Shown: positions 1-63,076 of the stretch, in pieces
Layout: the number at the start of each line of letters is the position of its first letter
Position numbering within the stretch: position 1 is the first letter of the stretch
IMG/VR virus record: IMGVR_UViG_3300024343_000013
Location: 1 to 63,076 of that record
DNA length: 63,076 bases
Source of the DNA: a virus
Reading direction: 5' to 3' (one strand)
Made by a program: the position numbers and the translations under genes
The notes under the pieces: model-generated
Database searches by the model: none
What the model saw: only the letters and a program-made list of their open reading frames with translations
Told to the model about the DNA's origin: nothing

Positions 1-294
1 ACCAGTCCCTGCTGCGTCATCTGTAGTAAGAAAGCCGGACCATCTAACTTCACCAGCCGTACCAAAAATAGCACCAGTGTAATCACCGATTACAAAAGCG
101 CGTGTGGTCGGTGATGTGTTTAGTGCTGTTACTGTTTGGCGATATACACCGGGTTCAACGTACACCGTGTCACCACTTGTAAAACCAGATGCCGAAAACG
201 CCTTGGTAAACGTAGCCCAAGCTGTGGCAATACTTGTACCAGCAGCAGCGTCACTGCCTCCGTTTGCCGGAGTCCTTACGTAGTACGTAGCCAT
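1..294 (-). CDS. N-terminal part of a beta-helix-type tail appendage protein (runs off the left edge)
   Basis: Open frame of 98 codons from an ATG at 294 with no stop before the window edge. The upstream gene's TAA overlaps this ATG (TAATG), which fixes the start. The N-terminus (MATYYVRTPANGGSD, then a GDTVYVEPGVYR segment) is the pattern that opens right-handed parallel beta-helix proteins such as phage tailspikes. These bind or cut host surface glycans, but no catalytic residues are visible in this fragment. It is the last gene of the appendage group on this side. If the window ends are joined, the frame continues without a stop into the repeat protein at 63076-62180. Confidence 0.75.
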   Translation of the reverse strand, partial: MATYYVRTPANGGSDAAAGTSIATAWATFTKAFSASGFTSGDTVYVEPGVYRQTVTALNTSPTTRAFVIGDYTGAIFGTAGEVRWSGFLTTDDAAGTG

Positions 295-515
295 TACGGA
301 GTCACTTCATCCTTGATGTATGTAATGAACATACCAAGAATGTCAAGCTGAAAGTCTTCAGGTTGACTGTTCCACCAACCATTGATATCAGTACCATCTG
401 GTCCAAAGTCAGCAACTTTGTTGCCTTCCGTGTCATATACGTCTGCTTTTATAATCCAGTTAGGCACAGGTTGTGTTACGCGAATGTACTCTACGTTTTT
501 AAGTATTGTGGTCAT
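294..515 (-). CDS. Small hypothetical protein of the tail-appendage cluster (73 aa)
   Basis: Family not recognised. Start ATG at 515 overlaps the stop of the upstream gene (TGATG), and its own stop overlaps the start of the beta-helix gene (TAATG), so it is translationally coupled on both sides. The protein is soluble and mixed alpha/beta, with a WNSQPEDFQLDILGMF segment in the C-terminal half and no membrane segment. Position between two appendage genes suggests a small virion component or an assembly chaperone; this is inferred from position only. Confidence 0.7.
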   Translation of the reverse strand: MTTILKNVEYIRVTQPVPNWIIKADVYDTEGNKVADFGPDGTDINGWWNSQPEDFQLDILGMFITYIKDEVTP

Positions 516-1309
516 CAGGTTGGATCCACCGTTACGTTAGCAGTGTTGGACAATGTTGCAGACCACGCTGTAGTTGAATCGTCTTCTTTAGATACAGTCA
601 TAACACCAGACGCTACAGCTACCTTGTTACGCATTGCGCGTAATGCTGATCGAACTGTGCGCTCATTAAGGGTGTCTGTGCCGTCACCTGTGCTATCTAA
701 TTTTCTATTCAGTACAGCGTCTGCAATAGTTGTAGCACTAGGAGCAGCACCGCTAGTTAGCGTTCGTGTTGCGTAAGTCCAGATATCAGCAGTATTTGGT
801 GGTGCTGTATATGTGAACGAAGCCATACGTGTAGTAATAGCTGCATCAAGGTTTTTTTGATATGTTCCTGCATAACCAGCAGTCGTGTATCCCGATACAT
901 TTGTATTCCAAATGTCAGTAACAGATGGCGGGGCAGTGTACGTAAACGTGGCCATTCGGCTGGTAATAGCTGCATCAAGGTTAGTAAGACCTAGGTTAGT
1001 TCCAGCAGCGTAGTCGTACGCCATAATCTGAATGATGGCGTTGTACTGACGGCAAGTGGCTTTCTGCACATTAAGTGCAATCCATCCAAGTGTGTCTGCT
1101 TCTCCGGCTGTGAACTCGTAATAGTAAACACCGTTGCCAACTTCAGTAAATGTACCAGCGCCTGACGCAGCAGTCGCACCGTTCTTACTTATTGTAACGG
1201 TAGGTGCAGTCTGACCAGTCTTAGGCGTGAAGCCGTCGGTAGAGTCAACCAGTAATACTGGAATGCGTCTACGAGCTGCTGTTGATTCAGATAGTTTGAT
1301 TTGAAACAT
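515..1309 (-). CDS. Tail fibre/appendage-like protein with internal repeat (264 aa)
   Basis: The N-terminal 90 residues (VTISKNGATAASGAGTFTEV, then GNGVYYYEFTAGEADTLG) match the beta-sandwich module common in phage tail appendage proteins. A roughly 43-residue unit is then repeated: LDAAITSRMATFTYTAPP and LDAAITTRMASFTYTAPP, each followed by a DIW motif. The C-terminal part (ATTIADAVLNRKLD, DTLNERTVRSALRAMRNK) is a helical segment often seen next to such repeats. Start ATG at 1309. It lies in an overlapping chain of appendage genes downstream of the connector genes. The exact virion role is not determined. Confidence 0.75.
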   Translation of the reverse strand: MFQIKLSESTAARRRIPVLLVDSTDGFTPKTGQTAPTVTISKNGATAASGAGTFTEVGNGVYYYEFTAGEADTLGWIALNVQKATCRQYNAIIQIMAYDYAAGTNLGLTNLDAAITSRMATFTYTAPPSVTDIWNTNVSGYTTAGYAGTYQKNLDAAITTRMASFTYTAPPNTADIWTYATRTLTSGAAPSATTIADAVLNRKLDSTGDGTDTLNERTVRSALRAMRNKVAVASGVMTVSKEDDSTTAWSATLSNTANVTVDPT

Positions 1310-1312
1310 ATG

Positions 1313-2407
1313 TCACCCGTTAAACATTGTAAACGATGCTGACGATCCGCCACCGCTGCTGCCAGAAGATTGCGTAAACGTAGTAATGTCAGGATTAATT
1401 GCCCACCTAAACGTACCTGACTCAGTCCATGTATTAGTATCTGTATTAGCATCGACTCCAAACATAGGTACATCACTTAGGCAGTCTGCATCTTGCGCCC
1501 TGTTAAACGTTAACCTTCCGCAATTCACTGCGTCACCACCAGACGCGATACCAACTAAATATTTAGTACCAGTGTTGAGTGTTTGTTCCGCGTCAAAGGG
1601 AATATATATTGCACCTTGTTGATTCCAGTTCATTACAAATGTCCATGCAGGAGCGCCACCGGTAGCAAGACTTTTACTTGTAATTAATGTCGGCGGATAG
1701 GACGTTGCATTGTAAAGTCTTAGACTTGCTGTAACAAAGCTTGCATTTGCTTGAATTTGAGTAACAATACCTTGTAATTTATATGTGGCACCCATGGAGG
1801 TAGGGACTGTAAACGCAGTTCCAGCAAATCCAGAATTGTTAAAAGGGTTATGTATATTAGATGTGCCTGAAGTTGAAACAGGATAACCATAAGTTTCAGT
1901 TGCTGATGCTATACCCCACCTAAATGAATTAGTTGCGCCACTAGAGGATGTGTAACCAAATGGTTGCCCAGAAGTAAGTGTGTAATCACGTTTACTTTGC
2001 TGTTGATGTTGCACCACACTTAAACCACCACTCCATGTACCATATGACTCTAATCCAATAGAGTACACTTGCCCCCTCGTAATGGTTTGTGGCGTTGTAA
2101 GATTCCACCATGTGAATGTTGGCGTTGATATACCGGCAGTAGTTGTTATGGGATTTGGATCTGTATATAACTTTGTTCCCGGATTCCAATTCTGACCAGA
2201 ACCGGGATACAACCACATTGCAATACGTATGGGCGGTGTACCAGATGAACTATTTACACACATTCCAAATTGTGTAATAGTCATCGTTTTCTCAGCGACA
2301 AACATTATAATTACGTACTGGTTGATTGCACTAAACCCAAAAGATGGTTCAGATCCACCTGCTGGTTGATATGAGGTTCCAAACCTGCCAATGACATCAA
2401 GAATCAT
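1313..2407 (-). CDS. Putative virion-associated beta-rich protein (364 aa)
   Basis: Start chosen at ATG 2407 because it overlaps the upstream TGA (ATGA); a longer reading from 2422 would lie inside the upstream gene. The protein is rich in Ser, Thr, Gly and Asn and predicted mostly beta, with a Gly/Ser-rich tail (SSGSSGGGSS) near the C-terminus, as in phage appendage or adhesin proteins. No enzyme motif is seen. Position between the holin-like gene and the appendage genes supports a structural role. No family recognised. Confidence 0.7.
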   Translation of the reverse strand: MILDVIGRFGTSYQPAGGSEPSFGFSAINQYVIIMFVAEKTMTITQFGMCVNSSSGTPPIRIAMWLYPGSGQNWNPGTKLYTDPNPITTTAGISTPTFTWWNLTTPQTITRGQVYSIGLESYGTWSGGLSVVQHQQQSKRDYTLTSGQPFGYTSSSGATNSFRWGIASATETYGYPVSTSGTSNIHNPFNNSGFAGTAFTVPTSMGATYKLQGIVTQIQANASFVTASLRLYNATSYPPTLITSKSLATGGAPAWTFVMNWNQQGAIYIPFDAEQTLNTGTKYLVGIASGGDAVNCGRLTFNRAQDADCLSDVPMFGVDANTDTNTWTESGTFRWAINPDITTFTQSSGSSGGGSSASFTMFNG

Positions 2408-2664
2408 AATGCAACCACCCATATATCATCAGGGTCACTAATAGAAAGTGAAGCGGTCTTACCTGCTATTCGTTGCTCTGAGTAATCCATAATCAACAAC
2501 GTTCGCAGTAAATCTTTAATACGTGGCGTAAGAGACTGGCAGTATTCTTGTAACGCCGCATCATTATCAAACACAATACAGTCTGACTCATTCCACCAAA
2601 TAATAATGCGACCATCTGATAACTCGTCGGCTTTAACTAACTGTGTTGACTCTGAGTACGTCAC
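2404..2664 (-). CDS. Small hypothetical protein (86 aa, GTG start)
   Basis: Begins at a GTG whose last bases overlap the TGA of the upstream gene (GTGA) and ends in an ATGA overlap with the next gene. It is a short mixed protein with RIIIWWNESDCIVFDND near the N-terminus. No family recognised and no membrane segment. Tight coupling on both sides supports that it is real and expressed with the late genes. Confidence 0.65.
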   Translation of the reverse strand: MTYSESTQLVKADELSDGRIIIWWNESDCIVFDNDAALQEYCQSLTPRIKDLLRTLLIMDYSEQRIAGKTASLSISDPDDIWVVAL

Positions 2665-2945
2665 TCGCTTACCTTCTTAAGAGCCTTCTCAATAAGGATG
2701 TTAAAAGCTTGCACAGTTCTAAGACCAAGTGTGCCAAGCAGAAATGATAAGCCAATCATCTGATGGGGTTGTTCCCATCCGATTTGTTTAGCAACCATAG
2801 GAGTCAAGTAAATTGCAGACGCTGTACCAGACAATACTGTAATTGCTCCTTGAACTACATTTTTAACCCTCTTCCAGTCAGTTCCTATAAGAGACCCAAC
2901 AAATCCAGCAAGCAGCGTGTTTAAATCAATCTGAAACTTATCCAT
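2661..2945 (-). CDS. Putative holin (94 aa, two hydrophobic helices)
   Basis: Two hydrophobic stretches (AITVLSGTASAIYLTPMVA and MIGLSFLLGTLGLRTVQAF) separated by a short QIGWEQPHQ turn, with a charged C-terminus (IEKALKKVSE). Size and topology fit a small holin that permeabilises the inner membrane so that endolysin can reach the cell wall. Start ATG at 2945 overlaps the upstream TGA (TGATG). It is far from the endolysin gene in the linear window but on the same strand of the late module. The holin call rests on topology only. Confidence 0.6.
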   Translation of the reverse strand: MDKFQIDLNTLLAGFVGSLIGTDWKRVKNVVQGAITVLSGTASAIYLTPMVAKQIGWEQPHQMIGLSFLLGTLGLRTVQAFNILIEKALKKVSE

Positions 2946-3655
2946 CACTTACCACCTAACTGAACTGGAGGAACTGCAAATGGGCCACCAGACATCTTTA
3001 ATGAATTATCCAATTGCTGCCAAAGCGTAAGCCTTGACATATCGTACCAATCTTTCCAAAACGATCTACCAACTAACGACGGGTCATCAAAGTTCTTTAA
3101 CGCAAGCTTTGTCGCTGCGTAACATGGAAGAGCTTTTAATAAGATGTCATCTGGCGCAAAGCTGTACGTTCCACTGCCCGTTAGAATTGCAGTAGGTGTA
3201 CTAGCTCCAGTTAGTGTTACGATAACAGTAGACGTCGGTGTCTTGTATAGCCCAATGTCATACGGACCCGACCTAAACCAATGCGTTGGTGTTCCAGTTG
3301 CCAACGTGTAGGATGGATCGTAAGCGTATAGCTCTGGTTCGCCAGTATGTATTAATGCTGTGCCACCAACAGATGCAACTTGTGGAAACCAAATAACTGT
3401 GTCTGCGTAAGTTCTGACACGTGCTGATGACGTAGTCAACGCGACGGTTGCTGTTTGATAGCAACATGAACGGCACATCTCATTTGCGCCTTCAATCAAA
3501 TAATCGAGTAAACCTTCATCAGAAGAAATTGTATATGTGGCACCACCTGCACCAGTAGCTCCATTGCCTGTGGCAATTTCGCCTACTACTGAAAGGTTTG
3601 TTTCATTTAAAAGACGGAGCGTTTCATATCGCAAGTCTGTAAAGCCTACAGCCAT
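2945..3655 (-). CDS. Head-tail adaptor/connector-type protein (236 aa)
   Basis: The N-terminus has the layout of phage adaptor proteins: short helix with LRYETLRLLNE, then LLDYLIEGANEMCRSCCYQ, followed by a beta-rich middle and a C-terminal helical part (ILLKALPCYAATKLALKNF). These proteins form the ring between portal and tail nozzle in short-tailed phages. Start ATG at 3655 overlaps the TAA of the upstream gene, which has the same general design, so the two may be successive rings. Family placement is from pattern memory (DUF6682/gp6-like), not a search. Confidence 0.65.
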   Translation of the reverse strand: MAVGFTDLRYETLRLLNETNLSVVGEIATGNGATGAGGATYTISSDEGLLDYLIEGANEMCRSCCYQTATVALTTSSARVRTYADTVIWFPQVASVGGTALIHTGEPELYAYDPSYTLATGTPTHWFRSGPYDIGLYKTPTSTVIVTLTGASTPTAILTGSGTYSFAPDDILLKALPCYAATKLALKNFDDPSLVGRSFWKDWYDMSRLTLWQQLDNSLKMSGGPFAVPPVQLGGK

Positions 3656-4302
3656 TAAACAGCTCTCCTTGCATATGTAGCAGCAAACGATTCAACCGCG
3701 CCTAGTCTATCTAGATACTCAGTCTTAAATAGTTGCAAGCCATCACCATCGCGCATTTGTAATGCTCTCATGTATAACGTGCAATACACAAGGCAATCGT
3801 GTGCTACATCAGGTAAAGGACATTCAGTAGCATCAGTATTAGCTAATGCAGTTCCTGTAGAATCATATGCCCAATAAGCGCCGGGTTGAGCATATCCTTC
3901 AACTAATAATCCTTGCGTAACAGCAGCTGCTGGCGGTGGATACAAAATGATTGCATTCATGCCACGCAATACAACTACATCGGGAACAGTTTGTGGTGTA
4001 CGGTATCTATACTCGTCAACCATTTGATTACTAAAAGAATAAAGAGTCGGTTGAAAATAATCACCTGAATCATCTTTAACTTTTAAAACACGAATCTTAT
4101 ATATGTCTGGGGAACAGTAGTCAGATGTTCCAGCAATAATATCAAGATACCGCCGACCAACCAAACAGTCAGTTTTTCTGGCTATCTGGTTGGCCGACTC
4201 AAAAATAATACTCTCTAGGCCAAATGGATCACGATCGGATTCAGAACCAAAATAATGTCGGCCCATCATTCTAATCTTTTGTTTAATTTGACCTAGATTC
4301 AT
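3655..4302 (-). CDS. Head-tail adaptor-type protein (215 aa)
   Basis: Shows the adaptor pattern: MNLGQIKQKIR, LESIIFESANQIARKTDCLVG, a beta stretch (RYLDIIAGTSDYCSPD), the AIILYPPP turn and LLVEGYAQPG, ending in helices with MRALQMRDGDGLQLF. This is typical of the small neck protein encoded after the capsid gene in podoviruses. It is separated from the upstream gene by 5 bases and overlaps the next by one base (TAATG). Probably part of the neck with the 236-aa protein. Confidence 0.65.
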   Translation of the reverse strand: MNLGQIKQKIRMMGRHYFGSESDRDPFGLESIIFESANQIARKTDCLVGRRYLDIIAGTSDYCSPDIYKIRVLKVKDDSGDYFQPTLYSFSNQMVDEYRYRTPQTVPDVVVLRGMNAIILYPPPAAAVTQGLLVEGYAQPGAYWAYDSTGTALANTDATECPLPDVAHDCLVYCTLYMRALQMRDGDGLQLFKTEYLDRLGAVESFAATYARRAV

Positions 4303-4307
4303 ATTAA

Positions 4308-5201
4308 TTACCTAGCTACGCCAGTCCTTGCAACTGCAAGATATGCATCACGCAGTACCGCAATACCAGCAGCACTGGCTCCACCAAATGCCGCAAGGCG
4401 GATATATGGTTTTGCGGATGTAGCAACAGGAATCATAATCTGTCCACCTACACTAGCTCCTGATGTAGCACACTTAGTAAACGTAAGTGCTGGTGTACCA
4501 GATGCAACCACAGTCAAAATTGACAATGGGAACATGTTACTCTTAAGCGTTGTGCCCTGCGGACCCGGATACCGAATACTGAATGTTGTAGCAGAAGGAA
4601 CAGTCGCAACTTCAACAACATTTCCCACAGCTGCAGCTACAGACTCATGGTTATTACTAAGGTTGATTGTAGTCGCAGCAGTTACAACCAGTAAATCTCC
4701 GGGCTGTAATCCATGGTTGGCATTTGCCGTAAGTACAGGAAATGTACCAGCAGCAATAGTACACACAACAGTACCGTTTGATGGGTTCGTACCCGGCAAT
4801 GTCGTTTCACCTGTGCCAATTGTATTCCAGTTAATAAGGTCATCAGATGCTTGAACAACAAATTGCTGAGCCGTTACAAGTGCAGTTGCTGCACATGCAT
4901 CAACAATAACAAACATGTCATTTCGGCTTGAATGTCCATGAAGAACCTGTCCATTATTTGGAACGTCTTCAGCATATGGAGCGCCAGTACCAACAGCCGT
5001 TTGTGTGTATCCACCCCACGCAAGTGGACATGAAAACACTTGGTTAGTTGCTGTATTACCAGTTGGTGCAGCAGTACCAGTTAATCCAACAAATGACGTC
5101 GTAAATGACGTAATGTTAGTTCCGGGCACAGCAACCGTTCCGGCGGATGCACCAAGTACACCAGATCCAAAACGGAAATTCAATTTAAAATCTCTTGCCA
5201 T
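4308..5201 (-). CDS. Putative capsid decoration or minor head protein (297 aa)
   Basis: Directly follows the major capsid gene by 12 bases on the same strand. Predicted beta-rich and low in charge, with many Thr, Ala, Gly and Val, plus segments ANHGLQPGDLLVVTAATT and FVVQASDDLINWNTIG typical of virion surface domains. No enzyme motif. Position right after the capsid gene suggests a decoration or stabilising protein; a tail role is also possible. Start ATG at 5201 has an AAGGAGAA ribosome site just upstream. Confidence 0.6.
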   Translation of the reverse strand: MARDFKLNFRFGSGVLGASAGTVAVPGTNITSFTTSFVGLTGTAAPTGNTATNQVFSCPLAWGGYTQTAVGTGAPYAEDVPNNGQVLHGHSSRNDMFVIVDACAATALVTAQQFVVQASDDLINWNTIGTGETTLPGTNPSNGTVVCTIAAGTFPVLTANANHGLQPGDLLVVTAATTINLSNNHESVAAAVGNVVEVATVPSATTFSIRYPGPQGTTLKSNMFPLSILTVVASGTPALTFTKCATSGASVGGQIMIPVATSAKPYIRLAAFGGASAAGIAVLRDAYLAVARTGVAR

Positions 5202-5213
5202 AATTTCTCCTTG

Positions 5214-6284
5214 TTAAGCTACCTTGAAGTTCAGGCGTCCAATTGCACGGGTGTGTGGAATCCAAAGGCCACAACCCCACTCAAAGAGAATGTTGTGCAT
5301 AATGCCGTTTTCTTGCGATCGACCAAGATTCTCTGGCTTGAATGGCTTTGGCTGCCAACCCTGTACATATCCAGTCCCATAACGAACTGCATACATTGTT
5401 GTAGTATTGGTTACTGCAGCTGTACTACCATCAGAAAGAACAGTGGTAGCTGGAAGCGATACGTCGTTTGGAATAACCGATGTTAAACCATCAGACTTAC
5501 GTCCAACAACACGAATCTTTGCATTCTTGTACATTTCAACTGGGCGATCGTAGTTGTCTTGAGTAATATCAAAGCCACTACCAATTCCCATAACGCGGAT
5601 GGAAGCTTCAATAATACGCTTACCAACCTCGGACACATACAAGACGATGCCATCACCATCTGGTGCATTCATGTTGTCAAACAATGTTTGAATGTCATAC
5701 ATGAAGCGGTTAGCTGCACCAGATCCAGCCGTAGCTGAAGATGTTGCAAGTAAGTTAGCAAGAGACATGTTCGACGCAGCATTGATTGTCATGTCAGTAG
5801 CCATGTCAAACTGTGCAGCATTGTTTAGACGATACTTAAGTCCGGGGAAACAGTCAGGAGAGTTACCCGGAGCAGAACTTGTTGGGTCGTTATTAATGAA
5901 CTTGTCATTAAAATCATAACTAAAACCCTCAAGGAACATCTGAACCTGTGCATCAACTGGATCAATAATATTGTTAGGCTGATCAAGCAGAACCTTATCG
6001 ATTGTGATCTTGTTACGCAGAAGGAACATCTGCTCTTCATACTGCTTTGGCTTACCTTTAACTGCCTGTGGTTCGGAGTTAATGCCGGTCCAGTTGGGAG
6101 TAGGAATACCACTGTTGGTATATCGCATACCAATCTGTCGTAGAGATGGAGATGTATAGAAAGGAATATCCTTTACAGCATTCCAAGTCTGATGCAAACT
6201 CTTGGTGATTTCTTTTACAAGCGGGTCGTTAGACAGGATTGCCTGATCCGCTAATGTAAGAGCACCATTGAAATCAATAGCCAT
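5214..6284 (-). CDS. Major capsid protein (356 aa, HK97-type predicted)
   Basis: Follows the portal-scaffold order, 12 bases after the scaffold gene. Size (356 aa) fits an HK97-fold capsid subunit. Recognisable layout: N-terminal arm (ALTLADQAILSNDPLVKEI), IPFYTSPSLRQIGMRY, a long helix region with LLRNKITIDKVLLDQPN, the DPVDAQVQMFLEGFSYDFND segment and a C-terminal beta part (MYAVRYGTGYVQGWQPKPF). This layout is familiar from podovirus structural capsid proteins. It assembles the head shell around the scaffold. Confidence 0.85.
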   Translation of the reverse strand: MAIDFNGALTLADQAILSNDPLVKEITKSLHQTWNAVKDIPFYTSPSLRQIGMRYTNSGIPTPNWTGINSEPQAVKGKPKQYEEQMFLLRNKITIDKVLLDQPNNIIDPVDAQVQMFLEGFSYDFNDKFINNDPTSSAPGNSPDCFPGLKYRLNNAAQFDMATDMTINAASNMSLANLLATSSATAGSGAANRFMYDIQTLFDNMNAPDGDGIVLYVSEVGKRIIEASIRVMGIGSGFDITQDNYDRPVEMYKNAKIRVVGRKSDGLTSVIPNDVSLPATTVLSDGSTAAVTNTTTMYAVRYGTGYVQGWQPKPFKPENLGRSQENGIMHNILFEWGCGLWIPHTRAIGRLNFKVA

Positions 6285-6295
6285 TTCTTAGCCTC

Positions 6296-7177
6296 TCAAA
6301 TACCGTTATTACTTCTGCCAATACCCATTAATCTACCAAAAACTCCACCAAGCCCACGGGTTGGCGTTGCTTCTTGTACAACAGGTTGTGCAGAATCAGA
6401 AGTGTCGATTGGGATAGGTACTTGCTTTTGCGCTTCGTATAAAGCAGCAAGTTCGGGTACAAGCGATTCTGCAAGATTTGCAAGTTCAGTGTGCACGTAT
6501 GAAACAGCTTCAACAGGATCTACACCACGTTGAACTAAATTGTTTACAATGTGTTCGCCACGTCGTGCATATGGATACTCGCGAAAAGCTTGCTCTAAAG
6601 ACTGACTGCGTCGAGTTGTTTCAACTTGTGACAGCAGCTCGTCATATTTCATACGTTGAATTTCTAGATCTGCTGAAATCCTAGCTGCATCTTCAGACAA
6701 AATATTTGCCTGTGACATGTCTAAGTACTTCTGCCGAATCTGATCTTCAGTCGCTTGTTGTTGTTGTTGTGCCCATGCGTTCTTTAACTCTTGCCCTGAC
6801 TTATATCCGTCAGCTTCAAGAGCAGTAATAACATCAGCCCATTTTTCATACTGAGCGTTGACTTCTTTAGCAGCTTTAGCCTGTTCATTTACTTCACGAA
6901 ACCTATCGTAAGGTACGTTTTCTGGAGTCTTCTGAACAGATAACGATTCCGTTAACTTCTGCCTAATTAACTCCTGTGGATCAGGAGCAGCAACCTCAAT
7001 ATTATCTAACCAAGAAAAGTCTAATGTATCTGACGCATCGTCTGCATTATTTAACGCCGGTGCAGTTTCAGGTTCATTGGCGTATGAACTATCGCTTGTC
7101 AATAAACTACTAAGACTAACGTTGTCTGACGCCTCAGCTGGTGAGTCTGAGGTGCGCATCACCATCTCTTCAGACAT
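6296..7177 (-). CDS. Scaffolding protein (293 aa)
   Basis: Acidic, helical and Gln-rich, lying between portal and capsid genes as scaffolds do. The N-terminus is disordered and acidic (SDSPAEASDNVSLSSLLTSD), followed by coiled-coil segments (EVNEQAKAAKEVNAQYEKWA and QIRQKYLDMSQANILSEDA) and a basic C-terminus (TPTRGLGGVFGRLMGIGRS) that could bind the capsid subunit. It would guide procapsid assembly and leave or be degraded before packaging. No protease gene is adjacent. Confidence 0.75.
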   Translation of the reverse strand: MSEEMVMRTSDSPAEASDNVSLSSLLTSDSSYANEPETAPALNNADDASDTLDFSWLDNIEVAAPDPQELIRQKLTESLSVQKTPENVPYDRFREVNEQAKAAKEVNAQYEKWADVITALEADGYKSGQELKNAWAQQQQQATEDQIRQKYLDMSQANILSEDAARISADLEIQRMKYDELLSQVETTRRSQSLEQAFREYPYARRGEHIVNNLVQRGVDPVEAVSYVHTELANLAESLVPELAALYEAQKQVPIPIDTSDSAQPVVQEATPTRGLGGVFGRLMGIGRSNNGI

Positions 7178-7182
7178 TTTAA

Positions 7183-9381
7183 CTATACTCCTTCATTCTG
7201 ATTCATGCCAGACTCTGGTCCTAAATCATTCATAGCAAACTGTTTTCCAATATCAACCATTGCGTAATCCTCATTGGACTGCGCCTCAAGTCCAGCCTTT
7301 GCGGTTGCCAACGCAATGTCTGCCTCAAGTTTTGCGGCAATTTCTGCCTTAGTTTTTTCTATTTCTAATTGTGCCTTTGCTTGTTCAACTTGCATGTTAA
7401 ACTGCAGGACTTCTTGTTGTTGTTGCATTTGACCAGCTTGCGCTTGTTGTTGCATCATCATCTGTTGCTGTTGTGCTTCAGCCATCTTTTGTTCTTGTTC
7501 ATCAAGATGATCAAGAATCTTAGTTGTCTCCGGCATGTTAACTAGTTGAACAAACAATCTGTTGGTAGCAGGATCCATAGGGTCACCAAAGACACCCATC
7601 TGGCGTAGGGTTGCGTACTTGTTTAATCGTTGGTCTGGTCCCTCATCCATACTAGATCCGGGTACATAAACAATCCTATACCGACCACCATTGCGCAAAG
7701 CATCAAACCGCATAACACCTTGTTGTATCTGGTCTCTAGGGAGCATTCCTCCCTCGATGTTTCCAACAAAGGGGACAATCGCAAACTGTTCAATTAAACT
7801 TACTTCCCATTCTTTAATATGCGCATTACTGATTTCAATGTCAGCTCTCACATAAGAGTGCTGTGTATTATCAGCCTTTTGCAATAACCTAACAGACTCC
7901 GCTGGCGTACCTGCTTGAGCCATACCCTGACTAACATCATGTAATCCAGCAACATCCATCATGTCCTTTTCAATCATTTGCAATAATGGAAAAAGATCAG
8001 ATCCAATGCCGGGTGCTCGCTGAACTGCTGGTGGACGACTACCACGATCGTAATACACCTTTCGGTAAATACGATTCTTGTCTTCTACGGTGTCACTCTC
8101 TTTGTCATATGCATCTGCACCAACTCCAGAAAGTTTTTCAATTAATAGGTAATCTTTTTGTGCCTCGAACTGTTCAAGTAAACGACTGTATATACGATTG
8201 TATGTACTTTGTAATGAAACAAGATCAAAACCTAGGCTATATCCATACGGAGTACCGGAACGTGGTTGCCATCGTAATGGAATAAAAGGAAACGTATCCT
8301 TTTTGTTGTATGGCCAAGGCCCAGCATAGAGTAATGTTGATTGCGTCGCAACTATGTAGCGTCCATTTACATACAACTTAGATGGTTTTTCCCAGTACTC
8401 ATATACAACAGCTGCGTTTTTACGTTTCTCTGTAGAGTTTAAATGTGCAGATGCAGGTGGAACCCAACCTCTACCTCCAGCATTAGCACCATCTAAATAG
8501 GCATCTACGTAACCAGAGTATTGACCCGTTAATGCATCAGCCTCTACACGCTTACCAACTTCACCGTAAGAATCGACAAACCATGATAGCGGTTTAATCA
8601 TGGCGTGAATCATCCACCGAATATCATCATCTCGCTTAGCAGAAGGATCAATGTAAACATCAAATGCCGGAAGGATTTGTTCGACAACATCTCCAACTTT
8701 CATTTCAGTATGACCAACTACACTTTGTCCATCAACATCTAACTGTGGAACAACTTGAGTTTTACGACTATCCCAGAACACCTTTAAAAACGATGTGCCA
8801 CAAACACAAGCCCATCGCACTCGCTCTTTAGTTTGTGTCTCCCGACTGAACTTGCGATTGTAGTGTTTAGCTATAAAGTTTGCTTCATCACTTGCAGCTC
8901 GATCTTGCGGACTGTCTGATAATGGAACAGCGGTAGCATCTGGAGCACACTGTGTTAACTTACCTACAACTCCATCAATTAATGGACGTAGTTTGTTAAC
9001 CGTCATATATCTATTTGGCTCGTTAGGATTTTGAAGGCGAATAATGTTTCGCCCTTGACTACTAATGCGTAACCATTGTCGACCTTCAAAGAAAGCTGTA
9101 GCTAATGCCCATTCAAGTTCCATATCAGTTCTTGCTCTTTGGGCACTATCAAATTGCTGCTGTAAATATTTAACTACCTTCTGTGCTTCTTCAGGCTCGT
9201 CTAACTGGTTGACCTTCCAGTCTTTAGGCTTGACATCTAATTCAAGATTATCTTTATCTGCAAGACGTGGATCTTCAAGTGGAGCTGAACCAACAGTTCC
9301 TTCACTCGGTGGTTTTTCAAACGCAGAGATGCGTGGTCGATTACCCCTAACAGCAGATGATAGTTTACTGATGTCGTACAT
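7183..9381 (-). CDS. Portal protein (732 aa)
   Basis: Forms the dodecameric DNA-entry ring at the capsid vertex. Familiar portal segments: WALATAFFEGRQWLRI, RYMTVNKLRPLIDGVVGKLT, ACVCGTSFLKVFWDS, PFIPLRWQPRSGTPYGYSLG and MIEKDMMDVAGLHDVSQG. The C-terminal part (about residues 640-710) is a Gln/Met-rich coiled coil with Lys/Glu heptads. I start at 9381 rather than the in-frame ATG at 9390: the upstream 46-codon gene ends in a TAATG overlap there, and GAGGG lies 8 bases before this ATG, while it abuts the other one. Confidence 0.88.
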   Translation of the reverse strand: MYDISKLSSAVRGNRPRISAFEKPPSEGTVGSAPLEDPRLADKDNLELDVKPKDWKVNQLDEPEEAQKVVKYLQQQFDSAQRARTDMELEWALATAFFEGRQWLRISSQGRNIIRLQNPNEPNRYMTVNKLRPLIDGVVGKLTQCAPDATAVPLSDSPQDRAASDEANFIAKHYNRKFSRETQTKERVRWACVCGTSFLKVFWDSRKTQVVPQLDVDGQSVVGHTEMKVGDVVEQILPAFDVYIDPSAKRDDDIRWMIHAMIKPLSWFVDSYGEVGKRVEADALTGQYSGYVDAYLDGANAGGRGWVPPASAHLNSTEKRKNAAVVYEYWEKPSKLYVNGRYIVATQSTLLYAGPWPYNKKDTFPFIPLRWQPRSGTPYGYSLGFDLVSLQSTYNRIYSRLLEQFEAQKDYLLIEKLSGVGADAYDKESDTVEDKNRIYRKVYYDRGSRPPAVQRAPGIGSDLFPLLQMIEKDMMDVAGLHDVSQGMAQAGTPAESVRLLQKADNTQHSYVRADIEISNAHIKEWEVSLIEQFAIVPFVGNIEGGMLPRDQIQQGVMRFDALRNGGRYRIVYVPGSSMDEGPDQRLNKYATLRQMGVFGDPMDPATNRLFVQLVNMPETTKILDHLDEQEQKMAEAQQQQMMMQQQAQAGQMQQQQEVLQFNMQVEQAKAQLEIEKTKAEIAAKLEADIALATAKAGLEAQSNEDYAMVDIGKQFAMNDLGPESGMNQNEGV

Positions 9382-9521
9382 TACAGCCATCCCTCGCGAT
9401 CATATATTTCTTTTGAGTATATCTTTATGTTTTTAATGTCATTCAACAACTTACACAAGAAGACTCCGGAGCCAGCAGAAACTAATGTGCATAGCAATAT
9501 CAATACTTCAATTACAACCAT
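9381..9521 (-). CDS. Small membrane protein between terminase and portal (46 aa)
   Basis: A 47-codon frame that exactly fills the gap between terL and portal. Its ATG at 9521 overlaps the end of terL and its TAA overlaps the portal start (TAATG). The translation begins MVVIEVLILLCTLVSAGSG, one hydrophobic helix with no positive charge before it, then FLCKLLNDIKNIKIYSKEI and a charged tail. It looks like a single-pass membrane protein with a cytoplasmic basic tail; a pinholin-like or envelope role is possible but not shown. Exact end-to-end fit and overlaps support that it is real. Confidence 0.6.
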   Translation of the reverse strand: MVVIEVLILLCTLVSAGSGVFLCKLLNDIKNIKIYSKEIYDREGWL

Positions 9522-11260
9522 TCATCTAACTTCCGTTCTTGTAGCCACTTTGGTTTGTTGTTTTGATTTCGCTTTTCTTTTTCATCTACTTCAGGACAAC
9601 GTACTGGGTGTTCTCGCCACATTAATCCATATCGAAAACTATCAATGGCGTGGTCGTTACGTGTACCAGAATCAATTTCATCTGCATCTTTAGTATGCGT
9701 CATCGTGTCAGACAACTGTTTGATTAAATTCGGGCAACCAGATTTATTAATAGTAAGCTTTGGTCGAACTTGACCATCAACCATTTCACTAGCCATCAAC
9801 CATTCCTTGACCCTACTCCATCCAGCCTTTCTGTCTTTGACAGCTCGTACTGCTGGCAGTCCGCGTTCCCACCAGATTTCAACTGGGTATTCACCTACTC
9901 GTTGATCAACCTTTTCAGGCGGAAACGTACTTGCCCAGTCAAAAGCAATTGCTTCTAACTTAGTATTGTACGCACCGTGAAGCGCTGTTTTAATTTTTGG
10001 TTCAGCAATTTTATATTTAGTCAACAGCTCTAATACGCCATCTACTTGCATACTGCTAGTCTTACCTGCCTCATACCATTCATGCAGAACATATACGTTT
10101 TCCCGTTCATCACTTGCATACAGAATAAAACAAGCTGGAGCACCAGTACCAAAGTCATGGCTCGCCCAGAATCGCCACCATGGTTGCACCTCAATATAAT
10201 CTACAACATGCCAATCTTTACCATTACTATCAATCGGCTTAAACTGCGGAAAGAATAAACCACCAACACCAACATCGTGTTGACACTCACGCAAAAAAGA
10301 TATCAAACCAAAGTCATCTATTTCTTTTTGGCAAACTTGTATGTTCTTGTGTTCCCATGCTGCATTGCCAGACGTAATCTTCCATCCCATACGTCCGTCT
10401 TCTTTTTCAACAGGTTCATACAGAAGATCGTAAATCGCAGGAATGATCGGTGACTGTATACGATCTTGCAACATATCCAACTCGCCAGACAGAACACGTG
10501 ACATCACACTATTTGCGTGGATTCGGTTCTGTACAAACACAATAGCGCAGTCAACACTTTTAGCTGGCAAGATAGTTGCCGTGATTGTCCTAATCTTTTT
10601 TTCAACGGCATTAACAGAATCATCGAGTTCATCAATATCATCAAGGATGATCATGTCTGGTCTAAGGTGGTCAAGTTTAACACCACGTGCGCCAGTGTCT
10701 AGCCCAAACGCAAGAACGTTAAACCCGTTTGCAGTACGTAATTTTTGTGCGTTCCATCCTCTAGAAAAACCGTACTGGTTTACAGCTCGCTCAATACCGC
10801 AACGTTCCATGACTGTTGCAATATCACTAACGTGTCTATTAGCAGCATCTTGCGTTGCACAAACATAAAGCAAAAATCTACGAGTTGCCTTGACTGCCAA
10901 CCTACTAGAAATTAATTCCATAGTGGTTGACTTACCGCCACCACGAAACCAACACTCGATTAGTGCCGGAGGTGGATTACCATTTTCTATACTTTCAGCC
11001 CAGTTCCATGCACGTAGATGATGGTCTCCCATTTTTGATGGGGCTGATTGTGGAGCGTAGACACGCAACCAATCCATAAATGGCATGTCGTGCCCTTGAA
11101 TTGGATAGGCTGTACCTCCGTCAAATGCACCATTGTCAGCGTATTCATTTAACTCACTGGTAAAGGCTTCAAGTAACGCAATTCCTAAATCTTTACCGGG
11201 TCGCACAAACCTCTTCAAGTTTCGTGGAGTAGCTTTTGTATTAATCGATAACTTCTGCAT
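9512..11260 (-). CDS. terL: Terminase large subunit (582 aa)
   Basis: DNA-packaging motor ATPase and nuclease. Walker A-like motif FRGGGKSTT near residues 105-113, with the P-loop in the RGGGKS form; Walker B PDMIILDDIDE near 201-211. The C-terminal nuclease half starts around residue 360 (RFWASHDFGTGAPACFILYA) and has a conserved late acidic motif NDHAIDSFRYGL. Length matches the family. Its start overlaps the upstream small-subunit candidate by 20 bases. It works at the portal vertex with the products of the two flanking genes. Confidence 0.92.
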   Translation of the reverse strand: MQKLSINTKATPRNLKRFVRPGKDLGIALLEAFTSELNEYADNGAFDGGTAYPIQGHDMPFMDWLRVYAPQSAPSKMGDHHLRAWNWAESIENGNPPPALIECWFRGGGKSTTMELISSRLAVKATRRFLLYVCATQDAANRHVSDIATVMERCGIERAVNQYGFSRGWNAQKLRTANGFNVLAFGLDTGARGVKLDHLRPDMIILDDIDELDDSVNAVEKKIRTITATILPAKSVDCAIVFVQNRIHANSVMSRVLSGELDMLQDRIQSPIIPAIYDLLYEPVEKEDGRMGWKITSGNAAWEHKNIQVCQKEIDDFGLISFLRECQHDVGVGGLFFPQFKPIDSNGKDWHVVDYIEVQPWWRFWASHDFGTGAPACFILYASDERENVYVLHEWYEAGKTSSMQVDGVLELLTKYKIAEPKIKTALHGAYNTKLEAIAFDWASTFPPEKVDQRVGEYPVEIWWERGLPAVRAVKDRKAGWSRVKEWLMASEMVDGQVRPKLTINKSGCPNLIKQLSDTMTHTKDADEIDSGTRNDHAIDSFRYGLMWREHPVRCPEVDEKEKRNQNNKPKWLQERKLDEWL

Positions 11261-11963
11261 CTTGTATGTCCTCGTCTATATTTTGATGCACACGTAATAC
11301 TTTCTGTACGCCTTCTGATATGGCGCGAATTAAGTCTGGATCACGAACGGTTTGTTTTACAACGCCAAGCACTTGCATAATTAAAGAATAAGCTTGATCC
11401 ACTTCTAACGTATATGACTTAGCGTGTGCCATACGTTGTTCAGTTTCAATAACATCTGCACGTTTTTTAATCAGGTCAATGACTGCATCACTAGCTTTAT
11501 CAGCATCAATACCTTCATTAATTAACTTGCCAAGTTTTTTAAATTCTTTGTCAAATGCTTCTTCTGGAGAAGCTTTACAAACACTGTACTGATCGCGCAA
11601 TAATTCATAAAGATCAACGCTAATACCATACGATGCTGCCTCTGCGCGCTTATCTAAAACAGCAGTAATGTAGGCTGTGTCATCACGTAAAGAATATAAT
11701 TCTGGATCATTACGTAATGCTTCAATCTTATCTAGTAGTTCTGGAGCAACAGTTGAAAACCGCTTGCGTTGTTGTGACCAAAGTCCAGTTTTGAAAATAG
11801 GAGAGTCAGCACCCGCTAATGTCTTCCCTCCGTGAAACTGACAAAAGTCACGTCCCTGAGTAGCTGGCTTACCGCACGATACACCATCACTAATTGTTGC
11901 ACGACATAGTTTTATCTTGCTCCCATTGACACCATCAATGTAGCGATCAATATCCGTACTCAT
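11241..11963 (-). CDS. Putative terminase small subunit with zinc-knuckle N-terminus (240 aa)
   Basis: Lies directly upstream of terL and overlaps it. The N-terminus has a C-x7-8-C ... FCQFHGG pattern (KLCRATISDGVSCGKP, GRDFCQFHGGKT), a Cys/His cluster often seen in proteins encoded before phage terminases. The rest is helical with long charged helices (FKKLGKLINEGIDADKASD). It probably recognises the phage DNA for packaging; this is inferred from position and pattern. No clear ribosome site precedes ATG 11963. A TATAGT box lies only about 6 bases upstream of the ATG, so this transcript might start very near its ATG. Confidence 0.65.
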   Translation of the reverse strand: MSTDIDRYIDGVNGSKIKLCRATISDGVSCGKPATQGRDFCQFHGGKTLAGADSPIFKTGLWSQQRKRFSTVAPELLDKIEALRNDPELYSLRDDTAYITAVLDKRAEAASYGISVDLYELLRDQYSVCKASPEEAFDKEFKKLGKLINEGIDADKASDAVIDLIKKRADVIETEQRMAHAKSYTLEVDQAYSLIMQVLGVVKQTVRDPDLIRAISEGVQKVLRVHQNIDEDIQDAEVID

Positions 11964-12001
11964 AATAACACTATACTGTACTTACCTACTTACTTACTTA
12001 C

Positions 12002-12577
12002 CTAATAACCAGATTTACCATGCTTGCGACCTAACTCACGAGCAGCACCGCCAACAGCGCGATTTATAATATTGCGTGGATGTTTATCTGAAACAAACTG
12101 AGCAGCACTTGTAACCTGTTTATCAACTGCCTTTACACCTTTTTGCACTGGACTACCATAGTAACTTTTCGGCACTGGTATACGATGACCCAAGTCAATC
12201 CCTTGGTCTGCAAACTCATAAAGCATCGGATCTACAAAGTAGGATTGCGCAGCATCTTTAATTTGATTTGCCACAAATGAAGTAATAGGATGAGTTACAA
12301 GAGAACCTCCACCAGTCTCAGGTGCTAGTGCTACATCCAATCCAGCTAAGCCCATTTGTAATAATGCATCGGAAGCCCAGTTTGTACCTTCTGACATTGC
12401 ATTACCTACTGTGGCATTTATCTTATTTCGTACACCCGGTCGCGTTAAACGGTCTGCGTGATCTGGTAATCGATTCCAAAAATAAGACCCAGCCTCACCC
12501 ATTAGGCGAGGCCATGTCTTTTTATTGAAATTTTCTTTCACTAAATTGGTTGCATATTTTGCAAAATCAGAGTCCAC
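12002..12577 (-). CDS. Hypothetical protein upstream of terminase (191 aa, GTG start)
   Basis: No family recognised. I choose the GTG at 12577: AAGGA lies about 9 bases upstream and the overlap with the giant gene's end is then only 11 bases, against 65 for the longest reading. Segments such as WASDALLQMGLAGLDVALA are mildly hydrophobic, and the C-terminus is basic (RAVGGAARELGRKHGKSG). Repeated Ala/Gly helices suggest a membrane-active or DNA-associated virion protein. It lies between the 2081-aa giant and the terminase pair. Confidence 0.6.
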   Translation of the reverse strand: MDSDFAKYATNLVKENFNKKTWPRLMGEAGSYFWNRLPDHADRLTRPGVRNKINATVGNAMSEGTNWASDALLQMGLAGLDVALAPETGGGSLVTHPITSFVANQIKDAAQSYFVDPMLYEFADQGIDLGHRIPVPKSYYGSPVQKGVKAVDKQVTSAAQFVSDKHPRNIINRAVGGAARELGRKHGKSGY

Positions 12578-15500
12578 GTTGTTCACGTCCTTCTCGTTTA
12601 CCACCAAGATACTCGTCACGGATAAGAGCAATCAATGCCATTGCAAAAGCAATGCTGCCTTTTTTAGCACCAGTCTTAGTTATGCCACTCCACCCTACTG
12701 CTTCAGCATCTTTAATGATCTTATCTTGCACGTCTTCTGGTATTGCTACACCTTCAGGACTTCCTGTGCCAGATTGAACCTTAGCCTTGATGTCGGTTGC
12801 AAATCCGGGTCTTGCCGTGTGGCCACGTAATCCCTCTTCCTTCATCTTTGCAGCATCAGTACGTACTTTACTAATCAACATTGCAGTAATTTCTTTTACG
12901 TCCTTAGTACTTAATTTCCCAGAACGGAGTTGATCAATAACATCAACGTAATCTTTTCGACCTATCCAGAAGTCTCTACCATCAACTCTAAAACCAAGTC
13001 GATCTCCTTGCTTTAATGGAAAGTCTGCAACTGCTTTATCACCATAGTTAGGGAATGGTGGCTCTATTGCTTTCTTAATTTTTGCTGGATCAACAGATAT
13101 TTTTGCACCGACATTAGCTTTGCCAATACGTTTAGCTAAATTCCACGGCTCAATTACAATGGAACCATGTTTAATATGATCACCCTCAAATGTACGTGTC
13201 GTCATTTCTCCATTAGAATCCGTAAATTTTTCAGTCCAGCCTAAAACTTTATATCCTGCCTTTAATTTAGGTTCTTTATCTAAACCGGAATCATCTTTTT
13301 CAAGAAAGTCAACTGTTTTTGCAGCAGTGTTTTTCTTTCCTTTGTCATCAACAATAGTGTAAGTCCTACTTGTTGTACTGTTTCTCAATACATCAATATA
13401 AGCTGTTTGCTTATTATCAATTTTGTAGAACAGTCCCTTATAAAAATCTGAGGACTCAGGCTTGTCGGCTTTTTCTACCCACTCAGGTAAACGTACAGCT
13501 TCTTTGGCTGTCAATGTAACAGGAACTACATATCCTTCTGGTGTAACACCTAATGTCTTACGATTTGCTGCCACCTCACCTGCAATAGCAGCTTCGTTAT
13601 TACGTGGACCAGCCCATGCAGGGAAGTTAGCAAAAATCCTATTACGTTCAGCTGGATCTATATTTGCATTGTAAACCCATTCAATCCATTGATTAGGTGA
13701 CATCTTGTCATAACGACTAAACATGTCTGCCCATACACCACGACTAAACGTATAGTTCTTCGTGTCTAATCCTAGTAATTCGCCAAAGTCCTTTTCTTTC
13801 TGTAGCCACTCTTGGTCTTTCTTAGATAGCTTTTTCAACCACGACTTGTAATGTTCTTCGTCTACATTACCAGCATTAACAGTTGTAGGTATGTCATATC
13901 TAACGTAATGCATAGCACGTTCACCAAAGATAACGTTGAATGCATTACGTTCTTTTTTACCAATTGCTGTTTGTGCAATTTCTGCTTGTTCTCGTCGAAC
14001 AGCTGCGTCATACAACACGGACATTGGATTAGCACCAATAGATGGTCCATTTTTCTTAAACCAAGTATTACCTGCAGAGGATAACAACTCAGCTCGTTTC
14101 TTTTCGGTTTCTGTAGCTGACCCATTGTTAACTTTGTCTTGCAGTGTTTTATACTGAGTAAAGAATTGCTTAAAGTCAATATCCTTGCGTACATTCCAGT
14201 TAGTGACAATATTTTTTGCGTCAGTAAATTCCTTGCCAGTTAAATTGTTTAACGCCGTATTGATTGCTGTCTTATTACCAGCACCATTTACAGATGCAAT
14301 CACTTGTTCTAAACGCGCTCTAGTAGTAGACGCCTTAGCAATAACAGTTTGATCAGTCGAATATGTAATCTGATCATCCAACTTCTTCATGTATGTATTT
14401 AATTTTGCTACCACCGATAATTGCAGGTCTTTAAAATTTGTAGAAGCAGTTAAAGCAACTGGTGGTTTATCCTTTGATACAGTTGTTAAAATACTTTCGA
14501 CAATGTTTGTCTCCGGAATAGTGCGAATTACTTTTCCATCTGCATCTTTAATCTCACGTAATTGCACACCTGCTTTTTTAGCTAATTCAATATCAGCTTG
14601 TGTATGCTCTCGGAGAGATAACTCATCAGCGGTTAGGTTAAAGTACTTCTGTAGATCTTCTTGTATTTCTTTTGGCGTAAACACACGACCCTGTGAATTA
14701 CTTGCAACTGCCTCAATACGTTCAGCAATCTTCTGGCGCAATGAACCAGCAAACTCATCAGCAAACTTAGCTTTGCGATTAACTTGAATAATTTTTTCAA
14801 GATATTTATCAACATCACCAACACCAGTAAGATTTTGCCTTGCTGTTTGCATCAATGAATCTAAATTAGCTTTATTAGCTGTTGATAGACTATCTTGTGA
14901 TGTCAAATTGAGAATGTCTTTTAATACTCCAGACATAGGAGTAGCTTGACGGCGTCTGCCTTTTTCCGCTATAGCACCGAATTTTGCATCTGGAGTCTTC
15001 TTGTTAATTGCAGTATCAATACTTGCAAATGATTTAGTTACATCCACGAGGTCATTCTTAGATTTAATTAAGTCAGACTCAACACCCGTAATAATCTTTT
15101 GCTTGCCAGTAATAACGCGATTGTTATTACCTTCTGTAATTCGATCTTCAGCAATAATTGTGACGTCAGAAACATATCCCGTCTTTTCGTTCTTCTTCCA
15201 TTGATACGTAAAACGCATATTTGGATTTAACTGAACACCTATTACACGACCGCCCTTGTCTTTTTTCTCAATGAAATAATTCATTGGAGGCATCATTAAG
15301 TCACCGGCATCTGAAACTGGCTCATCCAATTTATATTTGTTGCCAGCAGGACTTTGAACAAAGCTTTGGAAAACTAACCTTCGCTCTTTTCCAATAGCAA
15401 TATTATTTCGATCACCAGCTTCAAATCTACGAACGTTGGCCATGTAGTACCAACGTTTCTCCTCTGGGGTAAATGAGTCAAAGCCTCTAGCACTAAGTTT

Positions 15501-18500
15501 TTGATTTAACTTTTTAAAGTATTCTCGTTCAGCATCAGATGCTATATCAGAATCTAATTCCTGCTTCTGTGAATCAGTCCATTCTTCTTTAGTAGGAGGC
15601 GCACTAAAAGACTGCGCTAACTGTTTGAGGTTATCTTTTTGCCCATCAATTTTACGATTCAAGTCAACAATGCTTTGTTGATTTAAGCCAATAGCTTTAA
15701 TAGCATCTTCTTTTGCAGCACCTGTACTTGTTGCAGCAACTTTACGCAAGTCACCAATACGGGTAGACAGACCATCAATTTGTTCTTCGTATCGTTTAAT
15801 CCTTGCGTCAGCTTGACCAGCTCGTCGCATAAAGTTAGTTTGCCAGCTTGTTACAAACACTCCATAAGGATCATTGCGTTTACGATACTCAGCTAGAAGT
15901 TGATCTGTCTTGGTTTTAGTTGCTTTAATCTGATCGTCTGTTTCACCTAATGCTTTCCGTGCTTCAATCAGACGTGTTTCACCATCAGCAATCGCTTTCA
16001 TCCGTTCTTCTTCGGATTGCTTAGATGGAGGTACACCTTTCTGAGCTGACATGACACGCATGTAATCTGTGTACTTGCTCAACAGGTCATCTACATCGCC
16101 ATCAGTAACAGTTCCACGAGTCCATTCAAGGCGTGATGATTCTTTCAATTCATCTGAGATATTAGTTACAGCATTTAAAAATTTTGCTTTATCTCGTGGC
16201 GTCATCGTAACGTTTTTCAACGAGTCGGTTAACGCCTGTTTAAATGCATTTGAAATACCTATTGCAAAACTCTTGCCACCAATACCTTCATTGTTTTCAT
16301 CATTGGCATATTTTAATATGGCTTTACGCCCAGCAAACATTGCTGTATCCATAATGGAAAGACTTCCATCAATAGATTTAATTGCAGCGCTTTCTGTGCG
16401 ACTAGACTTACCACCCTTGCCACCAGTGTCTCCCGGTATTGCCGATGCATTTGCAACTACTGTTTCTGCATCTGTAGTAGGAATAAACTTTTGATTACCT
16501 TCTGCATCGATGTTTAATTGTGATGCAAATGTAGATAAACGAGATGGACTTGCACTAATCATCTTCTGCAAGATTGCAGTTTTCAAATCAGTTTTAGATA
16601 AGTCAGATGGCGTAATGCCAAATGTTTTTGTGTACCATTGATCTTGCATACCACCACGTTGTGCAGTAGCTGCTGTTTCAAGGCGTGATGCATAAAGACC
16701 AACTAAAGTCTTAAGTTCACTAGGCTTCATATTGATTTGCCCGGTATAAGGCCTACCTGTTAAAGCACTAGCAGTTAACTTATTTAACTCACCACGATAA
16801 CCACTGTCTGTTTTTGCGTGATCAAGAATTTGCTGTAATACCTGAATGCGTCCTACTTGATCGTCGCGTGTAGGTAATAGTGGAGCATAGTAGTCTGGCG
16901 TTCCGTCAGACTTCTTTGCAAATAAACTACCCTTTGACTCTAGTGTTGAACCTTCAAGACTACGAGCCTGAGCAGCAATGTCGTTAACAACACGACGGCG
17001 ATTATTCCATTCGCCTTGCTTCTCTTGTGGGATAACGCCAGTGATTGCATTAAACGCATCAGTTAATAGGTTATATGTGTTAGTGGCAACGCCAGACGTT
17101 TTTGCTCCACCGGTTTTCTGTAAACGTACTGCTTTTAAATCAGATTCAATCTTAGGGACAATGTCACTATCCATTGAGTAATCAGATAAACCAGCGTCAA
17201 CAAATTCTTTGATTTGTTTAGGGTCAGTATATATTTTCTGTGCAGCTTGAGTTAACTGTTCAGTACTTAAACCCATACCTGCAGCTAATCCACCTGCAAG
17301 TGCTGCACGTGATTGAATCCGACCTGTTGCAACACCTTGTACTGTCGTTGCAGCAGCACCCATTCCTCCACGGACATTAGATGATAAATCGTAATACGAT
17401 GCGTCTTGCTGCTGTGCAAGATCCATATCTCCAACATATTGTCCCGTGTCATCAACGCCGAATAAAGCACCTACACCTTTAGGTGATAACCCAGAGTAGA
17501 CTTTCTTACGTACGTTTTCATCATCTGGTGCTAACTCAAATGCACGTGCAGTATCAGGACTTAAATCACCTGACACATTTAATGCAGAACGTAATTGACG
17601 TCGCATTCTTGATGGGCCAAACACGTCACGAATTTCTTCTGGTGTAACTACGCCATCAAACTTTTCGCTACGTTGTGTTGCTTGAATTTGTTTACGTGTG
17701 CGCGAAACTAAATCGCCAGCTTTTGCTTGATTGAAGAATCCAATTCCATCAAGCTGTCCATACGCATCATTAATTAAAGCGCGTCCTTGTGGCGTACCCA
17801 TGAACGCCTCAATACGTGCATCACGAGACCCTTCCGTCACAGCAGCGTTTACATCTTTAAATGCGCCTTTAAACACAGACAGTGTACGTGTCGCGCCTTC
17901 TGCGTCAGGCCCACCTGATTGTGATAACTGCGTCAATTCACTGAAGTGATCTCTAACGTAATCAAAGATAGCTGTTCCAACTAAACGCTTTTTAATCGTT
18001 TCTGGATCTAGCTCTTTAGCCATATCTGCACTGGCTAACGGCGTAGGCTTAGCATACGCATTGATTGTTTTAGTCTTACCAGCAACAAGTCGCTGAACAC
18101 TCTGCTGTTTGAAATCTTCTGGGTTATAGCCAGATATTTGTTCTAGATAACGCTTTGCGTCATTTGCCTTTTCATTGTCACGATTTAAGGTAGCTTGAGT
18201 TAAATAAAGTAATCCATCCGCATACGTCTTTGCTTGTATTTGCGCTGCAGGATCTGGATTATTGCGTAGGTCAGTAGCTTTTTTAACGAGTGCCCTGATC
18301 GGCATATCGTTCATTTCAAAAGGCTTGTCAGCATCTGGGCGAGTCTTTAACCATTCATTAGCTGTATCTAAAAACTCTAACCCATATTTAGGCCGACCTT
18401 TATTTTGTACTCCAACAAAGGTAGACAAGTCATCAGCATCCTGCTTTAAAGAATCTACATTCCATTTTGCAGCAGGGTTTGCAATGCCAGTGTCCATACG

Positions 18501-18812
18501 TGGAGCAATGTCTGGCAGACCAGTAACAGGTTGTGGACCTTTAAGAAGTCCTTTTAAAAAGGCGTCAGCTGGATTAAGTGTAAGTCCACCAATGTTCATT
18601 GCGCCCAATGGATTAGGCTGAACAGGTCGTGCTTGTGGTTGCTGTGCTACAGGTGGTATTGATACCGGCTGTGCTGGTTGCACTTGCGGAGCCTGTGGAA
18701 CAACTGGTGCAGCTTGAGGCGTTGCAACTGGAGGAATAGAAACAGGTGGTTCAACCTTCTTCTCTTCATCCGTGTTGTTAGCCCGAACCATACTTGATAA
18801 CAGTGACGCCAT
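12567..18812 (-). CDS. Giant putative internal virion/ejection protein (2081 aa)
   Basis: Unbroken frame of 6.2 kb. Residues 10-75 are a disordered Pro/Gln/Val tract in which VSIPPVA occurs twice. The remainder is helical and charged, with a strong coiled coil around residues 1000-1080 (MRRAGQADARIKRYEEQIDG). No transglycosylase, peptidase or polymerase motif recognised. In short-tailed phages proteins of this size are usually virion proteins ejected with the DNA; the position between small basic proteins and the terminase genes is compatible. Start ATG at 18812. A polyvalent-type protein injected to counter host defences is the main alternative. Confidence 0.7.
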   Translation of the reverse strand: MASLLSSMVRANNTDEEKKVEPPVSIPPVATPQAAPVVPQAPQVQPAQPVSIPPVAQQPQARPVQPNPLGAMNIGGLTLNPADAFLKGLLKGPQPVTGLPDIAPRMDTGIANPAAKWNVDSLKQDADDLSTFVGVQNKGRPKYGLEFLDTANEWLKTRPDADKPFEMNDMPIRALVKKATDLRNNPDPAAQIQAKTYADGLLYLTQATLNRDNEKANDAKRYLEQISGYNPEDFKQQSVQRLVAGKTKTINAYAKPTPLASADMAKELDPETIKKRLVGTAIFDYVRDHFSELTQLSQSGGPDAEGATRTLSVFKGAFKDVNAAVTEGSRDARIEAFMGTPQGRALINDAYGQLDGIGFFNQAKAGDLVSRTRKQIQATQRSEKFDGVVTPEEIRDVFGPSRMRRQLRSALNVSGDLSPDTARAFELAPDDENVRKKVYSGLSPKGVGALFGVDDTGQYVGDMDLAQQQDASYYDLSSNVRGGMGAAATTVQGVATGRIQSRAALAGGLAAGMGLSTEQLTQAAQKIYTDPKQIKEFVDAGLSDYSMDSDIVPKIESDLKAVRLQKTGGAKTSGVATNTYNLLTDAFNAITGVIPQEKQGEWNNRRRVVNDIAAQARSLEGSTLESKGSLFAKKSDGTPDYYAPLLPTRDDQVGRIQVLQQILDHAKTDSGYRGELNKLTASALTGRPYTGQINMKPSELKTLVGLYASRLETAATAQRGGMQDQWYTKTFGITPSDLSKTDLKTAILQKMISASPSRLSTFASQLNIDAEGNQKFIPTTDAETVVANASAIPGDTGGKGGKSSRTESAAIKSIDGSLSIMDTAMFAGRKAILKYANDENNEGIGGKSFAIGISNAFKQALTDSLKNVTMTPRDKAKFLNAVTNISDELKESSRLEWTRGTVTDGDVDDLLSKYTDYMRVMSAQKGVPPSKQSEEERMKAIADGETRLIEARKALGETDDQIKATKTKTDQLLAEYRKRNDPYGVFVTSWQTNFMRRAGQADARIKRYEEQIDGLSTRIGDLRKVAATSTGAAKEDAIKAIGLNQQSIVDLNRKIDGQKDNLKQLAQSFSAPPTKEEWTDSQKQELDSDIASDAEREYFKKLNQKLSARGFDSFTPEEKRWYYMANVRRFEAGDRNNIAIGKERRLVFQSFVQSPAGNKYKLDEPVSDAGDLMMPPMNYFIEKKDKGGRVIGVQLNPNMRFTYQWKKNEKTGYVSDVTIIAEDRITEGNNNRVITGKQKIITGVESDLIKSKNDLVDVTKSFASIDTAINKKTPDAKFGAIAEKGRRRQATPMSGVLKDILNLTSQDSLSTANKANLDSLMQTARQNLTGVGDVDKYLEKIIQVNRKAKFADEFAGSLRQKIAERIEAVASNSQGRVFTPKEIQEDLQKYFNLTADELSLREHTQADIELAKKAGVQLREIKDADGKVIRTIPETNIVESILTTVSKDKPPVALTASTNFKDLQLSVVAKLNTYMKKLDDQITYSTDQTVIAKASTTRARLEQVIASVNGAGNKTAINTALNNLTGKEFTDAKNIVTNWNVRKDIDFKQFFTQYKTLQDKVNNGSATETEKKRAELLSSAGNTWFKKNGPSIGANPMSVLYDAAVRREQAEIAQTAIGKKERNAFNVIFGERAMHYVRYDIPTTVNAGNVDEEHYKSWLKKLSKKDQEWLQKEKDFGELLGLDTKNYTFSRGVWADMFSRYDKMSPNQWIEWVYNANIDPAERNRIFANFPAWAGPRNNEAAIAGEVAANRKTLGVTPEGYVVPVTLTAKEAVRLPEWVEKADKPESSDFYKGLFYKIDNKQTAYIDVLRNSTTSRTYTIVDDKGKKNTAAKTVDFLEKDDSGLDKEPKLKAGYKVLGWTEKFTDSNGEMTTRTFEGDHIKHGSIVIEPWNLAKRIGKANVGAKISVDPAKIKKAIEPPFPNYGDKAVADFPLKQGDRLGFRVDGRDFWIGRKDYVDVIDQLRSGKLSTKDVKEITAMLISKVRTDAAKMKEEGLRGHTARPGFATDIKAKVQSGTGSPEGVAIPEDVQDKIIKDAEAVGWSGITKTGAKKGSIAFAMALIALIRDEYLGGKREGREQRGL

Positions 18813-18826
18813 AAATCTATCCTTAA

Positions 18827-19033
18827 TTACATTCCCATGGGACCCATTGGTCCCATACCGCCACCACCCATAGGAGGCATCATCGGTGGAACTGATCCAC
18901 GCTTTGGCTTACCAGCCTTACGTGGTGGGCGAGCAGCAGCCTTCTTCGCTGGTGGCTTTGGACCCTTTGCCATGCCTAACAAGGCAGCCATCCCCATTGC
19001 TTTACCGCGAGCAGCGGCAGGATTTTTCCTCAT
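18827..19033 (-). CDS. Small basic histone-like protein with Gly-Met tail (68 aa)
   Basis: Very basic Lys/Ala/Pro-rich core (KGPKPPAKKAAARPPRKAGK) followed by a low-complexity tail made of Pro, Met and Gly (MMPPMGGGGMGPMGPMGM). The core resembles the Ala/Lys/Pro tails of histone H1-like DNA-binding proteins. It lies 14 bases upstream of the 2081-aa giant gene. It may condense DNA or be packaged with it. The function is inferred from composition alone. Confidence 0.6.
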   Translation of the reverse strand: MRKNPAAARGKAMGMAALLGMAKGPKPPAKKAAARPPRKAGKPKRGSVPPMMPPMGGGGMGPMGPMGM

Positions 19034-19042
19034 AACATACCT

Positions 19043-19204
19043 CTATTTAACTCTATTGAGTCGTGGATTTCTCTTCTTAGCCGTTGCCGATGCATTACGG
19101 GTAGAAGACGCTAGGATTGCTCCAGCGGATTTTAAAGATACCCCTTGCTGCTTGGAGATCTTTTGTTGTACTGATTTAAAACCGGGGTGCGTTTTTGTTG
19201 CCAT
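19043..19204 (-). CDS. Small basic protein (53 aa)
   Basis: Frame of 54 codons from ATG 19204, overlapping the 3' end of the upstream 71-aa gene by 29 bases and stopping 9 bases before the next start. Sequence core GFKSVQQKISKQQGVS then KSAGAILASSTRNAS and a basic tail KKRNPRLNRVK. I recall similar short proteins (GFKxVQxKIAxKxGxSxxxAGAILAxxxR) from many phages, with no known function. Basic charge and neighbours suggest nucleic-acid binding. Confidence 0.65.
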   Translation of the reverse strand: MATKTHPGFKSVQQKISKQQGVSLKSAGAILASSTRNASATAKKRNPRLNRVK

Positions 19205-19391
19205 GTTCTTTTTTCTCAATCTTGAGTAACGCAGACATAGTTGGCTTGTTTTTTAATTTGTGCTCACGTTTTTCCATTGTCAGTAATTGGTCTTCTGTAG
19301 GCAATTTACTAAGATTGTGTTCATCTTTCTCAACAGAAAAAAGTTTTTTACGTGACAGATGATTTACATACTTGTGCATCTGGTTTAGCAT
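19176..19391 (-). CDS. Small protein made of three 19-residue repeats (71 aa)
   Basis: After a 16-residue lead, three tandem 19-residue units run from residue 17: LFSVEKDEHNLSKLPTEDQ, LLTMEKREHKLKNKPTMSA and LLKIEKKEHGNKNAPRF (last one shortened). Each carries a hydrophobic pair followed by EK-x-EH. The protein is helical and strongly charged. Function unknown. The repeat unit could be a small helical hairpin or a metal/protein-binding element built on the EH pairs. Confidence 0.6.
   Translation of the reverse strand: MLNQMHKYVNHLSRKKLFSVEKDEHNLSKLPTEDQLLTMEKREHKLKNKPTMSALLKIEKKEHGNKNAPRF
19179..19343 (-). repeat. Three 57-base tandem repeats in the 71-aa gene
   Basis: Each unit encodes LL-x-x-EK-x-EH followed by a Lys/Pro/Thr-rich stretch; the third is truncated. 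The protein repeat is clear while the DNA has diverged, suggesting an old duplication under selection. Confidence 0.65.
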
Positions 19392-19395
19392 AGCA

Positions 19396-19644
19396 CTAGC
19401 AGTTCCATGCGCGTAAGGATTTATTGATTCGGCTATTAGGATCGTTAGCTGTTTTTGCGCTAGTCCTAGATTTCTTCATTCCTTCCATGCGAGCACAGAA
19501 TGACTTGCGACGTCCAGCATCCTTTGGCGTCTTTGGGTTAGGTGCAGGTGGCTTTAAGTTAGCCCCTGTAGTTCGTTTGTAATGCGCACGTCCAGCTGAA
19601 TTTAAACCACCAGCTGGATTCTGGAATTTCTTAACTACTCCCAT
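19396..19644 (-). CDS. DUF6321-type small basic protein (82 aa)
   Basis: Recognised by NPAGGLNSAGRAHYKRTTGA, then GRRKSFCARMEGM and the C-terminal DPNSRINKSLRAWNC, which I recall as the DUF6321 pattern in phage and plasmid proteins of unknown function. Start ATG 19644 is chosen because AGAGG lies about 8 bases upstream; a longer frame to 19668 lacks this. The protein is basic. It heads the group of four small basic proteins before the 2081-aa giant. Confidence 0.7.
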   Translation of the reverse strand: MGVVKKFQNPAGGLNSAGRAHYKRTTGANLKPPAPNPKTPKDAGRRKSFCARMEGMKKSRTSAKTANDPNSRINKSLRAWNC

Positions 19645-19691
19645 GTGTAGCACCTCTGCGACTATCATACACTAGTTGCAGAGGCAAGACA

Positions 19692-19707
19692 TTACTTGCG
19701 GTATTAT
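19692..19707 (+). promoter_or_regulatory. Palindromic motif and promoter for the LuxR-type gene
   Basis: TTACTTGCGGTAT at 19692-19704 is the reverse complement of ATACCGCAAGTAA and belongs to the five-site motif family of this window. It runs into TATTAT (19702-19707), a good -10 box. The gene's ATG at 19717 is only about 10 bases downstream, so the transcript may have almost no leader. No ribosome site is visible. Confidence 0.5.
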
Positions 19708-19716
19708 GTGATTACA

Positions 19717-19920
19717 ATGGAATTATCTAAGCGCGAAAAAGAAGTTTTGCTGTTAGTTGGCAAAGCAAAGACCTCAAAAGAAATAGCCCTCGAACTAAAT
19801 ATTAGCCCAAGGACTGTTCACTTTTATCTTGAAAACGCTTACTTTAAACTTGGAGTAAGTGGTGTTGGTGCTAGGCAAAAAGCCTACAATGTTGCACTAA
19901 TAAACAACATGTTAACCTAA
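19717..19920 (+). CDS. LuxR/GerE-type HTH transcriptional regulator (67 aa)
   Basis: Nearly the whole protein is a GerE/LuxR-type DNA-binding domain: MELSKREKEVLLLVGKAKTS, KEIALELNISPRTVHFYLEN, then AYFKLGV. The recognition helix is in SPRTVHFYLENAYFKL. No receiver or ligand domain is present. Start ATG 19717 is chosen; an upstream TTG in frame overlaps the promoter. It is a lone plus-strand gene inside minus-strand genes and its stop overlaps that of ssb by three bases. It could bind the palindromic ATACCGTA-type sites nearby; that link is an inference. Confidence 0.8.
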   Translation: MELSKREKEVLLLVGKAKTSKEIALELNISPRTVHFYLENAYFKLGVSGVGARQKAYNVALINNMLT

Positions 19921-20318
19921 CCATCTGCAAACGGATCATCAATATCGTCAGTATGAATCTTTCCTGCTGAACGTGGGTTAGGTATTGCATTGGACTGCGT
20001 GTCTTGCTCCTTACGTGAGTCAAGTAATGACCAGTTGTCTACAATTACTTTAACAGCTTGCATCTTTACACCATCTTTATTAGTGTACTTATCAATCTGT
20101 ACCTTGCCACTTACTGCAAGCATACGTCCTTTTTGAGCATACTCATTTAACGCTACGCCTGAATTACCAAATAGTGTGCAATTAAAAAAGTCAGCTTCTT
20201 TGTCTTTAGTTCGCCTATCTACAGCAATACAAAAACTTGTGTAAGTTTTACCAAGTTGTGATTCTTTTGTAGTAGGATCTTCAGTCAGTCGGCCAACAAG
20301 TGATACGTTATTAAACAT
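19917..20318 (-). CDS. ssb: Single-stranded DNA-binding protein (133 aa)
   Basis: OB-fold SSB: N-terminal MFNNVSLVGRLTEDPTTKES, DFFNCTLFGNSGVALNEYAQ, KGRMLAVSGKVQIDKYTNKD and a final VIVDNWSLLDS strand. The C-terminus ends in an acidic tail DDIDDPFADG, similar to but longer than the usual DDDIPF tip that contacts replication proteins. It coats single-stranded DNA during replication and recombination. The ribosome site GGAGG is 6-7 bases before ATG 20318, and the promoter TACGGTATAAT at 20345-20335 would give a leader of only about 10 bases. Confidence 0.9.
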   Translation of the reverse strand: MFNNVSLVGRLTEDPTTKESQLGKTYTSFCIAVDRRTKDKEADFFNCTLFGNSGVALNEYAQKGRMLAVSGKVQIDKYTNKDGVKMQAVKVIVDNWSLLDSRKEQDTQSNAIPNPRSAGKIHTDDIDDPFADG

Positions 20319-20334
20319 TCTTTCCTCCGTTTTG

Positions 20335-20357
20335 ATTATACCGTATTACGGTATATG
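20335..20357. promoter_or_regulatory. Bidirectional promoter/operator between ssb and a 53-aa gene
   Basis: ATACCGTATTACGGTAT at 20338-20354 is an 8-base perfect inverted repeat around one central base. Read leftward it gives TACGGTATAAT (-10 for ssb); read rightward it gives TACGGTATATG (-10 for the gene at 20389). No good -35 box is found on either side, which suggests dependence on the motif itself or on an activator or repressor. Confidence 0.6.
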
Positions 20358-20388
20358 CAGTTTATTTTATTTACAGTAAACTCTTGTT

Positions 20389-20550
20389 ATGGCACGTGAT
20401 ATTAAACAGATGCGACCACAAGGCATCTATAAAACAGCTATGGTCAAAGGTATGAAGAAAGGCATGAAAAAGGGCAAGAGTGTCGAGTCCGACAGCAAAT
20501 GCCCTGATTGCGGAAAGATGAAATCTGAATGCGGTTGCGATTACGATTGA
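20389..20550 (+). CDS. Small Cys-cluster protein (53 aa)
   Basis: Plus-strand frame of 54 codons lying divergently from ssb. The N-terminal half is basic with Met-Lys repeats (MVKGMKKGMKKGKS); the C-terminal half has SKCPDCGKMKSECGCDYD, a CxxC...CxC cluster able to bind zinc. Its last 10 bases overlap the DUF3310 gene on the other strand. The shared palindromic promoter supports expression. No clear ribosome site. Likely a small nucleic-acid-binding or regulatory protein; family not known. Confidence 0.55.
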   Translation: MARDIKQMRPQGIYKTAMVKGMKKGMKKGKSVESDSKCPDCGKMKSECGCDYD

Positions 20551-20792
20551 GTCTTGCCTTTACAATACTCTTCGATTGAATTAACAATCTGCTGAGCAAA
20601 CACATCGCTATGGGTAACGGTTGCCACTAAATACCAGATAGCTTTATTAATGTCGTCGTTATATGTTGAACCGGGTTTATCTCCTGCTCGTTCAATATAT
20701 TTGACGGCATTAAATTCTGCCCATGTCAAATCCCATTCCCATGCGCAATGCACAGTCTGTATCTTGTGTTTACGATAATGTGCATTGTCCAT
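20541..20792 (-). CDS. DUF3310-like protein (83 aa)
   Basis: Matches the DUF3310 pattern: N-terminal HYRKHKIQTVHCAWEWDLTW, then FNAVKYIERAGDKPG and a DINKAIWYL helix. The family is widespread in phages, sometimes annotated as nucleotide-kinase-like, but its activity is not established. It is the last gene of the thyX-dut operon and shares one base with dut (TAATG-type overlap), supporting a link to nucleotide metabolism. Confidence 0.7.
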   Translation of the reverse strand: MDNAHYRKHKIQTVHCAWEWDLTWAEFNAVKYIERAGDKPGSTYNDDINKAIWYLVATVTHSDVFAQQIVNSIEEYCKGKTQS

Positions 20793-21262
20793 TAAAACTC
20801 ACCTGTCGATCCAAATCCACCTGCGCCTCGTCCAGTGGCTTCATCAAACAAATCACCTGTTTTTACAATTGTTACGTGGCATCGTTCAACTGGAGCTAAG
20901 ACTAACTGAGCAATAGCCATGCAGTCCACTACAATGAATTGATCCTGCCCTGCATTATGTAGAATGACTCCTACTTCACCTTGATAATCAGCATCTACAG
21001 TACCGGGTGAATTCAATACATGAACTCCGTACTTTAAAGCAAGGCCACTACGAGAGCGAACTTGCAGTTCATAAGCAGGATCCATCTTGACTTTCCAGCC
21101 AGTTGGTATAAGGACCGAGTATCCGGGTTTAATTACTACTGGTTTTTTCAAGTACGCTTTTACATCAAGACCACTAGCCAGTTGCGTTTTGCGTACTGGC
21201 TCGTGACCTGACTGATGCTCGTCGTTACCACACCATTGGAACTCTAAGCTTTTTGATTTCAT
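20792..21262 (-). CDS. dut: dUTP diphosphatase (156 aa)
   Basis: Trimeric dUTPase with all five motifs: I ASGLDVKA (29-36), II RSRSGLA (69-75), III GTVDADYQGE (87-96), IV AIAQLV (116-121) and V RGAGGFGSTG (145-154). The motif III Asp and motif V Phe are present, so it should be active. It hydrolyses dUTP to dUMP, keeping uracil out of DNA and feeding thymidylate synthesis by the ThyX encoded three genes upstream in the same operon. Confidence 0.93.
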   Translation of the reverse strand: MKSKSLEFQWCGNDEHQSGHEPVRKTQLASGLDVKAYLKKPVVIKPGYSVLIPTGWKVKMDPAYELQVRSRSGLALKYGVHVLNSPGTVDADYQGEVGVILHNAGQDQFIVVDCMAIAQLVLAPVERCHVTIVKTGDLFDEATGRGAGGFGSTGEF

Positions 21263-21492
21263 ACGTTACTGCTTGTTAGCTTACCCATCACGTGTGTTAA
21301 AGCTACGTAAGCTAATTCATTAAGCCACTTACTAGGGATCTTGCATTCTTTCTTTAATGCAATTGCTTTAACAGCCAATTCCGGTAATGTGTACGTACCG
21401 CAGTCTTCACCCTTGACGTTCAGGATGTACGTCTCTGGTGTGATCTGTACAACTTCAATATCCGACTGATTACTACTCTTTAAAATTACCAT
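21259..21492 (-). CDS. Hypothetical protein of the thyX-dut operon (77 aa)
   Basis: Family not recognised. Beta-rich N-terminus (DIEVVQITPETYILNVKGED) and a helical C-terminus (CKIPSKWLNELAYVALTHVM). The C-terminal helix resembles that of the upstream 94-aa protein (VPFRFVKELAINAISQLLEG), so the two may be diverged tandem copies. It overlaps both neighbours by a few bases, so it is co-translated with dut. Confidence 0.65.
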   Translation of the reverse strand: MVILKSSNQSDIEVVQITPETYILNVKGEDCGTYTLPELAVKAIALKKECKIPSKWLNELAYVALTHVMGKLTSSNV

Positions 21493-21757
21493 TGTCTTTT
21501 CCTTCCAATAACTGACTAATAGCGTTTATCGCTAGTTCTTTTACAAACCTAAATGGAACCTTGTATCCCGCAGCTTGCAGATGATCAATCAACAACACTG
21601 CCTCACCCATGTTCTCCGCATCAACGATATTTAAATCACCAGACTTCTCTGCATCCCATTCCACACTAACCTTGCCATCAGGCTGTTCATACACTGCAAC
21701 ATCCGAATCTATACCAATAGATAGCAATGTTATTGTTGCTGTGTTTGCTGCTTTCAT
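21473..21757 (-). CDS. Hypothetical protein of the thyX-dut operon (94 aa)
   Basis: Family not recognised. Starts MKAANTATITLLSIGIDSDV, has an acidic central strand region (VSVEWDAEKSGDLNIVDAEN) and ends in two helices similar to those of the next gene. It overlaps thyX by 4 bases and the next gene by 20. It may be an ancestral duplicate partner of the 77-aa protein. Confidence 0.65.
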   Translation of the reverse strand: MKAANTATITLLSIGIDSDVAVYEQPDGKVSVEWDAEKSGDLNIVDAENMGEAVLLIDHLQAAGYKVPFRFVKELAINAISQLLEGKDNGNFKE

Positions 21758-22389
21758 TGCATGTGGTATTTCTCAAATGCTTGCGTTGTGTATGGCAAAA
21801 CCTCACACAATACGTTCCAGCAATCAATAGCAAGTTCACGGTGTTCTAGCTGTGTGTGAGCGTCCATACGCACTCGGCAGTAATGTAGCCAATCACGCAC
21901 AGTTCCCTTCATATAGAGCCGTGTGCCGACGCACAGGGGCAATACCATACGTGCTGTCTCTAGAGCTGTACCGTTTTCTACTAGTTCTTTGTACGTACGA
22001 ACAGAAACCAAGATTGACGCAAGTGCCTGATTATCCACGCTATATTGTTCTTCAGGGTCTTCATATGGAATACTTCCTTGCCTATTAGATGAACCCTTCT
22101 TACGCATCTTGGGTAGATCCATTTCAATCTTAGATGGATCAGCATAACGCTGGCTAAACTCTTGGAAGTGAAAGCTTCTGTGGCGCAGGATCTGTGCTGC
22201 AATAGCCCTAGACGTGTAGAGTTCCATGACTACATCAGCCATTTCAAAGACTGACCAATGCTGATCACGCATACATTTATTGAGTAATCGCTCGTAGTCA
22301 GGGTTGTTTTCGTTGTCGGATGATACACGAGCAAGGTGAATCATAAATGCTTCAGCGTCGGGCTGAATATACTTAAGTGTGGCTGCCAT
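21754..22389 (-). CDS. thyX: Flavin-dependent thymidylate synthase (211 aa)
   Basis: ThyX signature RHRSFHFQEFSQR at residues 69-81, fitting RHRx7S. A late QLEHRELAI segment also fits the family. It makes dTMP from dUMP using FAD, NADPH and methylene-tetrahydrofolate, as a tetramer. AGGAG lies just upstream of ATG 22389. tRNA-Leu ends only about 11 bases upstream, so thyX is probably carried on the same transcript and released when the tRNA is processed. Confidence 0.93.
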   Translation of the reverse strand: MAATLKYIQPDAEAFMIHLARVSSDNENNPDYERLLNKCMRDQHWSVFEMADVVMELYTSRAIAAQILRHRSFHFQEFSQRYADPSKIEMDLPKMRKKGSSNRQGSIPYEDPEEQYSVDNQALASILVSVRTYKELVENGTALETARMVLPLCVGTRLYMKGTVRDWLHYCRVRMDAHTQLEHRELAIDCWNVLCEVLPYTTQAFEKYHMQ

Positions 22390-22400
22390 CTCTTCTCCTA

Positions 22401-22481
22401 TACCCCAGACGGGACTCGAACCCGTACACCTTGCGGTAACAGATTTTAAGTCTGTCGTGTCTACCGTTTCACCACCGGGGC
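22401..22481 (-). tRNA. tRNA-Leu (anticodon UAA)
   Basis: Minus-strand 81-nt class II tRNA. Acceptor GCCCCGG pairs with CTGGGGT (two G-U pairs), D-arm TGGTGAAACGGTAGACAC, anticodon stem-loop ACAGA-CTTAAAA-TCTGT with anticodon TAA, a long variable arm, T-arm ACGGG-TTCGAGT-CCCGT and discriminator A. No CCA is encoded. The TATAAT box ends 8 bases upstream, so transcription may begin at or next to the first base of the tRNA. Confidence 0.93.
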
Positions 22482-22488
22482 ATAGCTC

Positions 22489-22504
22489 ATTATACCGTAG
22501 GTAT
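22489..22504 (-). promoter_or_regulatory. Palindromic motif and promoter for tRNA-Leu/thyX operon
   Basis: Minus strand reads ACCTACGGTATAAT; the + strand core ATACCGTAGGTAT (22492-22504) is an inverted repeat. TATAAT is a perfect -10 box placed so that the start point would fall at about 22482, next to the tRNA 5' end. The same core is found at 35308-35320. Confidence 0.65.
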
Positions 22505-22511
22505 ATGTGGT

Positions 22512-22612
22512 AATATATACATGAAACGCGATGAAAACTTAAAAAGTCCGCCCATCATGCCTAGACATTTGAGTCGAGCGAATCAAGCCCCTATTCAGGG
22601 GCTTTTTTATTT
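22512..22612 (+). ncRNA. Possible small plus-strand RNA with intrinsic terminator
   Basis: Between two minus-strand genes lies a plus-strand unit. It begins with a promoter-like stretch GTGGTAATATATAC (22507-22520) and ends in a strong intrinsic terminator: AGCCCC-TATTC(A)-GGGGCT followed by a T-rich tract, about 22587-22615. The T-tract is on the plus side, so the terminator serves a rightward transcript. A short open frame begins at ATG 22521 but runs through the terminator, so an RNA is more likely than a protein. Its end overlaps the 3' end of the 76-aa gene, so it could act as antisense. Confidence 0.4.
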
Positions 22613-22615
22613 TTC
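22585..22615 (+). terminator. Intrinsic terminator (plus strand)
   Basis: Hairpin AGCCCC / GGGGCT with a short loop, followed by TTTTTTATTTTT on the plus strand. On the minus strand the hairpin is followed by a mixed sequence, so it is directional. It ends the putative small RNA and lies at the end of the 76-aa gene. Confidence 0.75.
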
Positions 22616-22837
22616 ATCAGTTACTTCTTTTATCTCTACGTTTGGCAACTTGCTGATTTCGTACATGGCAAAGAACTTATCAAACGCCTTATCATCAATA
22701 CTACTTGGCTCAATATCCATCTTGACGAGCCATTTACGAAATTGTCTGTATTCTAAGTAAGAAGCAATGTAATCATAGAAAAAGAACACTGTTGATGTGA
22801 CTGCTATACCACAAATAAAAGCCTGTAATCCTGTCAA
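22607..22837 (-). CDS. Small single-pass membrane protein (76 aa)
   Basis: N-terminal hydrophobic helix (LQAFICGIAVTSTVFFFYDY) followed by a charged cytoplasmic-type tail (YRQFRKWLVKMDIEPSSIDD and a KEVTDEK end). Its start overlaps the end of the SNase-like gene by 4 bases. Family unknown. Possible membrane-associated accessory or lysis protein. Confidence 0.65.
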   Translation of the reverse strand: MTGLQAFICGIAVTSTVFFFYDYIASYLEYRQFRKWLVKMDIEPSSIDDKAFDKFFAMYEISKLPNVEIKEVTDEK

Positions 22838-23217
22838 TTGGTTACCTCTGCAGTAGCTGTTATAGTTACTTTCTTTTTGCCACCAAAATACGTATAGGAA
22901 CCCAAGGAGTTAAGCACTTCTGCGTTTAATGTAGTGGGTGATCGGTCGGTTTTGACGTGTACTAATCGTCTTCCGTACTTATCTGTTTTTTGTACCACCG
23001 TAATAACAAATTGTTCAGCTGTGTTTTTTCTTGATGTAAACCACTGGACTGCTGTTTCTGTAGCTGCTTTACCTTCGCTAGTGTTTTTCGCTGGTGTATC
23101 CACACCAAAGAGACGACAGTGCTGATCCACAAGCCAAATACCAAAGCCAAGATCAATATCGCACACAAAAGTATCTCCGTCGATACATCGTTTGAAGCGA
23201 ATGGCGTACTCATACAT
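22834..23217 (-). CDS. Staphylococcal-nuclease-like protein (127 aa)
   Basis: SNase/TNase-fold pattern: CIDGDTFVCDIDLG (D13, D15, T16), CRLFGVDTPA (R35, D40, T41) and DKYGRRLVHVKT (R83/R84). Length fits the domain. In classical SNase the residue after DTP is the catalytic Glu43; here it is Ala43, with E48 nearby in NTSEGK. The enzyme could therefore be inactive, use another acid, or bind nucleic acid only. It has no signal peptide, so it acts in the cytoplasm or inside the virion. Confidence 0.8.
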   Translation of the reverse strand: MYEYAIRFKRCIDGDTFVCDIDLGFGIWLVDQHCRLFGVDTPAKNTSEGKAATETAVQWFTSRKNTAEQFVITVVQKTDKYGRRLVHVKTDRSPTTLNAEVLNSLGSYTYFGGKKKVTITATAEVTN

Positions 23218-23603
23218 TATCTGTGACGTGCTGCTTTCTGTGCTACTGCTTTAGGCTGTGGTACGAACTGTTTACCAGCCTTATTACCTACTGCTTTAGC
23301 TCTATTAGTAGATGCTACTTCATTTTTAGATAGTGAACCCCATGCCTTGTCAGGTAGATATCGCTTTTTGCCTTCACTAGGTGTCCCGTCGCTTGTACGC
23401 CACTTTTGATCAGTCCATTTAGCTAGGCTATTGTCTGCTTTTTTAGGCCCTACATACCCACCACCGGATGCCTTATATTGTTGTGTTGCCAACTGAGCCT
23501 TACGGGCTGACCATTCACCGGGATCACCACCGGCTGTGCCGGATTTTACACTTGCAACAATGCGTTTCCACTTGGCTGGGTCTTTTTTAGTAGCTGTCGA
23601 CAT
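23217..23603 (-). CDS. DUF5872-type basic protein (128 aa)
   Basis: Matches the DUF5872 pattern: KKDPAKWKRIVASVKSGTAG, GEWSARKAQLATQQYKASGG, NSLAKWTDQKWRTSDG, KKRYLPDKAWGSLS and TNRAKAVGNKAGKQFVPQP. It is strongly basic and occurs in phages and environmental bacteria without known function. Start ATG 23603 is chosen because it directly follows the upstream stop with AGG about 9 bases ahead. Likely nucleic-acid binding. Confidence 0.8.
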   Translation of the reverse strand: MSTATKKDPAKWKRIVASVKSGTAGGDPGEWSARKAQLATQQYKASGGGYVGPKKADNSLAKWTDQKWRTSDGTPSEGKKRYLPDKAWGSLSKNEVASTNRAKAVGNKAGKQFVPQPKAVAQKAARHR

Positions 23604-23604
23604 G

Positions 23605-24366
23605 TTATTTACCTGCCTTGTTGTTTTTGACACCCATTAACTTAGACACAAGAGCTTGATTTTTGTAGGATCCGTCATTGTTAAATGTGTCGTTGTATTC
23701 GATTTTAACGTTCCGCTCTCCAGCCTTACGGTATAACTTGACCTTGTCCTCACTCATTCCCTCGTTAGATTGGATGTTCTTATCTAGGGCTATTCGTGCG
23801 TTATATTTACCGTCTGCAAGTTCTTTACCGGTGCTACTAAGGCGCTTGTATTCAGCAGATCCATGCATTGCATTAATGCCAGCTGATTTACCTTTGCGAA
23901 TAGCTCCGTCAAACCCTACTCCAACAGCATCTTTAATCTCATCGGTCTTTGGCTGTGGTTTAGGCTGTGGTTTAGGCAGTGCTTTCACCTCTACCTTGGG
24001 TGTTGGTTTGGTCTCTACTTTAACAGGTGCAGCAGCTTTTTTTGGAGGAGGTGGTGGAGCTGGCGTTGCCTTCTTAGACTGTACAACTTGATCGATTCTT
24101 CTGTACACCTCGTTAGGTTCCTTGGACTTATCTCGATTGGGATCATCTATATCGATAGCCTTACGTGAGGTCTTTGCACCTAGCAGAGTCTTAGCATTAA
24201 ATTTACTGCGAATCTGTATCTGGCGGTTGATATCGTACTTTGCAATCTTGTTTTCAAGGGCTTTCTCAGCAGCGTCTAAGCCCTTAGAAAGAAACTCTTT
24301 ATAGCCAAATGCAACAGCATCAACTACCTGTGCATCTTTGTCGTAGTCAATCTTTTCTTCAGCCAT
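23605..24366 (-). CDS. Hypothetical protein with Pro/Lys-rich linker (253 aa)
   Basis: Charged protein with an N-terminal helical part (AAEKALENKIAKYDINRQIQ), a central low-complexity linker of Pro, Lys and Ala including a run of six prolines (ATPAPPPPPPKKAAAPVKV) and repeated KPQPKPQPKT, and a C-terminal basic domain (RKGKSAGINAMHGSAEYKRL). No family recognised. Neighbours are basic DUF5872 and SNase-like proteins, so a DNA-associated virion role is possible. Confidence 0.65.
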   Translation of the reverse strand: MAEEKIDYDKDAQVVDAVAFGYKEFLSKGLDAAEKALENKIAKYDINRQIQIRSKFNAKTLLGAKTSRKAIDIDDPNRDKSKEPNEVYRRIDQVVQSKKATPAPPPPPKKAAAPVKVETKPTPKVEVKALPKPQPKPQPKTDEIKDAVGVGFDGAIRKGKSAGINAMHGSAEYKRLSSTGKELADGKYNARIALDKNIQSNEGMSEDKVKLYRKAGERNVKIEYNDTFNNDGSYKNQALVSKLMGVKNNKAGK

Positions 24367-24770
24367 TATTGTTTACCTTTTGTATTACTTGAACCACTTA
24401 ATGCCGTGATGCCAAATTCATTTGGGTCATTTTTTACACCTAGCAAGTCACGCAATGTACGTGCTCGTTCATGTCCAGACTTCCCTGATCTTAGACGTGC
24501 CCAATTTTCGTTGTCAACTTGCTGTCGTACTTGCAAATTTTTATTGTATTGATCTCTGATTGGTGCAGTTAGTTTGTCTTCTACGCCTTGAACAGCCTTA
24601 GACAAAGTACTACCAACCATGGGTATTTTGTTTATAACCGAATGTGCAGCTGGAGTTAATGCTGTAGGAATCTGCTCTAAAAACTCGTTGTCGCGCTTAG
24701 CCGTATCATCGATATTCTTAAGCTTACTATCTGATGCACGAGTTAGATTCTTGTTGTACTTTTGTGGCAT
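24366..24770 (-). CDS. Hypothetical basic protein, first gene of the left minus-strand block (134 aa)
   Basis: Basic, helical, rich in Asn and Lys (MPQKYNKNLTRASDSKLKNI, EDKLTAPIRDQYNKNLQVRQ, GKSGHERARTLRDLLGVKND). The LLGVKNDPNEFG segment resembles the LMGVKNNKAGK end of the next gene, hinting at a shared terminal motif. It lies downstream of tRNA-Asn and a strong RNA hairpin and probably shares their transcript. Family unknown. Confidence 0.65.
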   Translation of the reverse strand: MPQKYNKNLTRASDSKLKNIDDTAKRDNEFLEQIPTALTPAAHSVINKIPMVGSTLSKAVQGVEDKLTAPIRDQYNKNLQVRQQVDNENWARLRSGKSGHERARTLRDLLGVKNDPNEFGITALSGSSNTKGKQ

Positions 24771-24793
24771 GATGTAACCCCTACCACATTTTA

Positions 24794-24907
24794 CTACTTC
24801 TGCTTTGTTATAGCATCCAGTACAGTAAGTTTCATAACGCTACACCCCGTGGGAGAAAGAGAAAGGACCACAGGGTGCAACGCTATCCCCAGTGCGTTTA
24901 CATACAT
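24794..24907 (-). CDS. Doubtful 37-codon frame in the tRNA-Asn to 134-aa gene spacer
   Basis: ATG at 24907 to TAG at 24794 gives a 37-aa frame ending MKLTVLDAITKQK. It spans the 17-bp RNA hairpin at 24836-24884 and has no good ribosome site. The hairpin explains the sequence better than coding does. Listed so the spacer is described; it could be a leader peptide. Confidence 0.2.
   Translation of the reverse strand: MYVNALGIALHPVVLSLSPTGCSVMKLTVLDAITKQK
24836..24884 (-). ncRNA. Long RNA hairpin downstream of tRNA-Asn
   Basis: Arms 24884-24868 and 24852-24836 (minus-strand order) pair over 17 positions with four G-U pairs, around a 15-base pyrimidine loop. On the plus strand those four pairs become A-C mismatches, so the structure belongs to the minus-strand RNA. 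No U-tract follows, so it is not a simple terminator. It could be an RNase III site, a stabiliser or a regulatory leader of the block starting at 24770. Confidence 0.5.
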
Positions 24908-24913
24908 GGGGGA

Positions 24914-24985
24914 CTCCTACTGCTGGGATCGAACCAGCGACCATTCGGTTAACAGCCGAACGCTCTTCCGCTGAGCTAAGTAGGA
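24914..24985 (-). tRNA. tRNA-Asn (anticodon GUU)
   Basis: Minus-strand 72-nt tRNA. Acceptor TCCTACT / AGTAGGA, D-arm TAGCTCAGCGGAAGAGC, anticodon arm TTCGG-CTGTTAA-CCGAA with anticodon GTT, T-arm GCTGG-TTCGATC-CCAGC, discriminator G, no encoded CCA. It is the first element of the leftward transcription unit. Confidence 0.95.
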
Positions 24986-24987
24986 AC

Positions 24988-25025
24988 ATACCGTAAGTAT
25001 ACCCTTTTCTACACAAGTGTAGCAA
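24988..25025 (-). promoter_or_regulatory. Sigma70-like promoter of tRNA-Asn overlapping a palindromic motif
   Basis: On the minus strand TTGCTA (25025-25020) and TATACT (25001-24996) are separated by 18 bases, giving a start at about 24989, four bases before the tRNA. The motif ATACCGTAAGTAT (24988-25000, + strand) overlaps the -10 box and start point, so here a bound regulator would block rather than form the promoter. Confidence 0.5.
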
Positions 25026-25267
25026 ATCTGTATGGATCCTAACTGTTTTTCTCCGAGGGGAAACATGTTCTCCGACGGGAGAAATAGATAAAGGATAGCT
25101 GAGAATATATGTTTTGGAGTCCCAACTAGGCCGGACATGCCCGGGCACCCCCTTGCCATGACCCCTACCTAGCCCCACCCGCCCTATCCACGTGACTTGG
25201 TTGCAAATCCCCGGGCACCTACATGGCATGGACGCCCTCCGGGGTCGCCCGGTCAACTCTACTCCGA
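25026..25267. other. GC-rich divergent spacer with G-quadruplex motif and direct repeat
   Basis: No gene is seen in this spacer between the leftward and rightward units. It holds two small UUCUCC-type hairpins (about 25049-25084). CCCGGGCACC occurs twice exactly 70 bases apart (25140-25149, 25210-25219). On the minus strand there is a run of G-tracts (GGG, GGG, GGGG, GGGG, then GGGGG) across 25184-25148 that fits a G-quadruplex. The base composition is much richer in GC than the genome. Candidates are replication origin, early promoter region or packaging site; no direct proof. Confidence 0.4.
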
Positions 25268-25327
25268 ATGTTCACATAATCGTTCACCTGATTATGTCCG
25301 ACGATGGCAGGTTATAGCCGAAAACAT
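25268..25327 (+). ncRNA. Hammerhead-like ribozyme, variant core (type III layout)
   Basis: Stem III ATGT/ACAT plus the T-A core pair, cleavage triplet TTC at 25271-25273, perfect 8-bp stem I ACATAATC/GATTATGT, core CCGACGA (25298-25304), stem II GGC/GCC with one extra base, and GAAA (25320-25323). The layout equals that of the two canonical copies downstream, but core position 4 is C instead of U, a normally conserved position. It lies 21 bases before the first early gene. It may be slow, inactive or a structured remnant. Confidence 0.55.
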
Positions 25328-25347
25328 AAAGGAAACTAAACTAAACT

Positions 25348-25695
25348 ATGACAGTAAACGACGTTATCGCGACAGCGCGACAGGATTATGCGGGCATCAT
25401 GCAGGCACTGAAGGTATACCGCGAATCGGCTATACCATGCGATATGAAAACTATCGTTGACACGTGCAACGATATCGCGCAATCGTACGGTCAATCATTC
25501 GCAACAGACCCTAAAGCAACGCCTAAAACGTTGCAGGCGGTATTGGACGCGATTCAAGCGGAAGTAAACCTTACGGTGGTGGCTGTCAAGGCTAAGAAGG
25601 CGGCTGACCGTAACGTATCGATGGCTAAGGCGCAAGTCAAGGCTATGGACTTCAGCGGATTGACCGCAGACATCGAAGAAGCCCCGTCCAAGTGA
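25348..25695 (+). CDS. First early protein, hypothetical (115 aa)
   Basis: Helical soluble protein (MTVNDVIATARQDYAGIMQA, DMKTIVDTCNDIAQSYGQSF, EVNLTVVAVKAKKAADRNVS). No family recognised. GGAAA lies upstream of ATG 25348. It is the first gene right of the divergent spacer, so it is likely expressed first, and it uses more GC than later early genes. A host-takeover role is possible by position only. Confidence 0.7.
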   Translation: MTVNDVIATARQDYAGIMQALKVYRESAIPCDMKTIVDTCNDIAQSYGQSFATDPKATPKTLQAVLDAIQAEVNLTVVAVKAKKAADRNVSMAKAQVKAMDFSGLTADIEEAPSK

Positions 25696-25722
25696 CGGGG
25701 TGCCCCGGTTCAATACCGGGGC
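25682..25722 (+). terminator. Two consecutive GC-rich hairpins after the first early gene
   Basis: CCCCGT/ACGGGG (25682-25700) overlaps the gene end, then GCCCCGGT/ACCGGGGC (25702-25722) with a 5-base loop follows, then TACTTTATTCTC. The weak T-tract makes it a partial terminator or a 3'-end protecting hairpin rather than a full stop. Confidence 0.5.
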
Positions 25723-25755
25723 TACTTTATTCTCAACTCAAAAAGGAACGAAACA

Positions 25756-26079
25756 ATGAGCCGTATTGACTTAAACACAGTATTGACCCCTGACATCACG
25801 CTATTGAACCAACTGGCACCGCGTAGCATATACGGTTGCAAGGCACACCTTGTGTTGTCTGCTATTGCACCTAATGGCAAGCGTGAAGACGTTCGGGTAA
25901 CACAAGACATTGACCCGCAACGATTGGCTTTCTTATGCCAGTGCTCTGTTCGGATGTCCCGTGGTGTTGTGAATGACGAACTGCACATCAACTATCACTC
26001 AGATGACTGTAGTGCGTATGTTGGAATGGGTGACGTCATGAACGAACTGACTGAGGAAGGGTATACGGATGTTCGCTAA
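25756..26079 (+). CDS. Early hypothetical protein (107 aa)
   Basis: No family recognised. The protein starts MSRIDLNTVLTPDITLLNQL and carries several Cys and His residues (FLCQCSVRMSRGVV, HINYHSDDCSAYVGMG). AGGAACG lies just upstream of ATG 25756. It is followed by a GGGGGC/GCCCCC hairpin and the first canonical hammerhead, so its mRNA 3' end may be set by ribozyme cleavage. Confidence 0.7.
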   Translation: MSRIDLNTVLTPDITLLNQLAPRSIYGCKAHLVLSAIAPNGKREDVRVTQDIDPQRLAFLCQCSVRMSRGVVNDELHINYHSDDCSAYVGMGDVMNELTEEGYTDVR

Positions 26080-26156
26080 AGTGAAGATGGCATCCTGCTG
26101 ATGTTGACGGAATGTGCCGTCCGACGGCTGGTACGACAGGGGGTGTTGCAGACGAA

Positions 26157-26172
26157 GGGGGCTTAGGCCCCC
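26157..26172 (+). terminator. GC hairpin just upstream of a hammerhead ribozyme
   Basis: GGGGGC-TTAG-GCCCCC, 6 bp with a 4-base loop, ten bases before the ribozyme. There is no U-tract. After ribozyme cleavage it would sit near the new 3' end of the upstream mRNA, where it could block 3' exonucleases. From 26080 to 26267 there is otherwise only the ribozyme and a 21-codon frame (ATG 26101) with no support. Confidence 0.5.
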
Positions 26173-26181
26173 AACCTTTAA

Positions 26182-26241
26182 ACGTGTCCTCATTGGGTGA
26201 TGCCAATGAGCTGACGAGGCCAGTCTATAGGCGAAACACGT
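26182..26241 (+). ncRNA. Hammerhead ribozyme, type III
   Basis: All conserved parts are present. Stem III ACGTG/CACGT with the T-A pair; cleavage triplet GTC, predicted cut after 26188; 8-bp stem I CTCATTGG/CCAATGAG with loop GTGATG; core CTGACGA (26211-26217); stem II GCC/GGC with one extra G and loop AGTCTATA; GAAA (26233-26236). It lies 26 bases before the next gene. It should self-cleave, separating the upstream and downstream early mRNAs. Confidence 0.85.
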
Positions 26242-26267
26242 AACGCAAACAAAGGAAACATACTGCC

Positions 26268-26510
26268 ATGCAATTTAATGGCTGCTTCATGACGTCAAAC
26301 CGCCGGTTCTCATTCGAGATCACAACCCCAACGGCACTCACACAGACAACGATTAAGGTTACATCCGCATTCGGATGGAATTCAGTAACGAGGCATATCG
26401 ATACCTATGCTGAACTCGAGAAGAACATGATTGCGGTAGCTCGAGTGTTGGGTGGTGGTGATGACGCAAGCGTAGTTGCATTGGCTAAGATGATTGGAGA
26501 ATCAAAGTGA
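26268..26510 (+). CDS. Early hypothetical protein (80 aa)
   Basis: Family not recognised. N-terminal beta part (RRFSFEITTPTALTQTTIKV) and a C-terminal helix (YAELEKNMIAVARVLGGGDD). GGAAA precedes ATG 26268. After cleavage of the ribozyme at 26188 its mRNA would start with a 79-base leader carrying a 5' hydroxyl. It overlaps the next gene by GTGA. Confidence 0.7.
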   Translation: MQFNGCFMTSNRRFSFEITTPTALTQTTIKVTSAFGWNSVTRHIDTYAELEKNMIAVARVLGGGDDASVVALAKMIGESK

Positions 26511-26638
26511 AGAAGTTGATGAATAACTGGTGGGTTCGTTTTATCCTCGACGGGTTGACGGCTGTTATTATCGTCGCTGGTTTGCTGTTCATCTATTGGG
26601 GGCTGTCAACACTCCCAATGCACAGATACGGACACTAA
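26507..26638 (+). CDS. Small single-pass membrane protein (43 aa, GTG start)
   Basis: GTG at 26507 overlaps the upstream TGA and has GGAG 8 bases before. Sequence: basic N-terminus VKKLMNNWWVRF, then one hydrophobic helix (LTAVIIVAGLLFIYWGLS), then a short polar tail. Positive charges at the N-terminus suggest N-in topology. Similar tiny early membrane proteins occur later at 28816 and 36341. Family unknown. Confidence 0.65.
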   Translation: MKKLMNNWWVRFILDGLTAVIIVAGLLFIYWGLSTLPMHRYGH

Positions 26639-26645
26639 GAACTAC

Positions 26646-26669
26646 GGGGTGGTGCTCACGTGCCACCCC
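26646..26669 (+). terminator. GC hairpin just upstream of the second hammerhead ribozyme
   Basis: GGGGTGG and CCACCCC pair over 7 bp around a 10-base loop, ending one base before the ribozyme. No U-tract follows. This repeats the hairpin-then-ribozyme order seen at 26157-26241. Confidence 0.5.
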
Positions 26670-26670
26670 A

Positions 26671-26727
26671 ACGTGTATCTATAGGGTGATTCCTATAGAC
26701 TGATGAGGCAGTCAAGCCGAAACACGT
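26671..26727 (+). ncRNA. Hammerhead ribozyme, type III
   Basis: Canonical copy. Stem III ACGTG/CACGT with the T-A pair; cleavage triplet GTA, predicted cut after 26677; 8-bp stem I TCTATAGG/CCTATAGA with loop GTGATT; core CTGATGA (26700-26706); 3-bp stem II GGC/GCC with loop AGTCAA; GAAA (26719-26722). Stem III is identical to that of the copy at 26182 while stem I differs completely but stays fully paired, which is strong evidence for selection on structure. Confidence 0.9.
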
Positions 26728-26770
26728 TTAAAACCTTGTCAGATATCAAACCAAACAAAGAGGTATTCCA

Positions 26771-27397
26771 ATGGAAAACCGTTTCTGTTTCAACATAAAC
26801 TTCAGCCCCTATGGGGCTGTCCCGTCTCCTGTCGTGTATAGCGACGCAAAGCTCGATGTTGACCGCATCTGTGCTGCGATCCTTGGAGATGTCCTGCGAT
26901 GTCGTACATACTACGATGCTCAGGTTGAGGGTCGGCAATACACAGACGAGCATGCCATGAGCGATGCGAGAATGTTTCTGCAATGCGCATTCATGTGCGT
27001 AGTGCAAGAACAGTACGGTGAGGCTCTCAACTGGTACAACATGGCACACAAAGTGTTCTGTGGTGACCTCAACCCAGCTGTAGTTTCAACCATGCATGGC
27101 GCCGTTTGGATGCAATGCGATGGCGAGGACTGGGGAGTCTATATGAACGCTGACATTGTTACTCAGTTTGGTAACACTACAACGCACATAAAAATTGCCG
27201 ACATTACACCTCACCCAACGAGGCCCGGTAAGCACACCATATCCGTACTCGACCGTATGGAAGAGTTACGGTATGGACAAGGCGGATGGTTTGCGCACCT
27301 TGATAAATCAAGAGCTGCATACAAACAACAACAGATCGATGCCAAAGGCCTCGATTTTACATACGATGACGATGATGTGGTAGGAGAAACAAAGTGA
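26771..27397 (+). CDS. Early hypothetical protein (208 aa)
   Basis: Family not recognised. Soluble, with several Cys and aromatic residues (MENRFCFNINFSPYGAVPSP, FLQCAFMCVVQEQYGEALNW) and a C-terminal acidic tail (DFTYDDDDVVGETK). The central part (VWMQCDGEDWGVYMNADIV) looks beta-stranded. It starts 44 bases after the second canonical ribozyme and overlaps the next gene by GTGA with AGGAG ahead. Confidence 0.7.
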   Translation: MENRFCFNINFSPYGAVPSPVVYSDAKLDVDRICAAILGDVLRCRTYYDAQVEGRQYTDEHAMSDARMFLQCAFMCVVQEQYGEALNWYNMAHKVFCGDLNPAVVSTMHGAVWMQCDGEDWGVYMNADIVTQFGNTTTHIKIADITPHPTRPGKHTISVLDRMEELRYGQGGWFAHLDKSRAAYKQQQIDAKGLDFTYDDDDVVGETK

Positions 27398-27837
27398 AGA
27401 AGAAAAAGGGTTTGCTGAAACAGATTGAGACGATTTGGCTTGCCAAGCAGGTCAAGAACGAGATGATCAATTTCCATAAGGGTGTTGACGAATGTGTCAG
27501 AGACTTTGGGTACAGAAAGGAGGAGATGTTGGACTTTCCAAAGTGGCCATACGCACTCAAGACCCCAGACGGGTCTTACGTCTGTACCCCTAACCCAGAC
27601 AAGCGGTTAATGCTCTGTCTGTTCCTTACTGCTGATGAGGCAGAACAGATGAAAGCAATGTTTCATGCCTCAACCGGTAATGACTGCGAGGTTGTGCAAC
27701 CAGAGCACAACTTCCCATTCCGGAAGGATATAGTCCTCATGATCAAGGACTGTGGGTTTGAAATGTGGTACGGCACATATCGCAGTGTGTACCACCTGCA
27801 AACAATCAAAAGCATGGAAGCCACTGGGCTTCTGTGA
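27394..27837 (+). CDS. Early hypothetical protein (147 aa, GTG start)
   Basis: Starts at GTG 27394 inside the upstream stop (GTGA), with AGGAG 8 bases upstream; the CAAAGTGAAGAAG context is the same as at 26504. Basic N-terminus (KKKKGLLKQIETIWLAKQVK), then a mixed domain (YVCTPNPDKRLMLCLFLTAD, FPFRKDIVLMIKDCGFEMWY). Family unknown. Its TGA lies in the stem II strand of a possible type II hammerhead. Confidence 0.7.
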   Translation: MKKKKGLLKQIETIWLAKQVKNEMINFHKGVDECVRDFGYRKEEMLDFPKWPYALKTPDGSYVCTPNPDKRLMLCLFLTADEAEQMKAMFHASTGNDCEVVQPEHNFPFRKDIVLMIKDCGFEMWYGTYRSVYHLQTIKSMEATGLL

Positions 27838-27904
27838 GACGAAACTTCTCCCATGCGGAGAAGTCTGTCAAGAGTTGACCGCCTTGCGCTGATGAGTCAG
27901 GTCA
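27835..27904 (+). ncRNA. Possible type II hammerhead ribozyme
   Basis: Permuted layout with stem II open: TGA-GAC (27835-27840) pairs with GTC...TCA (27896-27904, with a bulge). GAAA is at 27841-27844. Stem III is CTTCTCC/GGAGAAG plus A-T (27845-27864), cleavage triplet GTC with predicted cut after 27865, core CTGATGA (27889-27895). Stem I is weak (CAAG/CTTG with a bulge) and competes with the local hairpins GTCAA/TTGAC and CGC/GCG. The core fits the rule, but activity is uncertain. Confidence 0.5.
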
Positions 27905-27917
27905 TATGGAAATAACC

Positions 27918-28127
27918 ATGAAAAATACAAGCGAGATACTCGCACTTCAAACCGAAATTTCTGAACTTAGTAAGGCCATGTACAAAACATGGTCACACAC
28001 TGGGACTACACACAAAGCTAATGAGGCACACCTCAAAAGCCTGTGTATCAAGCTCGATCAGCTTTTAAACAATACATACAAAGCTGATGAGGAAACTCGT
28101 AAGAACAAAAGGTTAGGTATCCGATGA
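27918..28127 (+). CDS. Early helical protein (69 aa)
   Basis: Short all-helical, Lys/Glu/Leu-rich protein (MKNTSEILALQTEISELSKA, EAHLKSLCIKLDQLLNNTYK), probably coiled coil. I choose ATG 27918, with GGAAA 7 bases upstream; an in-frame ATG at 27906 would overlap the possible ribozyme region closely. It overlaps the next gene by ATGA. Family unknown. Confidence 0.65.
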   Translation: MKNTSEILALQTEISELSKAMYKTWSHTGTTHKANEAHLKSLCIKLDQLLNNTYKADEETRKNKRLGIR

Positions 28128-28357
28128 CAAAAGAACAGGCAATTGAGGCCATCCGCGTTTATGCAGGATGGCAATACGACACTGACATCAATGTATGGTC
28201 AATCGCATCACGCGATGCATACATTGAGCGCTACATCGACAGTTGCAAGAACTTGCCCGATAACTATCTCATCCCTATCGGGCAGATGGCGCTGGATGCT
28301 ATGCAGAATCCAGTCGGAACGTTGGTAAATCAATTAAGGACGCTACAAGCACTATGA
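28124..28357 (+). CDS. Early hypothetical protein (77 aa)
   Basis: Helical protein (MTKEQAIEAIRVYAGWQYDT, YIERYIDSCKNLPDNYLIPI, ALDAMQNPVGTLVNQLRTLQ). ATGA overlaps on both sides couple it to its neighbours. No family recognised and no membrane segment. Confidence 0.65.
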   Translation: MTKEQAIEAIRVYAGWQYDTDINVWSIASRDAYIERYIDSCKNLPDNYLIPIGQMALDAMQNPVGTLVNQLRTLQAL

Positions 28358-28695
28358 GAAAGACACTTACACACGAGCAAATCGCTGCTCTCAAATCCGT
28401 TGGCATCAATCACGAGCAACTTACTGCCCTGAGAGAAGCTGGTCTCATCGATGAGGTATTCGTATCACCTAAAGAAGAACTCGTTATGTTGCTTCTTGAG
28501 GATGCACTACCCGTCAAAACACTGGCTGAACTGATTGATGTTCGGCCAGCAACTTACTCAACATACACCAACGATAGTGTCTGGCGAGTCAAACTCTGGA
28601 GGCGTGTCCTTGACAAGATCAAGGTCACTCCAAGCGAGGAAGTGACATTGTGCCGTGCGCACAACATCATCAGTCGCATCAGAGAAATGTCATAA
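28354..28695 (+). CDS. Early hypothetical protein, possibly HTH-containing (113 aa)
   Basis: Mostly helical. LPVKTLAELIDVRPATYSTY followed by a basic helix (VWRVKLWRRVLDKIKVTPSE) has the spacing of a helix-turn-helix, but the match is weak. N-terminus LTHEQIAALKSVGINHEQLT. Its stop lies at the foot of the first of two large hairpins, so it ends an early sub-operon. Confidence 0.6.
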   Translation: MRKTLTHEQIAALKSVGINHEQLTALREAGLIDEVFVSPKEELVMLLLEDALPVKTLAELIDVRPATYSTYTNDSVWRVKLWRRVLDKIKVTPSEEVTLCRAHNIISRIREMS

Positions 28696-28733
28696 AATTT
28701 GAGGGGGTATAAAATTTAGCCCCCTCAAATTTT
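28694..28733 (+). terminator. Strong hairpin, probable terminator
   Basis: Perfect 14-bp stem AAAATTTGAGGGGG / CCCCCTCAAATTTT with a 12-base AT-rich loop, starting at the gene stop codon. The 3' arm itself supplies a TTTT tract. It works in both directions. Confidence 0.7.
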
Positions 28734-28740
28734 GTACCCG

Positions 28741-28767
28741 TGAGGGGTATAAAAATTGTACCCCTCA
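28741..28767 (+). terminator. Second tandem hairpin
   Basis: TGAGGGGTA / TACCCCTCA, 9 bp with a 9-base loop. Its left arm and loop (TGAGGGGTATAAAA) repeat those of the first hairpin. Between 28768 and 28815 lies an AT-rich promoter-like stretch (TTGAAC, TATATT) and a GGAGG ribosome site for the 39-aa gene. Confidence 0.55.
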
Positions 28768-28815
28768 TTACATTGAACAATAATAATATGAACTATATTA
28801 TTGGAGGGACGACTG

Positions 28816-28935
28816 ATGATTGCAGTAGTCATATGTATTTGTATCGCTTTATTATCCATCCTGTTTTTAATTGGATGGTTCTTTAACACAATTACCCAAG
28901 CACAAAAGAGGATTGATGATGACAGTCAACTATGA
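28816..28935 (+). CDS. Tiny single-pass membrane protein (39 aa)
   Basis: ATG 28816 with GGAGG about 9 bases upstream; stop TGA at 28935, overlapping the next gene by 20 bases. Almost the whole N-terminal half is hydrophobic (MIAVVICICIALLSILFLIG), followed by WFFNTITQAQKRIDDDSQL. No signal cleavage site is seen. Family unknown. Confidence 0.65.
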   Translation: MIAVVICICIALLSILFLIGWFFNTITQAQKRIDDDSQL

Positions 28936-29293
28936 GTATATAACTCCCCAGTTTGCTGCGGAAGCATGTTATGAGTTTGTAAGACTTCCACTAAAGCATA
29001 AGTATGAACGATTGAAAATGCAAACATCATGTCATTCATTTGATAAGAATGGCAAATGCATGTCAGTTAAACAATCAATCCGAATTGAGTTTGAAAGATA
29101 TGAGCCATATCACGACTTTGTCATGACTGTGAGTGCTGACATGTGTGATTTTGAGGGGCAAATTACTGTGCATGGAGCTGGTATCTGGTCACAGTATGTA
29201 TTTCCAAGTGATCCCGATAGCTTGGAACTTTGGTTGGTTCAATTTCGGTGTTTTTTACGCAAAGAGTTTCAGAAAGACAAAGATAATGATTGA
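28916..29293 (+). CDS. Early hypothetical protein (125 aa)
   Basis: Start chosen at ATG 28916 (AAAGAGGA just upstream); the frame is open further 5' but overlaps the 39-aa gene. Mixed alpha/beta protein with segments RLPLKHKYERLKMQTSCHSF, EFERYEPYHDFVMTVSADMC and LWLVQFRCFLRKEFQKDKDN. No family recognised. It overlaps the next gene by 8 bases. Confidence 0.65.
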   Translation: MMTVNYEYITPQFAAEACYEFVRLPLKHKYERLKMQTSCHSFDKNGKCMSVKQSIRIEFERYEPYHDFVMTVSADMCDFEGQITVHGAGIWSQYVFPSDPDSLELWLVQFRCFLRKEFQKDKDND

Positions 29294-29624
29294 TCTTAAA
29301 CATCACAAGATATTGATTCTACGTTTCGCTTACCTACACATTTATCCGGGTTCTGGTATTGAGGGATTGATTCAACTTAAGCCCGGTTTTGAGTGGAACT
29401 TAGATAGCATTGCTTGCGACAACCTTTGTGAACTGCTTAAGTTTGCAGGTGCGTATGTCCCACATGACACACGCAATGCAGACGGTTTCAATAAGTGGTG
29501 CAACAATGGCGTGGAGCCTACTCCAGTTGAGTTAGAAGCATATCTTTATGCAGCTGACACATTAACTCCTATGCCACGTCCAACACCAGCAGGATGGGAG
29601 GAAGTAGAAACAGATAATGGGTAA
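29286..29624 (+). CDS. Early hypothetical protein (112 aa)
   Basis: Start ATG 29286 overlaps the upstream stop (ATGATTGA). Segments: MIDLKHHKILILRFAYLHIY, LKPGFEWNLDSIACDNLCEL and a C-terminal acidic, Pro-rich part (DTLTPMPRPTPAGWEEVETD). Family unknown; no membrane helix. Confidence 0.65.
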   Translation: MIDLKHHKILILRFAYLHIYPGSGIEGLIQLKPGFEWNLDSIACDNLCELLKFAGAYVPHDTRNADGFNKWCNNGVEPTPVELEAYLYAADTLTPMPRPTPAGWEEVETDNG

Positions 29625-29889
29625 CTATCCATATAGTTATACTACGCAGTGCTATGACATGGAGGGTCGAGAATTCGGCCCTCCTTCTCTTTGGCGCGAT
29701 GCAGCATCGGCACGAATGATGGCTCGTTATAGAGTCATCATTCAAGAGAACTCCGTACCTGTACTTCATGTACGGATAACACGCAGACGAAATGGCACAT
29801 ATAACGATGAGCCATTTATGCTCGTGTGGTTTGACAACATAACTGGACAACCTAAAGTGTCTAAACGCAAGGAAGATTTAATTAAATGA
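29617..29889 (+). CDS. Early hypothetical protein (90 aa)
   Basis: Beta-rich protein (MGNYPYSYTTQCYDMEGREF, YRVIIQENSVPVLHVRITRR, PFMLVWFDNITGQPKVSKRK). Overlaps upstream by 8 bases (ATGGGTAA) and downstream by ATGA. No family recognised. Confidence 0.65.
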   Translation: MGNYPYSYTTQCYDMEGREFGPPSLWRDAASARMMARYRVIIQENSVPVLHVRITRRRNGTYNDEPFMLVWFDNITGQPKVSKRKEDLIK

Positions 29890-30140
29890 AGTTTCCGTAT
29901 GAATGCCTTAGTGGCGAGTTGCTTCTTGAAGATTTACGTAAGAATAATCTTGTAACAGAAGCTGAATACAAAAAAATTAATAAGCATTATGAGAGTAATC
30001 GTAATGAAGATAACTTCACTCTCATCATCATTACTGAAATTCTTGAGTTTATTGATGATGAGAAGCTTGGTGATGTCATCAACTTAATAAAAACTAAGGG
30101 TGAAGTAACATCGATCGCCTATTGCTACGTCGCTATCTAA
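29886..30140 (+). CDS. Early acidic helical protein (84 aa)
   Basis: Acidic and helical (MKFPYECLSGELLLEDLRKN, EDNFTLIIITEILEFIDDEK). The start overlaps the upstream stop by ATGA. It ends the second early sub-operon; the first pseudoknot leader follows 8 bases later. Family unknown. Confidence 0.65.
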   Translation: MKFPYECLSGELLLEDLRKNNLVTEAEYKKINKHYESNRNEDNFTLIIITEILEFIDDEKLGDVINLIKTKGEVTSIAYCYVAI

Positions 30141-30147
30141 TGTTTGT

Positions 30148-30176
30148 GTGAGGGGTGCGTCTCACTAACAACGCAC
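30148..30176 (+). promoter_or_regulatory. H-type pseudoknot leader, copy 1
   Basis: Stem 1 GTGAG/CTCAC (30148-30152, 30161-30165) encloses GTGCGT (30155-30160), which pairs with ACGCAC (30171-30176). Loop 1 is GG, there is no loop 2, and loop 3 is TAACA: a geometrically good H-type pseudoknot. It ends 16 bases before the ATG at 30193. It is nearly identical to the copy at 30692. Confidence 0.7.
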
Positions 30177-30192
30177 AAGAAAGAGAAACATA

Positions 30193-30684
30193 ATGTCTAC
30201 GACACCTACGTTTGAATATTTCGTCTCCCGCCTCACCGATGACATCCGTCGCATTCGTGAGGGCAATGCCAACAAATATGACTTCTATGAAACTACAAGT
30301 CATCATGTAGACTTCACCATAAACAACCACAGGGTAGCACTGGCTTATGACTTGCGGATTAATGTAGGCACAGAAGAGTTGGTGCTGCTTGACCGCATTG
30401 TTGTTACAGCTAATGTCACTCTGTCTGGTTACGAGGTCAATTGCAATTCGCACGAACCATCCACTAGAAAAAGGCATGCACTTGTCATCAAGACAACTGC
30501 AGAAAGCGTAGAGGATCAAATTAGTGAGGCAGTCAATGTATTTGCATCTATGCTTATCAAAGATGTAGATATTCCACCTGCACCGTTTGATTTCTGGAAG
30601 TATGCAGCATATGCAATGCCACAGTTTGACAAAATTGTAAAAAGTGCAGTGCGAGACAACAGCGATTTCATAGATTTCGCCTAG
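30193..30684 (+). CDS. Early hypothetical protein (163 aa)
   Basis: Mixed alpha/beta protein (MSTTPTFEYFVSRLTDDIRR, VDFTINNHRVALAYDLRINV, APFDFWKYAAYAMPQFDKIV). No family recognised. Preceded by the pseudoknot leader and a GAAAGAGAAA purine stretch acting as ribosome site. It is monocistronic between the two pseudoknots, which may control it. Confidence 0.7.
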   Translation: MSTTPTFEYFVSRLTDDIRRIREGNANKYDFYETTSHHVDFTINNHRVALAYDLRINVGTEELVLLDRIVVTANVTLSGYEVNCNSHEPSTRKRHALVIKTTAESVEDQISEAVNVFASMLIKDVDIPPAPFDFWKYAAYAMPQFDKIVKSAVRDNSDFIDFA

Positions 30685-30691
30685 TAACTAT

Positions 30692-30720
30692 GTGAGGGGT
30701 GCGTCTCACTGACAACGCAC
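30692..30720 (+). promoter_or_regulatory. H-type pseudoknot leader, copy 2
   Basis: Same element as at 30148: stem 1 GTGAG/CTCAC, stem 2 GTGCGT/ACGCAC, loop 3 TGACA (one base different). It ends 24 bases before the ATG at 30745. Flanking sequences differ, so the shared block is about 31 bases and matches the structure. Confidence 0.7.
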
Positions 30721-30744
30721 ACTACACAATACAAAGGTAAAACA

Positions 30745-31023
30745 ATGACAAAACGAGATAAAGAACACATGAATGCAGTGCTTAAGCATTGCAACTTAGA
30801 TGTATTTACATACAGCCCCGGTGATGGTGTAACACGTTACAAGTTTGCACGTAAGGGCTTGTACGGCGATTATTTTGTAGCCGATGTTGGAGCGCAAGCC
30901 ATTGGATTTAGCGAGGCCATGACATGGTTGTATGGTTATCAACAAGCAATTATCGATCAGCACATGAATGAAAGAGAACAAAATGAATACAAAGCTAGCT
31001 CTAGTATCAGTACCAATGTTTAA
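30745..31023 (+). CDS. Early hypothetical protein (92 aa)
   Basis: Begins MTKRDKEHMNAVLKHCNLDV and has aromatic-rich middle YGDYFVADVGAQAIGFSEAM and a polar Gln/Glu/Asn-rich end. AAAGGT lies upstream of ATG 30745. It overlaps the next gene by 41 bases, unusually long for this genome. Family unknown; controlled by the second pseudoknot if that is functional. Confidence 0.65.
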   Translation: MTKRDKEHMNAVLKHCNLDVFTYSPGDGVTRYKFARKGLYGDYFVADVGAQAIGFSEAMTWLYGYQQAIIDQHMNEREQNEYKASSSISTNV

Positions 31024-31225
31024 TGCACCCGGAATGCTCCGTTGGGCACGACACTTTTACCGCATGAAGAATGCATCCAAGCAAGACAAGAAGTACTTCC
31101 TTGGAATCCTTAAAGCTTGGGTCAACAGTGAGAAACGAGCCAAGTACTGTCTTGAATGCGATGACTCATTCATTGAATGGGAAGACGATGTTGTTACAAT
31201 CACAATAATAGAGGAAACAAAATGA
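30983..31225 (+). CDS. Early basic protein (80 aa)
   Basis: Start ATG 30983 chosen (GAAAGAG upstream). Basic N-terminal part (MLRWARHFYRMKNASKQDKK) then an acidic C-terminus (CDDSFIEWEDDVVTITIIEE). Its TGA overlaps the next ATG (ATGA). No family recognised. Confidence 0.6.
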   Translation: MNTKLALVSVPMFNAPGMLRWARHFYRMKNASKQDKKYFLGILKAWVNSEKRAKYCLECDDSFIEWEDDVVTITIIEETK

Positions 31226-31524
31226 AAGAAGAAAACCCAGTGGTATTTAAGTTTGAGTTGTGGGGCACAATGTGGGACTCAACACCAAACAATAAACAAG
31301 GCGAGCGTTTTGAGGTGTTTCGCAATATGCCTAACTGTATTAGATTGCGACGCGCTTTGATTGAAGAGATAGGTTGTAAAGGACTCCGCCGTGGCGTTGA
31401 GTATTACTATGATGGCACTCAACATCGCATGTACAGCGAGCGTCATTGTGAGGTTGCATTTTGCAGCCTCTATCTTGAAAACACAGGCAAAACATACAAG
31501 GAGCTAAAGAAAGAATATGAGTGA
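31222..31524 (+). CDS. Early hypothetical protein (100 aa)
   Basis: Start ATG 31222 with GAGGAAACAAA upstream and ATGA overlap. Segments: MKEENPVVFKFELWGTMWDS, RRALIEEIGCKGLRRGVEYY and a C-terminal CEVAFCSLYLENTGKTYKEL. The middle may bind nucleic acid. Family unknown. Confidence 0.65.
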   Translation: MKEENPVVFKFELWGTMWDSTPNNKQGERFEVFRNMPNCIRLRRALIEEIGCKGLRRGVEYYYDGTQHRMYSERHCEVAFCSLYLENTGKTYKELKKEYE

Positions 31525-31900
31525 ATGGTTTAGCCTAGAGGACCGTAACTATCAGAATGACCACCGTGTACGCGGTGGTCAGGATCGTTGGTGGATAGAC
31601 ATCAATGAACGCAAGATGATCGTGAGACACAAGTATGACACTGAAGATGATCTACAAGTTTGGTACAAGTTCAAGTATGAGACGTGCGACACATGTGATG
31701 GTAAAGGCCATCACGTTAATCCTTCTGTCGATTGCAATGGTCTAACGTATGAGGACTTATACGACGATGGCTATGCAGAAGATTATTTCAGTGGTGTGTA
31801 TGACGTGTCTTGCTACAAATGTCATGGCAACAGAGTCATGCCAGTCAAGTTTGGCAAGCCAATATACATAGAAGTTAAAGAGGATGATTACGATGAGTGA
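31517..31900 (+). CDS. Zinc-ribbon protein with DnaJ-like Cys pairs (127 aa)
   Basis: Two CxxCxG units separated by about 43 residues: CDTCDGKGHH and CYKCHGNRV, the pattern of DnaJ-type zinc fingers with a single zinc site. The N-terminus (MSEWFSLEDRNYQNDHRVRG) is aromatic and charged, and the linker is rich in Tyr, Asp and Glu. No J-domain is present. A phage protein that binds unfolded or partner proteins via zinc is possible; no named family. Confidence 0.7.
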   Translation: MSEWFSLEDRNYQNDHRVRGGQDRWWIDINERKMIVRHKYDTEDDLQVWYKFKYETCDTCDGKGHHVNPSVDCNGLTYEDLYDDGYAEDYFSGVYDVSCYKCHGNRVMPVKFGKPIYIEVKEDDYDE

Positions 31901-32294
31901 TAAAAGCATCTTTTTACAAGCATGGGACGAGATCATTGAAGATAGTGAGGTAGCACAAGAGTGCTATCTTTCTCTTTATGAGAACGTGCCTTACTACGGT
32001 GGACCAGAAGAAGGAGGATGGTGGGGGTATTTACAGATACTCCAAAAATACTGCAAGTGTTCATCACATAAGCAAGCAGAAATGCTAAGCGATAAGTTGC
32101 GCAAGCATTGCGAAGAACTAACAGAGGATGCAAAGAAAGCCGATGGTGAAAATTGTCTACGTCACATGGAACGCGCTGATCGGCGTGGTGAAGATGTTGA
32201 TGATGATGGATATGACGGACCATCAACGTATTACATGATAATAGAATCGATACCGGGACAGAATCAAAACACAACAAGGAGTCATTATGAATAA
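31893..32294 (+). CDS. Early acidic protein (133 aa)
   Basis: Start ATG 31893 overlaps the upstream stop (ATGAGTGA). Acidic, with a Gly/Trp/Tyr patch (YENVPYYGGPEEGGWWGYLQ), helical KQAEMLSDKLRKHCEELTED and an Asp-rich stretch near RRGEDVDDDGYDG. Family unknown. High acidity is shared with many proteins of this block. Confidence 0.65.
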   Translation: MSDKSIFLQAWDEIIEDSEVAQECYLSLYENVPYYGGPEEGGWWGYLQILQKYCKCSSHKQAEMLSDKLRKHCEELTEDAKKADGENCLRHMERADRRGEDVDDDGYDGPSTYYMIIESIPGQNQNTTRSHYE

Positions 32295-32673
32295 AAGATA
32301 CAAAGATGAGTACTACCATGCAGCTGCAGAAATAATTATGCAGACTGCAGCAAACATATGGGAATTGCAGTGGCACAACAGCGAGTGGAAAGACTGCCCA
32401 GTTAATGCACATCGTACATACAGTATCGACGTACTCGATGAGGTAGATCCATATGACACGTGGAAGTTTCGCATCGAATGTGGCTTTGCACTTGATTGTA
32501 CAGGCAAGAAATGTGAGGGCGAATGCGATGAACTCAGTACAGTCAATGTAGACATTGGCTGGGCTGGAATCAGTGAAGAGGAGGCACATTATATATGTGA
32601 GATCATTGATAAAGACGATACCAAATACAGTAAATATTGGTTTTGGAATGACGGAAAAGATACTAATGAGTAA
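32287..32673 (+). CDS. Early acidic Cys-containing protein (128 aa)
   Basis: Acidic protein with helical N-terminus (YKDEYYHAAAEIIMQTAANI), a beta part with ALDCTGKKCEGECDELST (a C-x4-C-x3-C spacing) and a C-terminal EEEAHYICEIIDKDDTKYSK. Overlaps upstream by 8 bases and downstream by TAATG. Family unknown; the Cys cluster may bind metal. Confidence 0.65.
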   Translation: MNKRYKDEYYHAAAEIIMQTAANIWELQWHNSEWKDCPVNAHRTYSIDVLDEVDPYDTWKFRIECGFALDCTGKKCEGECDELSTVNVDIGWAGISEEEAHYICEIIDKDDTKYSKYWFWNDGKDTNE

Positions 32674-32834
32674 TGCCTGTTAAAAAACTGACGCCTCAAC
32701 AAATAGCGTCAATACATCATCAAGCAAACAATGGCGTAAGTGTTGCCGCTTTGTGTGTTAAATATAACCTGTCGTCTACACACATTTATCGAATCAAAAA
32801 CAATGAAAAACGTAACAGAAGGAAGACAAAATGA
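32673..32834 (+). CDS. Small HTH protein (53 aa)
   Basis: ATG 32673 overlaps the upstream TAA; its TGA overlaps the next ATG. Translation MPVKKLTPQQIASIHHQANN, then GVSVAALCVKYNLSSTHIYR and a basic tail IKNNEKRNRRKTK. GVSVAALCVKYNLSSTHIYRI is a typical helix-turn-helix of the Hin/transposase type. Likely a small DNA-binding regulator of early transcription. Confidence 0.7.
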   Translation: MPVKKLTPQQIASIHHQANNGVSVAALCVKYNLSSTHIYRIKNNEKRNRRKTK

Positions 32835-33724
32835 CAGCTAAAGAATATCTCAATAAGTTTGGGCTGGATGCAAATCCAGCCCTTTTCACTAACGTACACA
32901 ATGGCAAACACATGAAGCCCAAGTACAACTCATACTGCATTTACGATGGCGTAAGTCAACTAGACAAACGATCTCGCATTGTATGCATTATGTCCAATTG
33001 CGAGACTAACAATGAGGAATGGAATATCAAAACAGGTGACATGATTCAGACGTACATCATTATGCGTGATGTGCATCCACAAGTTGCTATTGATCAACTA
33101 CTTGATGGTTGTATTTGTGGCAACTGTACACATCGCAAGCGACGTAAGCGTCATACACGCACTGCCAAGATTAAAGATGTACGTACTTGCTATGTCAATA
33201 TTGGCAAGGGCACTTCTGCTGTATGGCAGTCATTTCAGAAAGGTAATATACCCATCGTCTCTAGTAGTGTTGCAGCCACTATTCAGTTAGTCGCTGGTAA
33301 AAAGATTAGGTTTGGCACATATGGAGATCCTGTTGCAGTGCCATTTCCAATCTGGGGTGACATGCTACGTTATTCCATTGGTCACACTGGCTACACGCAT
33401 CAATGGCGTATGCCAATAGCACAATCATTTCGCGGTGTACTTCAAGCATCATGTGACTCATACATCGATCGATGGGAGGCTAAAGAGGCTGGCTGGGGTA
33501 CTTTCTTAGTGCGCCCACATGATGGTTACGCTGACAAACGACACACTGCGTATGCTCGCGGTGCAAAACAATGCCCCAGCGACCCATTCATTAATGAAAT
33601 GCGAGCTTATCGCGGGATGCTACCTATGCATTCAACATGCGATGGCTGTCCTGCATCTCTACGTTGTGATGGCGATAGCGATATCGTTATCCGCGCCCAC
33701 GGTACAGCTGCATTGTGGGTTTAA
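32831..33724 (+). CDS. GP88-like protein with Cys clusters (297 aa)
   Basis: Core pattern KKIRFGTYGDPVAVPFPIW followed by HTGYTHQWRMPIAQSFRG is what I recall from the phage gene-product-88 family. Two Cys groups: CICGNCTHRKRRKRH near residue 95 and CDGCPASLRCDG near 275, suggesting zinc or an iron-sulphur cluster. The family function is unknown. It is the largest gene of the small early block and has no membrane segment. Confidence 0.7.
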   Translation: MTAKEYLNKFGLDANPALFTNVHNGKHMKPKYNSYCIYDGVSQLDKRSRIVCIMSNCETNNEEWNIKTGDMIQTYIIMRDVHPQVAIDQLLDGCICGNCTHRKRRKRHTRTAKIKDVRTCYVNIGKGTSAVWQSFQKGNIPIVSSSVAATIQLVAGKKIRFGTYGDPVAVPFPIWGDMLRYSIGHTGYTHQWRMPIAQSFRGVLQASCDSYIDRWEAKEAGWGTFLVRPHDGYADKRHTAYARGAKQCPSDPFINEMRAYRGMLPMHSTCDGCPASLRCDGDSDIVIRAHGTAALWV

Positions 33725-33756
33725 TTAAACAAATAAATAAACACAAGGAGTAAATA

Positions 33757-34188
33757 ATGTTTTATTCAATATGCGAAGAAGAAGAGTGGTCAACTGATCG
33801 TTACGACTATGCTCGTGACTGTCACTACACAGATGACGGGGAGGTTCTATCCCCGGCTATCGGTGCAGAGTTTATGTTTCGTATGGGCAAACGGTTGTTT
33901 TCTGATGTAAGCGTTCAGTACACAAGCAAAGCAGTCATCTTGTTTATCGATGAAGTCGCAACAGAGATGAATGTCAAACGACCAACAGATGACGAGATTA
34001 AAAAGTTCTGTGCACTAGTTGCATCGGTGTATCACGAGAAAGACATTGAAGAATTCAATGACGCACTTAATGAGTACATTGATGATTGTACGTACGAAGA
34101 ATGGAATGACATGTTTAGTGCGCATGATTTATACATTGCCACATGTCTTGGACAACCAGATAAATGGGATGGAGTAAGGGAACTGTAA
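33757..34188 (+). CDS. Early acidic hypothetical protein (143 aa)
   Basis: AAGGAG is placed well before ATG 33757. The protein is acidic and helical (MFYSICEEEEWSTDRYDYAR, ILFIDEVATEMNVKRPTDDE, DIEEFNDALNEYIDDCTYEE). No family recognised. Its stop overlaps the next start (TAATG). Confidence 0.65.
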   Translation: MFYSICEEEEWSTDRYDYARDCHYTDDGEVLSPAIGAEFMFRMGKRLFSDVSVQYTSKAVILFIDEVATEMNVKRPTDDEIKKFCALVASVYHEKDIEEFNDALNEYIDDCTYEEWNDMFSAHDLYIATCLGQPDKWDGVREL

Positions 34189-34496
34189 TGACAGAAGAAG
34201 AATGGAACAACAAAGACTTAGCGTTTGAAAAAGCATTGCGCAAGCTCCGGGATGAATTCCCGGAGTTTTATATTGAGGTGTGGGGACCATATGACTTTGT
34301 TGTTGGAGTCAACAGAGAAGAGTTTCAATCACACGACTTAATTATGGCTGAAATCATTGAGAGAGAAGACGAATGGCCGGAGGTTGTAACAGAGTTACAC
34401 GAGGGATTTGATGCTAACTACGGCACAAACTGGGACAGAATACACATAACAGTAAAGGAAGTACAACGTAATGCAAGCAAGCGACACACACATTAA
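34188..34496 (+). CDS. Early acidic hypothetical protein (102 aa)
   Basis: Start ATG 34188 in the TAATG overlap. Sequence begins MTEEEWNNKDLAFEKALRKL and has a beta part (PEFYIEVWGPYDFVVGVNRE) and IIEREDEWPEVVTELHEGFD. Overlaps the next gene by 26 bases. Family unknown. Confidence 0.65.
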   Translation: MTEEEWNNKDLAFEKALRKLRDEFPEFYIEVWGPYDFVVGVNREEFQSHDLIMAEIIEREDEWPEVVTELHEGFDANYGTNWDRIHITVKEVQRNASKRHTH

Positions 34497-34797
34497 ATGG
34501 GTAGTAGGTAACATCGACAACGAGTTTTGGTATGACCAAATCACAGAGGCATTGCATCACTGTGAATGGGTAACTAAATGGCATGCCAGCTGGGTCAGTA
34601 AGCCTGACCTTTGGCACATTGATATACATGATGACGAAGGTGAAATACATACGATATCTCCACTTGACGTTCTCGATAATCTTAAAAAGTCATGGCTGCA
34701 AGGTGATCGATCGTTTGAAGAAGAGCAACAGGTTGATCAAGATGTGATTGACGCGTTGCTTCAAGAAATATGTTTTGGTGAGTTGGTTTACGGATAA
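34471..34797 (+). CDS. Early acidic hypothetical protein (108 aa)
   Basis: Trp/His/Asp-rich N-terminal half (FWYDQITEALHHCEWVTKWH, SWVSKPDLWHIDIHDDEGEI) and helical acidic end (SFEEEQQVDQDVIDALLQEI). ATG 34471 lies after a GGAAG. No family recognised. Another of the acidic, aromatic-rich small proteins. Confidence 0.65.
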   Translation: MQASDTHIKWVVGNIDNEFWYDQITEALHHCEWVTKWHASWVSKPDLWHIDIHDDEGEIHTISPLDVLDNLKKSWLQGDRSFEEEQQVDQDVIDALLQEICFGELVYG

Positions 34798-34808
34798 GGA
34801 ATAACACA

Positions 34809-35306
34809 ATGCCTAATTGGTGTATGAACGAATTAACAATCACTGGCCCAGCAGACAAGGTGTCTGCTTGGGCTGAGTTACACACTACAAAGTATGAGAC
34901 AAGCACATCAGTACTAGACTTCAACAAGTCTGTACCACAGGAATTAGATGAAGAAGGCAACGGCAATGTTAACTGGCAGTACAACAACTGGGGTACAAAG
35001 TGGGGAGCTTGTGATACCTGCTATCTAGACTTCAAGGAAGGTCATATAACAATTGCCTTTGATACAGCATGGGGTCCACCAGATACATGGATACACACTA
35101 TGTCTGATATGTTCCCTGACCTTGAGTTTACATGTCGCTATGCTGAACCCGGCATGTGTTTTGCTGGCAACATATACGCAGGATCTAAAGGTTATGAGCA
35201 TGTACAACGCAGTGGTGATGATTTAGTAGGTGATGACTATCACCTGATGGGTACTGAGGTATGTGAAGGATGCTCTAATTGGGAAACAAACTGCACGTGC
35301 GAATAG
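34809..35306 (+). CDS. Api92-like ferredoxin-fold protein (165 aa)
   Basis: N-terminus MPNWCMNELTITGPADKVSA, then DFNKSVPQELDEEG, WQYNNWGTKWGACDT and FDTAWGPPDTWIHTMSDMFP are the hallmarks of the DUF1281/Api92-like domain found in phages and plasmids. The C-terminus adds a Cys group (EVCEGCSNWETNCTCE) that could bind metal. The function of the family is not known. It ends the sub-operon before the promoter-terminator element at 35.3 kb. Confidence 0.8.
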   Translation: MPNWCMNELTITGPADKVSAWAELHTTKYETSTSVLDFNKSVPQELDEEGNGNVNWQYNNWGTKWGACDTCYLDFKEGHITIAFDTAWGPPDTWIHTMSDMFPDLEFTCRYAEPGMCFAGNIYAGSKGYEHVQRSGDDLVGDDYHLMGTEVCEGCSNWETNCTCE

Positions 35307-35307
35307 A

Positions 35308-35323
35308 TTACCTACGGTATAAT
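35308..35323 (+). promoter_or_regulatory. Palindromic motif and TATAAT promoter inside the early block
   Basis: TTACCTACGGTAT at 35308-35320 runs into TATAAT (35318-35323), the same TACGGTATAAT as the ssb and tRNA-Leu promoters. It is just downstream of the Api92-like gene. The predicted start is near 35330. No good -35 is visible. Confidence 0.6.
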
Positions 35324-35342
35324 TAATTGGATATACCTATTC

Positions 35343-35384
35343 CTTGTGGAGTCTGAAATACGTTTTAGGCTCCACAAGTTTTTT
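35343..35384 (+). terminator. Intrinsic terminator/attenuator right after a promoter
   Basis: CTTGTGGAG / CTCCACAAG, 9 bp with an 18-base loop, followed by six T. It lies only about 20 bases downstream of the promoter at 35308-35323 and about 15 bases before the gene at 35399. It therefore ends the upstream operon, makes a short RNA of about 55 bases, or acts as an attenuator. Confidence 0.75.
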
Positions 35385-35398
35385 ACTTAAGGAGAATT

Positions 35399-35809
35399 AT
35401 GTTAGGCGATTTAGATAAAATTATTCACGAGATGTCTGTTACAAGTGAGTACGAAAGTGGTTGGCAAAAGCTAGAGATTACAGTTAGTCCATCAAATATT
35501 ATTACGTTGTCATGGCCAGCATGGAAGTTAAAGATTGTTTCGTTTAAAGCAGAACCATCTGCCTTTATGCAAGCAGCAAGTTTAGAACAATACGCACTTA
35601 ATTTAGAAGCATTAGATACTTTGTATGAGATCAATGACACATATGTATGGAAGACATTTAAGAACACTAACGAACACGACTGGAGCAAGTTAAAGAAAGG
35701 TAAGGTTGTTGACATTGTAGATGCATTTTTAGAAGGTGCTTGGACACCACCATGGAAATGCGGTCACTGCATGTCACGTATGGCTGGCAAATACAAACCA
35801 AGGTTCTAA
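35399..35809 (+). CDS. Hypothetical protein (136 aa)
   Basis: AAGGAG lies about 8 bases before ATG 35399. N-terminal half is beta-rich (WQKLEITVSPSNIITLSWPA), the middle helical (FMQAASLEQYALNLEALDTL), the end has a CxxC (PPWKCGHCMSRMAGKYKPRF). Family unknown. First gene behind the attenuator-like element. Confidence 0.65.
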   Translation: MLGDLDKIIHEMSVTSEYESGWQKLEITVSPSNIITLSWPAWKLKIVSFKAEPSAFMQAASLEQYALNLEALDTLYEINDTYVWKTFKNTNEHDWSKLKKGKVVDIVDAFLEGAWTPPWKCGHCMSRMAGKYKPRF

Positions 35810-36360
35810 TGCCATCTCGTAGAAAAAAGTACAATGCGCCAGTGGCATATTATGTGCATATCAACAATGTTGGTGTGCACATATCAAATAAATACACAGC
35901 AATTTTAATATTTGACTTGTTTGTGTTGAACGCTAAGGGTGATGACATCATTGAGATGAAGTGTGTGTATCCACCAACCATGTGGCCAACTTGGTCACGG
36001 ACACATATCATTTCTCTTCTCAATGGTTGTTGGCATGAGTCAACCATTGGCAGATACGTATACAAAAACAATAAGCTTGTAGAAGTACTAGATTACACAA
36101 AAAGTAATCACAAAACTGACAACTATGATCGTCATGCACATTACTCACATAACGTTCTAACACAAGGAGAAAAACAAACTCTTAATTACATACTATCTAC
36201 ACCAGAGATATTAAAACTTATCATCCAATCACCAACGGCTGCCTCAGCTAGATTGGCTGTTAAGTACTTACTGTCTTCTGGTGAAAACTCAATACCACTG
36301 TCTCATGTAGTACCTTGCTGGAAGTTTCTAAGGTTACAACATGAAAGACAAAGACGATGA
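35809..36360 (+). CDS. Hypothetical protein (183 aa)
   Basis: Start ATG 35809 in the TAATG overlap with the upstream gene; the frame is open further 5' only inside that gene. Basic start MPSRRKKYNAPVAYYVHINN, beta segments (TAILIFDLFVLNAKGDDIIE), then helical KQTLNYILSTPEILKLIIQS. Family unknown. Confidence 0.65.
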   Translation: MPSRRKKYNAPVAYYVHINNVGVHISNKYTAILIFDLFVLNAKGDDIIEMKCVYPPTMWPTWSRTHIISLLNGCWHESTIGRYVYKNNKLVEVLDYTKSNHKTDNYDRHAHYSHNVLTQGEKQTLNYILSTPEILKLIIQSPTAASARLAVKYLLSSGENSIPLSHVVPCWKFLRLQHERQRR

Positions 36361-36439
36361 TCTGATTATTGATGGGTGCTTAGTTCCGATAGGATCAATG
36401 GTATGGCTCGCAATAATAATCTGGTATCTAAACCGATAA
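36341..36439 (+). CDS. Tiny membrane protein (32 aa)
   Basis: ATG 36341 overlaps the end of the upstream gene by 20 bases and the start of the VRR-NUC gene by 37. Translation begins MKDKDDDLIIDGCLVPIGSM and ends in a hydrophobic helix VWLAIIIWYLNR. Acidic N-terminus plus a C-terminal anchor. A purine-rich stretch precedes the ATG. Low certainty because of the heavy overlaps. Confidence 0.4.
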   Translation: MKDKDDDLIIDGCLVPIGSMVWLAIIIWYLNR

Positions 36440-36834
36440 CTGAAAAGCAGCTGCAACTCTCAATAGTACGAGCGTTGCAGTTGCTTGGGTACACCGTATT
36501 TGAGACTGGCAAGACCAGAACAAAAGTACTGTGTCCCACATGTAAGACACGTCACTATGCTACTGGTTGGCAGGGTAACACCATTGGTGTGCCTGATATC
36601 TATATTCATCATCGTTTATGGAAAATACCAATTGGTCTTGGCGTAGAACTTAAAACGGAGAAAGGAACTGTAAGAACACAACAACAAATATTTGCAGATT
36701 TAAATGTGACACATATCAGTAGGTCATTAGATGACGTGCTGAATATTTTACACACAGTAGAACTTGTAGTCGGCAACGACACAACACGTAAAAAGTTAGA
36801 GGAGTTTATAAATAATGAGTACAGAAGATTCTAA
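36403..36834 (+). CDS. VRR-NUC domain nuclease (143 aa)
   Basis: VRR-NUC pattern: IGVPDIYIHH with D65, GVELKTEKGTVRTQQQ with E82, K84 and Q93/Q94, giving the PD-(D/E)xK catalytic set. A CPTCKTRHYATG insert (C44, C47, H51) before the catalytic part may bind zinc. Full length for a stand-alone phage VRR-NUC protein. Acts on branched or structured DNA in recombination or replication. Start ATG 36403 has AGGA 8 bases upstream; it precedes the Rad52-like gene by one gene. Confidence 0.85.
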   Translation: MARNNNLVSKPITEKQLQLSIVRALQLLGYTVFETGKTRTKVLCPTCKTRHYATGWQGNTIGVPDIYIHHRLWKIPIGLGVELKTEKGTVRTQQQIFADLNVTHISRSLDDVLNILHTVELVVGNDTTRKKLEEFINNEYRRF

Positions 36835-37492
36835 TCGTAGAAATTGGTTGTTCCCTGTTTCGTCAGATGAAATGGATGTCGTGCTACCAGTCAACTGGCA
36901 CGAAACCACATACATTGCATATGAAGGTGATGGTGATGGCATTAACTGGTTTGTCTCATGCATCAAAGACAAAATGTTTCTAGAAGTTAATGATGACCCA
37001 CAGTATTTTATAGATCACGGTAAAGAACCACGAGTTATGACATGGTCTGCAGTAATTGATCACTTCAGGGCAATTAGATACAACAATGTATTGATGTATG
37101 TCTCTGGATGCAATAACTATTTAACTGACAACATCTTTGCAGCTAGGGGTAACTACATCTATCCAAATGAAACAACATTAATACATGTACTATTACACGC
37201 AGGAGACTATTCAAGACAGACACTAAATTGTAAAACACTAGATATTGATGGACAGGAATGCGTCATACTTGGCAACTCGGCATTCGATTTAATTGGAAAC
37301 TTTGACTTCCAAGAGCCAGATTATATATTTGCAAAAATTCCACTTGGCGTATTAGCTGTTGACTACCATTACGGGTGGATGGATGGATGTATTTATGATC
37401 TACAACTTGCTGCTGCAACAAGCAAGTCATCATTGATTAACATGCCAGCCGATGTACGAAAAGAAGTATTTAAAAGTAAGGAGAATAAATAA
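36815..37492 (+). CDS. Hypothetical protein in the recombination cluster (225 aa)
   Basis: Overlaps the nuclease gene by 20 bases and abuts the Rad52-like gene. Mixed protein, aromatic and acidic (HETTYIAYEGDGDGINWFVS, NYLTDNIFAARGNYIYPNET, VLAVDYHYGWMDGCIYDLQL). No family recognised. Position suggests an accessory role in recombination or replication. Confidence 0.65.
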   Translation: MSTEDSNRRNWLFPVSSDEMDVVLPVNWHETTYIAYEGDGDGINWFVSCIKDKMFLEVNDDPQYFIDHGKEPRVMTWSAVIDHFRAIRYNNVLMYVSGCNNYLTDNIFAARGNYIYPNETTLIHVLLHAGDYSRQTLNCKTLDIDGQECVILGNSAFDLIGNFDFQEPDYIFAKIPLGVLAVDYHYGWMDGCIYDLQLAAATSKSSLINMPADVRKEVFKSKENK

Positions 37493-38083
37493 ATGTTCAA
37501 CCCACGTGATCATTTCATTAACTTAAAAGGCAAGCAGTACTTGCCTGTAGCTGCACGTATTGCATGGTTCCGAGAGGACCATCCAGACTGGACAATCATG
37601 ACGTATGCAGTACCCGATCTTTCGGGTGCTGACTACTGTACATTTGCAGCCGAGATTCACGACGCATCAGGCAGACTTATTGCTAAGGCTCATAAGACAG
37701 AACATGAGAAGCACTTTGCTGATTACCGAGAGAAGGCAGAAACGGGCGCCATTGGGCGAGCATTGGCCTTGTGTGGGTACGGCACACTGTTTGCTCAAGA
37801 ACTAGAAGAGCCTGTTACACCAGCAGGTGACATTCGTATTGTAGATGCACCACAGCAAGCTAAAGTTGCTACGCTTACAGCCGGTAGACAGTTTGCCTTA
37901 GAGTGCAAGCGAATATGGGGTGCAGATATTACTCCTGCTGACATAAAGCGTGTTTTCACACGTCTTGCTGGACACACGGATACAAGTGATAAGAACCTAA
38001 TCTTGGTTGTTAAGGTGCTTCAAGAGTTTGATACACCAGAACAAGCAGAGGCAGTTTTCTTGACAGAGGAGGAGAGTAACTAA
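37493..38083 (+). CDS. Rad52-like single-strand annealing protein (196 aa)
   Basis: Motifs KGKQYLPVAARIAWFREDHP with DWTIMTY, CTFAAEIHDASGRLIAKAHK and EKAETGAIGRALALCGYGT are typical of phage Rad52/DdrA-type annealing proteins; the ETGAIGRAL segment is the most conserved. It would pair single strands during recombination-based replication, probably with SSB. AAGGAG precedes ATG 37493. It is followed by the Gam/Gp157-like gene, a common pairing. Confidence 0.75.
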   Translation: MFNPRDHFINLKGKQYLPVAARIAWFREDHPDWTIMTYAVPDLSGADYCTFAAEIHDASGRLIAKAHKTEHEKHFADYREKAETGAIGRALALCGYGTLFAQELEEPVTPAGDIRIVDAPQQAKVATLTAGRQFALECKRIWGADITPADIKRVFTRLAGHTDTSDKNLILVVKVLQEFDTPEQAEAVFLTEEESN

Positions 38084-38640
38084 TGGACACAGAAAAGTTT
38101 GACATCATTGGAGATAGTTATTGGGATAAGGAGACCGGCGAATATGCCGGTCCAGTTGACGGTTGGCTTGGCGATGAACTGGTATCAGAAGACGATGTGC
38201 TTCTTGCCATGCAACGTTTGCTTAAGTACGAGACAGAACTTAAAGCAGAGCAACTTGCAATGCAGTCTGTTGTAGATAGATACAAGTCAATGGTAAAAGA
38301 CAAAGAGCGTAAAGTTCAATGGCTCAAGAGTAGATATGGCGATCAAATAGCAGACTTTGCGGAAAGTCAACTGGTTGGCAAGGCTAAAACTTGGAAGTGT
38401 CCATGGGGTCAAGTTGCTTTTCGCACTGTTGCACCGTCTTTCACTGTTTTAAATGAAGAGCAAGCAGTAATGGTTGTTCCACTTGAAGCAGTCAAAACTG
38501 AGCACAGGATCCTTAAAAGCAAAATATCTAAAGAGATTCAACTCACACTTGTTGATCAGTATCCTGACTTGTTTTGTATTTCTAACGCTACAGAAAATGT
38601 TACGATTAAAGCATTGACAGCAAGCGATACTGAAGAGTAA
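38083..38640 (+). CDS. Gam/Gp157-like protein (185 aa)
   Basis: A long coiled coil (residues about 45-90: RLLKYETELKAEQLAMQSVV, YKSMVKDKERKVQWLKSRYG) followed by a small beta domain (CPWGQVAFRTVAPSFTVLNE) and a C-terminal KSKISKEIQLTL segment. This is the layout of Gp157/host-nuclease-inhibitor (Gam)-like phage proteins that protect DNA ends from RecBCD-type nucleases. It overlaps the Rad52-like gene by one base. Call is by layout. Confidence 0.6.
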   Translation: MDTEKFDIIGDSYWDKETGEYAGPVDGWLGDELVSEDDVLLAMQRLLKYETELKAEQLAMQSVVDRYKSMVKDKERKVQWLKSRYGDQIADFAESQLVGKAKTWKCPWGQVAFRTVAPSFTVLNEEQAVMVVPLEAVKTEHRILKSKISKEIQLTLVDQYPDLFCISNATENVTIKALTASDTEE

Positions 38641-38649
38641 GATTGCATT

Positions 38650-38674
38650 GCTCCGTACCAATATCCCACGGAGC
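38650..38674 (+). other. Hairpin in the spacer after the Gam-like gene
   Basis: GCTCCGT / ACGGAGC, 7 bp with an 11-base loop. No T-tract. It precedes the strong terminator by 16 bases and may be a pause or protection hairpin. Confidence 0.4.
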
Positions 38675-38690
38675 ACAACTACCAAATGAA

Positions 38691-38721
38691 GGACCACGGA
38701 CATCAACACCGTGGTCCTTTT
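38691..38721 (+). terminator. Intrinsic terminator after the Gam-like gene
   Basis: GGACCACGG / CCGTGGTCC, 9 bp with a 9-base loop, followed by TTTTGTT. It separates the recombination group from the replication group. The gene at 38742 starts 20 bases further on, and no clear promoter was found between, so read-through may be regulated. Confidence 0.8.
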
Positions 38722-38741
38722 GTTACACAGAAGGAAAGAGA

Positions 38742-39359
38742 ATGAGTGACGAATTAGTCTACATAGGTAGCATTCCAGACGCTGTAAGCGTTACAGATAT
38801 TGGATTGCAATTTAACCACGACATTGAATACGATCAGTGGTTACGGTTAATGGCTACGCTACAACAACTAACAACAGCGTTTCAATTTGCAATTGGTGAC
38901 GCATTAAACTATGGACAAAAACGATACGGTGAGAAGTATGCACAGGCTATGGATGTTACTGGTTGCGCTTATCAAAGTCTTGCTAACTGGAGCTGGGTTT
39001 CTAGCAATGTTCCTATTGATAACAGGGTTGCAGGTCTTAGCTGGACTCATCACCGGTTGGTCGCAAATATGGGGACTGAGCAGCAAAAGCAAATCTTAGA
39101 GTCAGCAAAAGCTAGGGGTGTCTCCGTTACAGAGTTTGAAAGAGAATTGAAAGGCGATAAAGAAGAAGAAAAGAAACCAATCAAAGCAATTGAAATACCC
39201 AGTGGCTGGACAGTTGAAGATGTCAACAAGGCACTGTCACTTATCAGCACAACACCAATACCTTTACAAGAAATTTATGACGCAGGACTTACAAAGCTGT
39301 CAGAGGATGATGAAGTACAGCGCGTAAGATACTGCGATCAATGCCCATATAACAACTAG
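38742..39359 (+). CDS. Putative DNA-binding regulator or partition-like protein (205 aa)
   Basis: Start ATG 38742 (AAGGAAAGAG upstream). Segment LQQLTTAFQFAIGDALNYGQ then KRYGEKYAQAMDVTGCAYQS, SWVSSNVPIDNRVAGLSWTH and ARGVSVTEFERELKGDKEEE matches a pattern I know from uncharacterised actinobacterial and phage proteins. There the first part is a WxxGD-type helix pair and the second an HTH-like region. It directly precedes the replication initiator-like gene. The C-terminus has CDQCPYNN. Role uncertain. Confidence 0.55.
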   Translation: MSDELVYIGSIPDAVSVTDIGLQFNHDIEYDQWLRLMATLQQLTTAFQFAIGDALNYGQKRYGEKYAQAMDVTGCAYQSLANWSWVSSNVPIDNRVAGLSWTHHRLVANMGTEQQKQILESAKARGVSVTEFERELKGDKEEEKKPIKAIEIPSGWTVEDVNKALSLISTTPIPLQEIYDAGLTKLSEDDEVQRVRYCDQCPYNN

Positions 39360-39368
39360 GTACACAAT

Positions 39369-40079
39369 ATGATTACAGTTTTTAACGGTAAGTCATTTGG
39401 CTTATCCGGTGAAAAGTCGTCTGGCTTTGTTCAGGTTGACAGAACTCTCGTTGACCACATCGCTTCTTTTACACCATCAGGATTTGTTGTCTTTATGGTT
39501 ATAGTTATGCATGTAGACAATGATGGATACTGTTGGCCTAGCATTGGACGCATAGTTGATTGCACAGGATTATCTGAAGCCACGGTCAAATCTGCATTAC
39601 GGTATCTGTGCGGTATGCAGATTAACGGAAAGAGATTACTAGCAGTAAATCCAAGAACATCTCCTAGTGGGAGAACATCTAGTAATGGATACAAGTTGTT
39701 TCCAGATTCCATCATTCATGCAGATGATGTTAAAGTCACAGCAGTCAAACAGGAGAAGAAGGAAGTAGCTAAAGAAGATGATCCAGCATATGGATTATAT
39801 TCAGCCTTCAAGCAAGTAAGGTGGGGCATTGCGTTTGAAAGTCCAATCACCGATAAGGAATGGAGAGATGTGCGCCTTACTATCTGGCAGATGCACAAGG
39901 CTGGAGTAACAGAGGAAGATGTTATGTGTCGAACATCTGTTCTCTTAAAGAAATGGACGAACAAAGATATGGTTACAGTCCGTTCATTGTGGAAGCACTG
40001 GGAGACATACGCTAAACCAGCGACTGTTTCAACTGACATAAATACGAAAGTAGAGAATTGGTTCAATGACAACAACTGA
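39369..40079 (+). CDS. Replication initiator-like protein with winged HTH (236 aa)
   Basis: Residues about 30-100 form an HTH_36-type winged helix: FVVFMVIVMHVDNDGYCWPS, IGRIVDCTGLSEATVKSALR, then a wing. A linker with Lys/Glu (KQEKKEVAKEDD) leads to a C-terminal helical domain with WKHWETYAKP, as in DnaD/RepA-like phage replication proteins. It would bind the origin and recruit helicase with the next two gene products. It overlaps the next gene by 14 bases. Confidence 0.7.
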   Translation: MITVFNGKSFGLSGEKSSGFVQVDRTLVDHIASFTPSGFVVFMVIVMHVDNDGYCWPSIGRIVDCTGLSEATVKSALRYLCGMQINGKRLLAVNPRTSPSGRTSSNGYKLFPDSIIHADDVKVTAVKQEKKEVAKEDDPAYGLYSAFKQVRWGIAFESPITDKEWRDVRLTIWQMHKAGVTEEDVMCRTSVLLKKWTNKDMVTVRSLWKHWETYAKPATVSTDINTKVENWFNDNN

Positions 40080-40494
40080 TAAATTGCTGGCTGTGTTATC
40101 GCAGCTGCCTAGTTCAATACAGTGGAATGAAACTAGCGAGACAGTATATAGAGTTACTGTGGTTAATGTGCCTGACGCAGACATCAAGGAAGGTATGCAG
40201 CGTATCCTGATGCGTTGTAAGTTTAGACCGACACCATCTGAAGTGTTACTCAACATTGCTATTGCTAAGTATGGAGATGCGCAACCACACATGATTACGC
40301 ATGACATATCTGAGGCAATACGTACTGGTGTAGATGTTACAAAGTTACATCCAACTGTTGTACTTGTACTCAAAAAGACAGGCGGGTTACGTGCTTGGCG
40401 TGTAGAGCCACCCGTAAAGGGTCAGCAGTTGGCAGACATAATTAGTGAAGTGTTATTGGTACGACTTACGGATTACATAAATGAACAATGCTAA
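40066..40494 (+). CDS. Helicase-loader candidate (142 aa)
   Basis: Lies between initiator-like and DnaB genes, overlapping both by 14 bases. N-terminal helical domain (MTTTDKLLAVLSQLPSSIQW), then MQRILMRCKFRPTPSEVLLN, which recalls small phage helicase-loader proteins of the gp39/G39P kind. No ATPase motif, so it is not a DnaC-type loader. The function is inferred from gene order. Confidence 0.5.
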   Translation: MTTTDKLLAVLSQLPSSIQWNETSETVYRVTVVNVPDADIKEGMQRILMRCKFRPTPSEVLLNIAIAKYGDAQPHMITHDISEAIRTGVDVTKLHPTVVLVLKKTGGLRAWRVEPPVKGQQLADIISEVLLVRLTDYINEQC

Positions 40495-41851
40495 AAGCCT
40501 TGGGTTTAATATAGAAGTTCCATCGGATGTTATGAGTGAGCAATCACTCATAGCATCTATTCTTTTAGGTGGCAACAAGTTATTTAAGTCTATGCAACGC
40601 ATAGATAAGTCAATGTTCTATCGTGTGTCACACAGCCTTATATGGGAGGCGTACAAGGCTGTTGACGGTGCTGGTAAGGAGATAGATATTGTAACTATCA
40701 ATGAAGAACTTACAAAGCGGAATGCGTTAGAGGCATGTGGTGGATTAGGTTATCTAATGCAATGCGCAGAGTTACTACCAACAACAAGCCACTGTAATAG
40801 TTATGCTGATCTTGTATGGGAGTATCACAAACGTAGAGAAATTATCTTTGCATCCGAACACGCAAGCAAGCGAGCTTCAGTAGGTGATGATGATACTGAA
40901 AGTATAATCGCTGATTTAAATAACTCTGTGACATTTACGCAATCCGGAAAGGCAACAGATGATTTATCTGAATTAATTTCACGTGCTTCTGAAGATGCTA
41001 TACATCGTACAGAAGACAAGATTGACTTTAGTATTAGCAGTGGATTTGCAGAGGTTGATGACATTACTGGTGGGTGGAGAGATGGAGAGTTAATTATTGT
41101 TGGTGGCCGACCATCAATGGGTAAGTCGAGTCTTGGATTGCAATATGCGTGGAATGCAGCGATCTCTCTGAGGGATAGACCTAAGCGCACAGGTGTACTA
41201 GTGGTTAGTGCAGAGATGTCTAAGGCTATGGTTACAGCTAGAATGCTGAGTATACATAGTGGAGTTGATAGTCAAGCTATTCAGACTAAGAAATTATCTA
41301 GTGGAGACAAAGACAATCTAGCCACAGCTACACGCACCGCAAAGACGTTGACTGTTCAAGTTATGGCAGATCAAACAGTATCATTGCAATCAATACGAGA
41401 TGCAGCAAATGGAATGAAGAAGACTGCTAACGTAGGATTGATTATTGTAGATTACCTACAGATGATTACTATGGCTAGTAACGTGAAGTCTGAAAATAGG
41501 ACAAGAGACATCGGTGTGATTAGCCGTGGCTTAAAAGACTTAGCACGTGAATTTAACTGTCCTTTAATTGCACTGTCTTCATTGTCTCGTGCCGTTGAGC
41601 AACGTCAAGACAAGCGACCAATGATGTCGGACTTGCGTGAGTCTGGAGATATTGAGTCAGATGCTGACGTAATTCAATTCATATATCGATCTGCTTATTA
41701 TGATCGCAAGCAAGATGGTGAAGAGGATTACGGAATAGATAAAGCTGAAATCATTACAGCCAAAAACAGAAATGGACGCACCGGAGTTTCATTGTTGGAC
41801 TTTGAACCCCGGTACGCCAAGTTTACTGAGTTTGATTTACTAGGGCTTTGA
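40481..41851 (+). CDS. dnaB: Replicative DnaB-type helicase (456 aa)
   Basis: N-terminal DnaB domain (VMSEQSLIASILLGGNKLFK), linker, then RecA-like helicase core from about residue 185: Walker A IVGGRPSMGKSSLG (207-219), Walker B NVGLIIVDYLQM (around 315), later SSLSRAVEQRQDKRPMMSDL and DLRESGDIESDADVIQF (H3/H4 region). Length and motif order match DnaB. It unwinds DNA at the fork; no primase or polymerase is encoded here, so it probably works with host enzymes. Its 3' end overlaps the endolysin gene on the other strand by 12 bases. Confidence 0.92.
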   Translation: MNNAKSLGFNIEVPSDVMSEQSLIASILLGGNKLFKSMQRIDKSMFYRVSHSLIWEAYKAVDGAGKEIDIVTINEELTKRNALEACGGLGYLMQCAELLPTTSHCNSYADLVWEYHKRREIIFASEHASKRASVGDDDTESIIADLNNSVTFTQSGKATDDLSELISRASEDAIHRTEDKIDFSISSGFAEVDDITGGWRDGELIIVGGRPSMGKSSLGLQYAWNAAISLRDRPKRTGVLVVSAEMSKAMVTARMLSIHSGVDSQAIQTKKLSSGDKDNLATATRTAKTLTVQVMADQTVSLQSIRDAANGMKKTANVGLIIVDYLQMITMASNVKSENRTRDIGVISRGLKDLAREFNCPLIALSSLSRAVEQRQDKRPMMSDLRESGDIESDADVIQFIYRSAYYDRKQDGEEDYGIDKAEIITAKNRNGRTGVSLLDFEPRYAKFTEFDLLGL

Positions 41852-42631
41852 CAATGTAACTGTTTTGTTTACATGGTTAATTGCAATATAAGATCCCAAC
41901 CAAAGAGCTAAGTCCCTGACACCGATGTGACGCTTGCCATCTCGCGTAATCAAAGGTGCAGGGATGATCTCACTACCCCACATAGCACCATCGTCTGTTG
42001 CTTTCAAATTAACAAGCACCTCATGCGGTGTAAAAAACATGCTTAAGGCATTACGCAACGGAGCGTACACACGGCTTGCATGGTTAATACATTCAACCTG
42101 ACGATTCTTTACCTTTAAAACCCACTCCTCATCCTGCTGTATCATTTTTGTCCAACAAATAAACTTAAGACTATCAGCAGTTCTATTTGCATAGACATTA
42201 GGGCGCCGAGCAACTAAGTATCCATTGCGACTACCGTTGTTATTACTATTGCCTTCTATGCTTCCAATAATCCCATCAGCACCTTCAGTGTCAACAATAC
42301 CAATGTGATATGCGTCATCGCCACGATGGCAGACAAACAAGTCTCCCGGAGTCGGAGACGATGTCAGTAGCTGTCGTTTTCTTGCCCAGCTATAAACCAC
42401 GTCACAATCAGCAGTAACAGGGACAGGCCAGTCAATGTTATGAACATCCTGAAATTCTTTTCCTATTCCAGATACAAATGAACAACACCAAAAACTTCCA
42501 ATAGGAACATTGCATTGTGTGTTCCACTTGTCAATTAAGTCACCCCTGTTACTTCCATGAGGTTCTTCTGCTGTTCCAACATACTTATCTGCAACCGCAA
42601 GAAATGCTTTAGCGATTTGGTTGCTGTTCAT
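41840..42631 (-). CDS. Endolysin: CHAP/NlpC-type peptidase plus Cu-amine-oxidase-N-like domain (263 aa)
   Basis: N-terminal cysteine peptidase domain: SFWCCSFVSG (Cys 49/50), AYHIGIVD (His109) and SIEGNSNNNG (Asn128), the Cys-His-polar set of CHAP/NlpC-P60-like wall amidases or peptidases. The C-terminal domain (SEIIPAPLITRDGKRHIGVR then ALWLGSYIAINHVNKTVTLS) looks like the copper amine oxidase N-like module used in cell-wall proteins. It cleaves peptidoglycan cross-links at lysis. Start ATG 42631 overlaps the end of the giant upstream gene by 23 bases. Confidence 0.75.
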   Translation of the reverse strand: MNSNQIAKAFLAVADKYVGTAEEPHGSNRGDLIDKWNTQCNVPIGSFWCCSFVSGIGKEFQDVHNIDWPVPVTADCDVVYSWARKRQLLTSSPTPGDLFVCHRGDDAYHIGIVDTEGADGIIGSIEGNSNNNGSRNGYLVARRPNVYANRTADSLKFICWTKMIQQDEEWVLKVKNRQVECINHASRVYAPLRNALSMFFTPHEVLVNLKATDDGAMWGSEIIPAPLITRDGKRHIGVRDLALWLGSYIAINHVNKTVTLSKP

Positions 42632-45600
42632 TGTTATTAATTTCCTTCATTTTTTCATTTCGATATGCATCAATAATAGCTCGTTCTACATTTCCTAATG
42701 GTAAACGTATGTTTTCCTTAGTGGTTGCTTTACTGGTTGACTCATCGCTAGGTATACCCAGTGCGTATGACCCAACATCTTCAACTGGATAACCAAAGAA
42801 AACATCAGCTGGGTTTTCTCGCAACGTTTGAAATAAGTTAGGATACTTATACCAGTTACGCATCATGTATGAAAGGCGCCCCAGACTAACACTTGAGTTT
42901 GGTCCCACTCTTACTGGATACTTATTGACTTCATCAAACTCACGTGGCTCATACATTACGTTGAGTCCGGCCATTCTCGGCACTGTGCCTTTCCACCATA
43001 ATTCATTTGCTGCTTCCTTACTTACTACAACACGATCTGGGATAGCTCCTGCTTGCATCATTTCAGTCATAGTCATACCGCGTTTTGCGGCTTCCGAATA
43101 AAGACCTAACTTTAATAGGTCATCATAGTATTGACTTTGATGTGCAAACGTCATCGTGTCCATAGTCAAATTGCTTTGATTAGGCATGATATATCCCATC
43201 GGATGGAAATACGCTGGAGCACGAACATCGTTATCTACTGCAACCCGTAGTCCTTGCTGCCGTTCATACGCAGCCCTGCGATCAAATGTAGATCCAGTAG
43301 CATGACTGATAACCCATTGCCCTCCATTGTGGATTTTATTTTTAATGTATGTTTGAACCATGGTTTGCATAAAAGCTTGCGCTTTTTCTTTTGGCCCATA
43401 GTTACTTTTATCAGCCAATGCAGATAACGGTTTCGCCATCTGCCCAAACTTACTCAATACTGGCACAGCAAAAATCCAGTTATCGTTTAATCTGTTGTAG
43501 CCAAATCGTTTTGCTAAGAGGTTCCACCATTCAGTAGCATCCATTTCTTCATCTGGACGATTCTTCATGTGGTCATACCAGTTAAGCAAACCATTAGCAA
43601 TAATAACTGCAGACCATGCACCTACCTGTGTCCATTTATCCCTAGCCATTCTGTCTCTTGCCCAAGTAGTGTTGTACTTTAAAAATCTTTCATCACTTTC
43701 AATGTCATACACTTCACCAGCAAGCCACTTTGGTCCGCCAGCTGTGGCAACGCGAGCTATCTCATTAACCTTTCGCTTAAACCCTAGGAAAGGCATGAAG
43801 CCCCAGTACTGAGCAAAGCTGCGGTTATACCCCGGAGCAGTCTGCGGATACTGTGCAATCTTAGCAAGAACACTCCACACTGGTGCTTGATCTTTACTGT
43901 TAGCATGACTACCTACTCCAAATTCTTTAGCGTAATTCATCATTGACGCTTTAATGTCTTTGTTGATATCTACCTCATCTTTTTTAGTTTTAGAATGTTT
44001 TTGTGCACGAGCGTCTTTGACTGCCGACAATGCATTCTGAACCATCATTAAGTCAATCAGTAACTGTCTTGACATATCAAATCGTCGAGCCAATGGATAC
44101 ACAATGGTAGGTAACTCATTAGCAAAAGAGTTTTCTCTTTCACTAGTAAATGGAGTATCAATAAGTTGACGATACTTACTTGGATCTCGTACTACATTTG
44201 CTTTATGTGCTCTGTGCCAGTCAGCATATGCTCCTTGCATGTAGTACTTTTCAATGAGATCTGTCATAGTAATCGGCTTTGATAACCGATTTGTTACATT
44301 AAATCTATCAACGACAGAGTTCATAATGAAGTCGTAATACTTCACATCTAAATTCCACGCTTGATTCCAAAATTTGCTACCACGATTTGCGTATCGGTTA
44401 GACTGGCGATATGCATGAAGGTAATGACCAGCTATCATTCCTAGATCTGCTGTACCAAAAGCAAATACTTCAGGAATCGTTAGAGCCATGCCTTTTAATA
44501 AGCGTACTGGATTGCGAATTTGTCCACCTAGCTGTACTGCCAATGAGGATATGTCAAGTGCTAACGTCATAAATGTCATTAACGTACGAGCTGGTTGAAA
44601 CACATTTTTATTAGCATTGTAAACAGCCTCTTTAAATTTAGGACTAGCCGAAAACAATGTCTCTAAATCGGAACCATCAATAGTTACAGCTTCACCATTA
44701 GAAACAGATGTTTCATACGGAGTACCTTTTAAGAAGTTGCCTACTGTTCTATCCCATGCATCTGCAGAGACTTGCATTACAGGATGTTCAATAGGTCCAG
44801 ACCTCATAAGACCTTCGCTAGTCTTACCATCTTTAACAAACGTCATTGCATCTGGGTCTGTCTTATTAGCTTTTTGTGCAATCCGCGTGTATTCATCAAG
44901 TGCATCACGAGAATCAATAGTAGTTTGATCACCTGAGTCTTTAAGATGTACTGCATGTTGCTCCTTCTGTACAGGAACACTGTCTCCAGTATCGTCTATA
45001 AAACGAGGACTACTTGAATACCATGTTCCATTACTTGCGTCCTGTAAGAAGTCTCCACCACTTGGCACTAAAGACTTGTTTCCAATCTTATTAAATGACA
45101 AGTGCTTTGGACTATCACCAGCACGGTCTTTAGCCAACAACAACTTAGCAATGTGATATTCCTCTTGCAACATCTGATGAGCTAATATCTGTTGTTGTTT
45201 TTCTTTTGTCAATGTCATAGGTGATGACGTTTCAAAAGGAGCTGCAACCATCTGAAGTAAACCAACAGGTAATTGCGAGCGATAGTTGTCTGCGCTTTGC
45301 CAGTTGTTTTTAGCTTGTCTAAATTCCCATGCCTGATTCTTCTTGTTGTAAACACCCTTTACTAAATGCATTCCGTTATTAGTGTGCATAGATGTAACAC
45401 TGCCATCTAGTTCATTGTCGAACGTATCTAAAGCAGTTTCGTCACGACTAGATAATGCACTTAGTGTTTCTGGCAACAAGAAGTAAACAGGCAAATTGTT
45501 TGCCATTGCATGTACGTAAACATCTTCTCCAACTAACGTTCCAAGAGTACGATACAGGTCCTCGCCAGATGTACCAAACAACTGTTCTGCACTCAGGACA

Positions 45601-48600
45601 ATGCTCTTATCGGCAGCATCAAATGCTAATGGATCTTGTTTTGGTAATTGATTTGGCTTATTTACATAGTTGTAACGCAAGAAGTCATCAACATCCTTTA
45701 CGTCTACATAACTGGTTTCATACTTACCAGTGCCCTTGTTCAACCTTTTAGACTTAGCAACAAGCTTGACCTTACCGGTCTCCATGTTGACTCGGTAGAG
45801 TGCACCAGATTTAGTTGCTCCTTTATTATCTGCAGCAATATCTCGGTCAGGTGATTTGATAATGACTTCGCCAGTATCTACATTAGTATCAACTAACTCA
45901 TAGCTCTTCCAGTTACGGAGAGATGCGTTACGTATCTTTGCATCAGTGCGAACGATGTGTTCAACAACGTTAAACAAGTTTCGTGCATTGATAACATCAC
46001 GAGCAGATCCATTATTAGGTATCCGTCCAGATGCTGCTTGCAGGAAATTCATACGTTGTTGATCGTTAGTAAAGATCTTAGTGAACACGTGATCAAGAAC
46101 TGCATGTGGCATAACCTTCAATGCTGTTTCAGCACTAAAGGTTTGTGAGACATCACTCTGACCAACATAGTAATTGACTAAGTTATTAAAATCTTGAGGT
46201 GTAGGAGCTTGAGATGCTAAGAAAGATAGCACTCCACTTACATCAATAGATCGACCTCTGTCCATGTAATCAGAAGATAACCCAGTTCTGGTATATGGAG
46301 TTGGGGCAGCAGGAGCATTTGGATCAACTACTGCAACGGCAGTACTGTCAGATGCTTCTGTCAAATATGTATAAAGCTCCGACAATCGTTCCGGTAGTTT
46401 CTTCGCGCTTGTATCGAGAGCTGCATTGTTTTCACGAACCCATCTGCGTAACGATGTAGCAGACCACTGATTCATGAATCCTCCATAAGTCGTAGCTACT
46501 TCTTCATCAGAAATGTTAATACCAAATAATTGGTCAATTAATGATGAAGCGTCAACTGTTGTGTCACCTATCTTCACAGTTAATGACTTTGGTGTAAACC
46601 GATCTCCATTGGAGTTCACCATATCTTCAGTTGGATTTGTCAAGTACTCCCGCAAACTTGTAGAAGACATGTCTTGATTCATCTTGAAACGTGCATATGC
46701 AACATGTTCAAGGAAATCTTTTACCTCATATAAACCACTGAACATTTGTTCATGTACAGCTGTAATTATTGGAGCAATGCCACGATCATTAAACTTCTCA
46801 GATACAACAGGTACAAATGAATACCAACCTAATCCCTTACTCATAAAGTTGACCATCTTTTCAGTTAAGGTTTCACTGGTATTGTCACTAAGGCTTTTAC
46901 CTACAGTGTCTGCGTGTTGTTGAGTAATGTCACGAATAAGGCTAATAGCCTGATCACGCATAGCTGGGTCTTGAATATTACGCGCCCATCGATACAAGTT
47001 ACGTGCATGAATCTGATTACGTAGCCATGCATGAGTACCTGTGTTTGATACAGCTAGTAGTTCATCTTTTGGTGTAGATGCAACAATAGAAGCAATATCT
47101 TTATTCAATGCCATAGCCAATGGCGCAGACACGACTTCATTCCATTTATCAAAACTACCTGTACGCATACCATCTGCTAACGCTTGGTTCATACGTAACT
47201 CATATTCATAAGTTCGTTGACCACCAATGTCAACAATGTTTCGATCTATGCGACCAAGCATGTTGTACATTAACGACGTAAATGTAGGATTGTTAATATC
47301 ACTAGTGCCGACCATATGGAAGTTTGGACTTTGATCCATGTAGTCGTGGCCTACAACGTAATTTAACTTGACGTCCTTAGCAAAGAAGTTGTCTGCCCCC
47401 AGATCCATTCCTTTACCTTCAGCCAATAAGTTTAAACGTAATTGAGAATTACTTTCAACGAGATACCCGTAGTCTCCTCTAGTACCACGTTGAAAAATAC
47501 GTGCTAAGCCACTGCTAAAATCAAAAACATTTAATCCATACCAAGGTGAATTACTGCTGTCTGTCTTTGTGTCGAGAATCCATTTCTTACCAACGAGATC
47601 CATTGTGACGCCAGACCAGTTACGTTCACCAGACTTATCTCTAACCATGCCAACAACTTTGCCAATGGCTGAATAACCTTGTTCTTGTGTTGTGCCTTGT
47701 GCCTGTTGAACAAATCCATTATCACCAGCGATAGACAATCGGTAATGTTTACCGTATACAAATCCTCGATCTTGCAAACTCTCAAGTTTAGTTACAAGTG
47801 TATTCAACACCTCTCGGTCAGTGATGATTGGACGTAACACAGCTTCTAACTTAGGTCTATTACCAATTAGATTTGCATTGGTTGCGAGTACGTCATGCAC
47901 ATCAACAGTTCGTAAACTGCCACTGTATTTCTTTCCAACATCATTAATAAACGAGATGAAGGAGCCATGACGAATTGGGTAAAACTTTCGGTTTACACCA
48001 GTGGTGCTAGTAGTTTCATAAACAACTGACGTAGGCTTGTAGTAAAAAGCGTTTACTGGCTTGCCATCAATGGATGCATATGGTCCATACTCAGAGGTTA
48101 ACTTAGCTGCCATTGGCTCCAAGACAGACTTTAAGTTCATTAGAGTAGCGGTGACATCTTCAGCCACTGGCACAGTTCCATTTGGCTTGTGAACAACACC
48201 ACTATGGAGAATAAAATTAACCATACTGGTGGCAGCCATCTCACTAAAAATAACCTTTGCATTTCTGATTTGTTCTGGTGTGTACTTTGTACCCTCCAGT
48301 CCTTTAGCAAAGTCTTCAAATGACATTAACCTAAACATTGACTTAGAGTCGTCTGCAAATTCACCAAGTCTTTTATTCATACTGTTTATGTAGGCATGGA
48401 ATAATTCCATCTCAGGAGAAACGTGTTCGTCATCGCCCTTACTCTTTAATGGAGGAGCAATAGCACGTATCCAACCTAACTGATCAGCATGAGGTAAAGA
48501 ATAAAATAAATGGTGCGATACTTCATGAGCCATAGTCAACGCAGTCTTGCCTATGTTTTTAGATGCAGCCATAAACAATAAGGACGCAATAGCGTCTGTC

Positions 48601-51600
48601 TGTGCACCATCAGTTTTTACACGAATAGGTTTAATGAATGCATCAATATTCTTATTGGAATCAGCAAGCATACTGTATCCAAGATCAGCAATCATAGACT
48701 CATGGGCAAAGAATAGTTGATGATGTTGATTATAGAAGTCTTGTTTTAATTGAGCTGCACGTAACGTAACTAACATCTTCTGTTGATCTTTGGTAAGTAC
48801 ATCGTCATTTAAAATATCGCGTACACTATTCGCCTTAATAACCATCTGCAAGATTGAGTTATCTAAAAAAAAAAATGACGTCAATGCTTTGTAATCATTT
48901 AGGTTAAAATTGCCATTGATGTCCGCAGATATTAAATTAGTTGCTCGACGTGCAGCGTACATGTCATATAACTTAGCCAAGTTACTAGACACCGAAATAG
49001 CATCAGCATATCTGTTAGCTATTTGCACTGGTGCGTCACTAGACTTACGTGCAATAGAACGATAGTGCTTTGCTAGTTCGTTAAATGTTTGTTTCTCTCT
49101 GTCGGAATAACCGTCTTGCTTCGACAATGTTGTATACAACGTATTTAAAGAAAGAGCATCATTCCTCGTGACTACATCTTCATCCAACGCAGCATACAGA
49201 GACACAGATTCAAACTGCTCCACTTGACTACGTCTAGATGTAGTGCCAGTAAATTGATCATCAACATACGTCGTTCTATTTATTGCTACGTTATCTGTCT
49301 CGGCACTAATGATTGACGCTAATAAAGATTTAACTTTGTATGCAACACCTTGTTGATCTTTCCCGGTAATGCCAAACGTAAGTGTGCTTGCATCGTTAGT
49401 GGCTTTAAATAAACCGTTTTTGGTCTCATCAAATCCTTCTGCAATCGTCATCAAATCCTTCATCTCAAATGTAAAAACTTGAGCATCAGATTCAACACGT
49501 TTTGCATCAACATACTCACGCAACTTTTGGTTAAACAAGTCTTTATTACGACCAGTAAGCATTGACATCATCTTGTCGTAATACAAGTTAAACATAGCTT
49601 GACCTTCAATAAGGCCAGACGTGTCCTCACCATCTAACGTATACTTGCCGTCGACACCGGGTAGTACAGCTGCCATCATCACAGGAGTTTTACTAAACAG
49701 TAACTTGTCACCAACGAATCGTTCAGTTCGTTTTCGCTCGTAGTATTTGCGAGTTCGTTCTGGTCCAATAACTGTTTCAACAATAGCCCTATCTATTGAT
49801 TCATAATTCAACTCATCCTTACTAGCAGCATCAAGTAGCGTAGTAAGAATAATCTTCTCTAGACCAGCACGGTTACCAGCCATTAATAGTTGTGCTGTTT
49901 CTTTTGAACCGCTTGAGTTTTTAATAAATTCTGCACCACTAGATAACTCATTAACTAACGCATCTGCACCAACAGACAGCGCAGGTGTATAAGCTGCACG
50001 TGTGTCGTCCTCAAGTCCACGATCATTTAAAATGAAGTCAGCTATGCTACTACTCATTTCATTAGCCATGTCTAACAGCATTTGTGCACGTTGCATAGGA
50101 CTTAACAACGCGCCTTCTTGAGTTAAACGAGTTCTAATGTTTGAAACAGCATCACTGATTTGCATTCTTCGTGCAGGATCAAAGCTAACACCAAGATACT
50201 TCAACCCGTCAGTTGAAGCAGAATGAATTAGATTAATAGCAGCAGCTTTATCTGCATCAGAGCCAATAATGTTATGTGCAGCACGAGCCATTTGATCAAT
50301 CTGACCAACGTGCGAGTTAATGGCGTTTACAACTGATAACGCATCTGTTGCATCACCACGCATTGAGTTGCGTAATAACCCTCTAATGACTTCTTTTGAT
50401 GTAAGTTCAATAAACGTTTTTAGGTCAACAACATTTATGCGTGAGTACATCTGTGCAGCTTCGGCAATGATTGATTTACCGTCAGGTCCAACAATTGAAT
50501 CTGCTAACTTTGTCAGCTCTTTCATTGCTCCACGGATTGCTGTTGCTCGCTTTGTCTCTACAGATTCGCCAGTGCTTTCACTCTGTGCGACCTTACTCAT
50601 TACCTCTGTAGCAAACTGTTGGAAACGTTGTCCATCTGCATCTGTTGCAAATAAATCACTTAGGTTAAATCCTAACGACTGTGAGCCTTCTGCTCCAAAT
50701 GCATTGATAAATCCAGCAACTAACGCTTCACGTGCAGCATTGGAATTACTTCTGTCTACAGCGCGAATAGTATCTACTAGCCACATAAGGGGAGATGCTA
50801 ATCCAAGTAGTGTTGATTTAGCTACTTCTGGCAGCTCACCAAATACCTGTATAGATTTTGCTATTTCAGCATTGGTTTGTTGTGCATGTTTTGCAAGCAT
50901 TAAACCTTCTGGCGAAATATTAGTTGCTTCGTCTTTCTGAAAGACCTCAACACCATCAAATATTGCTGTGTCATCTACAGCATCAATTAATCCAGTGGCA
51001 ACATCTATAACCTGTTGTATTGCTTCTTGGTTACCTACCAATGCATTACGAGCAGAGTCATCTCTAATTAGCCCAGTGTCAATCATTCCATCTGGTGCTG
51101 CAAGTTGTACAGCGGTAGTTAGTTCCTTGACACTGACTGGTATAGCAGAGTCTGGTAAGTCCTTATTCCTATTTAACGTGTTTGTTAAAATAGCAAGCTT
51201 TTCTGTTGCTGCCCTTTGAATCATTTCTCCAATAGAGTCACGTGACCGTTGCATATTGGCGCGTAACACATCGTTAGCACGTGGGTCAGTGATGTCTACA
51301 TTAACTTGACGAACAAGTTCAGACCCACCCTTTGCAATCTCAAAGAAGTAGCCTAATCCATTAGCGTACATAGCCGAACGTAAGTTATCTACTGCTTCAG
51401 GTCCGCCACCAAGAGCACGTGAATACAGATCCTTTGCGTATGTAACAGATTGCTCGTACTTTTCCTTTGACTTAAACCACTCACCAAAACCGATCTTGTA
51501 CGCATCTGGCATATCTTCATATGGAAGATAGGTAGATAGCACTTGGATTTCATGTGGTAGTGCAGCCATTTTTTCAAGCATCCAGATAGAACCCTTTTGA

Positions 51601-54600
51601 ATTACGGTTCCTAAAGCTAATGGGTTGACTGAACTCTTTAACTTTGCAAGACGCTTAGCTGTTGCTACTGCATTATCTAAGTTGTCACTAAATAATGGAT
51701 TGTTCCCAAGAAAGTTACGTAAGATTCGAGTTGCTTGTTCGTCTGTAATATTGCCAGTGCGACGTAGATGTCGACTCAGAATATCAGCAGCATTAAGCAT
51801 AACCTGCAACTGACCTTGAGTACGCCCCATACGTCTAGGTGAACTAGAATAGTTAACGTCAGAACTTACTTCTTTATCAGTATCAAATCGTCTAATAATT
51901 TCATCAAGAACATTATTCAGGTCTGCATTCTGTGCTATCTTTTGAATCTTAACTAATGCATCCATCCGCTGATCAGCTGGTGATTTACTTAATTCAAGTG
52001 TCAACGCACTATGCATTGCACTCTCAAACACAATAGCGTTATCTGGATTCTTGAGCATCCATTCACGAATACTTGCAGTTAGGTTTTGCTCAATAGCTGA
52101 GTCATCTAAGTTTTGTGTAAGCGTGTCATAGATGAGGCTAGGTAATTCCTCAGTTGTAGCATTGACGATTTCTGGTAACAGCGTAACCATACTGCCAGAG
52201 TCTGTATCTTGTGACGTCAACCAGAATGCATATCTACTGATGTTTCCAATAACATCATTTGATGGACGTAATGCCGAGACATCAACACCAGATATGCGCT
52301 GAGCCTGTTCCATTTGTTTACGCAAGAAATCAACATTTAACGATTCAGTTTTGTTGGCTGGTGAATCAAAAATAAATGCAGGGACACCTTGTAAATTATC
52401 TAACGGCAAACCATAAGCTGCATCTTGGGTAGATTCAACTACAACGTATCGACGGTATGTTCCATCTTGTTGAGGAACAGCAATAATATCTCCAACTTGT
52501 CGTTTGTTTTCTGGTGCAGCATCTATTGCAGACCTATAAATATCAGTTGGAGTACCTACTCCACCCATTTGTATTTCAGCAATTTGTTCATCAGTGAGTA
52601 ATAAATCAATAGGAAAGTTTTCACCTTCAGGATTCGTAAACGTCATCCGATAACGTTTTGTTTCTGGATTAAACGTATACGCATCCGAATCGTAGATATC
52701 TCCAGTTTCAGCAAATCCCCTACCTACTACTGACTCGTTTGTAAAACCGTAATACTTACCATTGTCACCTTGGAACACTATGGTTCCTCGTGCTCCGCCA
52801 ACACGGTTAGCACCTACGATTTCACCAGTAGACACATGTGTGTCCGGTAGCTCTAACTGGAATCGTTTATCAGCACCTCTGCTTCCAGCGTGTGGATTTG
52901 ATAACGATGGATCTTTTAGGATAACGTCAAGACCAGCAATGGCATCAGAAACAATTTCTGCTTCTCTGTCATTACTAGCTGACTCATGAACACCTAATTC
53001 ATTTTGTAACTGTTCACGTGATATATCAAACACGTTCCCAGCACGATTACGAACTACCAATCCAAGACGCGAGAAACCTATTATAGCAACTTCGTCACCT
53101 TCATACGGAAGTAATGGTGAGTTTCTAAATAGGCTATTAAATGCAACCAACGCTTCTTGACGTTCAGGTGTATTAATTACCTGATTAGGTTCAGAAGTCC
53201 GGTTAGGCTTAAGCATGACGATGTCAGGCGATTCACTTAGTGGAACCATAGTTGCAGAACTAAAGTCACGGTTGTAGACAACCATGTTGCCATCGCCTAG
53301 ATCAATGCCGTAGTACTGTGCATTAGGTTTATCTACGGGTTTTGTAATTTTACTTTCGTCAAACAAGCGTTGATATTCTGGCAATAACGAATCAGACAAC
53401 GCACGGATTTGTCTACGTCGTGTCATTAAATCCGAGTTGTACTCTGGAGATACTTCAATATCATTCATAACGCTATCGTCATCAACCGACGTCTGATCAT
53501 CGCGGATGCCGTCAATTAAAGCGTCATACTTAGCACGTAATTGTTCTGGAAATTGTTCTGGATTCTTCAGGAATGCGTCAACGTATTCAGCTGTTGTTTT
53601 AAATACAGGTGTACCTTCAGGTACATCTTGCATTTGCCCAAGCCTATTTAAATTCTCTGTGTTGTCAGCGCCCATGACTGTAGCAACACGACGTAAATCC
53701 GTTTCATTTGGTCGTAGGTTGCCACCCTCAACATTCATACGACTTGTGTAGTCTTGACGTAAAGACTCTAATTCTTTAGCACCCTTGTTTACAATGTCTG
53801 AGGCATGAGCTAAAGCCATTGCCTTTGGTTCCATGGACTGCAATGGATTACCACGGAAGATCCATTGTGCAGATTTACCGGGTCGTGACGCAACCATACC
53901 TAATAAGAATGACCGTGTAATATCTTCCGCTGTTGGTTCATCATATGGCTTAGTTTTATCAACACGCATAGATGCGTATATCTTTCGACCAATATCACTT
54001 AGTGGTTGCGTACTAGCAAACCCTAAATCAACCATTGCTGCTCGTCCAACTTCGGACTCAACAGACTTTGCTATACCAGCACCCATGGCTGTAAATGGAT
54101 TACGAGACTGCTGTAGTGACCCACGCATTGCAGTCATGCCCTGAGCAGCAGTGTTCTTGACATCACGCCACATCTGCACAGCGCCACCACTTGCCATTGC
54201 CAGTATTCCAACCTGTTGGAAAGCGCCAGCTACACGTCCATATGGATCAAAGTTTTGTTGTCCGGTAATCGATGACTCAGTCATACCTCGTTGGGCTACG
54301 GATCGTACTGGGTCAGTTAATGTTTCATAGCCAGCAACTAAATCTTCTCTGACGCCGGGTTGCCCACCAGTTAATTGATCACGAAAACCTTGAACAAGAG
54401 GTGGAGTAACCACACCTGCAGTTAATCCTGCGCCTCTACCAATAGCAGAAGCTCGTGTTCCAAATGGAGCTAACAGCCGACCGCCTAAAGTTGCAGACGC
54501 ATTTAACAAGCCAAGGCTAGAATACATAGCAGGAACAGCTTGTACAAGTTCACCGCCAAATGCAGAACCCATTTGGAAGAACTGGTTGTCCATACCCGGA

Positions 54601-55526
54601 GCGTTGGCTTCGTTACTTGCTTGATACCAAGGAGACTGTTGTGTTATGTTGCCTGCAAGTTCATTGGCTCGTTCAGGTGTATTGCCAGCCATTCTCGCGC
54701 CAAGGTAGGACGTTCCTTGAGTAAGACCTGACATATAGTCAAGTGGTTTTGTGCCTATACCAACGCGAGTGCCTTCGGCAGATGACAATGCCTTACCAGC
54801 AAAAGTGTCTGGAGCAAATGCAGGAGTATTACCAAAACGGTTAGCAATCAAACTTTGTGCTGCCATACCACCGGGTAAAGCAGAACCCATAACTGCACTT
54901 CCAGCACCTATACCAAATGCTGCTAAGTTACTTGCAGTTTCTAATCCAACATTGACAGGCCGCGCATCCTCAATCATTTGAGTTTGACGTCTACGTGTTG
55001 CTTCTGTTACGGCATTGATATCTGCAGCAGATGTAGGAAGCTTGTATGCCCACGAACCATCTGGATTATATTCAATTAATTTAGAGTGCGTAAGAGTTGA
55101 TTGTACAGGTCCAAATTCACCCGGCGTGTCAGTTAAACCTAATCGACCATACTGTACTGGTCGACCACCTGTGGTAATTGGTGTTTGCGAAAGAGTTTTC
55201 CGGAAGCCTTCTATGTTGTCAGACATCCAGTCGTATTGTTTTTGTGAGATTAATCCGTTCTGCACACCATAGCGAGCCATGTCTAATGTAGCAGAACTAA
55301 CAACACGAGGATCTTTAGACTGTATAGCTTGAGCTACTGGCCAGTAGTTTTCATTTTGCCATTTACGTCGATCATCTGGAGATGCAAAATCATAGCCAAC
55401 TCGTGGCGTAGGATTTGTTACACGCACACCACCTGTTGGTGATGGAACAACACCGGCTTCTTTGTATCTCTTCTTCCAGTAATCATCACTAAAAGAACGT
55501 TTCTTACCAGCATTAGTTTGTGGCAT
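42609..55526 (-). CDS. 4305-aa giant virion protein with HExxH metallopeptidase motif
   Basis: One 12.9-kb frame, about a fifth of the window. N-terminal 100-480 has several hydrophobic Gly/Ala helices (NLAAFGIGAGSAVMGSALPG, VGILAMASGGAVQM), fitting membrane insertion during DNA ejection. A zinc peptidase motif AHEVSHHLF lies at 2333-2341, with H2334, E2335, H2338 and a plausible third ligand E2429 (FSEMAATSMVNF). The C-terminal 650 residues (TLMTFMTLALDISSLAVQLG, AWSAVIIANGLLNWYDHMKN) resemble the LPD38-type end of large phage polyvalent proteins. Probably ejected into the cell; enzymatic parts other than the peptidase are not recognised. Confidence 0.8.
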   Translation of the reverse strand: MPQTNAGKKRSFSDDYWKKRYKEAGVVPSPTGGVRVTNPTPRVGYDFASPDDRRKWQNENYWPVAQAIQSKDPRVVSSATLDMARYGVQNGLISQKQYDWMSDNIEGFRKTLSQTPITTGGRPVQYGRLGLTDTPGEFGPVQSTLTHSKLIEYNPDGSWAYKLPTSAADINAVTEATRRRQTQMIEDARPVNVGLETASNLAAFGIGAGSAVMGSALPGGMAAQSLIANRFGNTPAFAPDTFAGKALSSAEGTRVGIGTKPLDYMSGLTQGTSYLGARMAGNTPERANELAGNITQQSPWYQASNEANAPGMDNQFFQMGSAFGGELVQAVPAMYSSLGLLNASATLGGRLLAPFGTRASAIGRGAGLTAGVVTPPLVQGFRDQLTGGQPGVREDLVAGYETLTDPVRSVAQRGMTESSITGQQNFDPYGRVAGAFQQVGILAMASGGAVQMWRDVKNTAAQGMTAMRGSLQQSRNPFTAMGAGIAKSVESEVGRAAMVDLGFASTQPLSDIGRKIYASMRVDKTKPYDEPTAEDITRSFLLGMVASRPGKSAQWIFRGNPLQSMEPKAMALAHASDIVNKGAKELESLRQDYTSRMNVEGGNLRPNETDLRRVATVMGADNTENLNRLGQMQDVPEGTPVFKTTAEYVDAFLKNPEQFPEQLRAKYDALIDGIRDDQTSVDDDSVMNDIEVSPEYNSDLMTRRRQIRALSDSLLPEYQRLFDESKITKPVDKPNAQYYGIDLGDGNMVVYNRDFSSATMVPLSESPDIVMLKPNRTSEPNQVINTPERQEALVAFNSLFRNSPLLPYEGDEVAIIGFSRLGLVVRNRAGNVFDISREQLQNELGVHESASNDREAEIVSDAIAGLDVILKDPSLSNPHAGSRGADKRFQLELPDTHVSTGEIVGANRVGGARGTIVFQGDNGKYYGFTNESVVGRGFAETGDIYDSDAYTFNPETKRYRMTFTNPEGENFPIDLLLTDEQIAEIQMGGVGTPTDIYRSAIDAAPENKRQVGDIIAVPQQDGTYRRYVVVESTQDAAYGLPLDNLQGVPAFIFDSPANKTESLNVDFLRKQMEQAQRISGVDVSALRPSNDVIGNISRYAFWLTSQDTDSGSMVTLLPEIVNATTEELPSLIYDTLTQNLDDSAIEQNLTASIREWMLKNPDNAIVFESAMHSALTLELSKSPADQRMDALVKIQKIAQNADLNNVLDEIIRRFDTDKEVSSDVNYSSSPRRMGRTQGQLQVMLNAADILSRHLRRTGNITDEQATRILRNFLGNNPLFSDNLDNAVATAKRLAKLKSSVNPLALGTVIQKGSIWMLEKMAALPHEIQVLSTYLPYEDMPDAYKIGFGEWFKSKEKYEQSVTYAKDLYSRALGGGPEAVDNLRSAMYANGLGYFFEIAKGGSELVRQVNVDITDPRANDVLRANMQRSRDSIGEMIQRAATEKLAILTNTLNRNKDLPDSAIPVSVKELTTAVQLAAPDGMIDTGLIRDDSARNALVGNQEAIQQVIDVATGLIDAVDDTAIFDGVEVFQKDEATNISPEGLMLAKHAQQTNAEIAKSIQVFGELPEVAKSTLLGLASPLMWLVDTIRAVDRSNSNAAREALVAGFINAFGAEGSQSLGFNLSDLFATDADGQRFQQFATEVMSKVAQSESTGESVETKRATAIRGAMKELTKLADSIVGPDGKSIIAEAAQMYSRINVVDLKTFIELTSKEVIRGLLRNSMRGDATDALSVVNAINSHVGQIDQMARAAHNIIGSDADKAAAINLIHSASTDGLKYLGVSFDPARRMQISDAVSNIRTRLTQEGALLSPMQRAQMLLDMANEMSSSIADFILNDRGLEDDTRAAYTPALSVGADALVNELSSGAEFIKNSSGSKETAQLLMAGNRAGLEKIILTTLLDAASKDELNYESIDRAIVETVIGPERTRKYYERKRTERFVGDKLLFSKTPVMMAAVLPGVDGKYTLDGEDTSGLIEGQAMFNLYYDKMMSMLTGRNKDLFNQKLREYVDAKRVESDAQVFTFEMKDLMTIAEGFDETKNGLFKATNDASTLTFGITGKDQQGVAYKVKSLLASIISAETDNVAINRTTYVDDQFTGTTSRRSQVEQFESVSLYAALDEDVVTRNDALSLNTLYTTLSKQDGYSDREKQTFNELAKHYRSIARKSSDAPVQIANRYADAISVSSNLAKLYDMYAARRATNLISADINGNFNLNDYKALTSFFFLDNSILQMVIKANSVRDILNDDVLTKDQQKMLVTLRAAQLKQDFYNQHHQLFFAHESMIADLGYSMLADSNKNIDAFIKPIRVKTDGAQTDAIASLLFMAASKNIGKTALTMAHEVSHHLFYSLPHADQLGWIRAIAPPLKSKGDDEHVSPEMELFHAYINSMNKRLGEFADDSKSMFRLMSFEDFAKGLEGTKYTPEQIRNAKVIFSEMAATSMVNFILHSGVVHKPNGTVPVAEDVTATLMNLKSVLEPMAAKLTSEYGPYASIDGKPVNAFYYKPTSVVYETTSTTGVNRKFYPIRHGSFISFINDVGKKYSGSLRTVDVHDVLATNANLIGNRPKLEAVLRPIITDREVLNTLVTKLESLQDRGFVYGKHYRLSIAGDNGFVQQAQGTTQEQGYSAIGKVVGMVRDKSGERNWSGVTMDLVGKKWILDTKTDSSNSPWYGLNVFDFSSGLARIFQRGTRGDYGYLVESNSQLRLNLLAEGKGMDLGADNFFAKDVKLNYVVGHDYMDQSPNFHMVGTSDINNPTFTSLMYNMLGRIDRNIVDIGGQRTYEYELRMNQALADGMRTGSFDKWNEVVSAPLAMALNKDIASIVASTPKDELLAVSNTGTHAWLRNQIHARNLYRWARNIQDPAMRDQAISLIRDITQQHADTVGKSLSDNTSETLTEKMVNFMSKGLGWYSFVPVVSEKFNDRGIAPIITAVHEQMFSGLYEVKDFLEHVAYARFKMNQDMSSTSLREYLTNPTEDMVNSNGDRFTPKSLTVKIGDTTVDASSLIDQLFGINISDEEVATTYGGFMNQWSATSLRRWVRENNAALDTSAKKLPERLSELYTYLTEASDSTAVAVVDPNAPAAPTPYTRTGLSSDYMDRGRSIDVSGVLSFLASQAPTPQDFNNLVNYYVGQSDVSQTFSAETALKVMPHAVLDHVFTKIFTNDQQRMNFLQAASGRIPNNGSARDVINARNLFNVVEHIVRTDAKIRNASLRNWKSYELVDTNVDTGEVIIKSPDRDIAADNKGATKSGALYRVNMETGKVKLVAKSKRLNKGTGKYETSYVDVKDVDDFLRYNYVNKPNQLPKQDPLAFDAADKSIVLSAEQLFGTSGEDLYRTLGTLVGEDVYVHAMANNLPVYFLLPETLSALSSRDETALDTFDNELDGSVTSMHTNNGMHLVKGVYNKKNQAWEFRQAKNNWQSADNYRSQLPVGLLQMVAAPFETSSPMTLTKEKQQQILAHQMLQEEYHIAKLLLAKDRAGDSPKHLSFNKIGNKSLVPSGGDFLQDASNGTWYSSSPRFIDDTGDSVPVQKEQHAVHLKDSGDQTTIDSRDALDEYTRIAQKANKTDPDAMTFVKDGKTSEGLMRSGPIEHPVMQVSADAWDRTVGNFLKGTPYETSVSNGEAVTIDGSDLETLFSASPKFKEAVYNANKNVFQPARTLMTFMTLALDISSLAVQLGGQIRNPVRLLKGMALTIPEVFAFGTADLGMIAGHYLHAYRQSNRYANRGSKFWNQAWNLDVKYYDFIMNSVVDRFNVTNRLSKPITMTDLIEKYYMQGAYADWHRAHKANVVRDPSKYRQLIDTPFTSERENSFANELPTIVYPLARRFDMSRQLLIDLMMVQNALSAVKDARAQKHSKTKKDEVDINKDIKASMMNYAKEFGVGSHANSKDQAPVWSVLAKIAQYPQTAPGYNRSFAQYWGFMPFLGFKRKVNEIARVATAGGPKWLAGEVYDIESDERFLKYNTTWARDRMARDKWTQVGAWSAVIIANGLLNWYDHMKNRPDEEMDATEWWNLLAKRFGYNRLNDNWIFAVPVLSKFGQMAKPLSALADKSNYGPKEKAQAFMQTMVQTYIKNKIHNGGQWVISHATGSTFDRRAAYERQQGLRVAVDNDVRAPAYFHPMGYIMPNQSNLTMDTMTFAHQSQYYDDLLKLGLYSEAAKRGMTMTEMMQAGAIPDRVVVSKEAANELWWKGTVPRMAGLNVMYEPREFDEVNKYPVRVGPNSSVSLGRLSYMMRNWYKYPNLFQTLRENPADVFFGYPVEDVGSYALGIPSDESTSKATTKENIRLPLGNVERAIIDAYRNEKMKEINNNEQQPNR

Positions 55527-55574
55527 ATATAAATCTCCAAAACATATTGAACAGCAACTTACAAACGTTTTCTA

Positions 55575-57347
55575 TTATTGTTTAGGTGCAGGTCCTGTTA
55601 CTTGGAAGTTAGGCGGATCAAATTTTAAATTAGGTGATACGCCAAATCCACCAGCTGCGCCACCAGCTGCGCCACCAGCTGCGCCACCAGTATCTCCTAT
55701 ACCACCTGTAGATGGTGGCATTGCAATGCCAGCGCCAACAAGTACTTGGATAGCATTTGCAGCACGTACACCCGACGGAAATTTTGGGTCAATAAATTTT
55801 GCGTTTGATTCATTAATGGAATTAATGACAAAATCACGCTCTTTTATTAGTTGATCTCCTATTGCTTGTTGCTCTGCACTAAGACTCTTTTTAATCTTAG
55901 GCCACGCATTAGCAATAACAACCAAGTCCTTTGGCGTCACATTTAAATTTTCTAATCCCTTATTAAGTCTGTCTAATCGATTTAAAGCCGTAGAGTAAGC
56001 GTTCTGATAATTTTGAATCATAGGGTATTCAAGTTGTTTTAACGTCGCTTCTACTTGAGCTTGACTTGCTTTAATACCTACTTCTTTGTTTAAATTTGCA
56101 ATACGAGTTTTAACTTGCTCCTGTAATGCTTGTAAGTTATCTCCTTCATATTTTCGTATTGCGTCATTAAGGCCTTGAGGTGCAGTGTAATATCCTTTCA
56201 TAATTCGATATGTTTTATCTGCAATTCGCTTATCCTCTATCTTAGGTGTACCATCAACACCTAACATATCAGGAGTGAATCCCATAGCGGTAAAGACTTC
56301 ACGAGGTGTAATACCAGCAGCTGGCATTGCCGTAGCTTTAACACGAGCAACAAAACTTGGATACGAAAATTTTGCTAATGCTCCAGCATCAACAGATGAT
56401 GGCTGATAGTTTCCAACCAAATTACCTTTAGCATCAAAGTTTAAGCCTTTACGATTAATAAATGCTGGGTTGGGCGACATAACGTCAGCACCCATAGTAT
56501 TACCAATTAAATTACCAATATAGTTTTGAATCTCTGGAGACTTACCCATAACAGGAGCAGTACGACTTGGTGCAAACGTATTAATTAACCCTGTCATATC
56601 AAAGTTGGGATCGGCAATATTTTCTGGAGTTCCTCCTAATCCCTTGATTACAGATGCTCGCAATTGTGATGTGTCACCAAATAAATCTTTATAATCAGGA
56701 TTGCTAATCATGCCTAGTAAGTTAGGAAACTTACTTAACACTTGCTGTGCAGCTTGATATTCTGTATGTGCTAATTGTTGTGTTTTAAAATCGGTAGTTG
56801 GATTGTCTAATAACGTTTTTGCTCGACGTAATTGAGCAAGCGCACCATCTACTTGATCCTGAGCTTTGCTTGCAGCACCAAATTTATTAGCCTGAAAACC
56901 TTGATTAGCAAGACCAATGTTGGCATCAACTGTTCCCTCAGCAACCTTAGCTCCAGCTGCACCTGTCCTATTTGCAATCTTTACGCCTTCAGCATTAAGT
57001 GGCATTAAAGTTCCAACTTGAAACTCGCTACCTCTATTGGCAATACGTTGTCCCTCAACGCCTAGGCGTTGACTTTCAACCTGAAACGGCATTGTTTGCC
57101 TAAACAAATCACGGCCCATTCCTGCCATATCTAGCGTAATAGGAACTTGTCCGCGTTTTAGTTCAGTTTCTAATCCTGCATTTTGAAGTGCAAACTTTTC
57201 CATCTCACGCTGGTGCTGTAGGTTTGCGTTTTCAATATTCTGTTGTCGCTCCATCTGAGCAAGTTGCAATTTTTGCTGTGCATTCTGTTGAATACCCTGA
57301 AGCATAGATCCTAAGCCAGCGGATAAAGCTGATGAATTAAATGGCAT
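55575..57347 (-). CDS. Putative internal virion protein (590 aa)
   Basis: Gln-rich coiled-coil N-terminus (MLQGIQQNAQQKLQLAQMER), a long helical middle (ALNRLDRLNKGLENLNVTPK) and a flexible Gly/Ala tail encoded by a 12-base tandem repeat (GGAAGGAAGGAAGG). This fits internal virion or ejection proteins such as T7 gp15/gp16-type cores. Located between the 247-aa protein and the giant, in the order usual for ejection proteins. No catalytic motif. Confidence 0.65.
   Translation of the reverse strand: MPFNSSALSAGLGSMLQGIQQNAQQKLQLAQMERQQNIENANLQHQREMEKFALQNAGLETELKRGQVPITLDMAGMGRDLFRQTMPFQVESQRLGVEGQRIANRGSEFQVGTLMPLNAEGVKIANRTGAAGAKVAEGTVDANIGLANQGFQANKFGAASKAQDQVDGALAQLRRAKTLLDNPTTDFKTQQLAHTEYQAAQQVLSKFPNLLGMISNPDYKDLFGDTSQLRASVIKGLGGTPENIADPNFDMTGLINTFAPSRTAPVMGKSPEIQNYIGNLIGNTMGADVMSPNPAFINRKGLNFDAKGNLVGNYQPSSVDAGALAKFSYPSFVARVKATAMPAAGITPREVFTAMGFTPDMLGVDGTPKIEDKRIADKTYRIMKGYYTAPQGLNDAIRKYEGDNLQALQEQVKTRIANLNKEVGIKASQAQVEATLKQLEYPMIQNYQNAYSTALNRLDRLNKGLENLNVTPKDLVVIANAWPKIKKSLSAEQQAIGDQLIKERDFVINSINESNAKFIDPKFPSGVRAANAIQVLVGAGIAMPPSTGGIGDTGGAAGGAAGGAAGGFGVSPNLKFDPPNFQVTGPAPKQ
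55651..55690 (-). repeat. 12-base tandem repeat in the 590-aa gene
   Basis: The + strand unit CCAGCTGCGCCA is repeated just over three times without change, encoding a Gly-Gly-Ala-Ala tail linker. Identical copies suggest recent expansion by slippage. Confidence 0.85.
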
Positions 57348-57359
57348 ATTAGTCTCCTG

Positions 57360-58103
57360 TTATCTTTTGGGTGTTGTGGCGGTTACCGGATTGGTTGTCT
57401 TGTTTGCTAACGCTCTCATGTTTCGTGCGTTTTCCATTTGAAACGGAAGACCCGTTAAGAACGATGTAAACTGAGCGTGTTCACCACGTGCAGCATCATC
57501 AGCAGCTTGATACTGTGCGCCAATACCAGCCTGATCTTGCATGCCCTGTGAATACAAGTTTGTTGCGCCTTGTATTCCACCTTGCATCATATTAGTACCA
57601 GCGCCAGCCATTTGGTTAGCCATGCCAGTTGCAGCAGCATATCGCTGTGGAGCATTGGCTTCATAGTTAGCACCAAACTGAGCAATGTTTCCAGCTTGTG
57701 CAGCATTAATGCTGTTCTGCGTACCCTGCATTAATCCAGCTTGTGCTGGTCCATATAATCCAGACTGCGCTCCACGCATCTGTGCAGCTGACATTGCTGC
57801 ATCACCTTGATTTTGCAAAATAGCGTTAGCTGCACCAGTACCCTTAAATACATCTGTTTGCGTAAGGGGTTTATATGCAGCTTCAATACCCATTGCAGCA
57901 GACTTCTGTGCCATAGGCATAAACTGATTTTGCTGGGCTTGCCCTTGCTTCATCATGTTGTCAAAGTATGGAATGTAACCCATCTTTGAACGAGCATATG
58001 ATTCCTGCATACCAAGTGTCTTACTACGCCGTGGTTTAAATAGACCACCGGCAAGTTGACCAACACCCTGCATAATCAACGAACCTGTCATTGGATCTAT
58101 CAT
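57360..58103 (-). CDS. Putative internal virion (gp14-like) protein (247 aa)
   Basis: Ala, Gln, Gly and Met-rich helical protein with repeated amphipathic stretches (AAQMRGAQSGLYGPAQAGLM, QNSINAAQAGNIAQFGANYE) and an N-terminal MIDPMTGSLIMQGVGQLAGG. This composition is usual in small ejection proteins that insert into the outer membrane (T7 gp14-like). It is 12 bases upstream of the 590-aa gene. Assignment by composition and order. Confidence 0.6.
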   Translation of the reverse strand: MIDPMTGSLIMQGVGQLAGGLFKPRRSKTLGMQESYARSKMGYIPYFDNMMKQGQAQQNQFMPMAQKSAAMGIEAAYKPLTQTDVFKGTGAANAILQNQGDAAMSAAQMRGAQSGLYGPAQAGLMQGTQNSINAAQAGNIAQFGANYEANAPQRYAAATGMANQMAGAGTNMMQGGIQGATNLYSQGMQDQAGIGAQYQAADDAARGEHAQFTSFLTGLPFQMENARNMRALANKTTNPVTATTPKR

Positions 58104-58104
58104 C

Positions 58105-58560
58105 TTAAACTGACCTCGCCATCATAATTACCCACCGACCTTGACCAGCACTATCCACTATAGCCAAGGCACGACATGTTTCCCATTGCTCGTTTAAACC
58201 AACCCAAGCTGCATTAAACGAAACTATATCTGAACCACTTGCTGCAAAGGTAACTGTATTAACAGATGTGTCTGTTTTAACTACATCGATTGAACGCCCG
58301 TAGCACGATGATGCCATAGGTAAAGTCAACACTATGCCAGCAGTTGTTGCATCACATATCATAACGCATGGTGCAAGTGGGATTTCAAATGATGCTGATG
58401 TGTAATACAACGCGCCGTACGCTGGTTGATATGGAACTGGATCAAGTCCACGTAAATTAGATTGACGTATGGCAGCAGACGATTTACCTCTTCCAGATAA
58501 TTGTTCTGGCTGTCCATATCGTCCATCTGTTGGATATGTAAGTGGCGCAATAATTGGCAT
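58105..58560 (-). CDS. Small beta-rich virion protein (151 aa)
   Basis: N-terminal Pro/Tyr-rich strip (PLTYPTDGRYGQPEQLSGRG) and a beta domain (YYTSASFEIPLAPCVMICDA, TLPMASSCYGRSIDVVKTDT, VTFAASGSDIVSFNAAWVGL). The layout is that of small tail or head-fibre beta domains. It lies two bases after the nozzle-like gene and one base before the internal virion gene. Family not recognised. Confidence 0.6.
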   Translation of the reverse strand: MPIIAPLTYPTDGRYGQPEQLSGRGKSSAAIRQSNLRGLDPVPYQPAYGALYYTSASFEIPLAPCVMICDATTAGIVLTLPMASSCYGRSIDVVKTDTSVNTVTFAASGSDIVSFNAAWVGLNEQWETCRALAIVDSAGQGRWVIMMARSV

Positions 58561-58562
58561 AA

Positions 58563-61500
58563 TTAAGCTCTTGGTGTATTACCTTCTGTAGTTGTTGCAT
58601 GAAAACTAAATAACTTCCAAGCGGTACTTGTTGTTCCACTAATAGTAATAGTAAATGTCTGCCTGTCAGCAGATCGCTGTATGTGTCTTTGCGACACAAC
58701 ACTTTCTTTACTTGCTGGCCATAGATACGATCCAGTACTAGAAATTCCATTCATTCCAGTTAATGACCAGTTAGTCAGTACGGCTGTTGCGGAATCGTTA
58801 CTTAAATGAAAATTTAAACTATGCAGTTTATTTGCCGAGTAATACATGTTGCCCTCTGCTGCAGACTGACCATACTCTCGTGAAACTAAACTCCAAGTAA
58901 TACCTGTGCTAACCCTGCTTGATGCGCCATATGCAAGATCCGAGAATCCTTCTAACCTAAACAGCTTTCCGTTTCTGCTTCCTACATATAACTCTTGTGT
59001 GTCATCAGCAGTTTCTACAGAAACCATAGATGTAAACGCAGTTGGATTTGTCCAGTTAACCCAACCTCCAATACGTGTGTCATACACATACATACGAGTA
59101 CAAGTAGAACCGGCAGCCTCACCAGCAACTGGAGCTAAAACATGTATTCGCCTATCGTGTATACATAACTCGGACTGAGCATATGCAGCAGCGTTGATAT
59201 ACGATGACGATGACAGTGGACCGTAGTCTTGACTGCGAATATTTAACACGCCTTCTAACGGTAAGCCAATAGCTTCAAGCTGCATACCCGTCAGTTGCAT
59301 AATGCCTGATGATGTCAAATAAACAATTCGTCCATTAACAATACAAGCGCCACGCTTAGCAAGTAATCCTGTGCCTTCACCCTGTAAGAAACCCTGACTC
59401 GCAAATGTTGAAGGATTATCTCCCGTAAGGAGATAAGTAGATCGTTCCCGTAAAATAGCCAAAGCTGCAGAAGTACTGTTCTCGCGGACAAGGCCATCAC
59501 CACCAATTGGCACCATGTCCATAATCTGTTCTTCATCCGTCCTAGATGAAATACTAAAGCTTGTACCTTTAGTTTTCATCATTGCGTCATTGAAGTCAGG
59601 GACATTAGTTGTGTAGATTCCATACTCGTTTGCAGAATCTAAAAGCCAGCTCGTATAGACAGTATTATTAACGGACACAAACAAACGGCTATTAAATACG
59701 GCAATAGATGTACACCCCGTAGGAAATGAATCACGACCATAACGTAATCTGTACCCACGTGTACCAATGCCATTGTCAAATAGTAATCCGGAGTCTTGCA
59801 CTTGATCGATAAAAGTAATTTCGTTAGTAGCAACGTCTGAGAATGATGAAGTTGCACCATTCCATTTTGTGCTATCAACATATGAAGCACCTGTGTCCAA
59901 GTCAATAATTGCAATTAACCTACCAACATCGTCCCCAGTCAAAACATTTTTACGATATAGCAAGCCGTATTTATATACGCAGTTGCCACCACCAATGCGT
60001 CGCAAGTCTCCTGTATATAACTTAAGCGTTACTTGGTTAACGGCAGCCGTGATTGTTACATCAGCACTGAACTGTGTAGGTGTAGTTTCAAAACCATCAC
60101 CAGTAGGTAGTTCTGGGGTTGTTGCCCATGCTGCCACACCTGCTGCTGCTGTGGGTGAAGAAGGTAGCGTGTATGGCCTCCACAGTGATAGTGCATACGA
60201 GTACTTACTTGAAGGTGTTAATGCCCCTTGCTTGGTAATCTCACCAAACGATATACACCATTCGTTATTACGTAATGTTGGTAAGTCGTAATCAAGCTTA
60301 AAATATAGATAGCGAACAGACGTTCTAAATGCCTGAGACACAGGGAATAACTGAAACGTCAAGTAACCTTTGTCTTTGTCATACGAACACTGGCCAGTCC
60401 ATTCAGTCTTATTCCCAACTCTAAAACCCAAGCTGAATGGCGGTATAGACGAATTAATAACTTCAGAGAATGCTGCCCTGATACTTAAGCTTTCAGTTTC
60501 CGTAAATGAATAGTTTGCGCCTAAGTCTATCTTTATATATTCACCTTCTAGATAACGTGCGTATGTATCAACTGGTGACGTAGCTTCAAATGTAGTATTG
60601 TCTTGCTTACCCATTAACTTGGCTAAGCCAGTAGGGTCATCCTGTGGATCAGATAATGCAAGCGCACTATTAATAGCATACAGAGACGTGTCTTCAATCA
60701 ACACGTAACTTGCACCACCTCTGTCAAAAGCTGTGCTTAGCCTGATCTGTATGCCAGTTATGATATTGGCATACTCTCTAAAATCTACAAAGACTTCAAA
60801 TCTCTGCCAGTCACTTGAGTTACGAGCAGCAGATGGCCTAGCATTGTAATAGACCTCGGCTCCATCAATACGTTGATTGGATGCAAATGCTGAGTTGTCC
60901 GTAGTCTTATATGCATTTACTCTGATATCAATCGTGTTGGCACTAACAAAATTTGTAAGGTCATCTTCATTCCATATGTAGCATGTAAATACATACAAGC
61001 CAGCATTCTTTATGACCTTAAACGTACTAGATGAAACAGCAGTAAACACAAATGGACCTGACAGCAATGTGCTATCAGTAGTCACAGTAAATGTTGTAGT
61101 GTTTACTATTGTTCTAACATAGTAAATTGTAGTTAGAGATACCCCACCAGTAGTCGCTTGAAACTGAATCTTTTGACCAATTGATAAACCATGTGACGTT
61201 GTTGTTACTACGTTTGATAATGCTCCAGCTAAAACACTAAACGTAAATGGTTCGCTATCAGATACTAAATTAATAGTTCGTACATCAATATCTTGGGTTA
61301 AAAAGTCTTGTATCTGATCAATCTTAATACAACGTTTTCCAGTCGATCCGTCCCTAGTTGAGATGTAATTCTGTGGATTTTTAGCTGTTGTAGCAAACTT
61401 GTTTGTGGCTCCAGATGTAATATTTTGCACATCTGTAGTGTTGTAGTTCCATCTGTTAAAACCACTATTTACATTTAACTCAAAACTTGGATCACCAATT

Positions 61501-62180
61501 TGATTTACCCAAGCAGCACTTGGAAGCGAACTGAATCCACTTGTCAAAATAGGGGCTGTATTTCTTGCACCTATTTGTGCACCAGCCATAACCTGTAACG
61601 ATGATGCCGTCGCTGTTGGCTTTACGTTTTTTATTTGATCGTAGTTTAGATTAGGTAATGTCTCTGCTTCTACAGTACTACCATTCATGCGCACTCTAAA
61701 TAGAGGGTTGGTGGAGCCACTGCAGCCATAGACGTATCGTCCATACTGAACCATACGTACGTTGTCAGCACTAGTAATGTTTAGTGGGCTACCAGTTGTC
61801 CTATCATTCAGTACTACAGGTTGATTTGCAGTTGTGTATCTTGTACCCAAACTGCTGTACTGGGATGTGTCATATGTATATAGTCCAGTGCCACTGGCAA
61901 ATAACAACCTACTGGTTTGTCCGGCATCTCGCAGAACAGTCAGTTCTCTAATTGGATTTGCCAATGCAAAGTCATATGCAGGAGAACCTGTAGTGTTGTA
62001 CCAAACAGAAGCCCAGCCATTACGTGGACGGACAGTACCAGCAGTAATGAATAAATTGTTTAAGCTTTGGCAAAACCCAGCGTCAATACGCGACGGATCG
62101 TTATAGGTATCAATACCTTGAAACTTGCGATCACCGAGCGTAAATGGTTGCTGATTATTTCTAACTTGTCGTACTGCCAT
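58563..62180 (-). CDS. Tail nozzle-like beta protein (1205 aa)
   Basis: The N-terminus QGIDTYNDPSRIDAGFCQSL, NNLFITAGTVRPRNGW is the opening of the tail tubular B/nozzle type of podovirus proteins (T7 gp12-like). There are many beta-propeller-like strands later (ELTVLRDAGQTSRLLFASGT, TQELYVGSRNGKLFRLEGFS). At 1205 aa it is longer than T7 gp12, with an inserted middle region (about residues 200-600) of carbohydrate-binding-like beta domains. Start ATG 62180 is fixed by TAATG overlap and AAAGGG 9 bases upstream. Confidence 0.7.
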   Translation of the reverse strand: MAVRQVRNNQQPFTLGDRKFQGIDTYNDPSRIDAGFCQSLNNLFITAGTVRPRNGWASVWYNTTGSPAYDFALANPIRELTVLRDAGQTSRLLFASGTGLYTYDTSQYSSLGTRYTTANQPVVLNDRTTGSPLNITSADNVRMVQYGRYVYGCSGSTNPLFRVRMNGSTVEAETLPNLNYDQIKNVKPTATASSLQVMAGAQIGARNTAPILTSGFSSLPSAAWVNQIGDPSFELNVNSGFNRWNYNTTDVQNITSGATNKFATTAKNPQNYISTRDGSTGKRCIKIDQIQDFLTQDIDVRTINLVSDSEPFTFSVLAGALSNVVTTTSHGLSIGQKIQFQATTGGVSLTTIYYVRTIVNTTTFTVTTDSTLLSGPFVFTAVSSSTFKVIKNAGLYVFTCYIWNEDDLTNFVSANTIDIRVNAYKTTDNSAFASNQRIDGAEVYYNARPSAARNSSDWQRFEVFVDFREYANIITGIQIRLSTAFDRGGASYVLIEDTSLYAINSALALSDPQDDPTGLAKLMGKQDNTTFEATSPVDTYARYLEGEYIKIDLGANYSFTETESLSIRAAFSEVINSSIPPFSLGFRVGNKTEWTGQCSYDKDKGYLTFQLFPVSQAFRTSVRYLYFKLDYDLPTLRNNEWCISFGEITKQGALTPSSKYSYALSLWRPYTLPSSPTAAAGVAAWATTPELPTGDGFETTPTQFSADVTITAAVNQVTLKLYTGDLRRIGGGNCVYKYGLLYRKNVLTGDDVGRLIAIIDLDTGASYVDSTKWNGATSSFSDVATNEITFIDQVQDSGLLFDNGIGTRGYRLRYGRDSFPTGCTSIAVFNSRLFVSVNNTVYTSWLLDSANEYGIYTTNVPDFNDAMMKTKGTSFSISSRTDEEQIMDMVPIGGDGLVRENSTSAALAILRERSTYLLTGDNPSTFASQGFLQGEGTGLLAKRGACIVNGRIVYLTSSGIMQLTGMQLEAIGLPLEGVLNIRSQDYGPLSSSSYINAAAYAQSELCIHDRRIHVLAPVAGEAAGSTCTRMYVYDTRIGGWVNWTNPTAFTSMVSVETADDTQELYVGSRNGKLFRLEGFSDLAYGASSRVSTGITWSLVSREYGQSAAEGNMYYSANKLHSLNFHLSNDSATAVLTNWSLTGMNGISSTGSYLWPASKESVVSQRHIQRSADRQTFTITISGTTSTAWKLFSFHATTTEGNTPRA

Positions 62181-63076
62181 TACGAACACCCTTTTCGTGA
62201 CCAGCCAGACGCCACAACACTATTGTTGCTATATACGCTTAGAGCTACATTGTCTACATCGTATTGTACATTAGGTGCCACATTAAACTGATAATTGCAA
62301 GTGTCTGGGTCATATCCGTAATTAAATAATCTAAATACTGGTAACGTATACGGCAACACATACTCAATACCGTATGTGTCATGTACCCACTGTTGCGTAC
62401 TTGTACCAATGTCTATCCATGTACAGTCGGATATTGTGTTTACTAACCAATTTAAATGGGTAAATGTACTGTTGAAATATGTTCCAGTAACACCTGTACT
62501 CCAAGTAAATACTGGAGTTCTTGTGACTACTGGTAGATCAAATAACCTAAAAACTGGAATAGTAAATGGCAGTGACGCAATTCCTACTCCACCAGTAACT
62601 AACCAATCACATGTTGTGTAATCTGCTGTACTCCAGTTGCAAGTTACATAATCACCAACTTCCCAGTCTGGGCATGGGCAAGGTACTGCTGCACCCGTTA
62701 CTGTTGCGTTAGCATTAATAGTTGCTATGCCAGTAATGCTAGACGCGTTTCTCAAAACACTATTAGCAGTACTTGTTATTGATGCAACACCAGTAATACT
62801 AGAGGTAGCTTGCTTCTCACAAATGCCAGCTGCAACTATCGATCCAATACCAGTAATGGATGAACTAACTTGTACTTCTTTTGTAAACGCACCAGTAATA
62901 GTAGCTATGCCAATAAGACTTGACGCACCACGTTTTTCTGTGACGCCAATAGCTGATATGGAAGCAGTACCGGTAACACTTGCTGTTCCATTTACAACGC
63001 CACCAAGAACTGCATTTGCGTTGATCGATGCAATACCGGTAATACTAGACGTGGCTCGTTTTTCAACACGCCTACA
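62180..63076 (-). CDS. Repeat-rich surface protein, C-terminal part (runs off the right edge)
   Basis: 298 codons open to the right edge. The first 125 residues are tandem units of 20 residues (one of 22) built on SSITGIASI, with EKR/EKQ linkers. Then comes a Cys/Trp-rich region (PCPCPDWEVGDYVTCNW, TTCDWLVTGG) and two related segments FTIPVFRLFDLP and YTLPVFRLFNYG. This is an extracellular adhesin or appendage design. No start is visible; a TTG at 62755 inside the repeats is not credible. If the window is circular, the frame joins the beta-helix start at 294-1 to give about 396 residues. Confidence 0.7.
   Translation of the reverse strand, partial: CRRVEKRATSSITGIASINANAVLGGVVNGTASVTGTASISAIGVTEKRGASSLIGIATITGAFTKEVQVSSSITGIGSIVAAGICEKQATSSITGVASITSTANSVLRNASSITGIATINANATVTGAAVPCPCPDWEVGDYVTCNWSTADYTTCDWLVTGGVGIASLPFTIPVFRLFDLPVVTRTPVFTWSTGVTGTYFNSTFTHLNWLVNTISDCTWIDIGTSTQQWVHDTYGIEYVLPYTLPVFRLFNYGYDPDTCNYQFNVAPNVQYDVDNVALSVYSNNSVVASGWSRKGCS
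62690..63055 (-). repeat. Tandem 60-base repeats encoding SSITGIASI units
   Basis: About six units: five of 60 bases and one of 66. Protein cores: TSSITGIASI, TASVTGTASI, ASSLIGIATI, SSSITGIGSI, TSSITGVASI, ASSITGIATI. They may extend past the window end. Confidence 0.85.

Follow-up and report, generated by a model that had tools for sequence, protein, structure and literature searches.

The purpose of hammerhead ribozymes in bacteria and phages has been a standing question since the catalogue of 2011. It is raised again by a 63-kb phage record (here called the window, the whole stretch of DNA that was analysed), in which a descriptor scan located four hammerheads within 2.6 kb. Every one lies on the gene (+) strand; three belong to type III and one to type II (Table 1). 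The occurrence of up to four hammerheads between the first genes of one operon, conserved across gene swaps, indicates that the phage probably divides a long message into hairpin-ended segments independently of host enzymes.

Clustered prophage hammerheads, together with the idea of mRNA cutting, were published in 2011 by Perreault et al. (PMC3088659), and the mRNA-processing idea itself is not new. The clusters reported there are the ardA array of Agrobacterium tumefaciens and those of Azorhizobium caulinodans and Clostridium scindens; in vitro cleavage was demonstrated for tandem prophage hammerheads, and for one array cleavage in E. coli as well (PMC3088659). As in the window, those hammerheads flank single genes or short blocks, and cutting into gene-length mRNAs was proposed (PMC3088659). 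A nearby accessory anti-defence gene is a further likeness, ardA there and a Csx16-family gene in a relative here. The present case differs in that the array can be tracked over seven contigs of one phage clade, with genes replaced between fixed ribozymes, dedicated GC hairpins and one junction at which a terminator takes the ribozyme's place; in addition, the ribozyme with the variant core always comes first.

The hammerhead array

The initial annotation had described four hammerhead or hammerhead-like elements in 2.6 kb, each before a gene. This holds: all four lie on the + (coding) strand and flank genes of one operon, far above the level expected by chance. In 300 dinucleotide shuffles of the window, the mean number of hits per 63 kb was 0.07 for the canonical and 0.38 for the relaxed pattern, with maxima of one and two hits respectively. 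The start codon follows the end of the ribozyme after 20 (HHR1), 26 (HHR3), 42 (HHR4) and 19 nt (HHR-II). A relaxed hit at 3380, a weak fifth hammerhead match, was rejected as being at the chance level of the shuffles, and core-like motifs at 27632 and 28083 were rejected because they are coding and lack stems.

Table 1. Features of the operon and its upstream region (positions in the window).
Feature	Position	Strand	Remarks
Probable promoter region of the + operon	25045-25115	+	TTCTCC...GGAGAA palindrome, then GAGAATATATGTTTT; conserved block
Leader RNA upstream of HHR1	25116-25267	+	conserved (alignment, consensus fold)
HHR1, type III	25268-25327	+	core CCGACGA (U4C, +1 nt after A9); predicted cut after C25273
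Gene 1, 115 aa	25348-25695	+	no family; three unrelated families at the same place in relatives
Two GC hairpins	25681-25722	+	25681-25701 and 25702-25722, then TACTTTATT; before gene 2, no ribozyme
Gene 2, 107 aa	25756-26079	+	two unrelated families in relatives
GC hairpin GGGGGCTTAGGCCCCC	26157-26172	+	9 nt upstream of HHR3
HHR3, type III	26182-26241	+	core CUGACGA; predicted cut after C26188
Gene 3, 80 aa	26268-26510	+	conserved in G001, G002, G003 and G006
Gene 3b, 43 aa	26507-26638	+	likely one membrane helix
GC hairpin GGGGTGGTGCTCACGTGCCACCCC	26646-26669	+	abuts HHR4; no U-tract
HHR4, type III	26670-26728	+	core CUGAUGA; predicted cut after A26677
Gene 4, 208 aa	26771-27397	+	Csx16-family gene instead in G003, unrelated gene in G004
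Gene 5, 147 aa	27394-27837	+	conserved in array phages (alignment)
HHR-II, type II	27838-27898	+	core CUGAUGA; predicted cut after C27865
HHR-II pseudoknot	27877-27903	+	loop I (27877-27880) to 3' tail (27900-27903); compensatory changes
Gene 6, 69 aa	27918-28127	+	directly 3' of HHR-II; conserved in all array phages

HHR3, HHR4 and HHR-II fully match the hammerhead core (C3 U4 G5 A6 N7 G8 A9 ... G12 A13 A14, A15.1-U16.1, H17). HHR1 is classed as a hammerhead-like variant because the U4 position is C in the window. Its core is rare and non-canonical in every array phage, the natural cores being CCGACGA, UUGAUAA and CUGAAUGA, with U4C, U3-A8 or an insertion after A6 as deviations. Like HHphage of the haloviruses HF1/HF2 (PMC3088659), HHR1 is a phage hammerhead with a variant core that lies immediately before a gene; HHphage, however, is a single element and carries insertions near C3. 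Loop I of HHR1 (ACCU) is complementary to loop II (AGGU), the loop complementarity amounting to 3–4 nt, and judged by sequence every type III member could form three loop I/loop II pairs. HHR-II, a type II hammerhead of permuted form, has compensatory changes at two of the four pseudoknot pairs, in three of seven sequences. For HHR4 the hammerhead is the minimum-energy structure (z −5.55); for HHR1, HHR3 and the window HHR-II, energy models prefer other folds in longer context.

With Rfam clan CL00010 as the hammerhead reference, a search of the whole window at the gathering threshold returned tRNAs only and no hammerhead. The window HHR-II scores 31.6 bits (E = 0.0017) against RF02276, for which the gathering score is 37; a type II element in the relative L048 reaches 37.5 bits (gathering 37), and a type III element in L050 reaches 45.1 bits against a gathering score of 48.5 (E = 1e-6). 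The window DNA has no similarity to named phages beyond a tRNA. Its terminase has matches of only about 26–27%, to Rhizobium and Pelagibacter phages plus one further phage; the major head protein has none, and a host search with the terminase in genome contigs gave no match.

Conservation and gene replacement in related phages

Retention of the same order in related phages had been suggested as a check, and the array order is indeed kept in six related contigs from uncultured phages, which together with the window form one clade. In the type III set 97.6% of cells are paired and 12 pairs have changed on both sides; none of 500 shuffles had as high a covariation score. The type II set is 100% paired, pseudoknot included. 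All three helices are kept by compensatory change, for HHR1 as judged by inspection of the seven sequences, in which helices I and III vary with pairing retained.

Between the window and its nearest relative, G001, the ribozymes are 89, 92, 95 and 73% identical, while genes 1 and 2 are unrelated. The swaps of genes 1, 2 and 4 follow neither one another nor the type of HHR1 core, and in one relative (G003) a cassette is occupied by a Csx16 ring-nuclease gene. Structure prediction gave no usable model for gene 4 (pLDDT 40), and the model for gene 5 (pLDDT 78) had weak matches only.

At junction 4, four phages (the window and G001–G003) have a hairpin without a U-tract plus a hammerhead, and three (G004–G006) have a hairpin with a U-tract and no hammerhead. 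Sister phages, with a TerL identity of about 73% or less, have no array; in one of them the matching genes overlap by one base. Relatives with the genes and without the ribozymes thus exist, which is the gene-content half of what the initial annotation had set against its own proposal, the other half being unchanged expression.

Hairpins and promoter region

The GC hairpins that had been claimed upstream of HHR3 and HHR4 are present, as are those before the gene at 25756, of which there are two. On the + strand, just 0.4% of positions have a comparable GC hairpin ending at most 20 nt upstream. Immediately upstream of HHR1 and of HHR-II there is no strong GC hairpin. The HHR3 hairpin is followed by part of a U-tract and could be a terminator in its own right. 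The hairpins before gene 2, followed by TACTTTATT, look like an intrinsic terminator, and a hairpin with a U-rich tail occurs at this place in all seven array phages. The proposal of hairpin–hammerhead–gene modules is supported by the common order, the compensatory changes, the retention of the elements despite gene replacement and the interchange with a terminator at junction 4; because the junction before 25756 has a terminator-like hairpin, however, the system is a mixed one.

The probable promoter block, with its palindrome at 25068–25083, is conserved in array phages and sister phages; the transcription start is a predicted one. The operon may be early, judging by where it lies: it directly follows a divergent promoter region and precedes a DnaB helicase gene. 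Helix III of HHR-II (ACTTCTCCCATGCGGAGAAGT), a pattern rare within the window, was considered as an operator copy of the promoter palindrome; this is unsupported because several copies in other genomes sit in a conserved coding motif.

Proposed transcript processing and alternative explanations

The presence, conservation and covariation of the ribozymes, the turnover of the genes and the terminator interchange at one junction are direct observations. We consider it rather probable that the hammerheads cut the operon transcript and that hairpin and ribozyme together make a 3' end without a transcription stop, insulating the gene cassettes. Cutting of the operon mRNA into units would be the natural consequence of ribozyme cleavage. 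While transcription is under way or soon afterwards, the four hammerheads would split the polycistronic RNA of this first rightward operon into the leader, one RNA each for genes 1-2, genes 3-3b and genes 4-5, and the remainder. After each cut the upstream RNA would end just past a hairpin, namely the dedicated GC hairpin (HHR3, HHR4), a weaker one (HHR1) or the ribozyme's own helix III (HHR-II), and the pair would therefore act as a terminator-like 3' end with the polymerase continuing. Because all sites are of type II or III, a flush hairpin (helix I) bearing the 5'-OH would open the downstream RNA, in which the start codon lies 19–42 nt after the ribozyme. Only these two types are present and both leave a 5' hairpin, a bias drawn from four sites in one clade; each of the four predicted products opens with helix I, which would be the stable hairpin ahead of the ribosome site. 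Hairpin–ribozyme pairs would insulate each cassette from its neighbours, and genes could therefore be swapped without re-tuning the operon. Cleavage, protection of the 3' and 5' ends, the insulating effect and the early timing are predictions from the sequence, as would be any stabilisation or setting of protein dose. More tentatively, the pairs might serve phages of this clade as non-stopping terminators, interchangeable insulators of single genes that fix the two ends of every mRNA and allow free exchange of anti-defence cassettes, with a deliberately slowed variant ribozyme pacing the first junction.

The ribozymes might instead shut genes down, the 5'-OH products being degraded fast so that each protein is made in a short burst. 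The glmS ribozyme riboswitch likewise self-cleaves upstream of a gene to yield a 5'-OH mRNA, and in B. subtilis this product is destroyed by RNase J1 (PMC3328962). It is, however, a different ribozyme, is ligand-controlled and reduces expression via RNase J1 (PMC3328962). By analogy, protection of a 5'-OH would depend on the host, since hosts with RNase J can destabilise 5'-OH RNAs. The variant HHR1 cores in every relative are also as expected from an adjusted cut rate. Nevertheless, shut-down seems unlikely, as the downstream products start with a flush 6–9 bp hairpin, the conserved upstream GC hairpin fits protection rather than decay, and RiboJ, which also leaves a 5' hairpin, increases expression in E. 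coli.

Less likely again is that the hairpin–ribozyme blocks are mainly homology sites for cassette recombination, with cleavage secondary. Near-identical blocks between independently swapped genes, whatever the HHR1 core type, are what this would produce. The compensatory changes in the helices, the pseudoknot and a core pair (C3-G8 to U3-A8) nevertheless show that it is the RNA structure, rather than the identity of the DNA, that is under selection, and terminators at the same junctions could do as well.

Equally improbable, in our estimate, is that HHR1 serves to set free a small regulatory RNA, the leader, and to fix its 3' end, the other ribozymes processing mRNA. The HHR1 cut would detach the leader as an RNA some 158 nt long, and array phages, and in part sister phages, share a conserved leader of some 150 nt; however, its covariation is weak (four pairs changed on both sides), it has no significant match in Rfam, and sister phages have a leader without HHR1. 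It is very improbable that the elements lack a function, as relics in decay or selfish insertions: the non-canonical core of HHR1, the weak helix I of the window HHR-II and the absence of HHR4 from three relatives would fit, but covariation is strong, the canonical cores of HHR3, HHR4 and HHR-II are invariant across diverged phages, and no other hammerhead copies occur elsewhere in the array-phage genomes.

Returning to processing and insulation, the best reading of the sequence is that the hairpin–ribozyme pairs would be nature's equivalent of RiboJ, an insulator that consists of the sTRSV hammerhead and a hairpin (PMC6206723). RiboJ too is a hammerhead set before a gene, where it removes upstream RNA so that a 5' hairpin precedes the ribosome site; in E. 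coli it raises mRNA about 2-fold and protein 2–10-fold, for which the terminal hairpin was proposed as the cause (PMC6206723). It differs in being synthetic and in the place of its extra hairpin, which follows the ribozyme; the GC hairpin of the phage array precedes the ribozyme and would sit at the 3' end of the previous mRNA. The clade is a natural experiment, with equivalent operon junctions that carry a ribozyme, a terminator or overlapping genes, and it makes the mRNA-processing idea directly testable by a few reporter constructs. The finding suggests that phages evolved an insulator of the type that synthetic biologists constructed in RiboJ.

Four hammerhead ribozymes and their folds

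The IMG/VR virus record (63,076 bases) was scanned on both strands for all three hammerhead permutations with a descriptor comprising the core, three stems and a UH cut site. Four hammerhead elements had been claimed within 2.6 kb in the initial annotation, and the scan located all of them, well above the shuffle rate; one further weak match lies at 3380. Across 300 dinucleotide shuffles the identical scan averaged 0.07 canonical and 0.38 relaxed matches per 63 kb. At the Rfam gathering threshold two tRNAs are the sole matches in the window, and with an E-value threshold HHR-II matches RF02276 (31.6 bits, E = 0.0017). No type I hammerhead was found in this phage clade. Pairs of type II hammerheads 0.5–0.9 kb apart also occur in unrelated phage contigs (L018:1572-2099, L044:38-1018).

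Positions of ribozymes, upstream GC hairpins and a cassette gene
Feature	Position	Type	Evidence or context
HHR1	25268-25327	type III	descriptor scan
GC hairpin before HHR3	26157-26172		9 nt upstream of ribozyme
HHR3	26182-26241	type III	descriptor scan
GC hairpin before HHR4	26646-26669		abuts ribozyme
HHR4	26670-26728	type III	descriptor scan
HHR-II	27838-27898	type II	descriptor scan
Ring-nuclease-like gene	L048:4650-4976 (contig IMGVR_UViG_3300047553_000334)	Csx16 family (PF09652)	cassette behind HHR4

When folded locally, HHR4 (z −5.55) and HHR1 (z −1.59) both reach their energy minimum as hammerheads. In longer context, base-pair probabilities prefer structures that compete with the hammerhead in HHR1, HHR3 and the HHR-II of the window, so cotranscriptional folding matters for the predicted activity.

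Upstream of HHR1, a conserved leader RNA (25116-25267) follows a divergent promoter region. Its long-range GCCAUG/CAUGGC pairing seems possible also in a sister phage lacking HHR1. Across the wider phage group, the region 25050-25115 and its sister equivalents conserve a GAGAATAT...GGAGTCCC block together with TTCTCC-N4-GGAGAA palindromes, likely a promoter with operator sites.

Distribution and covariation in related phages

Relatives were sought with genes 4 and 5, ribozyme patterns and covariance models derived from the elements themselves. Array order in related phages had been proposed as a check; six other related contigs (G001–G006) and a near-identical fragment of the window carry the array, with HHR1, HHR3 and HHR-II in every one and HHR4 limited to the window and G001–G003. 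Terminase (TerL) identity is 87–92% in the four array contigs that include TerL. A related terminase is encoded by more than 250 contigs. Such ribozymes are absent from the fetched parts of seven of them, the sister phages G007, G009, G011, G016, G020, G023 and G026 (TerL ~73% or less), and a one-base overlap joins the gene 2 and gene 3b homologues of G009 to the adjoining genes. The array was thus either gained in this clade or lost elsewhere, at junctions able to function in its absence. Elsewhere in the window, the minus strand (42609-55526) encodes a 4305-residue protein, big for a 63-kb phage, of which the compared stretch is only ~43% identical in close relatives with ~90% TerL identity.

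In the HHR3/HHR4 alignment 97.6% of pair cells are paired and both sides have changed in 12 of 21 pairs; no shuffle reached its covariation score. The type II set is paired at every cell; helix I shows compensatory changes, and so does the pseudoknot of loop I with the 3′ tail, the tertiary contact reported for type II hammerheads (PMC3088659). HHR1 keeps all three stems despite sequence change. Helix III of HHR-II (27846-27862) is invariant in seven phages (8/8 pairs fixed) and resembles the promoter palindrome at 25068; it is apparently under an extra constraint.

Four phages (the window, G001, G002 and G006) have the HHR1 core CCGACGA, two (G003 and G005) have UUGAUAA, and G004 has CUGAAUGA. 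Replacement of C3-G8 by U3-A8 is a known natural change that is active, and low activity is known for an insertion after A6 (PMC3088659); no discussion of U4C was found. Since only the first site always has a variant core, its ribozyme may be tuned and perhaps slow.

Hairpins and terminator exchange

The GC hairpins claimed upstream of HHR3 and HHR4 are present; a comparable hairpin ends in the preceding 20 nt at just 0.4% of plus-strand positions. HHR1 has a weaker leader hairpin ~20 nt upstream, and that of HHR-II is built from the end of gene 5. Gene 2 (25756), for which hairpins had likewise been proposed, is preceded by two, then TACTTTATT, without a ribozyme. This junction has a hairpin with a U-rich tail in 7/7 array phages and a ribozyme in 0/7. 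Before gene 4, the window and G001–G003 have a hairpin without a U-tract, immediately followed by HHR4, and G004–G006 a U-tract hairpin without a ribozyme; hairpin plus ribozyme therefore stands in for a terminator. This exchange is the strongest functional hint, namely that the pair can make a hairpin-ended mRNA while transcription continues. Behind the terminator-like hairpin of G004 lies another long fold (GAATGCAGG...CCTGCGTTC, L051:4500-4590) without a family match.

Proposed function and gene turnover

Hammerhead cleavage yields a 2′,3′-cyclic phosphate and a 5′-OH; helix I opens the downstream product of types II and III, and helix III closes the upstream product of type II. Beyond the observed anatomy, conservation, covariation, gene turnover and terminator exchange, we propose that hairpins would protect the 3′ ends, a flush 5′ hairpin would delay decay and each gene cassette would be insulated. 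The synthetic hammerhead insulator RiboJ gives an expression gain in E. coli (PMC6206723). Work on the glmS ribozyme riboswitch calls for caution on stabilisation: where the host has RNase J, RNAs with a 5′-OH are degradation targets (PMC3328962). Clustered prophage hammerheads, proposed to cut phage RNAs into gene-length mRNAs, have been known since 2011 (PMC3088659). Judged against open-access precedents, the novel points are the comparison across the clade, the modules with hairpins, the exchange with a terminator, the variant core at the first site and a sister group that lacks HHRs; subscription journals may hold a later description.

Between the window and G001, ribozyme identity is 89% (HHR1), 92% (HHR3), 95% (HHR4) and 73% (HHR-II); the alignments of genes 1 and 2 do not exceed the level of unrelated sequence. 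Three unrelated families occupy the place of gene 1 among the relatives and two that of gene 2, with gene 1, gene 2 and HHR1 core type combining independently. The G003 cassette that follows HHR4 encodes a Csx16-family protein (PF09652, E = 3.4e-17; TIGR02620 below its cut-off). Few sequenced phages encode Csx16, a cA4 ring nuclease (PMC12409355). The L048 gene is likely a type III anti-CRISPR in a phage. The cassette is consistent with an anti-defence locus, as is ardA in the Agrobacterium hammerhead array (PMC3088659).
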